Source of the DNA: Christiangramia crocea
GTDB lineage: Bacteria > Bacteroidota > Bacteroidia > Flavobacteriales > Flavobacteriaceae
DNA: 64,000 nucleotides
Reading direction: 5' to 3'
Assembly: GCF_022410465.1 (NCBI RefSeq)
Contig: NZ_JAJSON010000009.1
Coordinates: forward strand, 124,001 to 188,000
The position numbers and the translations under genes are program-made. The notes under the pieces were generated by a model. It worked only from the letters and a program-made list of their open reading frames with translations. It had not been told where the DNA came from and searched no databases. Position 1 is the first letter of the stretch, and each line of letters starts with the position of its first letter. Shown piece by piece: positions 1-64,000 of the stretch.

Positions 1-1302
1 ATCTACCGTTTTGCTGTTGTTTGCAACTGATTTTACAGTTAAAGGAAATATAATGCTACTTGTTACAGAATCATAAACATCAAAATAAGGTGTACTACCT
101 TCACGCAGTGCCTTAATCAATAAATGCCAGGTTAAAGGCGTTTTGTTTCCGCTCCCTCCATGTCCTCTTATTGCCGATTTACGTGGTGCCGGGTTATAAT
201 TTTTAAGTAAGGGGTGTTTATATTCTTCTAAATATTTACTGGCCGATTCCCACTGATGTGCTTTCGGACTTCTCCCCTCAAGATAAATTTTAGGTTCTTC
301 TAGTGCGCCTCCATTTAAATAAACGCCTTTTGTTCCTTGAATTTTGAATAATTCCCTGGGGTGGGGGGTATTAGTGTCATAATTTAAGGTGATCAATTTT
401 CCATTTACAGTTCGTATTAAAGTAGCGTTCACATCGCCTTGTTTGAATTTCATCTTGGCCTGCTCAGAATTTTTCCCATAATTTAGAACTGCATAATCAT
501 GGAGCATTTCTGCTTTTGAACTCATCGAAACCAAATGATCCATTCTATCCCCATGATTTATATTTTCGTAAGCCATTATTTTGTTCATAGGATGATCAGG
601 ATACAGATTTCCGTTGTGAGTTACATCGTATGCTAAACGCCAGGGTTCTTCTGCAGGATTGTTTTTTACAAATCTGAGATCATGCACATAACCACTCTCT
701 GAATGCAATATTTCACCGAACACTCCCTTTTGTACCATGTTTAATAAAGTAAGGCCATCAGTGCTTTCCAACATTGCCTGTTCCAATGCAAGGGATGCCC
801 ATTTTCCTGTTTTTTCAAAAGTTTCAACCAATTCCCAGGCATCATCCACAGTTAGTATAATTGGGACTTCACAAACCGCATGTTTATTATTTCTCATAGC
901 TGCAAGACAAATAGGTGCATGCCATTCCCAGGAGGTAGAACAAATTACCGCATCCAATTCTTCTTCTTCACATAGCCGTCTGAAGTCTGTTGGCCCTCGA
1001 TCATATAATGTTGGAGTTGGTTGACCGGATTCCTCTATCCATCTTTTTGCCCGGTATAGCCGTTCAGGTTTGATTTCACAAATTGCCGGCACAACTACTC
1101 CTTCCATGCCTAATGCAACATCTAGATGATAGGAGCCTCTACCTCCAATTCCTACAAAGCCCAAGCGCACTGGTTTGTCATTATTTGCTAAACTTTGTGG
1201 CATTAAGTCAAAAGGTAAGCCAGACCCCATCATAGCAATACCACCCATGGCCATGGAGGAATTTGTTAAGAATTTTCTACGGCTATAATCACTATCGCTC
1301 AT
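1..1302 (-). CDS. Tat-exported GH109-like Gfo/Idh/MocA protein, 3' end outside window
   Basis: My own translation from ATG at 1302 stays open to the window edge, so the C-terminus is missing. The N-terminus has a twin-arginine motif (SRRKFL) and a hydrophobic stretch, so export of a folded, cofactor-loaded protein is likely. A Rossmann motif GIGGRG follows. The sequence then shows EVP where ordinary Gfo/Idh/MocA dehydrogenases have EKP, and NLYPDH, which keeps the Tyr and His of the YPTH motif of GH109 alpha-N-acetylgalactosaminidases. GH109 enzymes cleave glycosides by NAD-dependent oxidation, elimination and reduction. It is the second gene of a minus-strand pair, 23 nt after the exported amidohydrolase. 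Assignment to the superfamily is firm; the substrate (alpha-GalNAc or another glycoside) is inference. Confidence 0.85.
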   Translation of the reverse strand, partial: MSDSDYSRRKFLTNSSMAMGGIAMMGSGLPFDLMPQSLANNDKPVRLGFVGIGGRGSYHLDVALGMEGVVVPAICEIKPERLYRAKRWIEESGQPTPTLYDRGPTDFRRLCEEEELDAVICSTSWEWHAPICLAAMRNNKHAVCEVPIILTVDDAWELVETFEKTGKWASLALEQAMLESTDGLTLLNMVQKGVFGEILHSESGYVHDLRFVKNNPAEEPWRLAYDVTHNGNLYPDHPMNKIMAYENINHGDRMDHLVSMSSKAEMLHDYAVLNYGKNSEQAKMKFKQGDVNATLIRTVNGKLITLNYDTNTPHPRELFKIQGTKGVYLNGGALEEPKIYLEGRSPKAHQWESASKYLEEYKHPLLKNYNPAPRKSAIRGHGGSGNKTPLTWHLLIKALREGSTPYFDVYDSVTSSIIFPLTVKSVANNSKTVD

Positions 1303-1325
1303 AATTCAATGTTTAATTGTTTATT

Positions 1326-2432
1326 TTAAGAGAAACCCAATTTTTTTTGTGCATTCTTGAAATAGATTTTATCAATAACCTTTTTAGGTAATTTAAGCCC
1401 TCTAAAACTCCCATGGCCTTTTAGGTTCATTTTATGGTCTGTAGCAAAAAACCTCCAGTCTTCTATCCAATTGTTGTGGATTTTATTTTTTATTTTTTCC
1501 GGGTTTTCCGAAGAATTAATGCTTGTGTCAGTGGCATAAATCAATCTATCCTGATATTTGATAAAAAAATTTCGTGTTTTTTCCCGGTTCCTTATTGTAT
1601 GTAATTGAAGGTTTGATATTCGAGAAAGGTCTACATCCATATTGGGATATTTGTCTAACCTTTTAGCTAGTTCCTCTAAATTCCATTCCATACTTCCTAA
1701 ATGAGCTCCTATAAATTTTAGTTCAGGATGCTTATTAAGCATATTGTCTCTTGCATTTATTTGGTCCCAATAGGAAGGAAATTCCGGATGCAGATACATG
1801 TGATATTCCGGATGAGAACCATAATAGTTTTGGCTGAAAGTCATTTCATCTAATGGAAGCCAGCAATCTCTGGGTTCGCCATTATGCCCTATAACTGCAA
1901 TATTTTTTTTGGATAGAAAATCTAAGATTAGGTCTAACCTGGGGTTATCGACCATTACAAAATTCCCTTTGGCATCTCGTAAGTCCATTCCGATATTTTT
2001 CCAGATTTTGACTGCTTTAGCCCCTTTAGAAAAAGAATTCTCTAAATGAGAAATTGTTTTACTGAGCCAATTGTCGTTCTCCCAATCATCTACTGAAAAT
2101 GTTGTCGCAAAAATCATTTGATCAGAAAAATCTTCAAAATGGCTTATGGCAACCTTCTCCTGTTCTTCCATGGGCAAACCAAAAGGTCGATCATCAACAA
2201 TATTTAAGAATTTGAAATTGTCTTTTTTTACCAAGTCTATGAAATAAGTATCGTATGTATTTATATGAATATGACTATCAAACTTTTTGACATATTGATA
2301 ATCTTCCATATCGTAATATGAACTCACTACTTGTGTTACTTCATAATCACAGCATACTGATCTTGGCGTTGAAAAACATAGAAGAAGCCAAAACGGCATT
2401 AAATTAAACCTCATATTCAAAAACTTACTCAT
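1326..2432 (-). CDS. Exported amidohydrolase (Amidohydro_2-like TIM barrel)
   Basis: A 368-residue metal-dependent hydrolase of the amidohydrolase superfamily. An N-terminal hydrophobic segment (about residues 8-28) ending near two cysteines suggests export, possibly as a lipoprotein. The metal site is visible: HIH at about 54-56, a lysine in KAVKIWKN, H in IGHNGEP, H in IGAHLGSMEW and D in YATDT. It aligns over its whole length with the cytosolic protein encoded at 8201-9187, sharing long blocks such as HPEYHM and GNFVM, so the two are paralogues in different compartments. It is the first gene of the pair with the GH109-like gene. Amidohydro_2 proteins include lactonases, decarboxylases and amidases; the reaction here is unknown. 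Confidence 0.85.
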   Translation of the reverse strand: MSKFLNMRFNLMPFWLLLCFSTPRSVCCDYEVTQVVSSYYDMEDYQYVKKFDSHIHINTYDTYFIDLVKKDNFKFLNIVDDRPFGLPMEEQEKVAISHFEDFSDQMIFATTFSVDDWENDNWLSKTISHLENSFSKGAKAVKIWKNIGMDLRDAKGNFVMVDNPRLDLILDFLSKKNIAVIGHNGEPRDCWLPLDEMTFSQNYYGSHPEYHMYLHPEFPSYWDQINARDNMLNKHPELKFIGAHLGSMEWNLEELAKRLDKYPNMDVDLSRISNLQLHTIRNREKTRNFFIKYQDRLIYATDTSINSSENPEKIKNKIHNNWIEDWRFFATDHKMNLKGHGSFRGLKLPKKVIDKIYFKNAQKKLGFS

Positions 2433-3410
2433 ATGTTTATTATCGTTTTTCTTGTTTTTAGACTTCTTTGGTATTACACTATGGTTTTTGAGTTAAATTT
2501 GGTTTCGGAACTAATTTCACTTCCGGCTTATAAAAAAATCATCCATAGATTTATTATGACAACCAGTTGTGTGAACAATACCTTTTTATAACTCTATTAT
2601 ATTTTTTAAGGCACTTAGATATTCTCAACAACATATAGCGATTCAGACTTAGCATCATTGGAGTTTGACCTCGTAATAATCGCCGCGGAAGATGTATCGG
2701 GATCAACCTTCAGATCTTAAAACAATTACACCAACATTTATTTTGCAACAAAACAGTCATGTCATACATGTAAAATCATTTAATTCTTCACCAGAGAACT
2801 TCAGTGGTTGAACGGGATAGTTATGAGCACTCCTAGTATATCCTCATAAAATATTCTCAATAACCGACTCTTGTAGTTCAACTAGTTACCATTCTGATTT
2901 GAAGGTTATTCCTGTCTATCTCTGCAGGAATCAATCTTCATAAGATATCTATAAAGCAGTATTTTCACGAATCTTATAAATAAGAATTTTTGGGAATCTC
3001 TAATCATTTTGTTTGGTGTTCTGATTTATTTATTTCACTTCGAATAAATTCTTAAAATAAGGTTTCATAACTATAAAAAACATTTTATATCTTTCGAAAA
3101 CTTTTACTAAAGTAATTATTAATTTGATTTAATAAAATTAAAATGCCGATTTATGTGGAATAATTTCAAAAAATTCATAAAAAGATTTAATTTATGTATT
3201 AAGGAATGGAATAATACTTTTCATTTAAGAAAATGAATAAAATAAAATATAAGTTATATTGTAGGGTTACATTTTGTTAATTGTAAGTATCGGCTTTTAA
3301 AGCTTTTATAATTACTGGAATAAGTTGTGTCGATCCTAAAAAGATATAACCAATTATTCTTACTATCCCACAGATTATAATTTTCGTTAAATAATCCAAA
3401 AATTAGAATC
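2433..3410. other. AT-rich intergenic region between divergent operons
   Basis: About 980 bases lie between the divergent starts at 2432 and 3411 and hold no intact gene. The part near 3100-3410 is very AT-rich and should contain the promoter of the GH31 operon. Near-consensus -7 sequences occur there, but none matches TAnnTTTG exactly, so no promoter is placed. The part at 2615-2843 has traces of decayed coding sequence, listed separately. Confidence 0.6.
2615..2843 (-). pseudogene. Possible decayed coding fragment
   Basis: Two minus-strand stretches read like real protein although neither has a start codon. One (2843 to 2757) contains RSAHNYPVQPLKFSGEE. The other (2716 to a stop at 2615) contains SSAAIITRSNSNDAKSESL and ends in VVENI. 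They are in different frames and are separated by about 40 bases with stops, which fits a frameshifted gene remnant. I do not recognise the family. Chance open frames of this length are possible, so confidence is low. Confidence 0.25.
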
Positions 3411-5021
3411 ATGAAAATATCTTTTTACAGGAGGCTTTTAAAAGCTTTAATTTTTTTGATGTCCTCTTTTTATATTGTAAATGCCCAAAGAGCAACAGAC
3501 TCCTCGAGAGTAAGGCTTCTTTCTAATGAAAATTGGTGGGCAGGTGTTGTAAGGGATGGGAATTTAATGCCCTTTGGCTCGGGGTCTGCATACTCAGTAA
3601 ATATGTGGGCAAATAATAAGGGGAATCAAATTCAACCTTTACTTTTATCTGATAAAGGAAGGGTTATCTGGTCCGACTCACCTATAAAATTCTCTATTAA
3701 TGAAAATATAATTAAGGTTGAATCATTTGGTTCGCCAATTGAAATCTCTCAAGCAAATGGTAAAAGCAATTTAAAAGATGCTTTTAAATACGCTTCGTTT
3801 AAATATTTTCCCCCATCTGGTAAAATTCCTGATATCCTTCTGTTTACAAAACCTCAATACAACACATGGATTGAACTCATGTATGACCAGAACCAAAAGG
3901 ATATTCTGGAATATGCAGAAAATATTGTCTCTAACGGGTTTCCCCCTGGTGTCATAATGATTGATGATAACTGGCAGGAGGATTACGGTAAGTGGGAATT
4001 TCACAAAGGAAGGTTCAGTGAACCTAAAGCTATGGTTAATTCATTACATGCAATGGGATTCAAGGTTATGCTTTGGGTTTGCCCTTTTATTAGTCCGGAC
4101 AGCGATATTTATAGAGAACTGAAAACTAAAAAATATCTCATCCAGGAAACCACAGGTGATAATAACCCTTTAATCGTGCGTTGGTGGAATGGTGCCAGTG
4201 CAGTATTGGATTTCACTAATCCTGGAGCAGTTGAATGGTTTAAAGAACAACTCCATACTCTTAGCAATACCTATGGAATTGATGGTTTTAAATTTGATGC
4301 AGGTGACAGCTATTTTTATAAGGGGCCATTACTATCCTACAAAGAGGTGACACCAAATTATCATACATTAACTTTTCAACAATTTGGGCTTGAATATCCG
4401 CTGAATGAATATAGAGCCAGCTGGAAAATGGGAGGGCAGCCACTTGCACAAAGATTACACGATAAAGATCATAATTGGGAAGATTTACAGATATTAATAC
4501 CTCAGATGCTTCTTCAGGGAATTATTGGATATCCTTTCAATGCACCGGACATGATTGGAGGAGGCCAATTTGGTTCCTTTCTTAATCTTGATGCCGTAGA
4601 TCAGGAATTGATCGTACGTTCCACGCAAGTCCATGCTCTTATGCCAATGATGCAATTTTCAGTAGCCCCCTGGCGGGTTTTAGATGAAGAACATTTGAAG
4701 GCCGTTAAAACAGCTGTGGGAGTAAGGGAGCATTATATGCCCGTCATTTTAGATTTAGTCGAAAAGGCTGCAAAAAACGGAGATCCTATTGTTAGGTTGA
4801 TGGAATATGAATTTCCTGATGCCGGTTTTGAAGAAATAAAAGATCAGTTCATGTTGGGCAGCGATATATTGGTAGCCCCTGTCTTAAAAAAAGGAGCCTC
4901 TTCAAGGAAAGTAATGTTTCCGAAAGGTGAATGGATCTGGAAAGGTAAAAACTACAAGGGTGGGACTACGACTGAAGTGACGGTTGGCCTGGATGATTTA
5001 CCGGTATTTCGAAGAAAATGA
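3411..5021 (+). CDS. Secreted glycoside hydrolase family 31, MYORG-like
   Basis: A 536-residue GH31 enzyme with an N-terminal signal peptide (cleavage probably after VNA, about residue 25). The core shows DDNW near 185, the nucleophile region DGFKFDAGD (likely nucleophile D296) and the acid/base region NAPDMIGGG (D380). The DAG form of the nucleophile motif resembles animal MYORG and related bacterial GH31 proteins, of which MYORG is an alpha-galactosidase, rather than classic alpha-glucosidases. The enzyme probably trims a terminal alpha-linked sugar, plausibly alpha-galactose or alpha-GalNAc, in the periplasm. It starts the plus-strand catabolic operon, though about 500 bases separate it from the next gene. 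Family membership is firm; the substrate is inference. Confidence 0.9.
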   Translation: MKISFYRRLLKALIFLMSSFYIVNAQRATDSSRVRLLSNENWWAGVVRDGNLMPFGSGSAYSVNMWANNKGNQIQPLLLSDKGRVIWSDSPIKFSINENIIKVESFGSPIEISQANGKSNLKDAFKYASFKYFPPSGKIPDILLFTKPQYNTWIELMYDQNQKDILEYAENIVSNGFPPGVIMIDDNWQEDYGKWEFHKGRFSEPKAMVNSLHAMGFKVMLWVCPFISPDSDIYRELKTKKYLIQETTGDNNPLIVRWWNGASAVLDFTNPGAVEWFKEQLHTLSNTYGIDGFKFDAGDSYFYKGPLLSYKEVTPNYHTLTFQQFGLEYPLNEYRASWKMGGQPLAQRLHDKDHNWEDLQILIPQMLLQGIIGYPFNAPDMIGGGQFGSFLNLDAVDQELIVRSTQVHALMPMMQFSVAPWRVLDEEHLKAVKTAVGVREHYMPVILDLVEKAAKNGDPIVRLMEYEFPDAGFEEIKDQFMLGSDILVAPVLKKGASSRKVMFPKGEWIWKGKNYKGGTTTEVTVGLDDLPVFRRK

Positions 5022-5517
5022 ACTTTGATACAATCCACAAAAAATTTCATTTAATTTGATAATGCAAAACAAATAAAAAGGATTCGAAAATTTTTTAGTT
5101 TCATTTAATTTGTTTTAATTTGAAATTAACAAGTTCAGAAATTCATTCCTGTTAGAAAACAATAATTATAAGAACTTCAGAAGAAGGCTATCTTTCGATA
5201 ATTTTCATTTGATTATTAGCTATGATAAACCTTTAAAGATTTTTGAATTATGCATTTAAAAATCAAGGCTGTTAAAGGTTGTGCTTAAATTCTAAAGTAA
5301 TGAATGATTTCATTCGGGTTCTGTGGAAAATTATAGGACTGTGCTACTGAACCTGCTTTATAACTTTTAAAAAAGGTTAAAAGTAAAATGGAGTTGAACA
5401 AATAATTGATAACGGCAATCGAGAAAACAAAAATTTGCAAGTTCTAAAGAAATGTTATCAGAAGATATTAAAGGTTTTTTTAAATCTTGATCATGAACCT
5501 ATTGAAAAAAACTCACA
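5022..5517. other. AT-rich intergenic region, no gene seen
   Basis: About 500 bases between the GH31 gene and the kinase operon. No gene, strong hairpin or exact TAnnTTTG box was found. Its length suggests a separate promoter for the kinase operon, but I cannot place one. Confidence 0.5.
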
Positions 5518-6444
5518 ATGATTTTATCAGTGTGCCCAAATCCTTCAATTGATTGTTACGCATGGTTAGATGACTTTAGGCCAGGAAGAGTGAATAGGAT
5601 ACGGAGATTAATTGAATATCCTGGAGGGAAAGGTGTTCACGTTGCTCTTGCGATTAAGGAACTTGGAGAAAATGTGGATCTTTTTGGTTTTTGGGCTGGA
5701 GGTGCGGGCGATTGGATTCAAAAAATCTGTAGTGACAAAAACATTAAAATATCTGGCATATCTTTAGAAGGAAACAATAGGAAATGCTATACTTTTCGTT
5801 CTACTGATCAAAGATTTTCGAATACGGAAATTCTCGAACCTGGACCCGAAATGAAAATTGAAGAATGGGAGCAATTCAAAATTTCTTTTAGTAAAGAGAT
5901 TAATGGAGCTAGTTTGATAAGTCTTTCAGGATCATGGCCAAAAAATGCTCCAGAGGATGCCTATCTTCAGTTAAACCTTCTGGCTCAATCAAAAAATAAG
6001 AAAGTTTTTCTCGATTGTAGTGGTAGTCAGCTAGAGCAGGTACTTAGTACTTCTTTTTTCGGGCTTCATTTAAATGAAAAGGAGGCAATGGCACTTTGCG
6101 GCAGTATTGAAATGAAAGACTTACTAAAGAAGCTTAATAATAAAGTTGAACTGGTAGCCCTTACAAGGGGGGAAAGAGGACTTTTGATGAGCTACAAAGG
6201 TAAAATTTATGAAGCTAACGTCGCTATTGATAATGTAATAAGTACAGTAGGGAGTGGCGATTGCCTTACTGCCGGAATTTTATGGGCCCTGCAGCAGGAA
6301 ATGGATCCAAAGGATATAGCCGCTTATGGAGTGGCCTGTGGTGCTGCAAATTGCATCCATGAAGAACTTGGTATGTTAAAGAAGGAAGATGTTAAGAAGT
6401 TGTTTCCAAAAGTAAAATGTAAAATAATAAATAATGACCTCTAA
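5518..6444 (+). CDS. PfkB kinase, tagatose-6-phosphate/1-phosphofructokinase (LacC/FruK) type
   Basis: A 308-residue ribokinase-fold sugar kinase. It begins with CPNPSIDCY, has the PGGKG sugar-binding loop at 35-39 and the GSGD anion hole and catalytic base at 245-248 (D248). This arrangement is that of the LacC/FruK/PfkB group, which phosphorylates a ketose phosphate at the open hydroxyl. With an adjacent class II aldolase and AgaS in the same locus, tagatose-6-phosphate kinase (making tagatose-1,6-bisphosphate) is the best guess. It overlaps the next kinase gene by 11 nt, so translation is probably coupled. Other phosphosugars cannot be excluded. Confidence 0.85.
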   Translation: MILSVCPNPSIDCYAWLDDFRPGRVNRIRRLIEYPGGKGVHVALAIKELGENVDLFGFWAGGAGDWIQKICSDKNIKISGISLEGNNRKCYTFRSTDQRFSNTEILEPGPEMKIEEWEQFKISFSKEINGASLISLSGSWPKNAPEDAYLQLNLLAQSKNKKVFLDCSGSQLEQVLSTSFFGLHLNEKEAMALCGSIEMKDLLKKLNNKVELVALTRGERGLLMSYKGKIYEANVAIDNVISTVGSGDCLTAGILWALQQEMDPKDIAAYGVACGAANCIHEELGMLKKEDVKKLFPKVKCKIINNDL

Positions 6445-7387
6445 GAAAATTTTAGTTGTAGGCGAACTTAACATTGATCTTATTCTGAATAAAATACAGG
6501 GTTTTCCTAAAATCGGTACGGAAATCGTGGCTGATTCCATGGATTTCACCTTAGGAAGTTCATCTGCTATTATGGCATCCAATATCTCAATATTGGGAGT
6601 GGATACTACATTTTGCGGGGTAATCGGGAACGATAATTTTGGAGATTTTGTCCTTAACCAGCTTCAATTTAAAAAGGTGGATACACAATTTATTCAACGG
6701 TCAGAAAAAAGTAAAACTGGCGTAACGGTTGTAATGAGTTACGATCAGGATCGGGCAAATATCACCTACTGTGGCGCTATGAAAGATCTGAATAAAAATT
6801 CAATCCCTTGGTCAGACATCCAGAATTTTCATCATATGCACATTTCCAGTTATTTTCTTCAGGAGGGAATTAAGGATGATATCTCCTGGATCTTCAAAAA
6901 GGCTAAAGAATCTGGACTTTCAACCTCCCTGGATCTTCAGTATGATCCTGAAGAAAAATGGGATTTTAATTATAAAGAGTGCCTTCCTTATGTAGATATT
7001 TTTTTGCCAAATGAAGATGAACTTTTAATGCTTACAGGACAGGAAAATCAAGAAGTTGCTATTGGAAAAATCAAACCTTTTTCAAATACGATTGTTATTA
7101 AATTAGGAAAAAACGGTAGCCGGCTTATAAATAACAAATCTGACATAAAAGCCGCACCTTATCTTAATAAAAAATACAAAGACGCCATTGGTGCAGGAGA
7201 TTCATTTAATGCCGGTTTTATTCAAAAATTCTTAGAAGGTGCTTCGCCCGAAGATTGTCTTAAAAATGGAAATCTCATGGGATCTCTGAGTACTACCTGT
7301 GCTGGAGGAACAACAGCTTTTTCATCAAAAGAACATATAGAAGCACAAATTGAATCCTTACTTATAAACAATAACAATGAAGATTAA
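6434..7387 (+). CDS. PfkB/ribokinase-family sugar kinase, candidate GalNAc (hexosamine) kinase
   Basis: A 317-residue ribokinase-fold kinase. It starts VVGELNIDL, has the second-signature motif GAGDSFNAGF (catalytic D256), and carries GSSSA in the sugar-binding loop where ribokinase has GGKGAN. It is clearly different from the LacC-like kinase just upstream and more like free-sugar kinases. Bacteroidota generally lack the phosphotransferase system, so imported GalNAc or galactosamine must be phosphorylated by a kinase before AgaS can act; this gene is the natural candidate. Its ATG lies inside the upstream gene (11-nt overlap) and its end overlaps the aldolase by 11 nt. The substrate is inferred from context only. 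Confidence 0.82.
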   Translation: MTSKKILVVGELNIDLILNKIQGFPKIGTEIVADSMDFTLGSSSAIMASNISILGVDTTFCGVIGNDNFGDFVLNQLQFKKVDTQFIQRSEKSKTGVTVVMSYDQDRANITYCGAMKDLNKNSIPWSDIQNFHHMHISSYFLQEGIKDDISWIFKKAKESGLSTSLDLQYDPEEKWDFNYKECLPYVDIFLPNEDELLMLTGQENQEVAIGKIKPFSNTIVIKLGKNGSRLINNKSDIKAAPYLNKKYKDAIGAGDSFNAGFIQKFLEGASPEDCLKNGNLMGSLSTTCAGGTTAFSSKEHIEAQIESLLINNNNED

Positions 7388-8204
7388 AGAGAAATTACAG
7401 CAATTTACGAAAGAAGGAAGAGGACTCTTAGCTACCAATTTTTATAATCTAGAAACATTACACGGGGTATTAAGAGCAGCAGCTGATTTAAATGAACCTT
7501 TAATTTTACAACTTACTCAAAGTTCTATTGATTATATGGGATTGGAAACAGCTGTAGTTTTAGGCCGAACCGGTCTAAAAGAATTTGGAGTTGAAGGATG
7601 GATCCATCTTGATCATGGCGGGTCGGTAGAATTGGCTCAAAAGTGTCTTGATGCAGGATTTGATTCTGTAATGATTGATGGCAGTGAACTTCCTTTTGAA
7701 GAAAATATAAAAATAACTAAAGAGGTGGTGAAAAGAGCCAAATCCTATGGTGCACATGTGGAAGCAGAATTAGGATATGTTGCTAAATTGGGGCAATCTC
7801 ATGATCAACAAGGTTTTACACAACCTCAGCAAGCAAAAAGTTTTGTAGAAGAAACCGGAATCGATGCTCTTGCAGTTGCCATAGGTACTGCACATGGTTT
7901 TTATAGACAGGAGCCAGAGCTGCAACTGGAGTTGCTTTCCGATATTGCTAAAATCACTCCGGCTACACTCGTACTGCATGGAGGTTCAGGGGTGCCTGCC
8001 CAGCAATTACAGGCTGCAATTTCTAGAGGTATCTGTAAAGTGAACCTTGCTACAGAGATTAAAAATATTTTTATGAAGACTCTTCAAGAGGAGCTTAGGA
8101 ACAATGAAGAAATAGATTTAAGAAAGGTGTTCCCGAAAGCCACTGCAGAAATCACTCATCTGGTAAAAGGGAAGCTCTTAACCGTCAAAAATGAAAAGCA
8201 ATGA
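7377..8204 (+). CDS. Class II tagatose/fructose-bisphosphate aldolase (KbaY/GatY type)
   Basis: A 275-residue zinc-dependent aldolase. The expected residues are in order: HLDHGG (catalytic D79, zinc ligand H80), the VEAELG strand near 128-133, GTAHG (H173), HGGSG (H201) and the phosphate site VNLATEIK. Length and motifs match KbaY/GatY/AgaY, which split tagatose-1,6-bisphosphate (or fructose-1,6-bisphosphate) into dihydroxyacetone phosphate and glyceraldehyde-3-phosphate. Kinase genes on one side and AgaS elsewhere in the island argue for tagatose-1,6-bisphosphate. It overlaps the kinase by 11 nt and the amidohydrolase by 4 nt (ATGA). Confidence 0.9.
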   Translation: MKIKEKLQQFTKEGRGLLATNFYNLETLHGVLRAAADLNEPLILQLTQSSIDYMGLETAVVLGRTGLKEFGVEGWIHLDHGGSVELAQKCLDAGFDSVMIDGSELPFEENIKITKEVVKRAKSYGAHVEAELGYVAKLGQSHDQQGFTQPQQAKSFVEETGIDALAVAIGTAHGFYRQEPELQLELLSDIAKITPATLVLHGGSGVPAQQLQAAISRGICKVNLATEIKNIFMKTLQEELRNNEEIDLRKVFPKATAEITHLVKGKLLTVKNEKQ

Positions 8205-9187
8205 TTAAAAAATTTATTGATGCACATGTTCATCTAAATACAACTTCCACTGAAAAGTTGGAGAAAGCAATGGAGTACAATGCTTCATTTCTATCTATAA
8301 ATACTAATATTCCTTTTTTTGAATCAATTGAGAAGCAGGAAGAGGTGATACTCGAACTTCAACAAAAATATCCAGGTAAGATTCAATTCATTACAAGTTT
8401 CGATTTTAGGGATTGGGGAAAAGAAAATTTCGCTGAAGGAGCTATCGCTCAAATCAAACGCGGTATGGACAATGGCGCAGTAGGAGTAAAAATATGGAAA
8501 GACGTTGGCTTTGATCTGCATGATGAAAATGGGAATTTTGTGATGATAGATCATCCTGTTTTTGATCCTATTTTTAATTACTTGGTTAAAAATGATATTC
8601 TGCTCATTGGCCATCAAGGTGAACCCCGTAATTGTTGGTTGCCCCTGGAACAAATGACAGTAGATAGCGATAGGGAATATTTCAAAGCACACCCTGAATA
8701 CCATATGTTCCTCCAAAAGGATTATCCAAGCTATGAAGATCAAATGAATGCGAGAGATCATATGTTAGAAAAATTTCCGGATTTGAGATATGTGGGACTC
8801 CACCTATTCAGCATGGAATACAGTATTGGGGAGGTGGGAACACGACTTGATAAATATCCAAACACTACAACTGATGTTGCTGAAAGGACATGCCACCTTC
8901 AGCTACAGGCGAAAGAAGATCATGAAGCGGTTCGTAATTTTTGTATTAAATATCAGGATAGAATTATGTACGGTACAGATGTAATTGATGATGGGAGTAC
9001 TTCCCCTGAAGAAATTGCAGCAAAGTTTGAACACCTGTGGAACTTCCATTATAGATTCTTTGCCACCGATGAAATTCTGGAAGCACCAGAATTTCAAGGT
9101 TCATTCAAAGGCTTAAATCTTCCTGAAAAAGTTGTAGAAAAGATTTTTTACCATAACGCTAAAAAAACCTATCAATTTCAATATTAA
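8201..9187 (+). CDS. Cytosolic amidohydrolase (Amidohydro_2-like), candidate deacetylase or lactonase
   Basis: A 328-residue TIM-barrel metal hydrolase without a signal peptide. Metal and active-site residues visible are HVH (H9, H11), K97 in VGVKIWK, H138 in IGHQGEP, H201 in GLHLFSMEY and D260 in YGTD. It is the cytosolic paralogue of the exported protein at 1326-2432. An ATGA overlap with the aldolase gene implies coupled translation and a step in the same pathway. The GalNAc route needs removal of acetate from GalNAc-6-P, and no NagA/AgaA-type deacetylase is visible in this window, so this enzyme may do that; sugar lactone or amide hydrolysis is equally possible. Family firm, role inferred. 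Confidence 0.85.
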   Translation: MIKKFIDAHVHLNTTSTEKLEKAMEYNASFLSINTNIPFFESIEKQEEVILELQQKYPGKIQFITSFDFRDWGKENFAEGAIAQIKRGMDNGAVGVKIWKDVGFDLHDENGNFVMIDHPVFDPIFNYLVKNDILLIGHQGEPRNCWLPLEQMTVDSDREYFKAHPEYHMFLQKDYPSYEDQMNARDHMLEKFPDLRYVGLHLFSMEYSIGEVGTRLDKYPNTTTDVAERTCHLQLQAKEDHEAVRNFCIKYQDRIMYGTDVIDDGSTSPEEIAAKFEHLWNFHYRFFATDEILEAPEFQGSFKGLNLPEKVVEKIFYHNAKKTYQFQY

Positions 9188-9202
9188 GTAAAACAAAATA
9201 TT

Positions 9203-10621
9203 ATGAAAAATAATAGAAGAAACTTTCTACGCGTATCAGGTCTGGGAGGACTGGGTCTTGTAAGTAGTGGCCTAATTGGTTGTAAAGAGACTACTAATGA
9301 GTTTCTAGCTTCAACCCCTACATCATCAAGAAGCCAACGTTTTAATATGTCTGGTTACGCTGCTCCTAAACTTGAAACAGTGAGAATGGGATTTATTGGT
9401 TTGGGAATGAGAGGTCCAGGAGGGGTGGATGCAATGAGCAAGATTGAAGGAGTTGAAATAAAGGGAATTTGTGATCTAAGACCAAAGGAAGTCGAAAAAG
9501 TCCAGAAAATGCTGGAAGACACCTCTCACAATCCAGATTCCTATTCAGGAAGTGATTATGCATGGAAAGAAATGGTAGATCGTGACGATATAGATTTAAT
9601 TTATATTGCAACTCCCTGGGATTGGCATGTTCCTATGGCCGTTTATTCTATGGAAGCAGGAAAGCATGTCGCCGTAGAAGTTCCGGCAGCCAAAACCATA
9701 GATGAATGTTGGGAATTGGTTGAAACGTCAGAGAAAACAAAAAAGCATTGTATGATGCTCGAGAACTGCTGTTATGATTTTTTCGAGTTACTGACATTAA
9801 ATATGGCAAGACAGGGATTCTTTGGAGAGATCATACATGGAGAAGGGGCCTATATTCATGATTTAGTAGACCTTAATTTCAGTAAAGATGGTTATGAAGA
9901 TATGTGGCGTTTAAAGGAAAATTATCAACGAAATGGGAACCTTTATCCTACTCATGGTCTCGGTCCAATCTGCCAGGTTATGAACATTAATAGAGGAGAC
10001 CAGATGGATTATTTAACCTCTTTATCAAGCAACGATTTCACAATGGGTAAAAGGGCCAAAGAACTTGCCTCGGAAGATGAGTTTTATGAGCCTTTTGCAG
10101 GAAAGAGTTACAGAGGTAATATGAACACCACCATCATAAAAACTAAGAATGGAAGAAGTATAATGATACAGCATGATGTTTCTTCTCCACGACCTTACTC
10201 GCGTATCCACCTTTTGAGTGGAACCAAAGCTATAGCGCGAAAATGGCCTTCTCCAAAAATTGCGTATGGACATGAATGGATATCTGAGGATGAAATGAAA
10301 GTACTCGAAGAAAAGTATACTCCAGAAATAGTAAAAAAGGTGGGAACGATGGCAAAAAAAATAGGGGGCCACGGAGGTATGGATTTTATTATGAGATGGA
10401 GGTTGATAGACTGCCTAAGGAATGGCCTACCGTTAGATCAGGATGTGTATGATGCAGCATTATGGAGCTCTATTGCTCCACTATCTGAGGAATCAGTTAA
10501 AAATAGAGCTAAATCTGTGGACGTCCCTGATTTTACCAATGGGGCCTGGAAAAAAAATAAACCGGTTGATATCTCTTTGGCTAAAGGCGGCAATACCAAT
10601 GTGCTTTTAAACGGTAATTAG
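9203..10621 (+). CDS. GH109-type NAD-dependent glycosidase (alpha-N-acetylgalactosaminidase-like), Tat lipoprotein
   Basis: A 472-residue protein with a twin-arginine signal (RRNFLR) followed by a lipobox LIGC (C27), so it is probably exported folded and anchored as a lipoprotein. The Rossmann motif GLGMRG is at 66-71, ATPWDWH at 136-142 and EVPAA at 159-163. NLYPTHGLGP (Y248, H251) corresponds to the Tyr and His around the GalNAc site of characterised GH109 enzymes. The C-terminal block GHGGMDF and DQDVYD is also typical. GH109 releases alpha-linked GalNAc with tightly bound NAD. This is the best specificity clue for the locus. It sits 15 nt after the amidohydrolase, in the same operon. Confidence 0.9.
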   Translation: MKNNRRNFLRVSGLGGLGLVSSGLIGCKETTNEFLASTPTSSRSQRFNMSGYAAPKLETVRMGFIGLGMRGPGGVDAMSKIEGVEIKGICDLRPKEVEKVQKMLEDTSHNPDSYSGSDYAWKEMVDRDDIDLIYIATPWDWHVPMAVYSMEAGKHVAVEVPAAKTIDECWELVETSEKTKKHCMMLENCCYDFFELLTLNMARQGFFGEIIHGEGAYIHDLVDLNFSKDGYEDMWRLKENYQRNGNLYPTHGLGPICQVMNINRGDQMDYLTSLSSNDFTMGKRAKELASEDEFYEPFAGKSYRGNMNTTIIKTKNGRSIMIQHDVSSPRPYSRIHLLSGTKAIARKWPSPKIAYGHEWISEDEMKVLEEKYTPEIVKKVGTMAKKIGGHGGMDFIMRWRLIDCLRNGLPLDQDVYDAALWSSIAPLSEESVKNRAKSVDVPDFTNGAWKKNKPVDISLAKGGNTNVLLNGN

Positions 10622-10663
10622 TAGTACTGGAGCCCTGATTTTAAATAATTTAAAAGATTGTAT

Positions 10664-11386
10664 ATGTATTTTAAAAATAGCATTTCAAAAGTTCAAATAG
10701 GGTTAATACTCATTATTACCACGATAAGTTCCTGCCAAAGCCAAAGCCAAAAGCCAACCAGTCTTTTTAATGGAAGAGATTTGAGTGGTTGGCATGTTGA
10801 CGTTCCTAAGATGGATACTATCCCAAATGCGAAGAATCCTTTTATAATTAGAAATGAAATGTTAGTTAGTCTTGGTACTCCGAGGGGCCATCTTATTACT
10901 GACAGTATTTATAAGAACTATCGATTAGCCGTGGAATATCGTTTCCCAGGAGAGCCCGGAAATTGTGGTGTTTTAGTACATGCGTCTACCCCTAGAGCCC
11001 TTTATAGTATGTTTCCAAAATCAATAGAAGTACAAATGCAACATGGAGATGCTGGTGATTTTTGGGTCATTGCAGAGGATATTGAAGTTGATAATATGGT
11101 TGAACGAAGAGGCCCTAAGGCAGAATGGGGTGGTACAGAGGGTAAAAAACGTAGAATAGTTAACCTTACTGATAATTCCGAAAAACCTTTAGGTGAATGG
11201 AATGAAATGATTATTGAATGCGTTAGAGATGAAATAATGGTTTGGGTAAATGGTGATTTGGTCAATTACGGGTATAATGCCACAACAAATCATGGCCATA
11301 TCGCTTTACAGGCTGAAGGATCTGAAGTTGAATTTCGAAAAGTAATTCTTACACCAATTAATGAATTATCCAAGAAGGTGAAATAA
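10664..11386 (+). CDS. DUF1080 lipoprotein (3-keto-disaccharide hydrolase family)
   Basis: About 240 residues. I place the start at ATG 10664; an in-frame TTG lies two codons earlier. A hydrophobic signal ends in the lipobox ISSC, then a low-complexity QSQSQ spacer and the DUF1080 signature LFNGRDLSGWH. The rest is the concanavalin-like beta sandwich, with GNCGVLVHAS and GHIALQAEGSEVEFRKV. Members of this family act on 3-keto-glycosides made by NAD-dependent oxidoreductases, giving glycan breakdown by oxidation and elimination rather than classic hydrolysis. Three Gfo/Idh/MocA proteins in the same island fit such a pathway. The sugar acted on is unknown. Confidence 0.88.
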   Translation: MYFKNSISKVQIGLILIITTISSCQSQSQKPTSLFNGRDLSGWHVDVPKMDTIPNAKNPFIIRNEMLVSLGTPRGHLITDSIYKNYRLAVEYRFPGEPGNCGVLVHASTPRALYSMFPKSIEVQMQHGDAGDFWVIAEDIEVDNMVERRGPKAEWGGTEGKKRRIVNLTDNSEKPLGEWNEMIIECVRDEIMVWVNGDLVNYGYNATTNHGHIALQAEGSEVEFRKVILTPINELSKKVK

Positions 11387-11531
11387 ATTTAAAAACATAG
11401 GTATTCTATATCAAAGATTTAGTTTTAATAAAATTAATTGGATTTATATAAAAATGACATGAATGCTTTTCATTTTCGAAAACTGGAAAGCATTTACAGA
11501 AATCTTATAATTTAAAATTAATATTTAGAAC

Positions 11532-12506
11532 ATGGTTATTTTAAATCGATTCCTACTTCTTTTGTTTCTTATAATATCTTCTCCGATTTTTTCTCAGGAT
11601 GGAGAACTACAGGATTTCACTCAAACTATAGGGGGTACCGATATGGTAATAGAAATGGTCGCTATTCCTGCAGGTAAGTTTATTATGGGAAGTCCGGAAT
11701 CCGAAGAAAACAGAAAATTAGATGAAGGTCCGGCTCATTTAGTACAAATGAATTCTTTTTGGATTTCGAAATACGAGATTACCTGGGATATTTATAATCT
11801 TTTTGTGCAACGAGAAATAGATAACATTGACGTTAACTCAACCGGGAAGGAATTAAACTTAGATGTTGATGCTATTTCAGGGGCAACCATTCCCTACGTT
11901 GACATGAGTTTGGGTATGGGAACAAGTTCCGGGTTACCTGTTGGCAACGTTACACAGTTTGCAGCATCGCAATTTTGTAAATGGCTTTCTGCCAAGACCG
12001 GTCATTTTTATAGATTACCCACAGAGGCAGAATGGGAATATGCAGCACGGGCCGGCACCACAACAGCCTATCATTTTGGGAATGACTCAAATAAATTGGA
12101 TGCATATGCCTGGTCGTATGAGAACAGTGATAACACCTATCACACTGTGGGTAAAAAAGAACCCAATCCATGGGGGCTTTATGATATGTATGGGAATGTT
12201 GCGGAATGGACCCTGGACCAATATGACCCTGAAATTTATAAATCAATAAAAGACACTTCCGTATCGCCATTAAATGTTTCATTAAAAACCAATTCTCATT
12301 CTATAAGGGGTGGTTCCTATCGTGACGAGGCAGAATATCATAGAAGTGCTTCTCGATTGGGATCTACTGAAAATTGGAAAATGAGAGATCCTCAGTTTCC
12401 TAAGAGTAAATGGTGGAATACTGATTCCCCATTTGTAGGATTTCGTATTGTTAGAGATCCTAGGGTGCCAAATGATACTGAATTAAAGAAATATTGGGGC
12501 GAGTAG
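11532..12506 (+). CDS. Secreted SUMF1/FGE-sulfatase-domain protein without the catalytic cysteines
   Basis: A 324-residue protein with a signal peptide (cleavage probably after IFS) and a formylglycine-generating-enzyme fold: MVAIPAGKFIMGS, a sequence of YEITWDIYN type, RLPTEAEWEYAARAG, GLYDMYGNVAEW and GGSYRD. The segment where genuine bacterial FGE carries its cysteine pair reads GGSYRDEAEYHRSASR here, with no cysteine, and no sulfatase gene is visible nearby. It is therefore unlikely to activate sulfatases; a structural, binding or other enzymatic role in the glycan locus is more likely. It lies 145 nt after the DUF1080 gene and 22 nt before the next oxidoreductase. Confidence 0.85.
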   Translation: MVILNRFLLLLFLIISSPIFSQDGELQDFTQTIGGTDMVIEMVAIPAGKFIMGSPESEENRKLDEGPAHLVQMNSFWISKYEITWDIYNLFVQREIDNIDVNSTGKELNLDVDAISGATIPYVDMSLGMGTSSGLPVGNVTQFAASQFCKWLSAKTGHFYRLPTEAEWEYAARAGTTTAYHFGNDSNKLDAYAWSYENSDNTYHTVGKKEPNPWGLYDMYGNVAEWTLDQYDPEIYKSIKDTSVSPLNVSLKTNSHSIRGGSYRDEAEYHRSASRLGSTENWKMRDPQFPKSKWWNTDSPFVGFRIVRDPRVPNDTELKKYWGE

Positions 12507-12528
12507 CCTATAATCTTAAAACAACACG

Positions 12529-13875
12529 ATGAAAACTTCAAAAAGTAAAACAATTTTAGGTTCTGATACATCCCGAAGAGGATTTTGTAAAAATACAGCT
12601 CTTTTTAGTGCAGGTATGCTATTGCCTGGTATGGAAATAAGCGCTATGGCAAATGTTTTTAATGATAAAAAATTAAAATTAGCGGTAGTAGGTTGTGGTG
12701 GCCGTGGGACAGGCGCCGCCAACCAGGCTTTAAAGGCTGATGAAAACATAGAACTGGTTGCTATGGCTGATGCTTTTGAGGATCAGTTGGACAATAGCCT
12801 ATTTAACCTGGAAAAAGAGTTTGAGGGTACAAAAAAAGTTAAGGTGAAAGATGCCCATAAATATGTAGGACTGGATGCGTATAAAAAAGCTATTGATCAG
12901 TCAGATGTTGTTATTTTGGCAACTCCACCGGGTTTTAGACCCTATCACTTTGAATATGCAATCAATGCGGGCAAACATGTATTTATGGAAAAACCGGTAG
13001 CAACGGATGCTCCAGGTATTCGTAAAGTATTGGATATGGCCAAGATTGCTAAAGAGAAAAAACTGAACGTAGTGGTAGGACTGCAGCGACATTACCAAAA
13101 TAATTATCTGGCTATTGCCGAAAAAATAAAGCAAGGAGATGTTGGTAAAATAATGTCCGGACAAGTTTATTGGAATAGTGCAGGTGTTTGGGTACGACCA
13201 AGACAGGAAGGACAGACAGAATTAGAATATCAAATGCGTAACTGGTACTATTTCAATTGGCTTTGTGGAGACCATATTCTGGAACAGCATATCCATAACA
13301 TTGATGTGGCAAACTGGTTTATTGGAGAATACCCTATTTCCGCACAAGGTATGGGAGGTAGATTAGTTAGGACGGGTCCGGAACATGGTGAAATTTTTGA
13401 CCATCATTTCGTAGAATTTAAGTATCCTAGTGGTGCGGTCATTGCAAGTCAATGTCGTCATCAACCAGGGACTTGGTCTAAAGTTGGCGAAAACTTTCAG
13501 GGAACCAAAGGCAGTATTGAAATGAATGATGCTGGTGCTGCTAGTATAATTGGGCTGAACGGTGAAAAATTGTACGACTACCGCAATCAAAATGATCCAA
13601 ATCCGTATCAAGTGGAGCACAATAGACTGTTTGCCTCAATACGTAACAATGAAGTAATTAGCGATGCGGAAAACGGTGCAAAAAGTACTATGACAGCCAT
13701 CATGGGTAGGATGGCTACTTATTCAGGAAAAGTCATTATGTGGAAAGATGCCCTGGCTTCTGAAAAATTGTTGATGCCTAGCGAAATTACCTGGGATTCC
13801 ACCCCGCCAAGTGTACCGGGAACAGATGGTTTATATCCTGTACCTAAGCCAGGGGAAACCGAAGTTTTGAGCTAG
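12529..13875 (+). CDS. Tat-exported Gfo/Idh/MocA oxidoreductase
   Basis: A 448-residue NAD(P)-dependent oxidoreductase. The N-terminus carries SRRGFCKN, a twin-arginine signal, followed by a hydrophobic stretch. The Rossmann motif GCGGRG is at 55-60 and the catalytic EKPVA at 154-158; EQHIHNIDVANW supplies the second catalytic histidine region. Unlike the two GH109-like proteins of the locus it keeps EKP, so it should be a true dehydrogenase acting on a sugar or glycoside in the periplasm, perhaps at C3 to feed the DUF1080 protein. It is the last gene of the plus-strand operon. The superfamily is certain; the substrate is not. Confidence 0.9.
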   Translation: MKTSKSKTILGSDTSRRGFCKNTALFSAGMLLPGMEISAMANVFNDKKLKLAVVGCGGRGTGAANQALKADENIELVAMADAFEDQLDNSLFNLEKEFEGTKKVKVKDAHKYVGLDAYKKAIDQSDVVILATPPGFRPYHFEYAINAGKHVFMEKPVATDAPGIRKVLDMAKIAKEKKLNVVVGLQRHYQNNYLAIAEKIKQGDVGKIMSGQVYWNSAGVWVRPRQEGQTELEYQMRNWYYFNWLCGDHILEQHIHNIDVANWFIGEYPISAQGMGGRLVRTGPEHGEIFDHHFVEFKYPSGAVIASQCRHQPGTWSKVGENFQGTKGSIEMNDAGAASIIGLNGEKLYDYRNQNDPNPYQVEHNRLFASIRNNEVISDAENGAKSTMTAIMGRMATYSGKVIMWKDALASEKLLMPSEITWDSTPPSVPGTDGLYPVPKPGETEVLS

Positions 13876-13947
13876 CATTTTTGTAAGGTTTTTTTAGAGG
13901 CTATGTCCGCCATATAGAAAAGGGAAATTGGTATATACTTACCTAAA

Positions 13948-14014
13948 TGGGATCATACGCATTTTTTTGGCTATTTTGCCATGTATGATGTTTAAAAATG
14001 CGGGCAGGATCCCA
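13948..14014. terminator. Imperfect inverted repeat between convergent genes, possible bidirectional terminator
   Basis: TGGGATC at 13948-13954 pairs with GATCCCA at 14008-14014, and GCATTTTT pairs with AAAAATGC inside it. A competing inner hairpin (GATCATAC with GTATGAT) is also possible. The position between the ends of the oxidoreductase and the haloperoxidase operon fits transcription termination. The rest of 13876-14329 shows no gene. Confidence 0.45.
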
Positions 14015-14329
14015 CTCTAAATTCTGTCATGGATTGTATTATATTGTGTCCAGGCGAGGAAACCTTTACATAAGTTTACCTTAGTAGAATTTAATAGGAA
14101 TACTTGATTAATTGGAGTTTAAACCGTTTTAAGTAACTGTTCTACCCCGAATTTATAAGGATTGCCTAATTGTATTTTTTCAGAAGTTCCCAGTTCCACT
14201 TATTGTTCTGATAAACCAGAAGTTTTAAAGCAAAAATATTGTAAGAGCTTTATGGATATTTAGTACAATAATATATTCCAAGAAATTGTTGTTAATGATT
14301 CCGTATGTTTTTTGCAGGTGATTATAGGT

Positions 14330-15655
14330 TTATCTTAGTTTTATATTATTGAGGATATGTCCTCCAATAGCCTTCCCCTGAGATAAGCCTTTTACTATAG
14401 CAGGACGATAATGGATACCTCCATATAGTCGACTTATTGCCGCTTCTTCGGCAGCTTGATTAAAGGATTCATAGCTTCGTTTAGGAAGACCATATGGTAC
14501 TTCGGTCGAATCTATGAAGGCATACTGAGCACTTACCAATTCGGTTAATACAGTAGCTGATGCCATAGATGCTACGCTGTGTCCCGAAGTATGTTCGGGA
14601 AAAGCAGGCGTTTGTAATATAGGCTCCCAGTTAGGATCTATATAAGTATTTATATAAGTTTCAGGCCTAATAAGGTTACTTTTATATTTTTGATCCCAGC
14701 AACTTATGAATGCATCGGCTAAAGTAATACTAACCACTGCTAGGATTCCCTGCTTTTCAGAAAGACTTCCTTCTAGATCTTCCATGGCTTGGGTGGTTAT
14801 ATGCATCCAGTGTCCACCTGGAGATATCTTTTGCTTGAAATACATTACATGTCCCTGGGTAACAGAAATATTGGGGTTGCAGTCCCAAAATTTTGCAATA
14901 TCTACCTGATCCGGACTTAATTCTTTTACAGTGGAATATACTTCCATAGCCTCCTCATAAAACTTGCTGCCTTCATTTGTATCAAAGGGGGTTGGAGGTC
15001 CGGGGTCAAATTGTTGAACTGAGTCTAGCACAAATGGCCGCAATGTGTTCCAATGGGGCTCAATGGCATCCATATAGCCAGGAGGTGTTGGACGCCAGCG
15101 ACCTGGATCATCTGTCACACTATATAGGGGAAGAGCGGTTCTTTGATTATACCCATCCTCTTTGGCCCATTGTAGAATATGTTTGCCTATTGTCTTTCCA
15201 AAATTAACAGAGTTTTTATATACTTCTTGATCTATACCTATTTCCTGAACATCATTTAGCAATTTCTTCTGTATTTCTTGGACTCTTTCTAAATCAAAAA
15301 CCAGGGATTGTGCTACTTCCGTGAAAGCAACAATTGAAACCAAGGGATAGTAATAAGCTTTGCCTTGTTCAGGAGTCGGGAGATTTTCAAGTTCGTTTAG
15401 CTGGCTAGCCAATGAAAGATTAAGAGAATCTTGAAACTTGATTCCTTCGTATGCAGCAATATTTGCATATGCGTAAATACGGCTGGCCACTGGAGGTGTA
15501 AAAATATCCCCAACAATGACATCCGTTAATTTGTGATTATACTGCATTGGGCTACTTTGAAAATAGGTATCCAACTTTTCTTTATTATATTCATTTTCGC
15601 AAGAACTAAAAATAAATGCTATTGCAAAAAAGGAACTAATATATCTCTTCATCAT
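14330..15655 (-). CDS. Vanadium-haloperoxidase/PAP2-like lipoprotein
   Basis: A 441-residue protein with a lipobox FSSC (C19). It holds the complete vanadate/phosphate-binding signature of the PAP2 and vanadium haloperoxidase superfamily: K323 and R330-P331 (K-x6-RP), TSGH at 356-359, and SR at 408-409 with H415 (SR-x5-H). Members are either acid phosphatases or vanadium-dependent haloperoxidases; the large mostly alpha-helical N-terminal part (AYANIAAYEG) is typical of the haloperoxidase-like proteins. The start overlaps the end of the upstream FG-GAP gene by 20 nt, so both are made together. Outer-membrane or periplasmic location is likely. Which reaction it performs cannot be told from sequence. 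Confidence 0.85.
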   Translation of the reverse strand: MMKRYISSFFAIAFIFSSCENEYNKEKLDTYFQSSPMQYNHKLTDVIVGDIFTPPVASRIYAYANIAAYEGIKFQDSLNLSLASQLNELENLPTPEQGKAYYYPLVSIVAFTEVAQSLVFDLERVQEIQKKLLNDVQEIGIDQEVYKNSVNFGKTIGKHILQWAKEDGYNQRTALPLYSVTDDPGRWRPTPPGYMDAIEPHWNTLRPFVLDSVQQFDPGPPTPFDTNEGSKFYEEAMEVYSTVKELSPDQVDIAKFWDCNPNISVTQGHVMYFKQKISPGGHWMHITTQAMEDLEGSLSEKQGILAVVSITLADAFISCWDQKYKSNLIRPETYINTYIDPNWEPILQTPAFPEHTSGHSVASMASATVLTELVSAQYAFIDSTEVPYGLPKRSYESFNQAAEEAAISRLYGGIHYRPAIVKGLSQGKAIGGHILNNIKLR

Positions 15656-18600
15656 TATAAATAATTTTTATATTTCCTTTCCTATCCTGTAGTTTAATTG
15701 TTTGTATATTTTTATTCAAATTTATACTCCTACTGTTTTGTGATAAATAACCGGACCCAAAATAGAATTCTGTTTTATAGCTTTCGCCATTTTTTAAGAT
15801 AATTTCAGCACTTATAATTTCATCAGAAACTTCGATGTTTTTCAGATGATTATCACTGTTGTTCGTTTCAAAGATTTTTAAAGGGCCATCATTATTTGCT
15901 GAAATAATGTAGCTCCCGCCGCCCACCTTGCTCAATTGCGACAATGCACTGGCATCCATATCATTTAAGAAACCACTATGTTTTATAGACATAGTTACAA
16001 ATCCCCCGTTACCGTCGCCTTTAAGTAAAATGCCCTTAATAGCGTCATATCTGCCGGTTGATACTTCTGTAGTATATGAGTTTCCTGTAAGGAGCGCATC
16101 TAACCGACCGTCACCATCAAAATCGTCAACAAGGATACCTTCTATTGGTCCCGTTTGGCAATTTATTGGTAAAGGTTTCAATAAGAATTTCCCGTTTCCT
16201 TGATTCTGCATATATGAACTTTCAAAATTTTCACTTTTAACAATATAGGCACCTTGCAGTTCTTCTGGTAAAAATGCTTCATCAAAGGTCACATTAGCAT
16301 ATGACTCATAGGTTTTAAAACGCGCTCTCATAGCATTGATCTGGCTTATAATTTCATCTCTTGAGTGTACCGGATATTCCTCATCGCCAATATAACAACT
16401 CATTATTGGATCTATTTTTCCATCCTTATCGAAATCTTTAGCATAGACACTAACGGGTTTTTCTTCAGAAGCCGTATATCTACTATTGAGGCCAAGATTT
16501 CCAAGTAAATAATCAATATCCCCGTCACCATCAAAATCTCCACCAGCAATACTGTTCCACCAACCATTGGTGTTAGAAAGACCATTTTCATCTGGATTTA
16601 CATAAACCAATTTTCCATGGTCATTGTGAAATATTGTAATGGGCATAAATTCACCAGTTACAAGAAGGTCTGTCCATCCATCATTATCATAATCTGACCA
16701 TATCGCACTGGTTACCATAGTAAGTTTATCCCAATTTTCTATAGAGTTGCTTATATCAACATAGTTAAGCTTACCTGTAGTAGTGTCAGATACATTTTCT
16801 AAAAGGAAACTTTTAGCAGGCATGGGATAAGAGCCAGGATTTACTCTACCACCAATAAATAAATCAAGGTCTCCATCATGGTCGTAGTCTGAAGCGGTGA
16901 CAAGTGACCCACTGGCAGTAATTTTAGGTAATTCCTGGAATCTTGTAAAATTACCGTTACCATCATTAAGGTACAAGCGATCTTGATAAAGGGCTGGTTG
17001 ATTTCCTGAGGAAACTCCACCACTAACTACATATAAATCTTGATCTTGATCACCATCAGCATCAAAGAAAATTGATCCCATATCTTCGTATTCGGGTTCT
17101 GATTCAAACGAACCTGATTCTAATAAGCCCTTAGAGTTTTGTAAAAACAATTTACCTGGAGATCCTGCTGCACCACCAATATAGAAATCTTCTATTCCGT
17201 CATTATTAGCATCACCTACGGCAATACCTGGTCCATTACGGGAATGCATATGTGGTAATATAGACTGCATCTTATAATCTACCATTGGATCTTCTTTATG
17301 CTGATAACTAATTCCAATTGAATCAGTAATATCACGAAACAAAGGAATTGTCTTTATTGTGTCTATTTTACCCTTGACTTTCTCATGTGCCAAAGATTGC
17401 TTGAGGGTTATCAACTTATTGGCTGGGACATTGGTAAGTAACTGATAACGGTTGTCCGGCCAGGTAATTTCAAGAGAATCAATGAGCGAGTGTTTTCCCA
17501 ATCCAAAATGAGCTGTATGGTCAACTGAAGATTCATAACCCCTGCTAAGATAATGTTCATAGTACTGGGTGGCACTATGTGTCGTTATTTTAACGTGAGC
17601 TCCAATTCCTTCCAGATTTCCATTTTCACCTTTAAACTGAATACGTAAATAATTACTCTTATTTCGTTCATTTGCAGTGTTCTCATACAAAAAGGCCGGT
17701 TGATTAACATTATTCACTAATAAATCTAAATCTCCATCATTATCCAGATCAGCATATGCAGCTCCATTTGAACAACTTGGAGAATTTATACCCCAATCTT
17801 CCGAAACATTTTCAAAGGTTAAATTACCGGTATTTCTATAAGCATAATTAGCGATCTTGGCGGGAGGCAATTGGTGTATTGACTTAAGTTTTCGCTTCTT
17901 TTTGGTTTCGGCATCACCCAATGGATTATCATAAATATTTTGGTAATGGATATAATCCAAGTTGCCCAAATCCCGTAAAAAACCATTGGTCACATACAAA
18001 TCTTTAAAGCCATCATTGTCATAATCGGCCAAAAGTGGACTCCAACTCCAGTCAGTACTGCTTATGCCCGCCATAAATCCAATTTCACTAAATTCTCCAG
18101 CTCCCATATTGAGCTGTAGAGTATTACGACTGTATTGTGGGTCATAACCGGCTTTCAACATCATTTGAAATCGGTCGTATCCAGATGAGGATATAATCAA
18201 TTTTTGTCGTTTATTATCTTCGGGTCTCATGTCCAGAACCACAATATCAGTTTTGCCATTATTGTCAATATCTGCCACATCATTACCCATTCCTGCGTAG
18301 GAGGTATGGTTTATATTTTCGCTAAGTTTGTTTTTAAAAGATCCATCTTTCTGGTTAATATAAAGAATATCATTTCCTATAAAGTCATTGGAGATGTAAA
18401 TATCTGGCCAACTATCATTATTGATATCAGTTATACCAATCCCAAGTCCGTATCCCTCTGTGAGGATGCCTGCAGTATTGGTTACATCTATGAATTTACC
18501 ATTGCCTTCATTTCGGTAAAGACGGTCATTGCTTACAGATTCACCATTAAGTTGTCTAGGTTTACTAATGTTGACATGCTGTTCATAGGCAGCTGGATTT

Positions 18601-19169
18601 ACAAGTAGGTACATATCCAAATCCTGGTCTTTGTCATAATCAAAAAATGCTGCTTGCATGGATTGCCTGGTATCTGCCAAACCATATTCCGCTGCCTTTT
18701 CTACAAATGTCAAATCACCATTATTTATATACAATAAATTTGATCTTTCGGAAACATTACCACCTCCAGATACACACACATAGATATCTAAATAGCCATC
18801 TTGATTTATATCTACCATTGTAACTCCAGTACCCCAACTAGAATTAAGGATTCCTGCCTTTTCACTAATATCTTCGAATTTAAGTCCTCCTTTATTAAGA
18901 AATAGCCGTCCAGGAACCATGTTCCCACTGAAATAGACATCTGAAAGGCCATCATTATTTATATCACCCACAGCAACCCCGGCTCCTGTATAAATATTCA
19001 TGAATTGAAAAACGTTAACACTATCATTCTCAATAATAGTGTTAGAAAATTCAATGCCAGTATCATTAGGTGAAAGCAACCTAAACAATGTAGGATCCTC
19101 ATGTCGACAAGATGACAAGATCGTGAAAAACACTATTAAAAGAATAATATGTGAATAAGGTCTTTTCAT
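15636..19169 (-). CDS. Large FG-GAP/VCBS repeat lipoprotein with ASPIC/UnbV domain (CRTAC1-like)
   Basis: A 1177-residue lipoprotein (lipobox LSSC near 20). Two arrays of FG-GAP/VCBS beta-propeller blades carry many calcium-type loops such as DINNDG, DINQDG, DYDKD and DFDGDG. Between the arrays, near residues 520-590, lies an ASPIC/UnbV domain recognisable by IGAHVKI, HFGLG and ITWPD. These proteins are common beside SusCD genes in Bacteroidota and probably bind glycan or protein on the cell surface, but the exact role is unknown. It is a paralogue of the gene upstream, with which it shares an ATGA overlap, and overlaps the haloperoxidase-like gene by 20 nt. Confidence 0.9.
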   Translation of the reverse strand: MKRPYSHIILLIVFFTILSSCRHEDPTLFRLLSPNDTGIEFSNTIIENDSVNVFQFMNIYTGAGVAVGDINNDGLSDVYFSGNMVPGRLFLNKGGLKFEDISEKAGILNSSWGTGVTMVDINQDGYLDIYVCVSGGGNVSERSNLLYINNGDLTFVEKAAEYGLADTRQSMQAAFFDYDKDQDLDMYLLVNPAAYEQHVNISKPRQLNGESVSNDRLYRNEGNGKFIDVTNTAGILTEGYGLGIGITDINNDSWPDIYISNDFIGNDILYINQKDGSFKNKLSENINHTSYAGMGNDVADIDNNGKTDIVVLDMRPEDNKRQKLIISSSGYDRFQMMLKAGYDPQYSRNTLQLNMGAGEFSEIGFMAGISSTDWSWSPLLADYDNDGFKDLYVTNGFLRDLGNLDYIHYQNIYDNPLGDAETKKKRKLKSIHQLPPAKIANYAYRNTGNLTFENVSEDWGINSPSCSNGAAYADLDNDGDLDLLVNNVNQPAFLYENTANERNKSNYLRIQFKGENGNLEGIGAHVKITTHSATQYYEHYLSRGYESSVDHTAHFGLGKHSLIDSLEITWPDNRYQLLTNVPANKLITLKQSLAHEKVKGKIDTIKTIPLFRDITDSIGISYQHKEDPMVDYKMQSILPHMHSRNGPGIAVGDANNDGIEDFYIGGAAGSPGKLFLQNSKGLLESGSFESEPEYEDMGSIFFDADGDQDQDLYVVSGGVSSGNQPALYQDRLYLNDGNGNFTRFQELPKITASGSLVTASDYDHDGDLDLFIGGRVNPGSYPMPAKSFLLENVSDTTTGKLNYVDISNSIENWDKLTMVTSAIWSDYDNDGWTDLLVTGEFMPITIFHNDHGKLVYVNPDENGLSNTNGWWNSIAGGDFDGDGDIDYLLGNLGLNSRYTASEEKPVSVYAKDFDKDGKIDPIMSCYIGDEEYPVHSRDEIISQINAMRARFKTYESYANVTFDEAFLPEELQGAYIVKSENFESSYMQNQGNGKFLLKPLPINCQTGPIEGILVDDFDGDGRLDALLTGNSYTTEVSTGRYDAIKGILLKGDGNGGFVTMSIKHSGFLNDMDASALSQLSKVGGGSYIISANNDGPLKIFETNNSDNHLKNIEVSDEIISAEIILKNGESYKTEFYFGSGYLSQNSRSINLNKNIQTIKLQDRKGNIKIIYNDEEIY

Positions 19170-22100
19170 TTAGTTATAGAAATTTCATGTTCATTACCCT
19201 TGTTGTCAATTATGATTAAGGAACTTGCATCTTTTGGGATTGGAAGTGCCAAACTAGGTTGCGATAAATATCCCGAAGATCTAGAGAATTCAAATTTCTG
19301 GAATGAATTATCGGGGTACTTAATTATAGCTCCAACCTCATTTTGTTTGGGATAATAAGTATTTTGTGAGGGGCCATCATATTCCAAAACGGCCATAGGG
19401 CCATTGTTAATACCGGCCAATATCAACTCTTTCTGCCCCGATCTAAGGTTAACGAGGGATTTTGCGTCTCCTTTTACAAAGAAACCACTTTCTCTAGATT
19501 CAATAGGGGTTAAATTTCCTTTGCCATCACCTGCTAAAAACCACCCTATTGATGCATCATATTGACCTGAAAATACTTCTCCACTATAAAAGTTTCCCAC
19601 AGCCAGCACATCTAAATGATTGTCATTATTATAATCTCCCACAATTGTTCCATACATGGGCGAAATTTGAGCCATTTTTGGTAATGGAGATAATTTAAAT
19701 TTGCCATTGCCTAAATTTTCTAAATAGCTATTAGCAAAGGTTTGACTTTTGACAACATAAGCATCTTCTAATTCCTGCTTAAGAAACGTTTCCTTAAATG
19801 TAACCTCGGCATAATCTGTATAATTTCTGAACCTTCCTCTCATGGCATTGATTTGCTTTATCAAATCATTCCTGGAATGTCCAATATAATTCTCACCATT
19901 AATATAATAGCTCATTATAGGGTCAATCTGTCCATTTTTGTCATAGTCTTTGGCATGGATTCGAAGAGGTTCGTCTATACTTACATTATATCGGTTATTG
20001 AGGCCAAAATTTCCAAGTACATAATCCACATCACCATCCTCGTCAAAGTCTCCGGAGTTAATGCTGTTCCACCAGCCATAACTATTTTTCAAAACTCCAT
20101 CTCCTGCTATTTCTTTTAAAACCCCTTTATTGTTCTGAAAGATACGTATGGGCATGAACTCTCCAACTACTATAAGATCGGGCCAATTATCGTTATTAAA
20201 ATCTGTCCATAACGCTGCCGTGACCATTCCCAATTCATTTAGTATAGAGTTACTATTGTCTTCCGAGAAGTCAATTTTTCCAGGTTTGCTCTTATTATTG
20301 AGGAGCATGCTTTTAGGGATCATGGGATATTCACCAGGGCGAACTCTCCCACCTACAAATATGTCCATCAATCCGTCACGATCGTAATCTGCCGCTGTTA
20401 CTACAGAACCGCTAGTGTTATTTTTAGGCAGGGCTTCTATTCTGGAATACTTACCGGTGCCGTCATTTTCATAAAAGCGATCCTCATAAAGTTTACTGTC
20501 TTTGCCAAAACTGCTTCCTCCACTAACAACATACATGTCCTGATCACCATCGTTATCAGCATCAAAAAGTAAAGAGCCCATATCTTCATATTCGGGATCT
20601 TGAAAATCAATTTTAGTAAATTCTCTATTCTGCTGCTGTACCAGAAGAGCTCCGGCTTGTCCAGCTGCACCTCCAATGAAACAATCTTCGAGGCCATCTC
20701 CGTTGATATCCCCTACAGAAAGACCCGGTCCATTTCTTGAGTGCATATGCGGCAACAATGGTTGAACTTTAAAATCTACAAAATTATCTTCACGATGAGT
20801 AAAATCTAATGAGGTACTATCTTTTAGATGGAAATTTTTTTTGAGAACACCTTCGGTATTTAATCTTTTGTCTCCCCATTCTTCAGCATTCTTATGGCTT
20901 AGTTGATGCTCCTTCCCGGCAGGAATATTTTTTATCAATTGCTTTTTTCCATCAGGCCAGGTAACAATAACAGTATCAATTCTCTTGATATTACCTAGCC
21001 CGAAGTGAATACCAGGTTCAACGGAAGACAGATAACCTCTATAGGGTGTATTGTAGCCGAACTGTTTTTTCCCATCGTAGCGGATTTCAACTTTACTTCC
21101 AAGTCCATTAATATTTTCAGATGTTCCTTTGAACTTAAATTTAATATAATTTTTTAATGGATTTTTGTCACTTTGGTTCTCGAATAATCCGGCAGGATCA
21201 TCAATGTTATTTATAACAAGGTCTAAATCACCATCATTATCAAAGTCGCCATATGCCATACCATTTGAATAAGTGGGCTCCTTTATACCTGCTTCGTCAG
21301 TATTATTTTCAAATCCTAAATCACCGGTATTTCTATAAAAATAATTCTTTATCTTAATTCCAGGTAGTTTGTTTAACTCCTTGAGTCTTTCTTTTCTATT
21401 GGCTTCTTCGGTACCCATGGTAAGAATCCTGTTTCCATAGACCATAAAATCTAAATTGGTTATATCCTGTCTATAGCCATTGGTAACAAATAAATCTCTG
21501 AACCCGTCCTGGTCAAAATCTGCAAAGAGAGCACTCCAGCTCCATTCGGTGGCAGAAATGCCTGACAATTGACCAATTTCACTAAACGAGCCATTACCAT
21601 TGTTTAATTGAAGTGTATTCCTAATATATTGGGGTTGATATCCATATGATTGTCTGGTTTGAAATGCATCATAATTGTTTCCCATCATGGTGAGTTTTTG
21701 CCGTTTGTTGTCTTCTGGTAGCATATCCAGAACAACAACGTCTGATAAACCATCATTATTTATATCTGATATATCATTGCCCATACCATTGAACGTCAAA
21801 TGTTCAAAATAATCACCGATTTGGTTTTTAAATGTTCCATCCTTTTGATTTATATAGAGAATGTCATCTGTAAGAAAGTCATTTGATACATAAATATCAG
21901 GCCATCCATCCATATTTAAATCACAAATTTCGACACCTAGGCCAAAACCTTCTACAAGTATTTGGGCTTCATTTGAGACATCAGTAAAAGTATTGTTCCC
22001 GTTATTTCGGAACAATTTATCTACAGAAGGAGCTTTCCCGGTCGTATCTTTTGGACGTGAGGTATTCCTATTAAAATCAACTAAGGCGTTACAGAGGAGA

Positions 22101-22702
22101 TACATATCCAGATCTCCGTCCAGATCGTAATCAAAAAATGAAGCCTGTACAGAATAACTATCATCATTTAGGCCCCATTCTGCAGCCGATTCAGTAAATG
22201 TTAATCCTTGTCCTTTTTTACCATTGTTTATAAAAAGTAAGTTGGATCTTTCCGCACTTGTAGAACTACGAGGTCCAGCACGGCTAACATAAATATCAGG
22301 GTACTGGTCTTGATTAATGTCGACTATGGCTACTCCATTTGACCAGTTTGTGGAATTTGTATTTGATTGAATGGTAATATCTTCAAATTTCCAGTCACCA
22401 AGATTTCTATATAATTTGTTGCTAGACATATTAGCAGTGAAATAGATGTCCAACAACCCATCCAAATCAAAATCAGCAACTGCCACACCAGCACCATTAT
22501 ACATATACTCGAATTCAAGTACAGTTAACTTATTGGATAAAATAAGTTCATTAGAGAAATTAATACCTGTTTCCTTAGGTGTTTTTGATTTGAATAATGT
22601 ATCAGGATCATTACAGGAAAAAATCAAAAATAAAAGAGTCAGAAATGGTAGTATATTATTTTTTTGTTTCTTAATTAAAGAGTAAAAACCATAATTATAC
22701 AT
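19166..22702 (-). CDS. Large FG-GAP/VCBS repeat lipoprotein with ASPIC/UnbV domain, paralogue
   Basis: About 1178 residues from ATG 22702; an in-frame TTG ten codons earlier (22732) would fall inside the preceding hairpin and is less likely. The lipobox is IFSC. The architecture is the same as in the downstream paralogue: FG-GAP blades with DFDLDG, DINQD, DYDLDG, DFDQDG and similar acidic loops, a central ASPIC/UnbV domain (LGSKVEI, HFGLG, VTWPDG) and a second set of blades. The two proteins align end to end, for example at the shared LPHMHSRNGPG, so they arose by tandem duplication. Surface binding of the glycan imported by SusCD is the likely role. The 4-nt overlap implies coupled translation. 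Confidence 0.9.
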   Translation of the reverse strand: MYNYGFYSLIKKQKNNILPFLTLLFLIFSCNDPDTLFKSKTPKETGINFSNELILSNKLTVLEFEYMYNGAGVAVADFDLDGLLDIYFTANMSSNKLYRNLGDWKFEDITIQSNTNSTNWSNGVAIVDINQDQYPDIYVSRAGPRSSTSAERSNLLFINNGKKGQGLTFTESAAEWGLNDDSYSVQASFFDYDLDGDLDMYLLCNALVDFNRNTSRPKDTTGKAPSVDKLFRNNGNNTFTDVSNEAQILVEGFGLGVEICDLNMDGWPDIYVSNDFLTDDILYINQKDGTFKNQIGDYFEHLTFNGMGNDISDINNDGLSDVVVLDMLPEDNKRQKLTMMGNNYDAFQTRQSYGYQPQYIRNTLQLNNGNGSFSEIGQLSGISATEWSWSALFADFDQDGFRDLFVTNGYRQDITNLDFMVYGNRILTMGTEEANRKERLKELNKLPGIKIKNYFYRNTGDLGFENNTDEAGIKEPTYSNGMAYGDFDNDGDLDLVINNIDDPAGLFENQSDKNPLKNYIKFKFKGTSENINGLGSKVEIRYDGKKQFGYNTPYRGYLSSVEPGIHFGLGNIKRIDTVIVTWPDGKKQLIKNIPAGKEHQLSHKNAEEWGDKRLNTEGVLKKNFHLKDSTSLDFTHREDNFVDFKVQPLLPHMHSRNGPGLSVGDINGDGLEDCFIGGAAGQAGALLVQQQNREFTKIDFQDPEYEDMGSLLFDADNDGDQDMYVVSGGSSFGKDSKLYEDRFYENDGTGKYSRIEALPKNNTSGSVVTAADYDRDGLMDIFVGGRVRPGEYPMIPKSMLLNNKSKPGKIDFSEDNSNSILNELGMVTAALWTDFNNDNWPDLIVVGEFMPIRIFQNNKGVLKEIAGDGVLKNSYGWWNSINSGDFDEDGDVDYVLGNFGLNNRYNVSIDEPLRIHAKDYDKNGQIDPIMSYYINGENYIGHSRNDLIKQINAMRGRFRNYTDYAEVTFKETFLKQELEDAYVVKSQTFANSYLENLGNGKFKLSPLPKMAQISPMYGTIVGDYNNDNHLDVLAVGNFYSGEVFSGQYDASIGWFLAGDGKGNLTPIESRESGFFVKGDAKSLVNLRSGQKELILAGINNGPMAVLEYDGPSQNTYYPKQNEVGAIIKYPDNSFQKFEFSRSSGYLSQPSLALPIPKDASSLIIIDNKGNEHEISITK

Positions 22703-22729
22703 ATAATTAATAAATTTCTTAGATAAGCA

Positions 22730-22762
22730 CAATCCAATCTATATATTATATAGATTGGATTG
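22730..22762 (-). terminator. Perfect 16-bp palindrome between susD and the FG-GAP genes
   Basis: CAATCCAATCTATATA at 22730-22745 is mirrored exactly at 22747-22762 around one central base. In RNA this folds to a tight hairpin, 62 nt after the susD stop. There is no clear U-tract on the minus strand. It could partly terminate or process the SusCD message and so set a lower level for the FG-GAP genes, or it could protect 3' ends. Confidence 0.6.
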
Positions 22763-22823
22763 CAAAATAAAATAAACAAAACTAACTCAACTACTAAATA
22801 ATAAAATGTAGATTTATATTAAT

Positions 22824-24362
22824 TTAATATCCGGGATTTTGAACTAACAAACCACCAGAACGTTCAATTTCTGTTAAAGGAAAAGGAAACAGGTTTAGCT
22901 TATCATCCCAGAGAGAACCAAATACCTCAGGACCAATTCCCCATCGGATGATATCAAACCATCTATGTGGTTCAAACGCCATTTCTACTCTTTTTTCATG
23001 TCTCATTGCGGTTAACAAATCTGTTCCTGGTGCTAAATCATCTAAACCTACCCTATTTCTGATATCGTTAATTTGTTGTTCAGCAATTTCTAAGGAACCA
23101 CCACCTTCTATAAGGGCTTCGGCATATAACAGCTTTAGTTCAGCAAAACGAAACCAACGTTCATTATTAAACTCTGACTGTCCGTTTGCCGAAAAGTTTC
23201 CGCTAACTCTATTTTCTTCCCCCCCATATTTTTGCACAGTTAAGTCGGTTGAGGACCAAATGGGATCATAAGGCAATTCTATCTGGCCTCCGGCATCATA
23301 CGTATAATACCTATCCCCCTCTTGATATATGCCAATTTCCAATCTTGGATCACCAGGTTCAAAAGCATCTAACAAATCTTGAGTTGGCGCCCACTGACCC
23401 TGTTTTCCTCCAGGCGCACCATTACCACCTGCGTCCCAATAGTGACTTCTGGCGATCCCTTGTGAGGCTTTAAAATCTTCAGAGTGCGTGTCGTCAAAAA
23501 CCCATAGATTATCATCTGAAAAAGGTCCTCCAAATTGGATTTCAAAGATAGATTCAGCATTATTTTCGCTATTAAAATAAAAGTTATCTTCATAATTAGG
23601 CATTAGCATATATGGGCCATTATTAACTACCTCTTCAAAAGCACTAATGGCTGCAGGCCAATCTTCTTTCCAAACATTTACTTTTCCTATATAAGATTTT
23701 GCTGCCCAGGATGTTGCTCTTCCAGTATTTCCACTATCCCATGATTCTGGTAAACCGGCTGCAGCATCTGTAAAATCACCTAGTATTGCAGTGAATAACT
23801 CATCCTGAGTAGCGTTTGGTAATGCCTGATCGTTTATTCCAGGAATAATCTCCATGGCCAATGGAGGGGTACCATACATTTTCAGAGCCTGAAAATGAAA
23901 CCATGCACGAAGAAATTTAGCTTCTGCAGCCAATACGGTTTTATCTTCATCTGTTAACTCATTTTCGCCATCTAAACGTTCAAGTACCAAATTAGCTCTA
24001 TAAATTCCCTCATAAATCTGGGTGTAGGCAGCAGCATAAGGAACATCTGCTGCTCTAACCTGCAGTGCATCTATATCCCTTGAAATTTGATCTGAATTAA
24101 TAGCGTCAGCTGCAACATCATCAGTGATTACTACTGTAAGCTTCCAAAATTCACCTCTTTCAGATAAAGTTTCGGTACTCGTTCCCCAAAAATCTTGAAT
24201 CGATGAATAGGATGCAAAAATAGCACCATCAAAGTCAGCTCTAGTTTTATAAAAGGTGTCAGTGGTCAACCTATCTAAAGGTTGTAAATCTAATTGGTCG
24301 TTACATGAGAATAAAGTACCCAAAAAGCAAACGATAAATATAAATTGGTTTATTTTTTTCAT
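22824..24362 (-). CDS. susD: SusD/RagB family outer-membrane glycan-binding lipoprotein
   Basis: About 512 residues from the ATG at 24362, which gives a compact lipoprotein signal (MKKINQF ... LFSC); an ATG six codons earlier (24380) is also possible. SusD traits are the N-terminal CNDQLDLQPLDRLTTDTFY, the TPR-like helical core with AAEAKFLRAWFHFQALKMYG, and the C-terminal RFAELKLLYAEAL and EKRVEMAFEPHRWFDIIRWG. SusD proteins sit on top of the SusC channel and capture oligosaccharides at the surface. It follows susC by 32 nt in this reading. The pair defines the region as a polysaccharide-utilisation locus. Confidence 0.95.
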   Translation of the reverse strand: MKKINQFIFIVCFLGTLFSCNDQLDLQPLDRLTTDTFYKTRADFDGAIFASYSSIQDFWGTSTETLSERGEFWKLTVVITDDVAADAINSDQISRDIDALQVRAADVPYAAAYTQIYEGIYRANLVLERLDGENELTDEDKTVLAAEAKFLRAWFHFQALKMYGTPPLAMEIIPGINDQALPNATQDELFTAILGDFTDAAAGLPESWDSGNTGRATSWAAKSYIGKVNVWKEDWPAAISAFEEVVNNGPYMLMPNYEDNFYFNSENNAESIFEIQFGGPFSDDNLWVFDDTHSEDFKASQGIARSHYWDAGGNGAPGGKQGQWAPTQDLLDAFEPGDPRLEIGIYQEGDRYYTYDAGGQIELPYDPIWSSTDLTVQKYGGEENRVSGNFSANGQSEFNNERWFRFAELKLLYAEALIEGGGSLEIAEQQINDIRNRVGLDDLAPGTDLLTAMRHEKRVEMAFEPHRWFDIIRWGIGPEVFGSLWDDKLNLFPFPLTEIERSGGLLVQNPGY

Positions 24363-24394
24363 GATAATTTTATTATGCATACAAATTTCTTAGT

Positions 24395-27300
24395 TTAATT
24401 GAAGTTTACTGTCCATCCTAATTGGATAATTCTAGGTAGGGGTGAGGCTCCACCATCTTGGCCGGTTGCCAAAGTAAAATCCCCTTTTTGAAAACTCTGA
24501 GTACGACCAACCTCAGGATCATAACCTGAATAATCAGTAAAAGTCACTAAGTTTTGGCTACCTATGTAAAATCTCATTCTTGTCACAAAATCGTTTGTCC
24601 AGTTTTTCAATTTATCTGAAGGCAAACTGTATCCTACAGAGATATTCTGTAATCTTAAATATCCTGCATCTTCTACCCATCTGTCAGAAAAACGGTTATT
24701 CCCATTAGGGTCATTCACCGCCAACCTGGGATGGGAACTCGAATTGGTGGTTCCTTCACCAGTCCATCTCTCTAAAACTTGAGTGCTAAAATTTCCTTGG
24801 CCAGTCATACCTTCCAAACCAATTCTTGCTGAATTATATACCTGTTTATTGCCTACACCTCTTAGATTCATAGAAAAGTCCCATCCTTTGTATTCTGCGT
24901 TAAAATTAAATCCATAAAAGAATTTGGGAAACGGACTTCCTATTATGGTTCTGTCATTAGCATCTACGACACCATCTCCATTGACATCCACAAAACGTAT
25001 ATCTCCAGGGGAAGGAGTTCCATTGACATCTGGTACTGCCGCAGCAACTTCTGCTTCATTCTGGTAAAGACCATCTGTTTTATATCCATAGAAATGGCCA
25101 AGACTTTCACCTACGATAGTTCTATGTGTAGATGCACCTCCGATACCACTAATTATTGAGGGTATGGGGCCTAAATCAGTAACTTCATTTTTAACCGTAG
25201 TAAGGTTTCCGCCGAAACTATAGTTAAAATCTCCTACTGCATTCCCGTAATTAAATGAAAATTCAATACCGGAGTTCTTAATTTGTCCAATATTTGCGTC
25301 AGCAGGCAGGAAAAAACCGGAGACATAAGGCAAGGGGAATCCTAATAGTACATCATCAGTCGTTTTATTATAGTAATCGAATGTTCCTGTTAATTTCCCG
25401 TCAAAAAGGCTGGCGTCAACACCTATATCATACTGAGTACTTGTTTCCCATTTTAAATCGGAATTCGCAAACGTCGTTGGGGCCGGAGCCACAACTGTTT
25501 CCTGATTGTCGCCGATGACATAACGAACATTATTATCAATAGAACTGAGATATGCGAAATTCAGACCTGTAAATTGGTTTCCAGACTGTCCCCATCCAGC
25601 TCGGAATTTTATATCATCAAAAACACTTTCTTCCGGGAAGAAATTCTCATCTGTAATTCTCCACCCTACTGAAACAGATGGAAATACCTGCTCTCTGTTT
25701 CCAGGTGCAAATCTTGATGTTGCGTCTCTTCTTACGTTAGCAGTGGCAAGATATTTTCCTTTATAATTATAAGTTACACGACCTAACCAACCCTGCAATG
25801 TCCATAAATCTGCTTCATTTGCACCTGCTACCGTCGTTCCAGTAGCAGCAAAATTTTCATTGAATAAATCTCTTCCCTGAAGGCGTTGTTTATCATAACG
25901 GAATTTTGTTTGTTCAAACCCAAAAACCGCGCCTACATTATGACTTCCAAAAGTCTTATCATATTGAAGCGTAGCCGCACTAGTTAAAGTCAATTCTATA
26001 GGTCTTTCCGAGACTAAAAGGGATGAACCACTGCCTCCACTCAACGATGGAAGATCGCTTGTAAAATAATCTCCTACTCCAACATTATAATCAATACCTA
26101 ATGAAGTTCTGGCTTTTAATCCATCGAAGATTTTAAGTTCCCCATAAAAATTACCTAAAACTTTACGTGTTTGGACTTTAGTGAAAGTATACCTTTCATC
26201 TGTAACATATAAATAATTTGTAGCTGAGCCATTTCCAACAGTTTCCTGATTTATTAAATTATATCCTAAGGGTCCATCTCCATATGGCTGATAATAAGGT
26301 GCGTTCATAGACGAACGGAACCCTGCATATATAGCCGGTTCACTTTGAATCTGCCGATCTGTTTGACTTATCAAAACCGATTCTCCAAATTTAAGCCTCT
26401 CACCAACTTCTATGTCTGAATTTGCTTTGAATGAATATCTGGTAAAGCCTTGTGCTCTTTCAATACCCTCCTGATCTAAATAACCTCCGGAGATAAAGTA
26501 AGTTGCCTTTTCATTCCCTCCACTCACTGAAACATTATGATTTTGAACGAACCCAGTTTTAAAAATAAGGTCTTGCCAATCAACATACGGTTGTCCTCTA
26601 AATTGAGAGAGATCAGTTCCAAGCTCACTTTGAATATCGATGTACTGATCAACATTCAGAACATCTATTTTATCTCTAACGCTTGCAAAGGAAGTGTAGC
26701 CATCATATGTTACCCTGGCATCCCCCCTTTTACCTCTTTTCGTCGTTACAATAATAACCCCATTAGCTGCCCTAGCCCCATAAATGGCCGTAGATGCCGC
26801 ATCCTTCAAAATATCAATAGATTCAATATCATTAGAATTCAAACCTGCTAATGGATTAGAGTCTGTAGTTGAAGAAGTATTAACAGTAATATTGGTAGTT
26901 TGAACAATCGGTACACCATCTATTACCCATAAAGGATCATTAACTCCAGGTGTTCCAACTCCACGAATTCTTACACTTATTGGTGCACCGGGATCTCCAC
27001 TACGATTCGTAATATTGACTCCTGATACCGTTCCTGCTAATGCCTGGTCAGGACTTGTAATTGGTTTTGTTACAATTTCGGATGCCCCTATAGAAGATAC
27101 CGCACCAGTCAAGTCAGCTTTTCGTTGCGTTCCATACCCAACCACTACAACTTCTGACAATGCATCGGCATCTTCAGACAATGTTACATTAATGGTGCTT
27201 CTGCCATCTATAGGGATTGTCTGGCTTTTAAACCCGACAAATGAAAAAACCAAAGCATTATTACCCTCAGGAACGCTTATAGTGTAATTTCCATCAAAAT

Positions 27301-27487
27301 CAGTTACTGTACCAATATCGGTGCCTTGGACAATGACATTTACACCGGGAATACCGCCTGAGGCATCTGAAACCTTACCCGTAACGGTCGTTTGAGCATA
27401 AGCGTGGGAAGTCCCTAAGGACACCAGAGCAAAAAACGCTATTAAAAACAAATTCTGCTTATAGCATTTAAAGGGAGTTTTAATCAT
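24395..27487 (-). CDS. susC: SusC/RagA family TonB-dependent outer-membrane transporter
   Basis: A 1030-residue outer-membrane receptor. A signal peptide ends near residue 31 (SHAYA). A carboxypeptidase-regulatory-like domain follows (about 33-105; VTGKVSDASGGIPGVNV and DGNYTISVPEG), then the TonB-box region EVVVVGYGTQRK. The plug comes next (RIRGVG, PLWVIDGVPI, IDILKDAASTAIYGARAANG), and a 22-strand barrel ends in an aromatic residue (TVNFN). It imports oligosaccharides with SusD using TonB energy. The locus has no hybrid two-component or anti-sigma regulator in this window, so the DeoR protein at 29.1 kb is the only candidate regulator seen. Confidence 0.96.
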   Translation of the reverse strand: MIKTPFKCYKQNLFLIAFFALVSLGTSHAYAQTTVTGKVSDASGGIPGVNVIVQGTDIGTVTDFDGNYTISVPEGNNALVFSFVGFKSQTIPIDGRSTINVTLSEDADALSEVVVVGYGTQRKADLTGAVSSIGASEIVTKPITSPDQALAGTVSGVNITNRSGDPGAPISVRIRGVGTPGVNDPLWVIDGVPIVQTTNITVNTSSTTDSNPLAGLNSNDIESIDILKDAASTAIYGARAANGVIIVTTKRGKRGDARVTYDGYTSFASVRDKIDVLNVDQYIDIQSELGTDLSQFRGQPYVDWQDLIFKTGFVQNHNVSVSGGNEKATYFISGGYLDQEGIERAQGFTRYSFKANSDIEVGERLKFGESVLISQTDRQIQSEPAIYAGFRSSMNAPYYQPYGDGPLGYNLINQETVGNGSATNYLYVTDERYTFTKVQTRKVLGNFYGELKIFDGLKARTSLGIDYNVGVGDYFTSDLPSLSGGSGSSLLVSERPIELTLTSAATLQYDKTFGSHNVGAVFGFEQTKFRYDKQRLQGRDLFNENFAATGTTVAGANEADLWTLQGWLGRVTYNYKGKYLATANVRRDATSRFAPGNREQVFPSVSVGWRITDENFFPEESVFDDIKFRAGWGQSGNQFTGLNFAYLSSIDNNVRYVIGDNQETVVAPAPTTFANSDLKWETSTQYDIGVDASLFDGKLTGTFDYYNKTTDDVLLGFPLPYVSGFFLPADANIGQIKNSGIEFSFNYGNAVGDFNYSFGGNLTTVKNEVTDLGPIPSIISGIGGASTHRTIVGESLGHFYGYKTDGLYQNEAEVAAAVPDVNGTPSPGDIRFVDVNGDGVVDANDRTIIGSPFPKFFYGFNFNAEYKGWDFSMNLRGVGNKQVYNSARIGLEGMTGQGNFSTQVLERWTGEGTTNSSSHPRLAVNDPNGNNRFSDRWVEDAGYLRLQNISVGYSLPSDKLKNWTNDFVTRMRFYIGSQNLVTFTDYSGYDPEVGRTQSFQKGDFTLATGQDGGASPLPRIIQLGWTVNFN

Positions 27488-27724
27488 AATAAATCTGGTT
27501 TAATTAGTTGGTTACTTTTTTGTATACCTTTTATTTACTTAGTATTCCTTTAAAAAAAATTCTCTTCTCTTTAAATACATCGAAATGTATTATGTTAATA
27601 AGTATTAAAAATTAGCTTAAGTCGTGTATTTTTCAAATTTTTTTTGACCAAAAAGGAAAAAAATTTTGTCTATTTAACAAATTATTATAATAATCAAAAA
27701 ACAATTATACAAAAATTATTAAAT

Positions 27725-27769
27725 CTTTCCTCTTTTTTTTCCTTTTTTTTATCTTTTTTTTCCTTTTTA
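27725..27769 (-). repeat. Homopolymeric purine/pyrimidine tract upstream of susC
   Basis: On the plus strand the stretch is a run of C/T blocks made of CC or TC followed by seven to nine T, repeated about four times. On the minus strand it is an A/G tract lying between the agaS stop and the susC start. Such tracts are prone to slippage and can alter DNA bending or transcription. The rest of 27488-27799 is AT-rich with no exact TAnnTTTG box found. A stem of TTTTTATAG (27764-27772) with CTATAAAAA (27789-27797) lies at its right end. Confidence 0.5.
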
Positions 27770-27799
27770 TAGTGATGGTATTACTTGGCTATAAAAAAG

Positions 27800-28954
27800 T
27801 TAGTAGATAGTAACCCCTTTAACGACTCTTGAAATAGCTCCTGTTGTGGATGGGGAATCTGGTTGTAGTTTCAAGTGTATTGATTTATAGAAGCTTAATA
27901 ATTGTCCAAACAAAATATAACAAATTGAAAGATATTCTTCTTCAATGTCTATTGACTGATCAATCTTTAGCTCAATTAGTTCATCAATCATTGGAATATC
28001 AAGGGGTTTTGTTGTAATACCAATTTGCTTTAATGGTTTTTTGCCAACTCCCATACTTTTGACGAGATCTAATTCATAACGAATCACATCCTTTCTGTTT
28101 GAAAAATAATAAACTAATAATGTTTCCTCATTTACTACAGCTTTAGGTCCGTGGCGGAATCCTAGATAGGAGTCATTTTTACAGATTACAGAACCATCTG
28201 TCAATTCCTGTAATTTAAGATGTGATTCCATTGCGGTGCCAAAAAGTGGTCCTGAGCCTAGAAAAACGGCTCGTTTAAATTCTAACGAAACTGTTTTTTT
28301 AATTTCATCTAACTTATTAAATAACAGTTCATTACCATACGATACTAAAGCTTGAACGGTTGATTCTAGATTCTCAATATTTTTGAAATCACTAAACAAC
28401 AAGGCTGTTAAAAGCATTCCCGAATAACTACCTGTCATTGCAAGACTTTTATCGTTAGATTCAGGTGGCAAAAGAAGGGTTAAGTGTTTGTTTTTTGAAG
28501 AGTATTTGGCTAAATCACCTTGTTCGCTACAAGTTATAATAAGATGAAAACATTTATCGATATAATTGTCCGCCAATTTTATTGCGGCAATGCTTTCGGG
28601 ACTATTTCCAGATCTTGCAAAAGAAATCAGTAAAGTTGGAGTTTTCTTATCTAGATAATCATGTGCATGTGAAACCAAGTGAGTGGTAGGTATTGAGAGT
28701 GTGGTTATTCCTGTATTTCGCTGCATTGCCCCTTCAACAGAGTGCCCTATGTAAGAACTTGTTCCCGCACCAGTCAAAATTATCTTTTTAGTATTTTTTA
28801 AAATTAGATTTTGAAAGGAACTTATGTTTTTTTTCTCCTTAACAAGTTTATGGAAGATTTTAATCCACAACGCTGGTTGTCCGGATATTTCTTTGGCAGT
28901 ATCAAGACCTCCCATCACTTTCAACTTAGCTTCTTCAATATCAAGATATTTCAT
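27800..28954 (-). CDS. agaS: AgaS-type galactosamine-6-phosphate deaminase/isomerase (two SIS domains)
   Basis: A 384-residue sugar isomerase with two SIS domains: GAGTSSYIGHS and SFARSGNSPES in the first, LGSGPLFG and FRHGPK in the second. The C-terminal QPDSPSTTGAISRVVKGV corresponds to the conserved tail of AgaS, which separates it from GlmS and FrlB relatives. AgaS converts galactosamine-6-phosphate to tagatose-6-phosphate and ammonia in the cytosol. The product would go to the LacC-like kinase and the class II aldolase of the same island. It is transcribed away from the DeoR gene and toward susC, with a possible -7 box at 29009-29016. Confidence 0.9.
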   Translation of the reverse strand: MKYLDIEEAKLKVMGGLDTAKEISGQPALWIKIFHKLVKEKKNISSFQNLILKNTKKIILTGAGTSSYIGHSVEGAMQRNTGITTLSIPTTHLVSHAHDYLDKKTPTLLISFARSGNSPESIAAIKLADNYIDKCFHLIITCSEQGDLAKYSSKNKHLTLLLPPESNDKSLAMTGSYSGMLLTALLFSDFKNIENLESTVQALVSYGNELLFNKLDEIKKTVSLEFKRAVFLGSGPLFGTAMESHLKLQELTDGSVICKNDSYLGFRHGPKAVVNEETLLVYYFSNRKDVIRYELDLVKSMGVGKKPLKQIGITTKPLDIPMIDELIELKIDQSIDIEEEYLSICYILFGQLLSFYKSIHLKLQPDSPSTTGAISRVVKGVTIY

Positions 28955-29008
28955 TTGCTGACTAAATTATGATATAAATTTTTCTTTAACTTTCAAAACC
29001 TTATTTTA

Positions 29009-29016
29009 CAAATATA
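29009..29016 (-). promoter_or_regulatory. Possible -7 promoter element for agaS
   Basis: The minus strand reads TATATTTG, an exact match to the Bacteroidota -7 consensus TAnnTTTG, about 55 nt upstream of the agaS start. No good TTG is seen at -33. The divergent gap 28955-29122 should also hold the DeoR operator, which I could not define. Confidence 0.35.
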
Positions 29017-29122
29017 TAAAACCTTCTTTAAGTTTCGTTATCTAATTTTATTTATTTGTTATTCTAATCATAAATAATATGTTATTATATTAGCCTCAAA
29101 ATATTGTAAATCCCTAAAAAAA

Positions 29123-29908
29123 ATGCAGGATCCCAAAAAGAAGCGGTCCACGGTTGAACGCCGTAAAAAAATATTGAACATGCTCGAATTGAATGGGCAA
29201 GTTTTCGTACATGAGCTTAGTGAAGAGTTCGGAGTTAGTGAGGTTACTATTCGTAATGATCTTGAATTATTCGAGTCAAAGGGTTTTCTTATCCGTTCAA
29301 GGGGTGGAGCCATGATCATTGAAAAAACGGTGGGGATGGATTTTCACTTATCTGATAAGGACAAGATTAATTATTCTGAAAAAATACGGATTGGAAAAAA
29401 AGCCGCAGAGTTAGTGAATTCAGGGGAAACCATAATTTTAGATTCTGGTACTACTACCATGGAAATTGCTAAAAACCTTAATTCAAATAAATCTGTAAAT
29501 GTAATAACGAATGCCTTAAATATAGCTAATGAACTACTTAAAGGTCCAAATATTAACATTATAGTGCCAGGAGGAACATTGAGAAGGAATTCACATTCTT
29601 TAGTTGGTCCATTAGCTGAAAAAAGTGTAAGGAATTTCTACGTGGACAAGGTTTTTCTTGGTGTGGATGGATTTGATACTACTGAAGGTGCTTTCACTCC
29701 AAACATTGAGGAAGCATCTTTAAATCAAATAATGATTGAAATTGCAAAAGAGGTGATTTTAGTGGCCGACTCTAGCAAATTTAAAAGGAGGAGTCTTGCA
29801 TTTATTTGCCCGCCACATAAGATTGATATTGTCATTACAGATGAGAAAATAAGTAAGGAAGACCGAAATTTTTTACAAGATCAAAATATACAGCTTATTA
29901 TTGCTTAA
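29123..29908 (+). CDS. DeoR-family transcriptional regulator (AgaR-like)
   Basis: A 261-residue repressor. The N-terminal winged helix shows ERRKKILNMLELNGQVFV, then VSEVTIRNDLELFESKGFL and RGGA, the classic DeoR signature at about 12-62. The C-terminal DeoR sensor domain has ILDSGTTTMEIAK, NALNIA, PGG and FLGVDGFD, which binds a sugar phosphate. Proteins of this group near agaS are usually AgaR, sensing a GalNAc-pathway intermediate. It is divergent from agaS, an arrangement typical of a regulator controlling its neighbour and itself. Control of the whole island, including susCD, is an inference. Confidence 0.9.
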   Translation: MQDPKKKRSTVERRKKILNMLELNGQVFVHELSEEFGVSEVTIRNDLELFESKGFLIRSRGGAMIIEKTVGMDFHLSDKDKINYSEKIRIGKKAAELVNSGETIILDSGTTTMEIAKNLNSNKSVNVITNALNIANELLKGPNINIIVPGGTLRRNSHSLVGPLAEKSVRNFYVDKVFLGVDGFDTTEGAFTPNIEEASLNQIMIEIAKEVILVADSSKFKRRSLAFICPPHKIDIVITDEKISKEDRNFLQDQNIQLIIA

Positions 29909-32890
<2,982 letters not shown>

Positions 32891-32911
32891 TTGAAAATTC
32901 AGTCTTAATTA

Positions 32912-33048
32912 AGAAGAGGCTGTCTAAAAAATCGATCAAGCCGTCATTACGAACGAAGTGAAGTAATCTTTCCTTTGATTACCAATTTTTAAGGATTGCT
33001 TCGTTCCTTGCAATGGCAGGTTAAGAATTTTTTTAGACAGCCTCTTCT
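32912..33048. repeat. Long inverted-repeat element after katG (REP-like)
   Basis: Outer arms of 20 bp (AGAAGAGGCTGTCTAAAAAA at 32912-32931 and its exact complement ending at 33048) enclose a second imperfect palindrome. The inner left arm reads GTCATTACGAACGAAGTGAA. The same core occurs at 43441-43520. The element is about 137 bp, noncoding, and lies 22 nt after the katG stop. It can fold into one long hairpin and probably acts as terminator as well as being a dispersed genomic repeat. Confidence 0.85.
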
Positions 33049-33145
33049 ATTTCGGATACTCTCCTGGTGAATTTATTTAAATAGGTACTTCAGAGATTAA
33101 AAAGTTTTAACTTGCCTCCTGAACTATTGAAGCCTTATTTCAAGA

Positions 33146-34033
33146 ATGAAGAATTTCTGTTATCTCATTTTACTGGTTGCTATTATAGGCTGCCAGAATG
33201 AAGAGGGATTTAAAATCGATAATGAGTACGAACAGGATTACCAGGAATTCAAAAAGAGGATTCATGAAGAACATATTTATTATTTGAGTATTTCAGATAT
33301 GTTCGAACTGGATTCTGCATCTCCAAATACTTTTGGCTCCTCTCCCGAAAATAAATTTCAGTTAAAGGATTCCACAGCCCCTGCCAGATTAGGTAGTATA
33401 ATTTTTGAAAATGACTCCCTGATTTTCCATTCCTCCCCAAATGTTGAGGTAAAACTGGAAAATGATTCGGTTATAGATACATATAATCTCATATCCCTAG
33501 ATTACCGGGGACATTCGATAAATATGTATCATGAGAATTACAGCTGGTATGTGAATTCACTGGAAAATGTAAAACTTTTAAGAATAATGGATTCCCGGAA
33601 TCCTGAGATCTCTAAATTCCCGGGATTTCAAACTTATGATCTTAATCCTGAATTTATTTTTGAAGCAAAACTCACCTATTATGATTCTCCGAAAGTCATT
33701 GAAGTTCCGGTGACTCAGGGAAATACCAGGGAAGCAGAATTTATAGGTTCTATAGAGTTTGAATATAAAGGACAAACCCATTCACTCGATTTTATGGAAG
33801 GTAATTTTATAATGTTTGGGGACAAAACGGCTCTGACTGAAACCTACGGCGCTGGACGTTACCTTGAATTTACAACCAATGATAATAAAACTGCAGTCCT
33901 GGATTTTAACCACGCCTATAATCCGCCATGTAGTTATAGTGGTTTTACTACCTGCTCCTATCCTCCCGAAGAGAACTGGCTTGAGTTGGAAGTAAAAGCC
34001 GGGGAGAAGGAAGCTCTTTTAAATAAATCATAA
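33146..34033 (+). CDS. DUF1684 family lipoprotein
   Basis: A 295-residue protein with a short signal and lipobox IIGC (about C16). It matches DUF1684: an N-terminal helix followed by a beta-rich domain, a second block with FGDKTALTETYGAGRYLEF, and the diagnostic ending LDFNHAYNPPCSYSGFTTCS and PPEENWLELEVKAGEK. The molecular function of DUF1684 proteins is not established; many are annotated only as conserved exported proteins. It has no co-directional neighbour close by and faces the terpenoid-like operon convergently, with 37 nt between the stops. Confidence 0.85.
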   Translation: MKNFCYLILLVAIIGCQNEEGFKIDNEYEQDYQEFKKRIHEEHIYYLSISDMFELDSASPNTFGSSPENKFQLKDSTAPARLGSIIFENDSLIFHSSPNVEVKLENDSVIDTYNLISLDYRGHSINMYHENYSWYVNSLENVKLLRIMDSRNPEISKFPGFQTYDLNPEFIFEAKLTYYDSPKVIEVPVTQGNTREAEFIGSIEFEYKGQTHSLDFMEGNFIMFGDKTALTETYGAGRYLEFTTNDNKTAVLDFNHAYNPPCSYSGFTTCSYPPEENWLELEVKAGEKEALLNKS

Positions 34034-34070
34034 TCCGGAGAACCCCATTGTTGATTGAGTTTCAGAAACC

Positions 34071-35948
34071 TTAAACCAATCTTGAAAATCGCGCGTTGGA
34101 TTTGGGAAAGTCTACCCCCATGGCAAAGGTCGTGAATAGTCCGCCACATACAGAAGACAAAACAGTTTCCCATCCAAAACTTGATGTTGTGATCACTGCA
34201 TTTACAGGAATGCAGGTCATCACAATTCCTATGGCAAATGATATGATCGCGGTCCATTGATATAACCGGAGTCCTTTTATAATTGGCGTTTGAACTTCGC
34301 CTCTGTAGGCTTCTTCCACAAATCTGCCAATACTGGTGAGAATAAGATAAAGGCCAAAAATAAATGACATGGAAAAGCTATTATTCCACAGGGAGAGTAA
34401 AACCAAACCTACTAAAAACAGCCATATCATAGAATAAAGAGGTGTTGGGTGAAGAAGTTCACCCTTCATATGAGAAATACCGCAAACCCTTGAGCGATGA
34501 TGATAATATCTTATGCCGATGTCGGGATTATGAGCTTTCTTTCCATGACAACAGCCATTTACAAGGCAACGAAATCTTCCAATAGCCTGCACCCAGGGCA
34601 TGGTGACCGAGATCACCCCAATAAGAATCCAAACATTGTAGCCCATTAACCAAACCACCAGGCTGGCAAAAATAATTCCCACCAGTGCGCCATAATAGCC
34701 ATAAGGTCTTTTCAATTTTTCAGAACCTTCTATGATCTGTGCCCATAGTGCTGAAAAGATGATCACAACCACCGCGAAAATTAAGATCCCCCAGGCGTAA
34801 AAATCTCCTACTAACATTCCAGCGATCAGGATACCCAGGAAACTACCTAAACCAACATAGAAGCCATGGTTTATTATCCTGACATTCCCAAAAACCCATT
34901 CATTCCAGGAATTAGCTATTTCTTCAGTCATATTTTTTAAAAAGACCCAGATCTGAAAGTAATTATCGGCAAGAAGGAAAATGATCAAAGAGACACTCAG
35001 GCTAAGAACTGCCGAATAGGTATAGCTCAATTGCAATATGACGAGAATAAGAGTAATAAAGCTGAATAGTATTCCCAGGCCTTTTGATTGTTTGAAAATG
35101 GCTCTTAGTGAAATTAGCAATATGAAAATGGGCGCCAGATAAGCCATGGAATTATAAGGGGCAACATATACTGCTACAACCTCCGGATAGAGGAAAGCAC
35201 CGAAAGTATAAATGCCCAAACCAAGTATTCCGGCAAGTGTCCAGTGCCGTAAAAGCTGCCTTGTTTTAATAAGGAAAGGTGTGACCAGTAAATAGCCCAA
35301 TCCCAAAAGAGGTAAATACTCATTTTGAGTAAAAGATGGCAATGTCAATTGCATTTGGATGCTGGAATGAAAATCATTTTCAATGACCCTGGCAATTAAA
35401 AAATTGCATAAAAGTAACGGGGCTGTTACCAGAAATAAAGAGACCAGGCGTTGTCGTATCCCGGGAATTTCTTTTGTGTTTTCCGGAAGCTCAAAAAATG
35501 TGGAGATAGTTTGATCTGGAAATCTTCTTTTTAGATCGATCGCTTCATATCCTATTACAAGGGCTATCATACAAAGAATCGTGATAGGGGTTGCCAGCCA
35601 TAGGCCGCTTGCTGAGTTGGTTAAAACAAAAAAACCTGTTATTAGAATTCCGAAGCCCCAATAAATAGGATGATGAAAAAACCTGTAGGCTCCTTTATTT
35701 ACCAGCTTTTCAGGCGGAAAGGCGTTCATGGGAAGTCCTTTTCCGTATATCTTTAGAGAGTACATTCCCCAGATCATTAATAAAAAACCACAAACAAGCA
35801 GAAACCAGCCGGCATTTTCAGATCCTATTACAGGAAAGGCTATAATTTCTTCAGTATATTTTGCCCATAGCCACAAAATTATGGGGATAACTACAAGAAA
35901 GGTGGTAGCGTAAAGAAACTTGCCTGCCAAAGTTTTTATTGCTTTCAT
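34071..35948 (-). CDS. Polytopic fusion: isoprenylcysteine-methyltransferase-like domain plus Lgt-like domain
   Basis: A 625-residue membrane protein, last gene of a five-gene operon. Residues 1-150 resemble the ICMT/PEMT methyltransferase family: transmembrane helices, GAYRFFHHPIYWGFG (H92, H93, P94) and the acidic-basic YEAIDLKRRFPD. The middle (160-450) is mostly transmembrane and not recognised. The C-terminus has three Lgt-type motifs: GRFRCLVNGCCHGK (about 457-470), LHPTPLYS (about 499-506) and GRFVEEAYRGE (about 541-551). Lgt moves diacylglyceryl from phosphatidylglycerol to lipoprotein cysteines. The combination suggests head-group or protein lipid modification in the inner membrane, probably with the isoprenoid made by the first gene. 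It overlaps the permease by 4 nt. Confidence 0.75.
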   Translation of the reverse strand: MKAIKTLAGKFLYATTFLVVIPIILWLWAKYTEEIIAFPVIGSENAGWFLLVCGFLLMIWGMYSLKIYGKGLPMNAFPPEKLVNKGAYRFFHHPIYWGFGILITGFFVLTNSASGLWLATPITILCMIALVIGYEAIDLKRRFPDQTISTFFELPENTKEIPGIRQRLVSLFLVTAPLLLCNFLIARVIENDFHSSIQMQLTLPSFTQNEYLPLLGLGYLLVTPFLIKTRQLLRHWTLAGILGLGIYTFGAFLYPEVVAVYVAPYNSMAYLAPIFILLISLRAIFKQSKGLGILFSFITLILVILQLSYTYSAVLSLSVSLIIFLLADNYFQIWVFLKNMTEEIANSWNEWVFGNVRIINHGFYVGLGSFLGILIAGMLVGDFYAWGILIFAVVVIIFSALWAQIIEGSEKLKRPYGYYGALVGIIFASLVVWLMGYNVWILIGVISVTMPWVQAIGRFRCLVNGCCHGKKAHNPDIGIRYYHHRSRVCGISHMKGELLHPTPLYSMIWLFLVGLVLLSLWNNSFSMSFIFGLYLILTSIGRFVEEAYRGEVQTPIIKGLRLYQWTAIISFAIGIVMTCIPVNAVITTSSFGWETVLSSVCGGLFTTFAMGVDFPKSNARFSRLV

Positions 35949-36706
35949 TTTGTCCGCATTTTATAGAAGAAAATAAGCATGGAAATAATCAAAAATATCA
36001 TACCGTATAGGAGCGCATATAGGCTTGCAGATACTGCAGAATAATTGGTGAATGCTTTAACAATAGATGCCTGGGAAGGAAAGTATGCCGGTAGAAATTC
36101 AATGAGTATCTGGTTTTGAGCGGCGGCATAGAATATAGGATTCTGCAACCAGCCTACATCAATATTCACAAGTAACACTATAAGAAGAATAGCCTCCAGT
36201 TCACCTTTTACCAGGCTGCCCACTGCCAGTCCGTAACTGCCATAAACGAAGCCTATAAGTGCCAGGCTTAGTGTGAAACTAACCGGATGGTCAACAGGGG
36301 TGAAAGCAATGGTTAAGAGTCCTATATAAACTGAAATAAACAGGATCGTCAATAATAGAACGAGTAAAATAGAGGTAAGTAACTCAAGAGGGTGATATCC
36401 GCAAAGAACCAGCCTTTTATTGGCATTGTGATTTTTCTGAATAAGATTAAGTGCCAGGAATGAAACCAGGAATCCCGCTGATGCCACCGAAAAGAATATA
36501 AAGGAAATACTCTTTTCGGGCATATCTATGAATACCTGATCACCTACTGAGGCAAGCTGGAAATGAATGACTCTTTCGGCAGATGTGAATTCTACGATAG
36601 ACAGAAAAACCGTAGGGATAAGCAGGATCAGGATAAGAACGATCTTACGGCGAATAAGCATTCGCAATATCATGGCCAAACTGGTATTGATCCTGTGAAT
36701 ATTCAT
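35945..36706 (-). CDS. ABC-type transporter permease subunit
   Basis: A 253-residue integral membrane protein with about six hydrophobic segments (starting at about 20-40, 70-90, 100-130, 140-165, 170-190 and 225-245). After the first segment there is a short periplasmic-looking loop. The layout is that of ABC-2-like permeases, but sequence similarity is weak. Its partner is the ATPase upstream, with which it shares a 4-nt overlap; the downstream fusion protein also overlaps by 4 nt. Together they would form an exporter of a lipid or hydrophobic compound. Pairing and membrane topology are well supported; the cargo is inferred. Confidence 0.75.
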   Translation of the reverse strand: MNIHRINTSLAMILRMLIRRKIVLILILLIPTVFLSIVEFTSAERVIHFQLASVGDQVFIDMPEKSISFIFFSVASAGFLVSFLALNLIQKNHNANKRLVLCGYHPLELLTSILLVLLLTILFISVYIGLLTIAFTPVDHPVSFTLSLALIGFVYGSYGLAVGSLVKGELEAILLIVLLVNIDVGWLQNPIFYAAAQNQILIEFLPAYFPSQASIVKAFTNYSAVSASLYALLYGMIFLIISMLIFFYKMRTK

Positions 36707-37302
36707 TTTAATGTCCCATTTTCAAGTTTATAAATCCGGTCAAATTTTTTCTTTTCATTTATCAAATGTGAAACCACCAGAATGGAGCATCCTTTCTCCT
36801 TGAGATCTTTGGTATAATCCCAGAACTTTAGATAGGTATCCCAGTCAAAGCCATTATAAGGTTCATCAAGTATCAGGAGTTCAGGTTCATGGAGGAGGGC
36901 AATGGAAAGATTTAGTTTTTGCCGTGTTCCTCCACTCAAATTGTTAACCCTTGTATTATAATACTTGCGATAATTAAAGTGATCCAGAAGTTCCTCCACG
37001 CGTACATTTAATACTTCCGCTTCAATATTATAGGCTGCAGAGAAGTACCTGAAATGTTCCTGAACAGTGATTTCAGGGAAGAGGATAGCCTCCTGCGGGC
37101 AATAACCTGTTTTACCATTTTTATGAACCTTGCCCCGGTTGGCACTAATATCACCCGCGATAATTCGCATTAAAGTAGATTTACCTGAGCCGTTTTCACC
37201 CACGATTCCGGTTAGGGTTCCCGCTTCCAATTGCAGGGAGACTTCCTTTAGAACTGGTTTTTTAGAATAGGATTTATATATGTTCTCTAATTTTAAGATC
37301 AT
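36703..37302 (-). CDS. ABC transporter ATP-binding protein
   Basis: A 199-residue ATPase from ATG 37302; this start gives an ATGA overlap with the upstream stop and removes a nine-residue extension that a start at 37329 would add. All nucleotide-binding motifs are present: Walker A GENGSGKST, Q-loop YCPQE, signature NLSGGTRQK, Walker B LLILDEP and the switch histidine in VVSH. It energises the permease encoded next. The short length and lack of accessory domains fit an ABC-2-type exporter. Confidence 0.95.
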   Translation of the reverse strand: MILKLENIYKSYSKKPVLKEVSLQLEAGTLTGIVGENGSGKSTLMRIIAGDISANRGKVHKNGKTGYCPQEAILFPEITVQEHFRYFSAAYNIEAEVLNVRVEELLDHFNYRKYYNTRVNNLSGGTRQKLNLSIALLHEPELLILDEPYNGFDWDTYLKFWDYTKDLKEKGCSILVVSHLINEKKKFDRIYKLENGTLK

Positions 37303-38114
37303 GTTGACTGAGGCTTGAAATTCACCCATTCATGTATGGCCATACCATGTACGATTTCAGAATTAGCTTTCTGAAATTCTCCGTTGCTAAGCCATTTATG
37401 GTTGTCGGCCATTAGAAACTTCACCGGCATAATCTTTTTGAAACCGGGGAGATAATGCAGTAGTTTTCCCACTACCTGATATATCTTTTTTTCAGATTCC
37501 AAAACTATTTTGCGATTCAGTTTCAATTGAAAATCTCCTTCTCTTGATGAAACCTGATCATTCTCTATGATACAGTCAGGGATACTTTCACCGTTTAGCC
37601 ATAACCACTGTTTTTTATCTACTTCTCTTAGCTCTATCCAAACCATAGTATCGTTTATTGAATGGAATCTTCCCCAGCGGAGATCGTTCATTGGGATATG
37701 CCACGGAAGAGCGGTGAGAATAAGTTGCTCAGCATAACCGCTCCCTTCCAGTATCCTTCCTTTTATACTTAGTTTTACCTTCGATGCCGGTTGAAAACAA
37801 TGCCAGTCCAGATTTCCCTTTTCAGAATCATAAATTCTACAGTCAAGAGGTTGAGCAGCGGCTTCCCATTGTCCTTTAATTTCAAGTTTATTGTCTAACC
37901 AGGTGATGATTTCCTCTTTTTGAAGAGGAAGGTCGGTATTGCGAAAATGCGTGCTTAGCTTTACATCTTCCCCGGGAATTTTATGAATACAACTTGTATA
38001 ATTTACCGTGATACCATGCCATGATAATTTTGCAGAATAGTAAATAATGACCTCTCCGTCTTCCCCAAGAAAATCCAGATACCATTTATTTAGATGAAAA
38101 TTCGATTTTTTCAT
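37299..38114 (-). CDS. Uncharacterised beta-rich protein, possibly CrtC/AttH (lipocalin-like) related
   Basis: A 271-residue protein without signal peptide or membrane helices. Alternating hydrophobic strands and aromatic motifs are conspicuous: KWYLDFLGEDGE near the start, LDWHCFQPASKV near 120, and GYAEQLILTALPWHIP followed by LRWGRF near 155-180. This pattern reminds me of the carotenoid-1,2-hydratase (CrtC)/AttH lipocalin-like superfamily, which acts on isoprenoids, but I cannot confirm it. It starts inside the end of the synthase gene (29-nt overlap), so the two are probably made together. A role in modifying or carrying the isoprenoid product fits the context. Confidence 0.7.
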   Translation of the reverse strand: MKKSNFHLNKWYLDFLGEDGEVIIYYSAKLSWHGITVNYTSCIHKIPGEDVKLSTHFRNTDLPLQKEEIITWLDNKLEIKGQWEAAAQPLDCRIYDSEKGNLDWHCFQPASKVKLSIKGRILEGSGYAEQLILTALPWHIPMNDLRWGRFHSINDTMVWIELREVDKKQWLWLNGESIPDCIIENDQVSSREGDFQLKLNRKIVLESEKKIYQVVGKLLHYLPGFKKIMPVKFLMADNHKWLSNGEFQKANSEIVHGMAIHEWVNFKPQST

Positions 38115-38958
38115 GATTTACGGGTAGTTTTTTGGTTTCTGAGATTAGTTTTTGGAATACTTTCCTGGCCGGAAGTTCATAGACCAGTAAGAAAGTCCAT
38201 TTTTCAATAAGAGAGAAGTTGCCCTCGGGCATTATGTTGCGGTGTTTTTCAAGAAGTTCCATGCCGTCCTGAGCATGATTGTAAAGCCATTCCCGAATCT
38301 TTGGTGATGAGGCATCCATAAGATCTGCCTTTTCAATGCCAAGCTCTTCGCAATCCTCCTGGGGGATGTTCACATAGCCTGCAGCAAGATCGGCTTCAAT
38401 GTCTTCAATGTCATACTGATATCTGCAGGCTTTGCCAAGTGGTTCCAGGATCAAATATTTATCCGGATCGTCCTTGAAGACCTTGAGAGTGGCTCTGATT
38501 GTTCCTTGGATATCAAGCAAATGAAAATGATGTTCCAATTCCTCTTTTGAAAAAACGCTTAGTTTTCCTCTTCGGTTTGCATCAAATAGAAGTGAATTAA
38601 GAATGTCTTCTGTTTCTTCCTGAAAATTTTCATTAAACAATTCAGCAAGTTCAAAACAATAAAGCAGCATATGGTCTGCCTCATCCTTTGGGTTAACCGG
38701 GTTTCGGGCAAACCTGAGCTTTTCGGAAATATATTCACTTTCACTTTGATAGCCTTCAGGTAAGGGAATGTCGCCATCAACAATATCGTCAAGGTAGCGC
38801 ATTAAAACATAATACGATTCCAGAAATGTTCCTCTGGTAGGAGCAAAAGCGGCATATTTAAAAAGCCGAAGGTACCGTAAAAAACTGCGGTATTTCCAGC
38901 CTCTGGTCTCAAGCATCTGCTTGAATACCCGCTTACGCATTTGTTTTAGATCTTTCAC
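38086..38958 (-). CDS. Squalene/phytoene-synthase-like protein
   Basis: A 290-residue, all-helical protein that reads as a head-to-head prenyl synthase. The first Asp-rich motif is YLDDIVDGD (about 54-62), and the second region is YQYDIEDIEADLAAGYVNIP (about 177-196) followed by QED, which matches the second DxxxD and the RxYxP-like part of phytoene and squalene synthases. Such enzymes condense two prenyl diphosphates. The usual carotenoid genes crtI and crtY are not beside it. It is the first gene of the operon, with a good promoter at 39008-39036. The product (squalene, dehydrosqualene or another prenyl lipid) is unknown. Confidence 0.75.
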   Translation of the reverse strand: MKDLKQMRKRVFKQMLETRGWKYRSFLRYLRLFKYAAFAPTRGTFLESYYVLMRYLDDIVDGDIPLPEGYQSESEYISEKLRFARNPVNPKDEADHMLLYCFELAELFNENFQEETEDILNSLLFDANRRGKLSVFSKEELEHHFHLLDIQGTIRATLKVFKDDPDKYLILEPLGKACRYQYDIEDIEADLAAGYVNIPQEDCEELGIEKADLMDASSPKIREWLYNHAQDGMELLEKHRNIMPEGNFSLIEKWTFLLVYELPARKVFQKLISETKKLPVNHEKIEFSSK

Positions 38959-39007
38959 ATCCCTAACTTTTAATGCTATTTCATTAAAGATTTAAAGAGG
39001 AAAACAT

Positions 39008-39036
39008 CAAAAATATATTCCATCCATTATCTTCAA
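39008..39036 (-). promoter_or_regulatory. Promoter of the isoprenoid/ABC operon
   Basis: On the minus strand TTG (39036-39034) is followed after 18 nt by TATTTTTG (39015-39008), a full match to the Bacteroidota -33/-7 pattern. Transcription would start near 39001, leaving a leader of about 43 nt before the synthase ATG. No other feature was seen in 38959-39278. Confidence 0.55.
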
Positions 39037-39278
39037 TAGCTTGCAGATAACAATTTGCGAACGTAGGGATGCAGATTGTGCAGGTCTATATCCTATGATT
39101 CATTGAATAAGTTAATTATTTTTTCTGAAACAATTTCACCAGTATTTTTAAATTAAAACATATTAATGTCTAATACATAGACAATTGTAAGTGCGATCGG
39201 CTCTGCTTTTAATAGGATTAGTTTGGAAGTTAGGGTATTCACCTACTTCGTTTTTTCACAATTCCGCCGCGTTGAAAA

Positions 39279-39638
39279 TTATATAGATGGCGAAGATCTG
39301 TTTGATTTCTTTTTTATCCCGTGCAACAGGATAATCAGGCCAAGAGCGGCTATAGGAAAGCCTAATATCAAAGTCATAAGTCCTTTTTCCCATACCAGAA
39401 AGACCAAATACCATTGTATGGAATACCAGATAAGAAATACGGTTCCCGCAATAATCTTTTGCTTCCACAGCAGGATATATCCCGCCAGGAAGATGGTAAA
39501 GAGGAAATAACCGGTAAGCTCACTGGATTCTGTATAAAGTGAAGCATTATCCATTATCAAAAATAGAATATAACCAACCAGGGCTATAGAGGTGAGTATT
39601 TTTAAGGTAAGACTGTAATTTTCGATTCTGCTTCTCAT
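39279..39638 (-). CDS. Small four-helix membrane protein
   Basis: A 119-residue protein with four hydrophobic segments (about 13-31, 40-57, 62-79 and 84-105) and a basic, serine-rich tail. I do not recognise the family; short proteins of this kind are common in Bacteroidota. It lies downstream of the nitric oxide reductase gene on the same strand, but a strong terminator at 39811-39850 separates them, so it probably has its own promoter in 39639-39810. No exact -7 box was found there. No function can be proposed. Confidence 0.65.
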   Translation of the reverse strand: MRSRIENYSLTLKILTSIALVGYILFLIMDNASLYTESSELTGYFLFTIFLAGYILLWKQKIIAGTVFLIWYSIQWYLVFLVWEKGLMTLILGFPIAALGLIILLHGIKKKSNRSSPSI

Positions 39639-39810
39639 GTTTTGCTGTTTTTAAAACCATGAGCATTTTCGTCAAAGTAAATGTAGTAGATATGGTGTCC
39701 TGTAAATATTTGCCCTCTTAAGTTAATTAAATTATTTTAATAAACGGTATTTATTTCCAATGTTCGGTCTTAATTTTTTTAGTCTAAGTGCCTGATCGAT
39801 CAGTTTATAC

Positions 39811-39850
39811 AAAAAAATAAGAGGGGGTGAAAACACTTCACTCCCTCTTA
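39811..39850 (-). terminator. Strong rho-independent terminator of the nitric oxide reductase gene
   Basis: Arms at 39837-39850 and 39818-39831 pair over 14 bp with one mismatch (TAAGAGGG core), with a five-base loop. On the minus strand they are followed directly by seven T. It lies 38 nt after the stop codon. Confidence 0.85.
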
Positions 39851-39887
39851 TAAATCAACTAATTAAAAATTAAAAAAACCTCGATTA

Positions 39888-42173
39888 TTATTCCACTTCT
39901 TCGAGCACTTTCTCTTCCTTTTTTGCTCTGGTTTCCTGAGCCAGTTTCTTCTTACTGTTCAGGGAGAATACGAACCATACGAAAGACACAAGACCTATGG
40001 CAAAGATCGTATCTCCAACGGCGCGTAACCATCTAAGGGTATCCATTCCCGGTTGCTGCATGAATTCGGCTGAACGTGCATACCACATTCCTTCATTTAC
40101 ACTGGCTACCGTTTGTAAAAGACCTATAGGCAGTACACTTAGTAGTACCATAAGGATAAGACCGATATTGATGCTCCAGAAAGAGAACTTCAGTAATTTC
40201 TCGTTCCATACCTGTTTTCTGTACATACTCCTAAGCACGAACATCATCAGTCCTATTCCCAGCATTCCGTAAACTCCGAACAGAGCGGTATGTGCATGCA
40301 CGGCAGTGGTATTAAGTCCCTGCATATAGTACAGTGCGATAGGCGGATTAATGATGAAACCGAATATACCTGCGCCCAGGAAGTTCCAGAAAGCAACTGC
40401 CACCAGGCAGTAAATAGGCCATTTATAATCCTGTATCCATTTGGTGACCTTACTCAACTTATAGTTCTCATAGGCTTCGATACCAATCAGTACCAGAGGC
40501 ACTACTTCCAGCGCACTGAAGGTAGCTCCAAGGGCCATCACCGCGGTAGGCGTACCACTAAAGTACAGGTGGTGAAAAGTTCCCAGGATACCGCCTGAAA
40601 GGAATATCACCGTTGCCAGTAACACATTCAGCGTGGCGGTTTTGGTACGCAGTAATCCCAGGCGCACGAATAGGAATGCTCCCACAACGGTTGCGAAGAC
40701 TTCAAAGAATCCTTCAACCCAAAGGTGCACCACCCACCAGCGCCAGTATTCGGCGATCGCCAGGTTGGTTTGTCTTCCCCACATTAAACCGGCAGCATAG
40801 AACAATGCGATGGCGGCAGAGGAGACCAGGAACATCAGTAATAGGTTTCTTTCAGATGTCTTTTTGCGTAATACTGGTAGTAATGGTCTTACCATTAAAG
40901 CCAGCCATAAGAACAGACCCACAAGCAGGAATATCTGCCAGAATCGGCCAAGATCAACATATTCGTAACCCTGGTGTCCGAACCAGAAGTTTTCGGCAAG
41001 TCCTAATTTCTGCATTACACCCATCCACTGTCCGGCCATAGAACCGGCTACGATAATCAACAGACAGATGAACAGGAAGTTCACCCCAAGTTTCTGGAAC
41101 TTTGGATCCCTGCCCGAAACTGCCGGCGCAATATAAAGTCCGGTTGCGAGCCATGCCGTGGCGATCCACAGGATCCCAAGCTGTACGTGCCAGGTTCGGG
41201 ATATAGAATACGGAAGGATCTTCGCCAGGTCAAGCCCGTAGAACCCATCTCCTTCAACCCCGTAATGCGCGGTGATCACACCAAAACTTACCTGTACAAG
41301 TATCAGGGCACTAACTATCCATAGATATTTTTTCACCGCCAGCATGGATGGAGTGATGGTTTGTCTCATCAAAGGATCTTCCACTGGTAACTCCGGTGTT
41401 TCTTCCTCTTTCATTTTCGCATGATAGAACACCATCACGCCTATCCCGAAGAGCAGGAGAATGATACTGAACCCGGTCCAGATAAGAAGGTCACCGGTTG
41501 GTTTATTCCCAACAAGGTCTTCCGGGGGCCAGTTGTGGGTGTAGGTTACTTCGCTTCCAGGTCTCTCGGTCACCGTTGCCCAGGATGCCCAGAAGAAGAA
41601 GTTGCTCATCTGGCGCATTCTGTCCTCATCCTTTATGGAGTTTTTCGGAATGGCATAGAAGTTCCTTAATTCGTCAAGTTCAGGGTTCTCCATAAAGAGG
41701 CCCTTGTAGTATTCGTTAAGATTTTCGATGGCTTCGGCCCTGATCTCCGAGATGGTGATCGTCCCCGAGGCTTCATCATAGGTGTTATTTCGCAGTTCTT
41801 CCTGCAGCCTTCGTTCAAGCGCGGCCTGCTTTTCACTGCTCAGGTCTTCATATCTTTCCCCGTTTTCCGCTTCAGACCACTTATTGAGGATATACAGTGA
41901 CTCCCTGTGCAGCCAGTCTGCGGTCCAGTCCGGTGCGGTATATGCTCCGTGCCCCCAAATGGAACCTACTTCCTGACCACCCATACTTTGCCATACGTTT
42001 TGGCCATCGAGGATGTCCTGGCCTTTTACAATTATTTCTCCATCGGGAGTTACAATATTTGTAGGTCTCGGCGGGGCTTTCTGATAGATTTCAAAACCAT
42101 AATAGCCCAGTACTGTAAATGAAACGGTAATCACCACTAAGAAGGTGATCCATAACTTTCTTTCTTTGCTCAT
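39888..42173 (-). CDS. norB: Quinol-dependent nitric oxide reductase (qNorB)
   Basis: A 761-residue membrane enzyme that reduces nitric oxide to nitrous oxide with quinol. The N-terminus has one transmembrane helix and the large periplasmic domain typical of the quinol-type fusion (GQNVWQSMGGQEVGSIWGHGAY). The haem-copper-oxidase-like core of about twelve helices follows. Haem and FeB ligand regions are visible: RTWHVQLGILW, VVHLWVEGFFEVF (His and conserved Glu), TFHHLYFSG (two His) and VHAHTALFGVYG. It stands as a single-gene unit closed by a strong terminator. Palindromes at 42231-42264 suggest control by a nitrosative-stress or redox regulator. Without other denitrification genes nearby, NO detoxification is the likely role. 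Confidence 0.97.
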   Translation of the reverse strand: MSKERKLWITFLVVITVSFTVLGYYGFEIYQKAPPRPTNIVTPDGEIIVKGQDILDGQNVWQSMGGQEVGSIWGHGAYTAPDWTADWLHRESLYILNKWSEAENGERYEDLSSEKQAALERRLQEELRNNTYDEASGTITISEIRAEAIENLNEYYKGLFMENPELDELRNFYAIPKNSIKDEDRMRQMSNFFFWASWATVTERPGSEVTYTHNWPPEDLVGNKPTGDLLIWTGFSIILLLFGIGVMVFYHAKMKEEETPELPVEDPLMRQTITPSMLAVKKYLWIVSALILVQVSFGVITAHYGVEGDGFYGLDLAKILPYSISRTWHVQLGILWIATAWLATGLYIAPAVSGRDPKFQKLGVNFLFICLLIIVAGSMAGQWMGVMQKLGLAENFWFGHQGYEYVDLGRFWQIFLLVGLFLWLALMVRPLLPVLRKKTSERNLLLMFLVSSAAIALFYAAGLMWGRQTNLAIAEYWRWWVVHLWVEGFFEVFATVVGAFLFVRLGLLRTKTATLNVLLATVIFLSGGILGTFHHLYFSGTPTAVMALGATFSALEVVPLVLIGIEAYENYKLSKVTKWIQDYKWPIYCLVAVAFWNFLGAGIFGFIINPPIALYYMQGLNTTAVHAHTALFGVYGMLGIGLMMFVLRSMYRKQVWNEKLLKFSFWSINIGLILMVLLSVLPIGLLQTVASVNEGMWYARSAEFMQQPGMDTLRWLRAVGDTIFAIGLVSFVWFVFSLNSKKKLAQETRAKKEEKVLEEVE

Positions 42174-42230
42174 AGTGATCGATTAAAAATTTGAAACAAA
42201 AATGGCCAATATGAATTTTGAGAAGTATGA

Positions 42231-42264
42231 GAAATATCATATTTCGGACAATTTTGTCCGGAAT
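42231..42264 (-). promoter_or_regulatory. Two abutting palindromes upstream of norB, candidate operator
   Basis: GAAATATCATATTTC (42231-42245) is a perfect 7-1-7 palindrome. It runs straight into CGGACAATTTTGTCCG (42245-42260), a perfect 7-2-7 palindrome that extends to 24 bp with one mismatch. They lie about 60-90 nt upstream of the norB start, in the gap shared with prs. The arrangement suggests binding sites for a dimeric regulator of Rrf2 or Crp/Fnr type; the regulator is not identified. Confidence 0.6.
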
Positions 42265-42407
42265 AAATCATTATCAAAATAATCTCTACCTGGATTGGCT
42301 TATTTTTTTAATCGGATAACCGCTATTTTACTAGTCGGATTAATGATATTTAATTTAATGGATCTTCTATGTGTTTCATTTAATTCCTGATGGCAGCGAA
42401 TAATTTT

Positions 42408-42415
42408 TAAATTTG
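42408..42415 (+). promoter_or_regulatory. -7 promoter element of prs
   Basis: TAAATTTG matches TAnnTTTG exactly and is followed by GCATC, 37 nt before the prs start. The -33 element is not clear. Confidence 0.5.
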
Positions 42416-42452
42416 CATCAACTTAACTTAAACACAACAAAAACCACACAAC

Positions 42453-43391
42453 ATGTCTGCCACTACAGAAGCCAAGATTTTCAACTGTACCCAAAGCCGG
42501 GAACTGGCTGAAAAGATTGCCGAGAAATACGGCTCCAAACTGGGAAATGTGATCACCTCTACTTATAGCGATGGTGAATTCCAGCCCTCTTTTGAAGAGT
42601 CGGTTCGGGGTTCGCGAGTCTTCATCATCGGTTCCACCCACCCGGGAAGCGATCACCTTATGGAAATGTTACTTATGCTGGATGCTGCGAAAAGAGCTTC
42701 GGCAAGACATATCACTGCGGTGATGCCATATTTTGGTTGGGCAAGACAGGATAGAAAAGATAAACCACGGGTGCCTATCGCGGCTAAGATGATTGCCAGT
42801 ATTCTTGAAACTGCCGGAGCGACACGTATTATCACCATGGACCTGCATGCTGATCAGATCCAGGGATTCTTTGAAAAACCGGTAGATCACCTGTATGCAA
42901 GTACAATCTTTCTTCCACACTTAAAGAGTCTGGGACTGGATAATCTTACCATAGCTTCACCGGATATGGGGGGATCAAAAAGAGCTTATGCCTACTCGAA
43001 GGCGCTGGAAAGTGATGTTGTTATCTGTTACAAGCAGCGGGCCAAAGCCAATGTGATCTCTCATATGGAGCTTATTGGAAATGTTACCGGAAAGAATGTG
43101 GTGCTTGTAGACGATATGGTAGATACTGCAGGAACTCTTACAAAGGCTGCTGACGTGATGATGGAGCGAGGAGCACTTAGTGTGCGCGCCATCTGTACTC
43201 ATCCGGTACTTTCAGGTGAAGCCTATGAAAGGATAGAGAATTCAAAACTTCAGGAATTAATAGTTACCGATTCCATTCCATTAAGACAGAAAAGTAAAAA
43301 GATAAAAGTAGTAAGTTGTGCCGAGCTGTTTGCAGATGTGATGAGGCGTGTTCAAGACAACAGGTCCATCAGTTCGAAATTCATTATGTAA
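42453..43391 (+). CDS. prs: Ribose-phosphate pyrophosphokinase
   Basis: A 312-residue class I PRPP synthetase. It transfers pyrophosphate from ATP to ribose-5-phosphate to supply nucleotide, histidine and tryptophan synthesis. Motifs seen are SDGEFQPSFEESVRG, PYFGWARQDRKDKPR (ATP loop), MDLHADQIQGFF, and the PRPP-binding VVLVDDMVDTAGTL. Length is normal. It is a single-gene unit: its own -7 box lies upstream and a clear terminator follows. It is divergent from norB. Confidence 0.98.
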   Translation: MSATTEAKIFNCTQSRELAEKIAEKYGSKLGNVITSTYSDGEFQPSFEESVRGSRVFIIGSTHPGSDHLMEMLLMLDAAKRASARHITAVMPYFGWARQDRKDKPRVPIAAKMIASILETAGATRIITMDLHADQIQGFFEKPVDHLYASTIFLPHLKSLGLDNLTIASPDMGGSKRAYAYSKALESDVVICYKQRAKANVISHMELIGNVTGKNVVLVDDMVDTAGTLTKAADVMMERGALSVRAICTHPVLSGEAYERIENSKLQELIVTDSIPLRQKSKKIKVVSCAELFADVMRRVQDNRSISSKFIM

Positions 43392-43394
43392 TTG

Positions 43395-43437
43395 AACTCT
43401 GTCAAACTGAGCGCAGTTGAAGTATGACAGAGTTTTT
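43395..43437 (+). terminator. Rho-independent terminator of prs
   Basis: AACTCTGTCA at 43395-43404 pairs perfectly with TGACAGAGTT at 43425-43434, followed by three more T. The loop contains a smaller palindrome, AACTGAGCGCAGTT. It starts four bases after the stop codon. Confidence 0.75.
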
Positions 43438-43440
43438 AAG

Positions 43441-43520
43441 GTCATTACGAGCGAAGCGAAGTAATCTCTTTGTTATTAGGCGATACAAAGTTGAGATTGT
43501 TTCACTTCGTTCGTAATGAC
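43441..43520. repeat. Inverted-repeat element, second copy of the GTCATTACGA family
   Basis: Arms of 28 bp with four mismatches (starting GTCATTACGAGCGAAGCGAA at 43441 and ending TTCGTTCGTAATGAC at 43520) surround a 24-base centre. The arm sequence is shared with the inner palindrome of the element at 32912-33048. The element is noncoding and lies between prs and ppx/gppA. Confidence 0.85.
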
Positions 43521-43560
43521 TTTCTGCTTTTTAGAGGGTTTTTTATTTAGGTATCAGTGT

Positions 43561-43636
43561 CATCCTGAGCCTGTCGAAGAATTGCAGAGTTTAGTGAGAT
43601 CAGCATCATCCTGTCCCGATAGTTATCGGGATCGTT
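43561..43636. repeat. Intergenic repeat with a CCCGAT hairpin
   Basis: CATCCTGAGCCTGTCGAAGA begins the element, and a perfect hairpin TCCCGAT-AGTT-ATCGGGA occupies 43614-43631. The first segment is echoed in degraded form at about 45365 (CTGAGCTAGTCGAAGGAT). It lies just after the ppx/gppA stop and may terminate that transcript. Confidence 0.65.
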
Positions 43637-43644
43637 TCAGGATC

Positions 43645-45243
43645 TTACTCACTGGCTTCGGCGGGAACACTTTCATCCTGTTCTACTGCATAGATCTCCA
43701 GTTCTTTGCCGGTGATTTCCTCAAAGAGTTCCTTTTTCCTCATTGCACCCCAGATTTCCAGTTCGGGATCGCCCTGGGTGGTGATATAAAATCTCACCAT
43801 ATCCTTAGCTTTTTCTATTTCCAGTTCCTGTACATTCTGATAGTGGCTTCGGTCTAGCCCGTCGGCCACTCTTAATATCCCTGAAAGCTTTTTTACTCTT
43901 CTTTTCAGATTCCCATTCAGTTTTCGGTACCGTTTATGCCTTTTCTTGGGAGTAGATCTCCGGTGATATCTCGCCACATTGGCCATAATACTTATTTCGT
44001 CTGCAGTAAAGCCGCGAAGATCGGCATGCCTTATTAGGTATAAAGCATGTTTGTGGTGTTTCCTGTGGGAGATATAGTAACCAATATCATGCATATAAGT
44101 GGCATATTCCAGCAATTCCCGGTCTCCTTCTTCCAGTTCCAGTTCCTGTTTAAAATCATCAAATATCTGCAACGCCAGTTTTGCCACATGAGAGGAATGT
44201 TCCTTAAGCCAGTTGCATTTTCTGAGTAATTCGAATACACTTCTTTTCCGCGGATCGGGAAACCTGGCTACCAGAGGTAATGTAGATTTTTCTTCGTTAA
44301 TATAGTTAAGGATCATGCCGTCCCGAAGGGCGGCTTCAGAAATTTTTATATTCTGAATATTGAATTCTTCTATCAGGAATTTCACTAATACCATTCCGGG
44401 ATTTATGATGTCTATCCTCTTCTCGTCCAGGTTTTTCTCTTTGGAGCGTTCTTTTCTATCCAGTTTAATGAAACTCTCATAGAAAGGCAGGAACTCATCA
44501 TCATGGTACACCATTTCATTAAGTGTCATGGCTGAGCTGATGGAATTACGTTGGGCGATCATTGCAGCGATATTCTCCATGGTTCCCGAGGAACCTATAA
44601 TTGTTTTAACGGAATGTTCCCTTACAATATTTGCAACATCACTTAAGGTCTTCCTGTAGTGATCCTCCAGGGTTTCAATTTCTTTCCGCGTTATAGGGTC
44701 ATTCTTTACAAAATGAGCAGCCATTCTTGCCACTCCCAGTTTCAGGCTGTTATAATAAAGGAACTTTTCGTTGTTTCCCACTATGAATTCAACACTACCA
44801 CCCCCAATATCTACCATCAATACCATTTCTTCGTCCAGGGCGATGCTATGTCTTACAGCATAGCCTATCATCTCCGCCTCCATTTTACCTGAGATCGCAC
44901 GTGCCTTGATATCCACTTCGTCGATCACCCGTTGTATAAAATCACCTCCGTTTTTCGCCTCCCTTATCGCACTGGTGGCAAAGGCCAGGATCTCTTCGAC
45001 TCCCTGGCTGTCACATAGAAATTTAATGCGTTTAAGCGCATCGAGTCCGCGCTGCATGGCATCTTCACTAAGATGATGTTTCATACCTTTTTCGGCCAGG
45101 ATCACCATCTCCTTAAGCTTGTCTATGGTACGGTAACTGCCATCCGGATAAAGATCTACTAAAACAGCATGAAAGGAGTTGGTCCCCAGGTCTATTGCCG
45201 CGATCCTTTTGGTTGGAGTTGAACTGTCTTGTATCTCTGTCAT
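43645..45243 (-). CDS. Exopolyphosphatase/guanosine pentaphosphatase (Ppx/GppA) with HD domain
   Basis: A 532-residue protein of the actin-like ASKHA fold. The N-terminal phosphate loop AAIDLGTNSFH is at about 14-24, a second glycine-rich loop VDIGGGSVEF at about 144, and IGSSGTMENIAAM near 215. The C-terminal part (from about 330) is an HD-type helical domain with YATYMHDIGYYISHRKHHKHA and MANVARYHRR. It hydrolyses polyphosphate and/or pppGpp, linking phosphate storage and stringent response. The two activities cannot be separated by sequence alone. It converges on prs. Confidence 0.92.
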   Translation of the reverse strand: MTEIQDSSTPTKRIAAIDLGTNSFHAVLVDLYPDGSYRTIDKLKEMVILAEKGMKHHLSEDAMQRGLDALKRIKFLCDSQGVEEILAFATSAIREAKNGGDFIQRVIDEVDIKARAISGKMEAEMIGYAVRHSIALDEEMVLMVDIGGGSVEFIVGNNEKFLYYNSLKLGVARMAAHFVKNDPITRKEIETLEDHYRKTLSDVANIVREHSVKTIIGSSGTMENIAAMIAQRNSISSAMTLNEMVYHDDEFLPFYESFIKLDRKERSKEKNLDEKRIDIINPGMVLVKFLIEEFNIQNIKISEAALRDGMILNYINEEKSTLPLVARFPDPRKRSVFELLRKCNWLKEHSSHVAKLALQIFDDFKQELELEEGDRELLEYATYMHDIGYYISHRKHHKHALYLIRHADLRGFTADEISIMANVARYHRRSTPKKRHKRYRKLNGNLKRRVKKLSGILRVADGLDRSHYQNVQELEIEKAKDMVRFYITTQGDPELEIWGAMRKKELFEEITGKELEIYAVEQDESVPAEASE

Positions 45244-45567
45244 AATTCTTAAAAACTGAAGCCTCCTGGAAAGGATTTTCTGCAGGGTTAATTTTTGATA
45301 ATCTCTTCAATTTAATGATTTTTGGCCTGAAAAGTTATAAGGCTTTGTGAAATAATCAGAGAAGTTATTCTGAGCTAGTCGAAGGATGGGATTCCTTCGC
45401 TGTGTTCGGAATGGTATTCATTACAACTTACTTCTCACAGAACTTTTTCAGCTTCAATATTTTATAGATAAATAAAAAGACTTACTTTTGCAGCCAGAAA
45501 ATTTTTACGCAAATGAAGGCGGTTCACTTTAGAACTTGACGACATTTGTTAACCAAAACAATTTATA
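45244..45567. other. Intergenic region with degraded repeat and rplY promoter
   Basis: The region between the divergent ppx/gppA and rplY starts contains a degraded copy of the CTGTCGAAG repeat near 45365-45400, including a small GAAGGA/TCCTTC hairpin. The rplY promoter is at 45483-45490. No gene was seen. Confidence 0.5.
45483..45490 (+). promoter_or_regulatory. -7 promoter element of rplY
   Basis: TACTTTTG matches TAnnTTTG exactly and is followed by CAGCC, a context I associate with strong Bacteroidota housekeeping promoters. The leader to the rplY ATG is about 70 nt. No clear -33 TTG was seen. Confidence 0.6.
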
Positions 45568-46224
45568 ATGAAATCAATTACGATCAACGGATCTAAAAGA
45601 GAAAGCGTAGGCAAGAAGGCAACTAAAGCTCTGCGTAATGCTGGACAGGTTCCTTGCGTATTGTACGGGGTAGAAGGTGATCCACTACACTTTGCAGCAG
45701 AGGAAATAGCGTTCCAGAACTTAGTGTATACACCAGACGTACACACTGTAAAAATCAAATTGAAAAGCGGAGAGTCTTATAATGCGATCCTTCAGGATAT
45801 TCAATTCCATCCTGTGACCGATGCTATCCTGCACATGGATTTCTATCAGATATTTGACGACAAACCAATTACCATGGAAATCCCTATCCACACTGAAGGT
45901 GTTGCAAGAGGGGTTAAGAACGGTGGTGTACTTCGTTACAACCTTCGTCGTCTGAAGGTAAGAGGATTGCCAGGTGATCTTCCGGACTATATCGTAGCTA
46001 ATGTTACCAAGCTTAAGATTGGTCAGAAGTTATATGTAACTGCAGTAGAAAGCGAAGATTATAAGATCCAGCATCCAGATAACACAGTAATCTGTCAGGT
46101 AAGAACTTCACGTAACATTGTTGAAGATCTTGAAGAGGAAGATGAAGATGAAGTAGCAGCAGATGAAGTGCCAGCTTCTGAAGTAGAAGCCGGTGAAGGA
46201 GAGGCTGCAGAGTCTAAAGAATAA
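45568..46224 (+). CDS. rplY: Ribosomal protein L25, CTC/TL5 long form
   Basis: A 218-residue 50S protein that binds 5S rRNA. The N-terminal L25 domain (about 1-90) has [20 protein letters not shown] and the C-terminal TL5/CTC beta domain (about 95-185) follows, with [32 protein letters not shown] readable in pieces such as [10 protein letters not shown]. The tail (from about 190) is very acidic ([12 protein letters not shown]), as in other Bacteroidota. It is usually followed by pth, as here, with a terminator between them. Confidence 0.97.
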
Positions 46225-46243
46225 ATTTTTCTTTTAATATTAT

Positions 46244-46287
46244 AAAAGCATTCCGTTCCGGTACTCCCGGATTTCGGAATGCTTTTT
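46244..46287 (+). terminator. Rho-independent terminator of rplY
   Basis: AAAAGCATTCCG at 46244-46255 pairs with CGGAATGCTTTT at 46275-46286 over 12 bp, followed by more T. It lies 20 nt after the stop. Confidence 0.85.
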
Positions 46288-46349
46288 TATTTGAACCAAT
46301 TTAAAAGTCCGGTTTTGTTTTTTCTGATTTAAAAGTATCTGATTAATTT

Positions 46350-46357
46350 TATCTTTA
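46350..46357 (+). promoter_or_regulatory. Possible -7 element of pth
   Basis: TATCTTTA differs from TAnnTTTG at the last base only and lies 14 nt before the first ATG. If it is used, the leader is very short, or translation starts at the internal ATG 46432. Confidence 0.35.
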
Positions 46358-46371
46358 CCAAAACAAATTGG

Positions 46372-46998
46372 ATGCTTTCATTCTTTGGAAGGATTTTAGG
46401 AAAAAAAGAGACCGGGAAGAAAACAGATCCCATGAAGAAATTTTTGATCGTTGGTCTGGGAAACATCGGCCCTAAATATGAGAATACCAGGCACAATGTA
46501 GGATTTAAGATCCTGGATGAACTTGCCCGCGAAAAAGAGGTAGCTTTTGAGACTCAAAAGCTGGGGGATGTTGCGACCTTTAGATTCAAAGGCCGCACCT
46601 TTATTCTATTAAAGCCCAGTACTTATATGAACTTAAGTGGTAAGGCCGTTAACTACTGGATGCAGAAAGAGAAGATTTCACTCGAAAACTTACTGGTGGT
46701 CACAGATGACCTGAATCTTTCCTTTGGTACGCTTAGGCTTAAGACCAAAGGTAGTGATGGTGGGCATAATGGGCTTAAAGACATTCAGTCCCAGCTGAAT
46801 ACTACAAAATATAATCGGTTCAGGTTTGGGATAAGTGATGAGTTCTCCCATGGGCAACAGGTAGACTATGTGCTGGGTGAATGGTCAGAAAAGGAAGAAG
46901 AGAAGCTGCCGGAACGTTTAAAAACTTCCGCAGAGCTTATCCTTTCTTTTGGTGCTGCCGGAGTCTCGAATACCATGAATGCATTTAACGGAAAATAG
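46372..46998 (+). CDS. pth: Peptidyl-tRNA hydrolase
   Basis: A 208-residue enzyme that recycles tRNA from stalled peptidyl-tRNA. The core begins at KFLIVGLGNIG; catalytic H is in ENTRHNVGF, with YMNLSGKAVNYW, VTDDLNLSFGTLRL and GSDGGHNGLKDI following. About 20 basic residues precede the core. They may be a real extension, or the true start may be the ATG at 46432 (MKKFLIVG), which gives the usual length of about 188. It is followed after 62 nt by ribF on the same strand. Confidence 0.96.
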   Translation: MLSFFGRILGKKETGKKTDPMKKFLIVGLGNIGPKYENTRHNVGFKILDELAREKEVAFETQKLGDVATFRFKGRTFILLKPSTYMNLSGKAVNYWMQKEKISLENLLVVTDDLNLSFGTLRLKTKGSDGGHNGLKDIQSQLNTTKYNRFRFGISDEFSHGQQVDYVLGEWSEKEEEKLPERLKTSAELILSFGAAGVSNTMNAFNGK

Positions 46999-47060
46999 CA
47001 GGGATTAAAGGAACAGATGTCGGATTTTAAAGTTGACAGATGCCGGTAAATTAGATTTAA

Positions 47061-47996
47061 ATGAAAGAACATAAAGGAGCAAACTCGTTCACAAGTGATA
47101 GACAAACGGTAGTGACCATTGGTACTTTTGATGGTGTTCATGCCGGTCACAGAAAGATTATCGAGCGGCTGGTAAATTCTGCAAATGCTAATAACCTGGA
47201 TTCTGTAGTGCTCACATTTTTCCCCCATCCAAGGATGGTACTGCAAAAAGAAAGCGGAATTCAGCTTATCAATACCATTGATGAAAGAAAACAATTGCTT
47301 GAAGAAACCGGGATAGACCACCTGGTGGTTCATCCCTTTACACATCAATTTTCACGGCTTACAGCCATGGAATTTGTTAGGGATATCCTGGTTAACAAAC
47401 TAAGGGCGAAAAAGATCATTATTGGTTACGATCATAGGTTTGGACGGAATCGTACTGCCGATATCAGCGACCTCAAGAGCTTTGGAGAAGAATTCGGTTT
47501 CGATGTAGAGGAAATAAGTCAGCAGGAAGTGGAAGAAGTTGCAGTTAGTTCTACTAAAATAAGGAATGCCCTTCTGGAAGGTCGGGTAGAAAGAGCGAAC
47601 ATGTATCTTCAGCATCCATTCACTCTTACCGGTACTATCGTTAAAGGACGCGGTATTGGGAAAGATCTTGGTTTTCCTACTGCAAATCTAGAAGTAAGGG
47701 AAGAATATAAACTTATCCCCAAGAATGGTGTGTATGTTATCCGTTCTGTTATTGATGGAAAAATGGTTTATGGGATGATGAATATAGGCACCAATCCTAC
47801 CGTAGGAGGAAAGGAAAAGACCATAGAATCTTTTTTCTTTGACGTGGATAAAAACCTGTATGGGAAACAGCTACAAATAGAGCTTCTTGTTAGGATAAGA
47901 GATGAAAAGAAATTCGCCTCGGTGAATGATCTTAAGCTTGCTATGAAACAGGATCAGGCATTTTCCATGCAATACATAAAAGATAATTATGCTTAA
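47061..47996 (+). CDS. ribF: Bifunctional riboflavin kinase/FAD synthetase
   Basis: A 311-residue enzyme making FMN and then FAD. The N-terminal FAD-synthetase domain has TIGTFDGVHAGHRKII (nucleotidyltransferase HIGH-like motif), GYDHRFGRNR and VSSTKIRNALLEGRVERAN. The C-terminal riboflavin-kinase domain (from about 185) has VKGRGIGKDLGFPTANL, NGVYV and MNIGTNPTVGG. Length is normal. It overlaps the HTTM gene by 8 nt, so both are co-translated. Confidence 0.97.
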   Translation: MKEHKGANSFTSDRQTVVTIGTFDGVHAGHRKIIERLVNSANANNLDSVVLTFFPHPRMVLQKESGIQLINTIDERKQLLEETGIDHLVVHPFTHQFSRLTAMEFVRDILVNKLRAKKIIIGYDHRFGRNRTADISDLKSFGEEFGFDVEEISQQEVEEVAVSSTKIRNALLEGRVERANMYLQHPFTLTGTIVKGRGIGKDLGFPTANLEVREEYKLIPKNGVYVIRSVIDGKMVYGMMNIGTNPTVGGKEKTIESFFFDVDKNLYGKQLQIELLVRIRDEKKFASVNDLKLAMKQDQAFSMQYIKDNYA

Positions 47997-49308
47997 TAGA
48001 TGGCTTTTTAAACAAGTCGATAATTCTGCACTGGTCGTTTTTCGTGTGTTTTTCGGTTTGTTGATCGCCATTGAGGCCTTTGGGGCCATTTTTACAGGCT
48101 GGATAAGGAGAACAATGATCGAGCCTGATTTTACCTTCAATTTTATTGGATTTGAATTCCTGCAACCCCTGCCTGGAGACGGGATGATATGGTATTATGC
48201 CATTATGGGCGTCTTTGGCGTCTTTGTGATGCTGGGTTTTAAATACAGAATGAGCATTATCGCATACACCATCATGTGGTCTGGGGTTTACCTGATGCAA
48301 AAGTCCTCATATAACAACCACTATTACCTTCTAATGCTGGTTTGTTTTATTATGTGTTTTTTGCCGGCTCACCGTTGGCTTTCTTTGGATGCTAAAATAA
48401 AACCTTCAATCTCCAGGATCTCAATGCCCCGATGGGTTTGGATTGTCATTGTATTACAGCTCTGGATAGTTTACACCTATGCTTCAGTGGCCAAGTTGTA
48501 CCCAGACTGGCTGGATGGAAGTTTCCCGGCGCTTCTGATGAAATCCAAAGATGATTACTGGCTGGTTGGTGAATTCCTTCAGCAATGGTGGATAAGGTAT
48601 GCGATCGCATATTTTGGCCTGTTTTTCGATCTATTGATCATTCCTTTATTATTATGGAAGAGGACGAGAGTTCCTGTTTTTATCGCAGCTATTTTCTTTC
48701 ATCTTTTCAATAGTTTCATATTCCATATCGGCATCTTTCCGTATATGTCTCTTGCCTTCTGTATTTTCTTTTTCCCTGCGGAAAAGATCAACAAGGTATT
48801 CCTGAGAGGCAAGAAGAAATTTTATGATAGGGCTGAGGTTATCGTTCCCTCATGGCGCAATGCTTTGGTAGTAAGCATGGTCGTTTGGTTTACAATTCAG
48901 TTGTGTCTGCCCCTGCGTCACTGGTTCTTTAAAGATGATGTGCTCTGGACTGAAGAAGGGCATCGCCTCAGCTGGCGGATGATGCTTAGGGGAAAAAGTG
49001 GGAGGATAGCTTTTAAAGTGGTGGAAAAAGGTACCAGTGATACCATCCATATTGATAAATCTGAATACCTCTCCAGGAAACAGCTTCGTGCTATTCCATC
49101 CAAGCCGGATATGATCTGGCAGTTCGCGCAGCGCCTGGAAGAAGACTTTGCAGAAAAAGGTAAGGAGGTAGAAGTGTATGTGGAGGGGAAAATAAGCGTG
49201 AACGGAAGGCCTTATAAAACCCTTATCGATCCAAAAGTCGATCTCGCTGCAGAAAAATGGGAACATTTTAAGCACCACGACTGGATTTTACCTTCAGATT
49301 CAGAGTAA
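47989..49308 (+). CDS. HTTM-domain membrane protein (vitamin-K-dependent gamma-carboxylase-like)
   Basis: A 439-residue protein with several transmembrane helices in the first 310 residues and a soluble C-terminal part. The HTTM signature is present: ALVVFRVFFGLLIAIEAF near the start, YNNHYYLLMLVCF and FLPAHRWLSLD in the middle, and WLDGSFPALLM later. The family is related to animal gamma-glutamyl carboxylase, but bacterial members are of unknown activity. It starts inside the ribF end. Membrane location is sure; the reaction is not. Confidence 0.88.
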   Translation: MLNRWLFKQVDNSALVVFRVFFGLLIAIEAFGAIFTGWIRRTMIEPDFTFNFIGFEFLQPLPGDGMIWYYAIMGVFGVFVMLGFKYRMSIIAYTIMWSGVYLMQKSSYNNHYYLLMLVCFIMCFLPAHRWLSLDAKIKPSISRISMPRWVWIVIVLQLWIVYTYASVAKLYPDWLDGSFPALLMKSKDDYWLVGEFLQQWWIRYAIAYFGLFFDLLIIPLLLWKRTRVPVFIAAIFFHLFNSFIFHIGIFPYMSLAFCIFFFPAEKINKVFLRGKKKFYDRAEVIVPSWRNALVVSMVVWFTIQLCLPLRHWFFKDDVLWTEEGHRLSWRMMLRGKSGRIAFKVVEKGTSDTIHIDKSEYLSRKQLRAIPSKPDMIWQFAQRLEEDFAEKGKEVEVYVEGKISVNGRPYKTLIDPKVDLAAEKWEHFKHHDWILPSDSE

Positions 49309-49327
49309 TTTTCTTCCTTGCTTTTGT

Positions 49328-49335
49328 TACATTTG
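49328..49335 (+). promoter_or_regulatory. -7 promoter element of serS
   Basis: TACATTTG matches TAnnTTTG exactly, followed by CTGC, and gives a leader of about 35 nt before the serS ATG. No clear -33 TTG was seen at normal spacing. Confidence 0.55.
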
Positions 49336-49378
49336 CTGCTTAGAAAAAGTATAAACGGTAAATAAATTATCCGGCCTT

Positions 49379-50650
49379 ATGTTACAGGTTTCAAAGATTG
49401 CAGAAAATAAAGAGGAATATATCAAAGCCCTTAAAAAAAGGAATTTTGATGCTTCAGATATTTTCGAACAGGTATTAACACTGGACGAGACCAGAAGGTC
49501 CACCCAGGCTAAACTGGATGATACCCTGGCCAGTTCCAATAAGATGTCTAAGGAGATTGGGTTGATGTTCAAGAATGGAGAACATCAGAAAGCGAATATG
49601 CTGAAGGAAAAGACCAGCCGTTTGAAGGAAGAGTCTAAAGAACTTTCAGAAAAACTGGCAAATGCGGTGGCCGATCTTCAGAATCTGCTTTATACTATTC
49701 CAAATATTCCGCATGACTCAGTCCCTGCGGGAATGAATGAAGAAGACAACGAAGAGGTATTTCGTGAAGGTGATATTCCGCAACTGGCCGAAGGAGCCCT
49801 TCCTCACTGGGAGCTTGCTAAAAAATATGATATCATAGACTTTGAGCTTGGGAATAAGATCACCGGCGCCGGTTTTCCTGTCTATAAAGGAAAGGGTGCC
49901 AGATTGCAGCGTGCACTCATCACCTGGTTTCTTGATAAGGCCACCGAAGCCGGATATACCGAATTCCAGATGCCGTTGATGGTTAATGAGGCCTCAGGCT
50001 TTGGAACCGGTCAGCTTCCCGATAAGGAAGGTCAGATGTATCATATAACCGAAGATGATCTTTACATGATCCCGACAGCTGAGGTTCCAATTACCAATAT
50101 GTTTCGCGATAACCTGATGAACGAGAAGGATTTTCCGGTATTGTGTACGGGTTATACGCCTTGCTTCAGAAGGGAGGCAGGTTCTTATGGAGCTCATGTA
50201 CGTGGACTCAACAGGCTGCACCAGTTCGATAAAGTGGAAATAGTAAGACTGGAAACACCTGAGAATTCATATGCTGCTTTGGATAAGATGACAGAGCATG
50301 TGAAGGGTCTTTTGAAAGAATTAAAGCTTCCGTACAGGATATTAAGATTATGTGGTGGAGACCTTGGCTTTACTTCTGCCCTTACTTACGATTTTGAGGT
50401 TTTCTCAACAGCACAGGATCGCTGGCTGGAAATAAGCTCCGTTTCAAATTTTGAGAACTTCCAGGCGAACAGGCTTAAGTTGAGATATAGGGATAAAGAA
50501 AATAATAAGGAGCTGGTACATACCCTTAACGGCAGTGCCCTGGCATTGCCAAGAGTGCTTGCCGGAATCCTTGAAAATTATCAGACTGAAGTTGGGATAA
50601 ATGTACCGGAGGTGCTTGTGCCTTACTGTGGTTTCGATAAGATAGATTGA
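49379..50650 (+). CDS. serS: Seryl-tRNA synthetase
   Basis: A 423-residue class II synthetase charging tRNA-Ser. The N-terminal tRNA-binding coiled coil spans about 28-100. The catalytic core shows motif 2 (FRREAGSYGAHVRGLNRLHQF, readable at about 262-282, with the ATP-binding Arg) and motif 3 (NGSALALPRVLAGILE, about 382-397). Length is normal. It has its own promoter and is followed by an inverted repeat and the TPR gene. Confidence 0.98.
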   Translation: MLQVSKIAENKEEYIKALKKRNFDASDIFEQVLTLDETRRSTQAKLDDTLASSNKMSKEIGLMFKNGEHQKANMLKEKTSRLKEESKELSEKLANAVADLQNLLYTIPNIPHDSVPAGMNEEDNEEVFREGDIPQLAEGALPHWELAKKYDIIDFELGNKITGAGFPVYKGKGARLQRALITWFLDKATEAGYTEFQMPLMVNEASGFGTGQLPDKEGQMYHITEDDLYMIPTAEVPITNMFRDNLMNEKDFPVLCTGYTPCFRREAGSYGAHVRGLNRLHQFDKVEIVRLETPENSYAALDKMTEHVKGLLKELKLPYRILRLCGGDLGFTSALTYDFEVFSTAQDRWLEISSVSNFENFQANRLKLRYRDKENNKELVHTLNGSALALPRVLAGILENYQTEVGINVPEVLVPYCGFDKID

Positions 50651-50666
50651 TCGCCTGCAAAAGACT

Positions 50667-50688
50667 TCACAGGTTTTAAAATCTGTGA
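50667..50688. repeat. Near-perfect 22-bp palindrome after serS
   Basis: TCACAGGTTTTAAAATCTGTGA (positions 50667-50688) is self-complementary except for one pair. It lies 16 nt after the serS stop. It may terminate serS, although no T-run follows. Confidence 0.5.
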
Positions 50689-50727
50689 GATCTCTTTCAC
50701 ATAATTATTTTAACCAATTATTAATAA

Positions 50728-50760
50728 CAGCGCAAATGTTTATATTTACATTATGCGCTG
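50728..50760 (+). promoter_or_regulatory. Hairpin that buries the start codon of the TPR gene
   Basis: CAGCGCA (50728-50734) pairs with TGCGCTG (50754-50760), and AATGT (50735-50739) with ACATT (50748-50752), leaving an eight-base loop and one bulged A. The ATG at 50753-50755 is formed by that bulge and the lower stem. Formation in mRNA would block initiation. It could also be a DNA operator. Confidence 0.5.
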
Positions 50761-52537
50761 TTTTCTTTTTATAGTATTCCTGATAGCGGGAAATCTTGGT
50801 TTGTTTGCCCAAAGTGAACAGCTGGCGAAGAATTTCTTTGACCAGGGCGAATATGAAAAAGCTTTGAAGGTCTATCAGCAGCTATATAAGGGAAATCCTG
50901 CCAATCCTGTTTACTTCAACGGAGTTGTTGCTTCTTATCAGCAAATGGAAGAATTTGAGGAAGCCGAAAAACTGCTGGTGGAAAGATTGAGTAAGTCAGC
51001 GAATAATCCTTCTATCCTGATAGAAATCGGACATAATTATGAACTTCAGGATATTACCGAAAGAGCTACCCAATTCTATGAGGAGGCCCTCCAGTCTATT
51101 GAGGGCAGACCTAATTATGCCTATGCCATAGCCCGCACTTTTGAGCAGTATAATTTGCTGGACTTTGCGGCAAAAGCCTACGAACGGGCAATGGACCTTA
51201 ATGCCGACAGAAACTATAACCTTCAACTTGCCCGGATCTATGGGGAACAGGGGAAGATAGAAGAAATGTTCAGCAATTACCTGGACCTTATTGAAGATGA
51301 TATGAAGTTCTACGGACTGGCAAACCGTGAATTCAACCGTTATATTTCAGAGGATTCACAAAGTGAGGCAAATACAATCTTTAGAAAATTATTACTGAAA
51401 AGACTTCAGGAAAATCCTTCCCTACTTTATAATGAAATGCTAAGCTGGCTTTTTGTTCAGCAAAAACAGTTTGACAAGGCTTTTGCGCAGGAAAGGGCCA
51501 TATTCAAAAGAGGAGAGAACGATTTGCAGGGAATACTAAATCTGGCGCTTCTGGCCAGGGAGGCTAAAGCATACGAAGAGGCCAAAGAGATCATCAGCTA
51601 TGCGATAGAACAATCTCCATCCAGAACTTTCAATCTCCAGGCAAGGCATTTTCTGCTTAAACTGGAACAGGAGACAGCCCGGCCGGAACATTACTCTGCT
51701 ATAGGGAACGAGTTTAGAGCTTTGCTCGGGGAATTCGGATATACTCCAGAGACCCTGGACCTTCAGATAGACTATGCCAATTTTATGGCTTTCCAGGAAG
51801 GTAAAAAAGAGGTGGCCGTCAAACTTCTGAAAGAAGCAGTAGAGATCACTCCTTCCAAATTTGATCTTGCTAAGGTAAAGATGGCCCTGGCCGATATTTT
51901 AGTGATACAAGAAAAATTTAATGAGGCACTTATCTATTATTCACAGGTCCAGAACCTGGTGAAGAACGATGAGATCGCACAAAATGCGCGATTCAAGGTA
52001 GCCAAGACCAGTTATTATAAAGGTGATTTTGAGTGGGCCAAGACACAGCTTGATATTTTAAAGACATCTACCTCACAGCTTATTGCTAATGATGCCATGG
52101 AACTGAGCCTTCTTATAAGCGATAATTCAATTGAAGATTCAACCCAGACCGCATTGAAGAAATTCGCAAAAGCCGATCTGCTAGCTTTCCAGAAGAAGAA
52201 TTTGCAGGCCATCCAGGCTCTTGATTCCATTCTTGTGAACCATAAGGGGGAGAAAATAGAAGATGAGGCTCTTTTCAGGCAGGCGAAATTATATGAAGAA
52301 GAGCACGATTTCAAAAAGGCCGAAGCCAATTACCTTGTTATAATTAATTCTTTTGGAGAAGATATCCTGGCAGATAATGCCTATTATTTTCTGGCAGAGC
52401 TTTATGCGAATCAACTTCAGGATCCGGAGAAGGCAAAAAGCTATTACGAGCAAATTATCTTTAACTTTGCTGACAGTATCTACTTTGTGGAAGCACGGAA
52501 AAAATACCGTTTGCTTCGTGGGGATACCATAGAATAG
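50753..52537 (+). CDS. Secreted tetratricopeptide-repeat protein
   Basis: A 594-residue protein with a signal peptide (cleavage near LFAQ, residue 20). At least ten TPR-like helical hairpins can be seen: NFFDQGEYEKALKVYQQLYKGNPANP, then repeats with AEKLLVERLSKSANNPS, FYEEALQSIEG, AYERAMDLNAD, and near the C-terminus AEANYLVIINSFGEDILADNAYYFLAELY, readable in parts. TPR proteins scaffold complexes in the periplasm or at the outer membrane; the architecture resembles tol-pal-type YbgF and gliding-related TPR proteins, but no specific match is clear. Its start codon lies in a hairpin. Confidence 0.85.
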   Translation: MRCFLFIVFLIAGNLGLFAQSEQLAKNFFDQGEYEKALKVYQQLYKGNPANPVYFNGVVASYQQMEEFEEAEKLLVERLSKSANNPSILIEIGHNYELQDITERATQFYEEALQSIEGRPNYAYAIARTFEQYNLLDFAAKAYERAMDLNADRNYNLQLARIYGEQGKIEEMFSNYLDLIEDDMKFYGLANREFNRYISEDSQSEANTIFRKLLLKRLQENPSLLYNEMLSWLFVQQKQFDKAFAQERAIFKRGENDLQGILNLALLAREAKAYEEAKEIISYAIEQSPSRTFNLQARHFLLKLEQETARPEHYSAIGNEFRALLGEFGYTPETLDLQIDYANFMAFQEGKKEVAVKLLKEAVEITPSKFDLAKVKMALADILVIQEKFNEALIYYSQVQNLVKNDEIAQNARFKVAKTSYYKGDFEWAKTQLDILKTSTSQLIANDAMELSLLISDNSIEDSTQTALKKFAKADLLAFQKKNLQAIQALDSILVNHKGEKIEDEALFRQAKLYEEEHDFKKAEANYLVIINSFGEDILADNAYYFLAELYANQLQDPEKAKSYYEQIIFNFADSIYFVEARKKYRLLRGDTIE

Positions 52538-52562
52538 TGCCTAAAAACTTAAAATTTTACCG

Positions 52563-52871
52563 ATGATCATTTATAACGTTACCATAAACGTTCAGGAAGA
52601 TATTCATGATGAATGGCTAAAATGGATGAAAGAAGAGCATATCCCGGATATGCTTGATACTAAAAAATTCAGCAAGGCCCTGATGACAAAAGTGATGGTG
52701 CAGGAGCCTATGGGCGGTATCACCTATTCTGTACAGTACACTACTGAGAGCAGGGAAATGCTGGAACGCTATTATAATGAGGATGCCGAAGACCTGAGGT
52801 CCAGGTCAAAAGCCTTTGAAGGTAAGTTCGTAGCTTTCAGGACTGAACTGGAAGTGATCACCGAGCAGTAA
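52563..52871 (+). CDS. DUF4286 family protein
   Basis: A 102-residue protein with a small ferredoxin-like alpha/beta fold. The family pattern is visible: MIIYNVTINVQEDIHDEWL followed by WMKEEHIPDMLDT, YSVQYTTES and a C-terminal FVAFRTELEVI. DUF4286 proteins are widespread in Bacteroidota and of unknown function, although the fold is shared with dimeric alpha-beta barrel proteins. It lies 25 nt after the TPR gene and 42 nt before rsmA, so the three are probably one transcript. Confidence 0.88.
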   Translation: MIIYNVTINVQEDIHDEWLKWMKEEHIPDMLDTKKFSKALMTKVMVQEPMGGITYSVQYTTESREMLERYYNEDAEDLRSRSKAFEGKFVAFRTELEVITEQ

Positions 52872-52913
52872 ACCCTTCTCTTCCTTTCCCGAAATGGGAA
52901 ATAAATAAATACT

Positions 52914-53747
52914 ATGAAAAAACATAAACCTCAATTCACTAAGCCTTTCAAAAATGATGATCAGGCTGTAAGGGCCAAAAAACATCTGGGGCAGCATTTC
53001 TTGACAGATGAAAACATCGCTGAGAAGATAGCCGATACCCTTAGTTATGATGGCTATGATAAGGTTCTGGAGATAGGTCCCGGAATGGGGGTGCTTACAA
53101 AATACCTTCTAAAAAAGGATGTTGAGGTTCATGTGATTGAGATCGATACGGAGAGTGTAGAATATCTTCAGAATAACTATTTGCACCTGCGCGGTCGTAT
53201 TCATGAAAAGGATTTTTTGAAGCATGATCTGCAACAGATCTTTAAGGACGAACAGGTGGCCATAATTGGCAATTTTCCCTATAATATTTCTACCCAGATC
53301 GTATTTAAGGTCCTTGAATACAGAGACCAGATTCCTGAATTTTCAGGGATGTTTCAGAAAGAAGTGGCCAAACGAATTTGTGAAAAGGAAGGAAGTAAAG
53401 CATATGGGATACTAAGCGTACTGGTTCAGGCTTTTTATGATGCCGAATATCTTTTTACCGTCCCGCCTTCGGTGTTCAATCCTCCTCCAAAAGTGGACAG
53501 CGGTGTACTTCGGCTGAAAAGAAAAGAGAATTTCAGCCTCCCCTGTAATGAAAAGCTCCTTTTCAGAGTGGTGAAAACAGCCTTTAATCAGCGGCGAAAA
53601 ACCTTAAGGAATAGTTTAAAAAGCCTTAATCTTCCTGATAATTTAAGGGAAGATGCTATATTTGGCAGTCGGCCGGAACAACTCAGTTTCCAGCAGTTTA
53701 TTGAACTGACGCAAAAAATTGAGCCGTATGCAGTTTCAGATAAGTGA
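52914..53747 (+). CDS. rsmA: 16S rRNA dimethyladenosine transferase (KsgA)
   Basis: A 277-residue methyltransferase that dimethylates two adjacent adenines near the 3' end of 16S rRNA during 30S maturation. Motifs in order are [19 protein letters not shown], the SAM-binding [27 protein letters not shown], the catalytic [10 protein letters not shown], and [17 protein letters not shown]. Length is normal with a short N-terminal basic extension. It overlaps mgtE by 20 nt. Confidence 0.98.
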
Positions 53748-55077
53748 AGAATTAATAGAAAAGATAAGGTACCTCATTGAAGAACAGAACAATGAGGAAT
53801 TATTGCTGCACCTTGAAGAAGTGCATCACGCCGATATTGCCGAAATTCTTACGGAACTGGATATTGAAGAGGCAACTTACATTGTAAAGCTTCTGGATAG
53901 CCAGCAAACGGCTGAGGCTCTTATGGAGCTTGAGGTAGACAGGCGAGAGCGTATCCTGGAATCCCTTTCTCCCAAGGAAATAGCCGATGAGCTTAACGAG
54001 ATGGATACCGATGACGCGGCTGATATCATCTCTGAACTTTCACTGGAATTACAGCAGGATGTAATCTCTGAAATGACAGATGAACAGCATGCCGATGATA
54101 TCGTTGAGCTGCTTCGTTATGATGAGAACTCTGCCGGTGGTTTGATGGCAAAAGAGCTTGTAAAAGTTAATGAGAACTGGAGCGTTACCGGTTGTATGAC
54201 CGAAATGCGTAAACAGGCTGAAAATGTTACGCGCGTACATTCCATTTATGTGGTGGATGACAAGAATAAGCTGAAAGGCCGTCTTTCTTTAAAGGATCTT
54301 CTTACAGCTCCCAGCCATGCAAATATCAGTGATATCTACATCCCGAATGTTGATTATGTGAATGTGCATACCGAGGGGGAAGAAGTGGCTCGTATCATGC
54401 AGAAATATGATCTAGAAGCCATTCCGGTAGTGGATGAGATGAACAGGCTTGTGGGTAGGGTTACGATCGACGATATTGTGGATTTCATTAAAGAAGAAGC
54501 CGAAAAGGATTACCAGATGGCAGCAGGTATCTCTGAAGACGTAGAGGCCGATGCCAGCATATGGCGACTTACCCGTGCACGTCTGCCCTGGCTTATCCTC
54601 GGACTTTTTGGAGGACTTGGAGCGGTATATGTAATGAAAGGATTTGACGAGGCTCTTGCCAACTATGTGGAACTATTCTTTTTTACACCCTTAATCGCTG
54701 CGATGGCTGGTAATGTTGGGGTACAGTCCAGTGCGATCATAGTACAGGGTCTTGCGAACGATAATCTTAAAGGAAGTTTATTCAATCGTCTTGTTAAAGA
54801 GGTTGGTCTTACATTGATCAATGGAATGGCTCTGGGATCACTGGTTATAATATTTGGACTGATTGTAGGTTTGCCGGAGTTGGTGAGTTTCACTATTGCT
54901 CTCTCTCTTTTAACAGTAATCGTAATTGCAGCATTAATAGGTACTTTTGTTCCTATAATTCTGGATAAGCAGGGGATTGACCCGGCAATAGCCACGGGGC
55001 CTTTTATTACCACCAGTAACGATATTTGCGGAATTTTTATCTTCTTTTATATCGCCAAAACTATCTTAGGTTTTTAG
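53728..55077 (+). CDS. mgtE: Magnesium transporter MgtE
   Basis: A 449-residue inner-membrane Mg2+ channel from ATG 53728 (MQFQISEEL); a TTG three codons earlier is possible. The N-terminal acidic helical domain covers about 20-125, with repeated DAADIISEL-type segments. The CBS pair (about 130-250) follows, with [11 protein letters not shown] and [24 protein letters not shown]. Five transmembrane helices complete it (from about 285; [29 protein letters not shown]). The N and CBS domains gate the pore by Mg2+ level. Translational coupling to rsmA is likely. Confidence 0.97.
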
Positions 55078-55117
55078 AAAGCCTTGTAGATTTCTTCGGT
55101 CGGTAAAAATCATTCTT

Positions 55118-55125
55118 TAAATTTG
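55118..55125 (+). promoter_or_regulatory. -7 promoter element before the 2-hydroxyacid dehydrogenase
   Basis: TAAATTTG matches TAnnTTTG exactly, followed by TTGTT. Transcription would start near 55132 and include the hairpin at 55137-55157 in a leader of about 70 nt. Confidence 0.5.
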
Positions 55126-55136
55126 TTGTTTATGTT

Positions 55137-55157
55137 TCTCCGGAACAATTCCGGAGA
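55137..55157 (+). terminator. Perfect 9-bp hairpin between mgtE and the dehydrogenase
   Basis: TCTCCGGAA-CAA-TTCCGGAGA. It lies 60 nt after mgtE and lacks a following T-run. It could end the mgtE transcript, or, if the -7 box at 55118 is used, sit in the 5' leader of the dehydrogenase mRNA and affect stability or expression. Confidence 0.55.
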
Positions 55158-55199
55158 CATTTGAAATTGCTAAATATTAATCACAGAAAATAAAAAAAA

Positions 55200-56186
55200 A
55201 TGATCATTCTGCATGCCGATACCAATCATCCCACATTGATGAAAAAACTGGAAGAGGCAGGACATCACAATATCGAAGGTTACGAACAAACAAGAGAAGA
55301 AACATTACAGAATCAGCATCTTTATGATGGTATCGTAATAAGAAGCCGCTATAAGATAGACCGCGAATTCATAGATGCCGCCCCCAATCTTAAATTCATC
55401 GCCCGGGTGGGTGCAGGATTGGAAAGCATAGATGTTGATTACGCCGAGGAGCGAGGCATCAAACTGTTCTCGGCACCAGAGGGGAACAGAAATGCTGTTG
55501 GAGAGCATTCACTGGGAATGCTATTGTCGCTTTTTAACCGACTCAATAAAGCTGATAAGGAAGTACGTGAAGGCTTGTGGCAGCGGGAGGAGAACCGTGG
55601 AGTAGAGCTGGATGGAAAGACCGTAGCTCTCATTGGCTACGGAAATATGGGAAAAGCATTCGCAAAAAAACTTAAAGGATTTGATGTGGATGTTATTTTC
55701 TATGATATCAAGGAAGGAATCGCAGATGAGAATGCGAGACAGGTAGGTTATGAGGAATTCTTTGAAAAGGCAGACGTGGTAAGCTTACATGTGCCATGGA
55801 ACGAAGAAACTAACCAGATGATAAATAAGGAGTTCATTGGCAAATTCAAAAAACCTTTCTGGTTCATAAATACCGCCAGGGGAAAGAATGTGGTCACGGC
55901 CGATCTTGTTGAAGCCCTGAAGGAAGGGAAAATACTTGGCGCCGGCCTGGATGTACTGGAATACGAAAGATCTTCTTTTGAAAGTTTATTTTCAAATCCT
56001 AACAATGTGGCGGTACGAGCAGCCGATCCTGTTCCTGAGGCACTAAGGGAACTCATGTTTATGCCTCACACTATTCTTAGTCCTCATGTTGCAGGTTGGA
56101 CGGTAGAGTCTCATAAAAAGCTGGCGGAGGTGATCGCCGATAAGATTATAGCCGAGTTTGGAGAAGGCGATGCCAAAAAGGAATAG
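55200..56186 (+). CDS. D-isomer-specific 2-hydroxyacid dehydrogenase (phosphoglycerate dehydrogenase-like)
   Basis: A 328-residue NAD-dependent dehydrogenase. The substrate domain has IVIRSRYKID and FIARVGAGLESIDV, the Rossmann motif VALIGYGNMG lies at about 142-151, and catalytic residues are in NTARGKNV (Arg), DVLEYE (Glu) and SPHVAGWT (His). It lacks the C-terminal ACT domain of long SerA proteins, so 3-phosphoglycerate dehydrogenase is possible but not proved; other 2-hydroxyacids may be substrates. It is followed at once by a glyoxalase-fold gene, 5 nt away. Confidence 0.92.
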   Translation: MIILHADTNHPTLMKKLEEAGHHNIEGYEQTREETLQNQHLYDGIVIRSRYKIDREFIDAAPNLKFIARVGAGLESIDVDYAEERGIKLFSAPEGNRNAVGEHSLGMLLSLFNRLNKADKEVREGLWQREENRGVELDGKTVALIGYGNMGKAFAKKLKGFDVDVIFYDIKEGIADENARQVGYEEFFEKADVVSLHVPWNEETNQMINKEFIGKFKKPFWFINTARGKNVVTADLVEALKEGKILGAGLDVLEYERSSFESLFSNPNNVAVRAADPVPEALRELMFMPHTILSPHVAGWTVESHKKLAEVIADKIIAEFGEGDAKKE

Positions 56187-56191
56187 AAAAT

Positions 56192-56578
56192 ATGAAAAAA
56201 AGAGTGACCGGTCTGGGTGGATTTTTCTTTAAATCGAAAGATCCCGACAAAATCAAAAAATGGTATAACCAGTATCTTGGTCTGAATACTGACCAGTATG
56301 GATGTACCTTCTGGTGGAAAGATAAGGAAGGGAATGATTGCTCCACCCAGTGGAGTCCCATGGATGAGAAGACCGATTACTATAAGCCATCAGAGAAGCA
56401 ATTCATGATGAATTTTCGGGTAGAAAATCTCGAAGAACTACTGGAGACTTTGAAGGAAGAGGGGGTACAGGTTGTAGGCGAAATGGAAACCTACGATTAC
56501 GGAAAATTTGGATGGATCATGGATCCGGAAGGCAATAAAATTGAGTTGTGGGAACCCAACGATAAAGCCTTCCTGTAA
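56192..56578 (+). CDS. VOC/glyoxalase-fold protein
   Basis: A 128-residue protein of the vicinal-oxygen-chelate superfamily: a beta-alpha-beta-beta-beta module at the start (GLGGFFFKSKDPDKIKKWY), then FMMNFRVENLEEL, and the terminal YGKFGWIMDPEGNKIELWEP with the metal-binding Glu. Such proteins include glyoxalases, dioxygenases and antibiotic-resistance proteins; this small stand-alone form is usually uncharacterised. It starts 5 nt after the dehydrogenase stop and is thus co-transcribed. Confidence 0.9.
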   Translation: MKKRVTGLGGFFFKSKDPDKIKKWYNQYLGLNTDQYGCTFWWKDKEGNDCSTQWSPMDEKTDYYKPSEKQFMMNFRVENLEELLETLKEEGVQVVGEMETYDYGKFGWIMDPEGNKIELWEPNDKAFL

Positions 56579-56583
56579 GAATC

Positions 56584-57231
56584 CTAGAGATTTGAGATTT
56601 CTATAAGAGCCGATTTGATAGGTTCATCTCCTTCAAGTGCCTCAAAAGACATGTTCTTAACCAGAGGATCGGCAAGCGACATTACTAGTATAAATGCCAC
56701 ATCATCTCTTGAAATCTCGCCTCTTTCGTTCAGTTTTTCGGCAACTTTGACTTTGGCAAGTCCAAGGTCGTCACTAAGTCTTCCGGGTTGGACGATGGTA
56801 AAGGGAAGACCACTTTCCCTAAGATAATCGTCAGCCTCTTTTTTAGCTTTGAGGTAATGTTCCAATTCAGGAACTGCAGAAGGATTATCAGTGTTCATCG
56901 CACTAAGCATGATGAATTTTTTCACTTTAGCCTTCTTTGCTGCATCAATGAGTTTTTTCGCGCCTTCCTGATCTACAGCTATGGTCTTGTCTGGTCCGGT
57001 CTTGCTTCCCGAACCCGCCGCAAAGATCACTTTGTCGATTCCTTTCATCACATGGCTTACGTCACCTTCCAGATCTCCCAGAACGCTTTCCACTTCCATG
57101 TCGTCAAAGATCTGCCTTTGCTCTTCCTTGCGAATAAGCGCCAGCGGGTTAAAGCTTTCAGAATTGTTAAGTATTTCTATTACCCTTTTTCCGGTTGCGC
57201 CCGTTGCACCGGCAATAAGTATGTTTTCCAT
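56584..57231 (-). CDS. Atypical SDR, NAD(P)H-binding epimerase-like protein
   Basis: A 215-residue protein of the SDR_a5 type (YwnB-like). The nucleotide-binding motif GATGATGKRV is at 8-17, then DLEGDVSHVMKGIDKVIFAAGSG, and FIMLSAMNT in place of the YxxxK active site. PFTIVQPGRLSDD follows near the C-terminus. These proteins bind NADPH and reduce small molecules or act as redox sensors. It converges on the glyoxalase-fold gene with 5 nt between the stops. Confidence 0.9.
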   Translation of the reverse strand: MENILIAGATGATGKRVIEILNNSESFNPLALIRKEEQRQIFDDMEVESVLGDLEGDVSHVMKGIDKVIFAAGSGSKTGPDKTIAVDQEGAKKLIDAAKKAKVKKFIMLSAMNTDNPSAVPELEHYLKAKKEADDYLRESGLPFTIVQPGRLSDDLGLAKVKVAEKLNERGEISRDDVAFILVMSLADPLVKNMSFEALEGDEPIKSALIEISNL

Positions 57232-57438
57232 AGTTATAATTAATTTTATTCAAATAATATAAGAAAGATAAGAAGGAAATGAAAAAATTGAACCCTGAGA
57301 TGCGAGTAATAACAGTATCTTAACAGGATCACGGTTTAAAATTGCCTTTCGACCTCGCTGAGACTGACAGGCTCAGTGTTGAATGTTGAAAGAATGCTAA
57401 TTAAGTCAGGATGTATTCTTTTAGTTTTTGATCACTGC
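57232..57438. repeat. Intergenic gap with degraded CTGAG repeat
   Basis: A short sequence near 57347-57380 (GCTGAGACTGACAGGCTCAG core) can form a small hairpin and resembles the CCTGAGCCTGTCGAAG family at 43561. Nothing else was seen. Confidence 0.35.
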
Positions 57439-59247
57439 TTATTGCTTATTATTCCCTGCTGCTCTTTCCTCCAGTTCTTTCAGGAATTCTTCCATTACGG
57501 GTTTTACAGTGCTTTCAGGGAGATCTGCAATTCGAATATACATCAGTCCGTCTACTGCATCATTAAAAAGCGGATCTACATTAAAGGCCACCACTTTTGC
57601 GTTTTGTTTGATATATTTTTTTATCAATACGGGAAGTCTAAGATTTTCTGTTTCCAGTTCGTCTATGATCTTGTCAAACTTGTTGAGGTCGGCTTCGCTT
57701 TCATCAAAAACAAGGTCCTTGTCGGCATCTTCCAGTTTTACCTTGAATTCCTTTTTTGGCCTTACATATTGTGCCACATAAGGATCGTAATAATTGGATT
57801 TCATGAATTCGATCATGAGCGATTTTGAGAAATTGCTGAACTTATTACTGATGCTCACACCCCCAATAAGGTATTTATGCTCCGGAAACCTGAGAGTACA
57901 GTGAACGATACCTTTCCAAAGCAGGAATAAAGGCATTGGTTTTTGCTGGTATTCCTTAATAATGAATGCTCTGCCCATTTCTATAGACTCGCTCATCATT
58001 TTGTGTAACTCAGGTTCAAACCTGAAAAGGTCCTGCAGGTAAAAGCCGTCTATGCCATAGGTCTCGTAGATCTCCTTTCCCATTCCCATACGGTAGGCCC
58101 CGGCGATCTTTTGAGCATCATTATCCCAAAGAAAAAGATGATGATAATATTCATCGAATTTGTCGAGATCGGTGCTGTTATTGGTTCCTTCACCAACCTC
58201 ACGGAAGGTGATCTCGCGAAGCCGTCCTATCTCATTCAGAATATTTGGGATGACCTCTCTTTTTGCCAGGAATACCTCATAATTCTTACTATACAGGAGT
58301 CGCTTATCCATCTTTCGGCAGTTCTCTACCTCGGCACGCATAAGTTCAGTATTGGTTTCTTCCGCAATATCCTTTGGGGAACGCGGAATCTTCAGGCTCT
58401 TTGGTAAACTGCCTAGCAGCTTTTTCTTTTCAAAAGCGTTGGCGAGCATATAGGTCTTCCTTCTTAAAAATGCGGTGTAAGCTTCAAGATTAGGATGTTC
58501 CAGCTGATCTTCCACCGAAATAGGATGCCCCACCCTTACTTTGATTTTTCTGCGCCGCTGGGATAACATTTCACTGGGCAACTTGGCCGTTCGCAGCACA
58601 TCACTCATCGATGCGAGCCTGTAAAAGAAAAGACTGTTCTTTGCATGAAAATAGATAGGAACAACAGGTACCTTCGATTTTTGAATAAGTTTCATTGCCG
58701 AAGGTTCCCAGGGCTTATCTACTATAACATTTTTGTCGCGATAGGTAGATACCTCGCCAGCAGGAAAAATACCCAGAGCATTGCCTTCCTTAAGATGAGC
58801 AATAGCCTTTTTCATTCCGCCAAGGCTTGATTTAGCATCTTTATGTTCTTCAAACGGATTGACGGGAAGTATATAAGGTTTTAAAGGTTCCAGCCGGTGT
58901 AGCAGGAAATTGGCAATCATCTTATAATCCGGTCGCTTTTCCAGCACCAGTTTCATAAGGATCATTCCGTCAATTCCACCCAGGGGATGATTGGAAATGG
59001 TAATAAAAGGCCCTTCTTTCGGGATGCGTTTAAGGTCTTTTTCCGGGATCTCATAATCTATTTCAAATTCCTTAAGGATAGATTCAATAAAATGTGTTCC
59101 CTTCAGGCTCTTTCTTTTCTCATATTCCTTATTGATCCTGGAAAGCTTTGTCGTTTTAAGAACTAGCCATCCAAGGCCGGTGCCAAGGAATCCAAATTTG
59201 CGAAGGTTCATTACATTGGCAACTTCTTTGGCGCTTACGATTCCCAT
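57439..59247 (-). CDS. olsF: Bifunctional ornithine-lipid acyltransferase (OlsF type; PlsC plus GNAT)
   Basis: About 602 residues from ATG 59247 (a TTG eight codons earlier is possible). The N-terminal half is a PlsC-like acyltransferase: ITISNHPLGGIDGMI holds the NHx4D motif, and AGEVSTYRDK lies in the FPEG-like region. The C-terminal half (from about 320) is a hemolysin-like GNAT domain with FYLQDLF, ESIEMGRAFI and HKYLIGGVSIS. This order matches OlsF, which makes ornithine lipids by acylating ornithine and then its hydroxy-acyl chain. Flavobacteria commonly contain these phosphorus-free lipids. Alternative: a lysophospholipid acyltransferase with an accessory GNAT domain. Confidence 0.88.
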   Translation of the reverse strand: MGIVSAKEVANVMNLRKFGFLGTGLGWLVLKTTKLSRINKEYEKRKSLKGTHFIESILKEFEIDYEIPEKDLKRIPKEGPFITISNHPLGGIDGMILMKLVLEKRPDYKMIANFLLHRLEPLKPYILPVNPFEEHKDAKSSLGGMKKAIAHLKEGNALGIFPAGEVSTYRDKNVIVDKPWEPSAMKLIQKSKVPVVPIYFHAKNSLFFYRLASMSDVLRTAKLPSEMLSQRRRKIKVRVGHPISVEDQLEHPNLEAYTAFLRRKTYMLANAFEKKKLLGSLPKSLKIPRSPKDIAEETNTELMRAEVENCRKMDKRLLYSKNYEVFLAKREVIPNILNEIGRLREITFREVGEGTNNSTDLDKFDEYYHHLFLWDNDAQKIAGAYRMGMGKEIYETYGIDGFYLQDLFRFEPELHKMMSESIEMGRAFIIKEYQQKPMPLFLLWKGIVHCTLRFPEHKYLIGGVSISNKFSNFSKSLMIEFMKSNYYDPYVAQYVRPKKEFKVKLEDADKDLVFDESEADLNKFDKIIDELETENLRLPVLIKKYIKQNAKVVAFNVDPLFNDAVDGLMYIRIADLPESTVKPVMEEFLKELEERAAGNNKQ

Positions 59248-59268
59248 GGTTGATTGGTTTGTGTTAAC

Positions 59269-59276
59269 CAAAAATA
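59269..59276 (-). promoter_or_regulatory. Possible -7 element of olsF
   Basis: The minus strand reads TATTTTTG, an exact TAnnTTTG match, about 22 nt upstream of the olsF ATG at 59247. No -33 TTG lies at normal spacing. olsF may also be read from the aspartate kinase operon. Confidence 0.4.
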
Positions 59277-59288
59277 AGAAATCAAAAT

Positions 59289-60542
59289 TTAGTTTTCGGT
59301 AACCAGCTGCACCGTATTCTGAGTAAGCTGCTTCAGGAGTACATTTTTGCCACTTTCCAGCTCGTCTATAGCCTGCTGACTGAAATGCCTTATGGTGTAT
59401 AAAGAAACACCGGTCTTATAGTTTACCTTGAATCTTGCTTTTAGGTGCTGTATGAGGCTTTCCAGATGGTTGAACCTATTGTCTACACACACCCTGAAGC
59501 TGATCGCCGAATTCTGGATAAGATCTACTTTCATTTGATACTGATGGAATAACCGGAAGATCTCCGAAATATTCTCTTCCACCATAAAGGAGAAATCCAG
59601 GGAAGAAAGTGAGATCAATACCTGGTCTTTTTTAACAATAAAGCATGGGATCTCTGGAGAAATACCCTTTCCCTTACTTACTGCTGTGCCTTCTTCTGAG
59701 GGGTTAAGGAATGAACGCACAAAAAGTGGAATCTCCTTTCTTTGTAGTGGTTGAAGGGTTTTAGGGTGTATTACCGATGCTCCGTAAAAGGCCAGTTCAA
59801 TAGCTTCTTCGTATGAGATCTTGTTTAAAAGCTGAGCCTTTTTAAAAAAACGAGGATCGGCATTCAGTACTCCGGGAACATCTTTCCAGATGGTCACATT
59901 TTCAGCATTGAGACAGTAGGCCATAATGGCCGCAGAGTAATCGGATCCCTCTCTGCCGAGGGTAGTGGTGAAATTATTGGGATCTGCCGCGATAAATCCC
60001 TGAACGATATTTAGTTTTTTTGGATCTACATTTTCACGGATAAGTTCCTGTGTTTTGTCCCAGTCTACCTGTGCATCCCGGTATGTATTATCGGTTTTGA
60101 TAAGATTTCTGGCATCCAGCCAGTTCGTGGGAATGTTCTGAGAATTCAGGTACTCACTAACAATGGTTGTGGAAATGAGTTCTCCATAGCTTACGATCTG
60201 GTCATACACGAAATCGTACTGCGTTGATTTGTTATGCTGAAGAAAATTTTCAAGCTCGGTGAAAAGAGCTTCGGTCCTGAACCAGACTGGTGCCTGATCA
60301 CTATGGAATAATTTTTCAATGATCTCCCGATGATAATCTTTCACCTTATCCAGGCTATCGGGAACTTTTGTGGTCTCCAGGTAATCCTTTACAACCACTT
60401 CCAGTGCGTTGGTGGTTTTTCCCATGGCCGAGACCACGATAAGTTTATTGTTGTTGCCTGTTTCGTTAAGTACTTTGATCAGATTTTTTACACCATCGGC
60501 ATCCTTTACAGATGCACCTCCAAATTTAAAGACTTTGATCAC
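59289..60542 (-). CDS. lysC: Aspartate kinase (monofunctional)
   Basis: A 417-residue enzyme with GTG start (60542). It phosphorylates aspartate, the first step to lysine, threonine, methionine and diaminopimelate. The kinase domain (1-280) begins VFKFGGASVKDADGV and contains TLGREGSDYSAAIMAY and WKDVPGVLNADPRF. The remainder carries ACT-type regulatory domains (CFIVKKDQVLISL; ISFRVCVDN), probably for feedback inhibition. It overlaps the preceding GNAT gene by 4 nt (GTGA), so translation is coupled. Confidence 0.95.
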   Translation of the reverse strand: MIKVFKFGGASVKDADGVKNLIKVLNETGNNNKLIVVSAMGKTTNALEVVVKDYLETTKVPDSLDKVKDYHREIIEKLFHSDQAPVWFRTEALFTELENFLQHNKSTQYDFVYDQIVSYGELISTTIVSEYLNSQNIPTNWLDARNLIKTDNTYRDAQVDWDKTQELIRENVDPKKLNIVQGFIAADPNNFTTTLGREGSDYSAAIMAYCLNAENVTIWKDVPGVLNADPRFFKKAQLLNKISYEEAIELAFYGASVIHPKTLQPLQRKEIPLFVRSFLNPSEEGTAVSKGKGISPEIPCFIVKKDQVLISLSSLDFSFMVEENISEIFRLFHQYQMKVDLIQNSAISFRVCVDNRFNHLESLIQHLKARFKVNYKTGVSLYTIRHFSQQAIDELESGKNVLLKQLTQNTVQLVTEN

Positions 60543-61015
60543 TTCTTTTTTATGTTTTTCTTAATGCCGCTTTCTTCCATATGAACAGTCTTCCAGCTTT
60601 CCTTGATCTTGGCACCCGTGTTTTCGTAAAATTCTATTGCGTTCTTATTGCCTTCTGAAACTATCCATTCTATACGCTTAACGCCATGATCATGACCATA
60701 TTTTACCACCTGCTGGTAAAGTGCTCCCCCAAGCCCGGTACCTCTCATATTTTCCCTCACGATGAGGTCTTCCAGATGAACGGTGCGGCCTTTCCAGGTA
60801 GAGAACCTGAAATATACCAGGGCCATTCCTTCGATCCTTCCGGCGACATCGGCAACGAAGCATTTAAAATTACCATTGTCAAAACCTTCTTTTTCCAGGT
60901 CTTCAACGGTTACTTCCACATCTTCCAGATGGTTTTCATGTTCTGCCAGTTCTTTGATTAGTTCCAGAACGGCTTTCATATCCTCACGACGGGCTTCACG
61001 TATTGTATATTTCAT
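60539..61015 (-). CDS. GNAT N-acetyltransferase (diamine-acetyltransferase-like)
   Basis: A 158-residue GNAT protein. The acetyl-CoA site is visible: VHLEDLIVRENMRGTGLGGALY (motif A) with WIVSEGNKNAIEFYENTGAK after it (motif B). The sequence around FRFSTWKGR is typical of spermidine/spermine or diamine acetyltransferase-like GNATs. It is a close paralogue of the gene at 61154-61642, with about half of the residues shared in the core. The substrate is unknown. Coupled to lysC by overlap. Confidence 0.9.
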   Translation of the reverse strand: MKYTIREARREDMKAVLELIKELAEHENHLEDVEVTVEDLEKEGFDNGNFKCFVADVAGRIEGMALVYFRFSTWKGRTVHLEDLIVRENMRGTGLGGALYQQVVKYGHDHGVKRIEWIVSEGNKNAIEFYENTGAKIKESWKTVHMEESGIKKNIKKK

Positions 61016-61153
61016 TTGTTTCTCTTATTTGGTTTAGCGGTCAAATGCAATTCACCAATAATCCTGTCATTCTTGTTTAGGATGTTGCTATGGCTCATTT
61101 CATAGATCAAGACAAAAATACGGATTGAGTCTCAGAAGCTTATTAATACCATC

Positions 61154-61642
61154 TTAAAGAAGACCTTTTTCCTGAAGATATTTATGCATCGCCTCTTCAT
61201 CCATCTGCACAGTATCCCAGTCTTCCATAACATCTGCTCCGCTTCGTCTGTAAAAATCGGCAGCATCTTTATTCCAGTTTAAAACTACCCACTCGGTACG
61301 TTTTACCTTCTCCTTAGCAGCAAATCTTATAACTTCTGTATAAAGAGCAGAGCCCAGGCCTTTCCCTCTGAATTCTTCCCTTACGATAAGATCCTCAAGG
61401 TGTACTGTCTTTCCTTTCCATGTAGAATATCTAAAATAGATAAGCGCCATTCCCTGTATTTTTCCATCGGCTTCTGCTACAAAACAGTGAAATGCGGGAT
61501 TCTCTCCAAATCCGTCCCTTATCAGGTCATTTTCATCTATGATCACTGCTTCAGGTTCCTTTTCAAATCTCGCCAGTTCATTAATAAGTTCCAACACGTC
61601 ACTCATGTCTTCTTTCTGAGCTTTTCTTATTTTAATGTTCAT
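61154..61642 (-). CDS. GNAT N-acetyltransferase, paralogue
   Basis: About 162 residues from ATG 61642 (MNIKIRKAQ); a TTG 32 codons earlier is open but would add a sequence absent from the paralogue. Motifs are VHLEDLIVREEFRGKGLGSALY, FRYSTWKGKT and WVVLNWNKDAADFYRRSGAD. It aligns throughout with the adjacent GNAT, so the pair is a tandem duplication. Diamine- or amino-acid-type acetylation is likely, but no substrate is indicated. Confidence 0.9.
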   Translation of the reverse strand: MNIKIRKAQKEDMSDVLELINELARFEKEPEAVIIDENDLIRDGFGENPAFHCFVAEADGKIQGMALIYFRYSTWKGKTVHLEDLIVREEFRGKGLGSALYTEVIRFAAKEKVKRTEWVVLNWNKDAADFYRRSGADVMEDWDTVQMDEEAMHKYLQEKGLL

Positions 61643-61740
61643 TCGAAATAATTTTATCTTTTTCTGTTCATTTTTTGGAGCCAGGTATGAAAACTTTGTT
61701 AAGGCTTGGCTCCTGTTCTTTAAAAGTATTATAAACAAAT

Positions 61741-61765
61741 GTAAACAATGCTAAAGATTGTTTAC
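61741..61765. promoter_or_regulatory. 9-bp inverted repeat between GNAT and fbp, candidate operator
   Basis: GTAAACAAT (61741-61749) and ATTGTTTAC (61757-61765) are exact complements separated by seven bases. It lies in the divergent gap about 60 nt before fbp and 100 nt before the GNAT start, a suitable place for a regulator of either gene. Confidence 0.5.
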
Positions 61766-61826
61766 GAAAACGTTGTAGTAAACCTGATTTTTGATATTTT
61801 AGCCGCCATAACCACAAATTCATAGC

Positions 61827-62849
61827 ATGCCTAAGAAAAATCAAACCCTGGGAGAATTCATTATCGAAAACCAGGCAGATTTCCCCGGTTCTTCCGGAGA
61901 ACTTTCAAGATTGATCAATTCTATAAGACTTGCCGCAAAGGTGGTAAATCATGAAGTGAATAAGGCCGGACTGGTGGATATTATTGGCGCTTACGGGGAG
62001 ACCAATGTTCAGGGGGAAGATCAGCAAAAACTGGATGTGTATGCGAATAATAAATTCATCCAGACCCTAACCAACAGGGAGATCGTTTGTGGAATAGCTT
62101 CAGAAGAGAATGATGATTTTATTCAGATTGAAGGTCATAACGGGGATCATCAGAACAAATATGTGGTACTTATGGATCCGCTGGATGGCAGTTCCAATAT
62201 AGACGTGAATGTTTCGGTGGGGACGATCTTCTCAATTTACAGGCGGGTTACTCCGTTGGGAACTCCGGTACAAATAGAAGATTTTCTTCAGCCGGGGAAT
62301 AAACAGGTGGCGGCAGGCTATATTATCTATGGAACTTCCACGATGCTTGTATATACTACGGGACACGGAGTGAACGGCTTTACGCTGAACCCCGCCCTCG
62401 GGTCCTGGTATTTATCACACCCAGACATGAAATTTCCTGAGGAAGGCAAGATATACTCCATAAACGAAGGGAATTATGTACAATTTCCCCAGGGCGTAAA
62501 AGATTATATAAAATACTGCCAGGAAGAAAAGGGAGACAGGCCTTATACATCCCGGTATATTGGCTCTATGGTTTCGGATATTCACCGTAACATGATCAAA
62601 GGAGGTATATTTATGTATCCCAAAAGCTCTAAAGCCAACAATGGAAAGCTCAGGCTCTTATATGAATGTAACCCCATCGCTTTTTTGACCGAGCAGGCCG
62701 GAGGTAAGGCCAGTGATGGGTTTAAGAGAATTATGGATATAAAGCCAACAGAACTGCATCAACGGGTGCCTTTCTTCTGCGGAAGCATAAAAATGGTAGA
62801 AAAAGCTGAGGAATTTATGAAGAAAGCCGAGTCTAATACCGAGTCTTAG
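61827..62849 (+). CDS. fbp: Class I fructose-1,6-bisphosphatase
   Basis: A 340-residue gluconeogenic enzyme that makes fructose-6-phosphate. The metal-binding core [20 protein letters not shown] is at about 116-135, with SEENDDFI (upstream Glu ligands), [15 protein letters not shown] and [20 protein letters not shown]. Length matches class I FBPases. An organism living on glycans and amino acids would need it for hexose synthesis. The stop overlaps the convergent TerB-like gene by 4 nt. Confidence 0.98.
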
Positions 62850-63277
62850 TCATTTTCCTTTTCAAGTAAGTAACGGTAATCCTCAAAGTTAAGCTGACCG
62901 CTGAAGATCTGTATAGAACGGTTGATGATGCCTTCAGAAGCCTGACTTGAGAAGCCAAGACCTATGGCATAACGTTTTATCAATTCAATTTCTTCATCAT
63001 CGATCTCGTGATCTGCAAAGATTATTTTGAACAGATCATGAAGACGCTCCAGCCTTTTTTCTATACTATTGTAACCTGTTAAAGGGAAAGCCAGTGGGTT
63101 TTCAATTACCTTTTCATATTCATCTTCGCTTATATCGAGTTTTCTCGCAAAACGTTTCAAAAGTAATTCTTCCTCAATATTAATGTCGCCATCCACAGCG
63201 GCAAGATTCACGATTGAGGCAAAGTGACTAAGATTTCTTAGGTGCTCTCCCGAGCCAAATAGATCTGAAAAAGACAT
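62846..63277 (-). CDS. TerB-like helical protein
   Basis: A 143-residue all-helical protein. [20 protein letters not shown] and [20 protein letters not shown] form the two-part acidic pattern of TerB/DjlA-N-type domains, where conserved Asp/Glu pairs bind metal. TerB proteins are linked to tellurite resistance and stress responses, but single chromosomal forms like this have no proven role. It ends within the end of fbp (4-nt convergent overlap). Confidence 0.85.
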
Positions 63278-63297
63278 TCTTATTGGTTTTATAATTA

Positions 63298-63305
63298 CAA
63301 ATATA
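63298..63305 (-). promoter_or_regulatory. -7 promoter element of the TerB-like gene
   Basis: The minus strand reads TATATTTG, an exact TAnnTTTG match, about 20 nt upstream of the start; TTTG lies 24 nt further upstream, slightly long for a -33 box. Confidence 0.45.
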
Positions 63306-63429
63306 ATTAATCACCCAAGTAAATTGTATCAAAGCATATTTAAATTCATGTTCATCATTCGCTAATCTTTTCTTAATCTCTTTTGGTTGAAATGACAATT
63401 ATTTAAATTCAGGATTCTTCAGGATTGTT

Positions 63430-64000
63430 ATGAAAACACCATTGCTGGCTTTTAATGAAAAGGGAATTTACTGTGCCCTTGCCGATGTATATATCGATCC
63501 ATGGAAGCCTGTGAAAAAGGCGATCATCTCACATGGGCATGCCGATCATGCCCGCTGGGGACATCAGCAATATATCACACACATAAGCAATGTTCCCATT
63601 ATAAAGCATCGCCTGGGGGATATTGAAGTAAGCGGCGTAGAATGGAATGAAAGTTTTAGTATTCGTGGCGTGAAATTCTCTTTGCACCCGGCAGGTCATA
63701 TTATTGGTTCTTCACAGATAAGGGTGGAATACAAAGGGGAGGTGTGGGTTTTTACCGGCGATTACAAGACGGAAGATGACGGAGTGGCCGTGCCCTATGA
63801 GCCTGTAAAATGTCATACTTTTATTACTGAATGTACCTTTGGTTTACCTGCATTCAAATGGACTCCCCAGGACCAGGTAATGGAAGATATCAATAACTGG
63901 TGGCAACAGAACAGGGATGACGGGAAGACTTCTGTTCTATTCGGATATTCTTTAGGTAAAGCCCAGCGTTTGCTTAAACATCTGGATACTTCTATCGGCA
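63430..64000 (+). CDS. Ligase-associated DNA exonuclease, metallo-beta-lactamase fold, 3' end outside window
   Basis: The frame from ATG 63430 is open to the window edge (190 codons). My translation shows the metallo-beta-lactamase motif SHGHADHARWGH near residue 35, followed by HPAGHIIGS and FTGDYKTEDDG. These match the beta-CASP-like ligase-associated exonuclease family, usually encoded in a cassette with an ATP-dependent DNA ligase and an Lhr-type helicase for DNA repair. The partner genes would lie beyond the window. The beta-CASP part is only partly visible. Confidence 0.88.
   Translation, partial: MKTPLLAFNEKGIYCALADVYIDPWKPVKKAIISHGHADHARWGHQQYITHISNVPIIKHRLGDIEVSGVEWNESFSIRGVKFSLHPAGHIIGSSQIRVEYKGEVWVFTGDYKTEDDGVAVPYEPVKCHTFITECTFGLPAFKWTPQDQVMEDINNWWQQNRDDGKTSVLFGYSLGKAQRLLKHLDTSIG

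Follow-up and report, generated by a model that had tools for sequence, protein, structure and literature searches.

Acyclic carotenoid pathways contain a module with the order CrtB-CrtC-CrtF, in which methylation by CrtF follows the CrtC step. Two papers on CrtC (PMC4717167, PMC12402844) describe His239, Trp241, Tyr266, and Asp268 as catalytic and report His239 and Trp283 as important. In the lipoprotein-modifying enzyme Lgt of E. coli, binding of the lipobox peptide has been proposed as the role of His103, and an H103Y variant did not complement (PMC4728403).

A five-gene locus in the window (the whole stretch of 64,000 nucleotides from Christiangramia crocea analyzed here) resembles the CrtB-CrtC-CrtF module in that it encodes a squalene/phytoene-synthase-type enzyme (P0001), a CrtC-fold protein (P0002), and a methyltransferase (part of P0005). 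It differs in having a membrane methyltransferase of the PEMT/ICMT type and no desaturase, in that P0002 lacks the equivalents of CrtC His239 and Trp283, and in the addition of an Lgt domain and an ABC transporter. The unit is a rare one among marine Bacteroidota and seems to serve the synthesis, modification, and movement of an isoprenoid lipid.

Conserved gene order and overlapping junctions

The five minus-strand frames between 34071 and 39036 (Table 1) are positioned as an earlier note on this DNA had them, and its overlaps of 29, 4, 4, and 4 nt were likewise confirmed (38086–38114, 37299–37302, 36703–36706, and 35945–35948). The second of these is counted from an inner ATG in the ATPase gene; a start there yields 199 aa, the length found in six relatives (L024–L029). 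The relatives came from a search of genome contigs with P0002, which reaches close relatives only and yielded six loci, every one from Flavobacteriaceae. The earlier note had proposed looking for the same order in other Bacteroidota and had named a lack of joint conservation as counterevidence; the order was found complete in Maribacter (L024), Algibacter (L025), Mangrovimonas (L026), Arenibacter palladensis (L027; the culture-collection strain DSM 17539), and a Flavobacteriaceae MAG (L028). The last carries one additional lysA-like decarboxylase gene between the synthase and the hydratase-like gene (L028:4061-5254; 237.7 bits against lysA, under the cut-off of 297.9), the rest of the order being the same. 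The contig of L029 ends within the second gene and the remaining order is kept. Because the complete order recurs in L024–L028, the arrangement is not due to chance.

Table 1. Positions of the genes and sequence features of the locus within the window.
Feature	Position	Strand	Properties
P0001, squalene/phytoene-synthase-type	38086..38958	-	290 aa, GTG start
P0001, first Asp-rich motif R54-x-x-D57-D58-x-x-D61	38776..38799	-	invariant in 7/7 aligned proteins
P0001, second Asp-rich motif D186-x-x-x-D190	38389..38403	-	both Asp invariant in 7/7
P0002, CrtC/AttH/kievitone hydratase-fold protein	37299..38114	-	271 aa
P0002, catalytic-type stretch W104, Y127, E129, W147	37674..37805	-	placed on CrtC W241, Y266, D268, W285
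P0003, ABC transporter ATPase	36703..37302	-	199 aa from inner ATG; ABC_tran 9e-30
P0004, ABC-2-type membrane protein	35945..36706	-	253 aa; ABC2_membrane_3 20.7 bits, cut-off 31.6
P0005, methyltransferase - degenerate middle - Lgt fusion	34071..35948	-	625 aa
P0005, PEMT/ICMT-type methyltransferase domain, residues 47-143	35520..35810	-	PEMT 1.8e-9
P0005, middle region, about residues 205-335	34944..35336	-	PAP2-type in six relatives; PAP2 motif absent here
P0005, Lgt domain, residues 415-579	34212..34706	-	LGT 3e-21
Imperfect Bacteroidetes-type promoter-like element TTG-N18-TATTTTTG	39008..39036	-	consensus match only

In all six loci, neighboring genes share 4 nt at each of the last two junctions; the hydratase-like and the ATPase gene share 4 nt in five of the loci and 1 nt in L026. 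An overlap as long as 29 nt between the first and second gene is peculiar to the window; these genes are free of any overlap in L024–L027. The flanks, where present, vary from locus to locus (six loci, by eye), as for a unit that is often lost or mobile. The operon has an unremarkable G+C content (0.399 versus 0.390 for the window), so that foreign base composition was dismissed. Spread by plasmids was rejected, as neither P0005 (at E 1e-5) nor P0001 (at E 1e-3) had a match among 72,556 plasmid records, and no relative of either protein was confirmed on viral contigs.

The earlier note had reported one promoter, which is borne out only in part. An imperfect element does lie 78 to 50 nt upstream of the GTG start of P0001, ending where the note's interval ends (39036), but it is a match to the consensus of Bacteroidetes-type promoters only, and six such matches occur in the window, both strands together.

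Elsewhere in the window, neighboring genes at 15636–22732 encode proteins of 1177 and 1188 aa that are rich in DxDGDGxxD-like repeats (by eye, VCBS/FG-GAP-like); a SusC/SusD-like pair lies next to them at 22824–27487. The regions 5518–9187 and 27800–29908 contain what look by eye like sugar catabolism genes, for two PfkB-like kinases, a class II aldolase-like, an amidohydrolase-like, and an AgaS-like isomerase protein, and a DeoR-like regulator.

A divergent synthase-type protein with both Asp-rich motifs

P0001 is very divergent: it scores narrowly over the curated cut-off of SQS_PSY (PF00494; 30 versus 26 bits) and under those of the NCBIfam equivalogs HpnC (16.4 versus 250 bits) and HpnD (15.1 versus 279 bits), and its relative in genome G042 was not among the Pfam matches at E 0.001. 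Both Asp-rich motifs, the absence of which the earlier note had named as counterevidence to its reading, are present. The first was aligned to the PSY/SQS motif in a global profile alignment with 16 PSY/SQS sequences; in the second, D186 and D190 fall on the RDxxxD-type motif of these sequences in both local and global alignment. The usual form of the second motif, NxxRD, which most of the aligned sequences have, reads YxxED in P0001 (FxxED in L013), with Asn and Arg both changed. The predicted structure has the squalene-synthase fold, with scores of 21.0 for HpnC, 19.6–19.9 for CrtM-like proteins, and 19.3 for another dehydrosqualene synthase; for P0001 as for P0002, these fold comparisons are those of a VIA-align second look only. 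P0001 shares fold and Asp-rich motifs with HpnC and the dehydrosqualene synthase CrtM, at an identity of 16% or less, and the family score, motifs, and predicted fold are in line with the earlier assignment of this gene as a putative prenyl synthase. A sequence search of solved structures returned nothing useful for P0001, P0002, or P0005; informative matches came from the comparison of folds only.

A protein of the CrtC/kievitone hydratase type

P0002 matched no Pfam or NCBIfam family model. Its predicted structure is a two-barrel, lipocalin-like fold of the CrtC/AttH/kievitone hydratase superfamily, which had not been recognized in the earlier note. There, the product was supposed to be modified by a "beta-rich protein"; the fold supports such a role, for a reaction that is putative. 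The fold is shared over 230–247 residues with kievitone hydratase, AttH NE1406, fungal Diels-Alderases, and 25-phosphosteroid lyase, with which P0002 is 6–11% identical; P0002 is shorter (271 aa versus 323–381 aa) and differs in gene context. The top-scoring folds were Diels-Alderases, not hydratases.

Residues of P0002 were placed on CrtC by motif and spacing, via the CrtC-like proteins of alignment A6. The Trp is conserved in 13 of 14 aligned proteins, the Tyr in all 14, and the acidic residue in all 14 (Glu in 13, Asp in one), whereas the His is found in none. Leu102 occupies the position of His239 and, by spacing, Leu145 that of Trp283. The full catalytic set of CrtC (His239, Trp241, Tyr266, and Asp268) is not present. 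P0002 is proposed to be an isoprenoid hydratase or a related acid-base enzyme.

A fusion protein with a tyrosine at the peptide side of its Lgt domain

The fusion of a methyltransferase with an Lgt domain, as the earlier note had described P0005, holds for both domains; the note missed a third, PAP2-type part, with which the middle region aligns in six relatives. The methyltransferase domain scored over the PEMT cut-off (38.4 versus 25 bits) and under that of ICMT (20.1 versus 24 bits; 9e-4), and the Lgt domain scored 76.3 bits against PF01790 (cut-off 24.9). All 14 aligned members of P0005 match PEMT, ICMT, and LGT at E 0.1. PAP2_3 (best 9.4e-13) and PAP2 were matched by six of the 14, in a search that names no members. 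The motif FP[SA]xH is also present in six, L014–L019, and absent from L013, L024–L029, and the P0005 of the window, which has no PAP2 match either.

Among the members, it is the genomes of L014–L019 that lack a match to P0001. The kinds with and without the PAP2 motif form two sides of the P0005 tree (support 100/100), and the rows with P0001 group together in the tree of P0002 (86/88); L029, whose upstream gene lies beyond the contig end, falls on the P0001 side. Judged from these trees, the exchange of PAP2 for P0001 was probably one evolutionary event; with a single split, it is therefore not countable as repeated evidence.

In the alignment with E. coli Lgt (5AZB/5AZC), Arg143, Arg239, Glu243, and Arg246 have equivalents in P0005 (R458, R542, E546, and R549). 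His103 of the HGGL motif, in contrast, is replaced by Tyr419, a position at which all 14 aligned members have Tyr, and the Lgt signature reads GCCHG. P0005 further differs from Lgt in its fusion to a methyltransferase and, in six relatives, also to a PAP2 domain. Loss of His103 extends beyond the fusion protein, because a stand-alone Lgt paralog of genome G146 (L066) has FYG for HGG, together with a GCCYG signature; the same genome has two HGG-type Lgt genes, L067 (a frame of 450 aa with an insertion) and L068. Another Lgt gene is present in the genome of the window and in seven of eight other carriers. The exception is G101 (L017), rated 100% complete, in which nothing besides the fusion matched PF01790 or TIGR00544. 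Either its true Lgt is absent from the assembly or has diverged too far, or the fusion has taken its place.

The ABC transporter pair

The assignment of P0003 as an ATPase is clear; it scored under the cut-off of each of the best 25 of 204 matched NCBIfam models. P0004 is placed tentatively in the ABC-2 type, by a score below cut-off (Table 1). PADLOC matched P0003 alone among the five proteins, in four families sharing its ATPase fold, and a defence island was rejected.

Rarity of the unit and its variants in Bacteroidota

As a single query, P0002 matched 12 of 395 Bacteroidota genomes, eight with full-type and four with longer, CrtC-like proteins. P0002 and P0005 occur together in eight of the 395 (G000, G042, G120, G093, G243, G101, G146, and G314), and their genes are direct neighbors in seven of these; in the window, only the ABC pair lies between them. 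Full-length P0005 was found in no further genome of the 395 (its profile was built from rows of those same eight), and in G372, the match covered the methyltransferase part only. Profiles of P0001 and of the permease P0004 matched two genomes each (G000 and G042, and G000 and G372, respectively), all of which had supplied profile rows. In a draw of 395 Flavobacteriales genomes, P0002 was found only in the window's own genome (profile A2, E 1e-10). Based on these counts for each gene, the unit is rare and patchy, with P0002 and P0005 as its stable core. The five-gene unit of the earlier note thus stands as an order conserved in relatives, but the synthase and the ABC transporter are optional while the hydratase-like protein and the fusion are kept; G042, for example, has P0001-P0002-P0005 without the transporter.

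A divergent relative of the operon in G372 (L046:5417-11860) combines a CrtC-fold-type protein, a methyltransferase-Lgt fusion without a PAP2 match, and an ABC pair (ATPase by eye; permease 31% identical to P0004) with a P450 (5e-70) and a PLP decarboxylase. The P0002-like protein, 19% identical to P0002, was missed by the single-query search and was placed by position and motifs. Together with the variant in L028, this speaks for a pathway that has diversified, for a metabolite or a lipid, and against a housekeeping function. Among seven carriers without the synthase, G146 and G372 have a single other SQS/PSY gene and the remaining five have two or three; because this number varies, no single isoprenoid substrate is evident. 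A rule that P0001 occurs only where another squalene synthase pair is absent was dropped, as G146 and G372 break it. In four f24 genomes (L020–L023), a CrtC-like gene lies between acyltransferase-like and glycosyltransferase-like genes (by eye), which suggests an acyl-glycosyl carotenoid cluster.

A proposed isoprenoid-lipid pathway and its alternatives

We consider the locus to encode a specialized isoprenoid-lipid pathway with an Lgt-like enzyme serving a non-protein acceptor, and put the probability of this reading at about one half. For substrate, product, step order, methylation target, glyceryl transfer, and export, we infer the following scheme. P0001, a class I prenyl-diphosphate enzyme by its motifs and predicted fold, would join or discharge prenyl diphosphates. 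P0002 may use Glu129 to donate a proton to an isolated double bond of the isoprenoid; the most likely outcome would be the addition of water, yielding a tertiary alcohol. By analogy to CrtF acting after CrtC, the methyltransferase domain of P0005 would methylate the product. Its Lgt-type domain would move a glyceryl-lipid group from a phospholipid to an acceptor that is putatively not a protein, because the donor-side residues are kept and the peptide-side His is Tyr throughout the aligned members. The ABC pair would flip or export the product. In relatives without P0001, the PAP2 domain within the fusion may remove the diphosphate, a suggestion that follows a correlation only, and probably a single split.

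P0002 could instead be a pericyclase, a cyclase, or a phosphate or diphosphate lyase, shaping a polyene or eliminating the leaving group from a tertiary isoprenoid carbon. We regard this as doubtful, since its sequence relatives in the phylum are CrtC-like and it retains the acid residue of CrtC as well as the Trp and the Tyr. That P0001 is a prenyltransferase of the same fold (like the carbazole prenyltransferases CqsB4/LvqB4), or terpene-synthase-like, and attaches or rearranges one prenyl chain, so that the product would be a small prenylated molecule and not a C30/C40 lipid, is rather unlikely: HpnC, CrtM-like proteins, and another dehydrosqualene synthase score higher, if by small steps, and no obvious gene for the synthesis of an aromatic acceptor lies between or directly beside the five genes (contigs read by eye).

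P0001 might also not be a catalyst at all. NDUFAF6, a mitochondrial SQS_PSY relative, is a non-catalytic scaffold, and an operon with such a protein would only modify an isoprenoid made elsewhere, e.g., a carotenoid from separate crt-like genes. P0001 is indeed absent beside the core pair in six of the eight sampled carriers, and the genome has a separate crtI-crtB-crtZ-crtY-like set (names by eye except for the synthase), but the invariance of both Asp motifs in all seven aligned proteins makes a scaffold quite unlikely. The same crt-like set, and the lack of a desaturase in the operon, led us to reject a carotenoid operon proper. Improbable, finally, is a continued role of P0005 in lipoprotein modification, as an alternative Lgt that serves special lipoproteins and draws on a lipid donor of methylated or isoprenoid kind. 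Its conserved donor-side residues would suit such a role, as would its being the sole PF01790/TIGR00544 match found in G101; the Tyr in place of His103 in every member, the very exchange that did not complement in E. coli (PMC4728403), and the other Lgt gene in the window's genome and in seven of eight other carriers speak against it.

The preferred reading, an isoprenoid-lipid pathway with a non-protein acceptor, can be taken further, to a new class of isoprenoid glycerolipids in Bacteroidota. In this version, an Lgt-type transferase released from protein substrates would put diacylglyceryl on a hydrated isoprenoid, a tertiary alcohol provided by a dedicated synthase and a hydratase like CrtC; the fused methyltransferase, joined in other lineages by a PAP2 domain, would complete a membrane enzyme of several steps. 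This specific version we hold to be unlikely. A targeted search of open-licence PMC papers found no description of the five-gene set, and looser searches had none among the matches listed, so that, within these papers, the earlier note's statement that no described pathway is known to have this gene set stands. If the proposal is true, the Lgt fold would gain a chemistry beyond lipoprotein modification, an enzyme of the CrtC/kievitone hydratase type would be linked to membrane lipid assembly, and marine Bacteroidota would gain a previously undescribed lipid.
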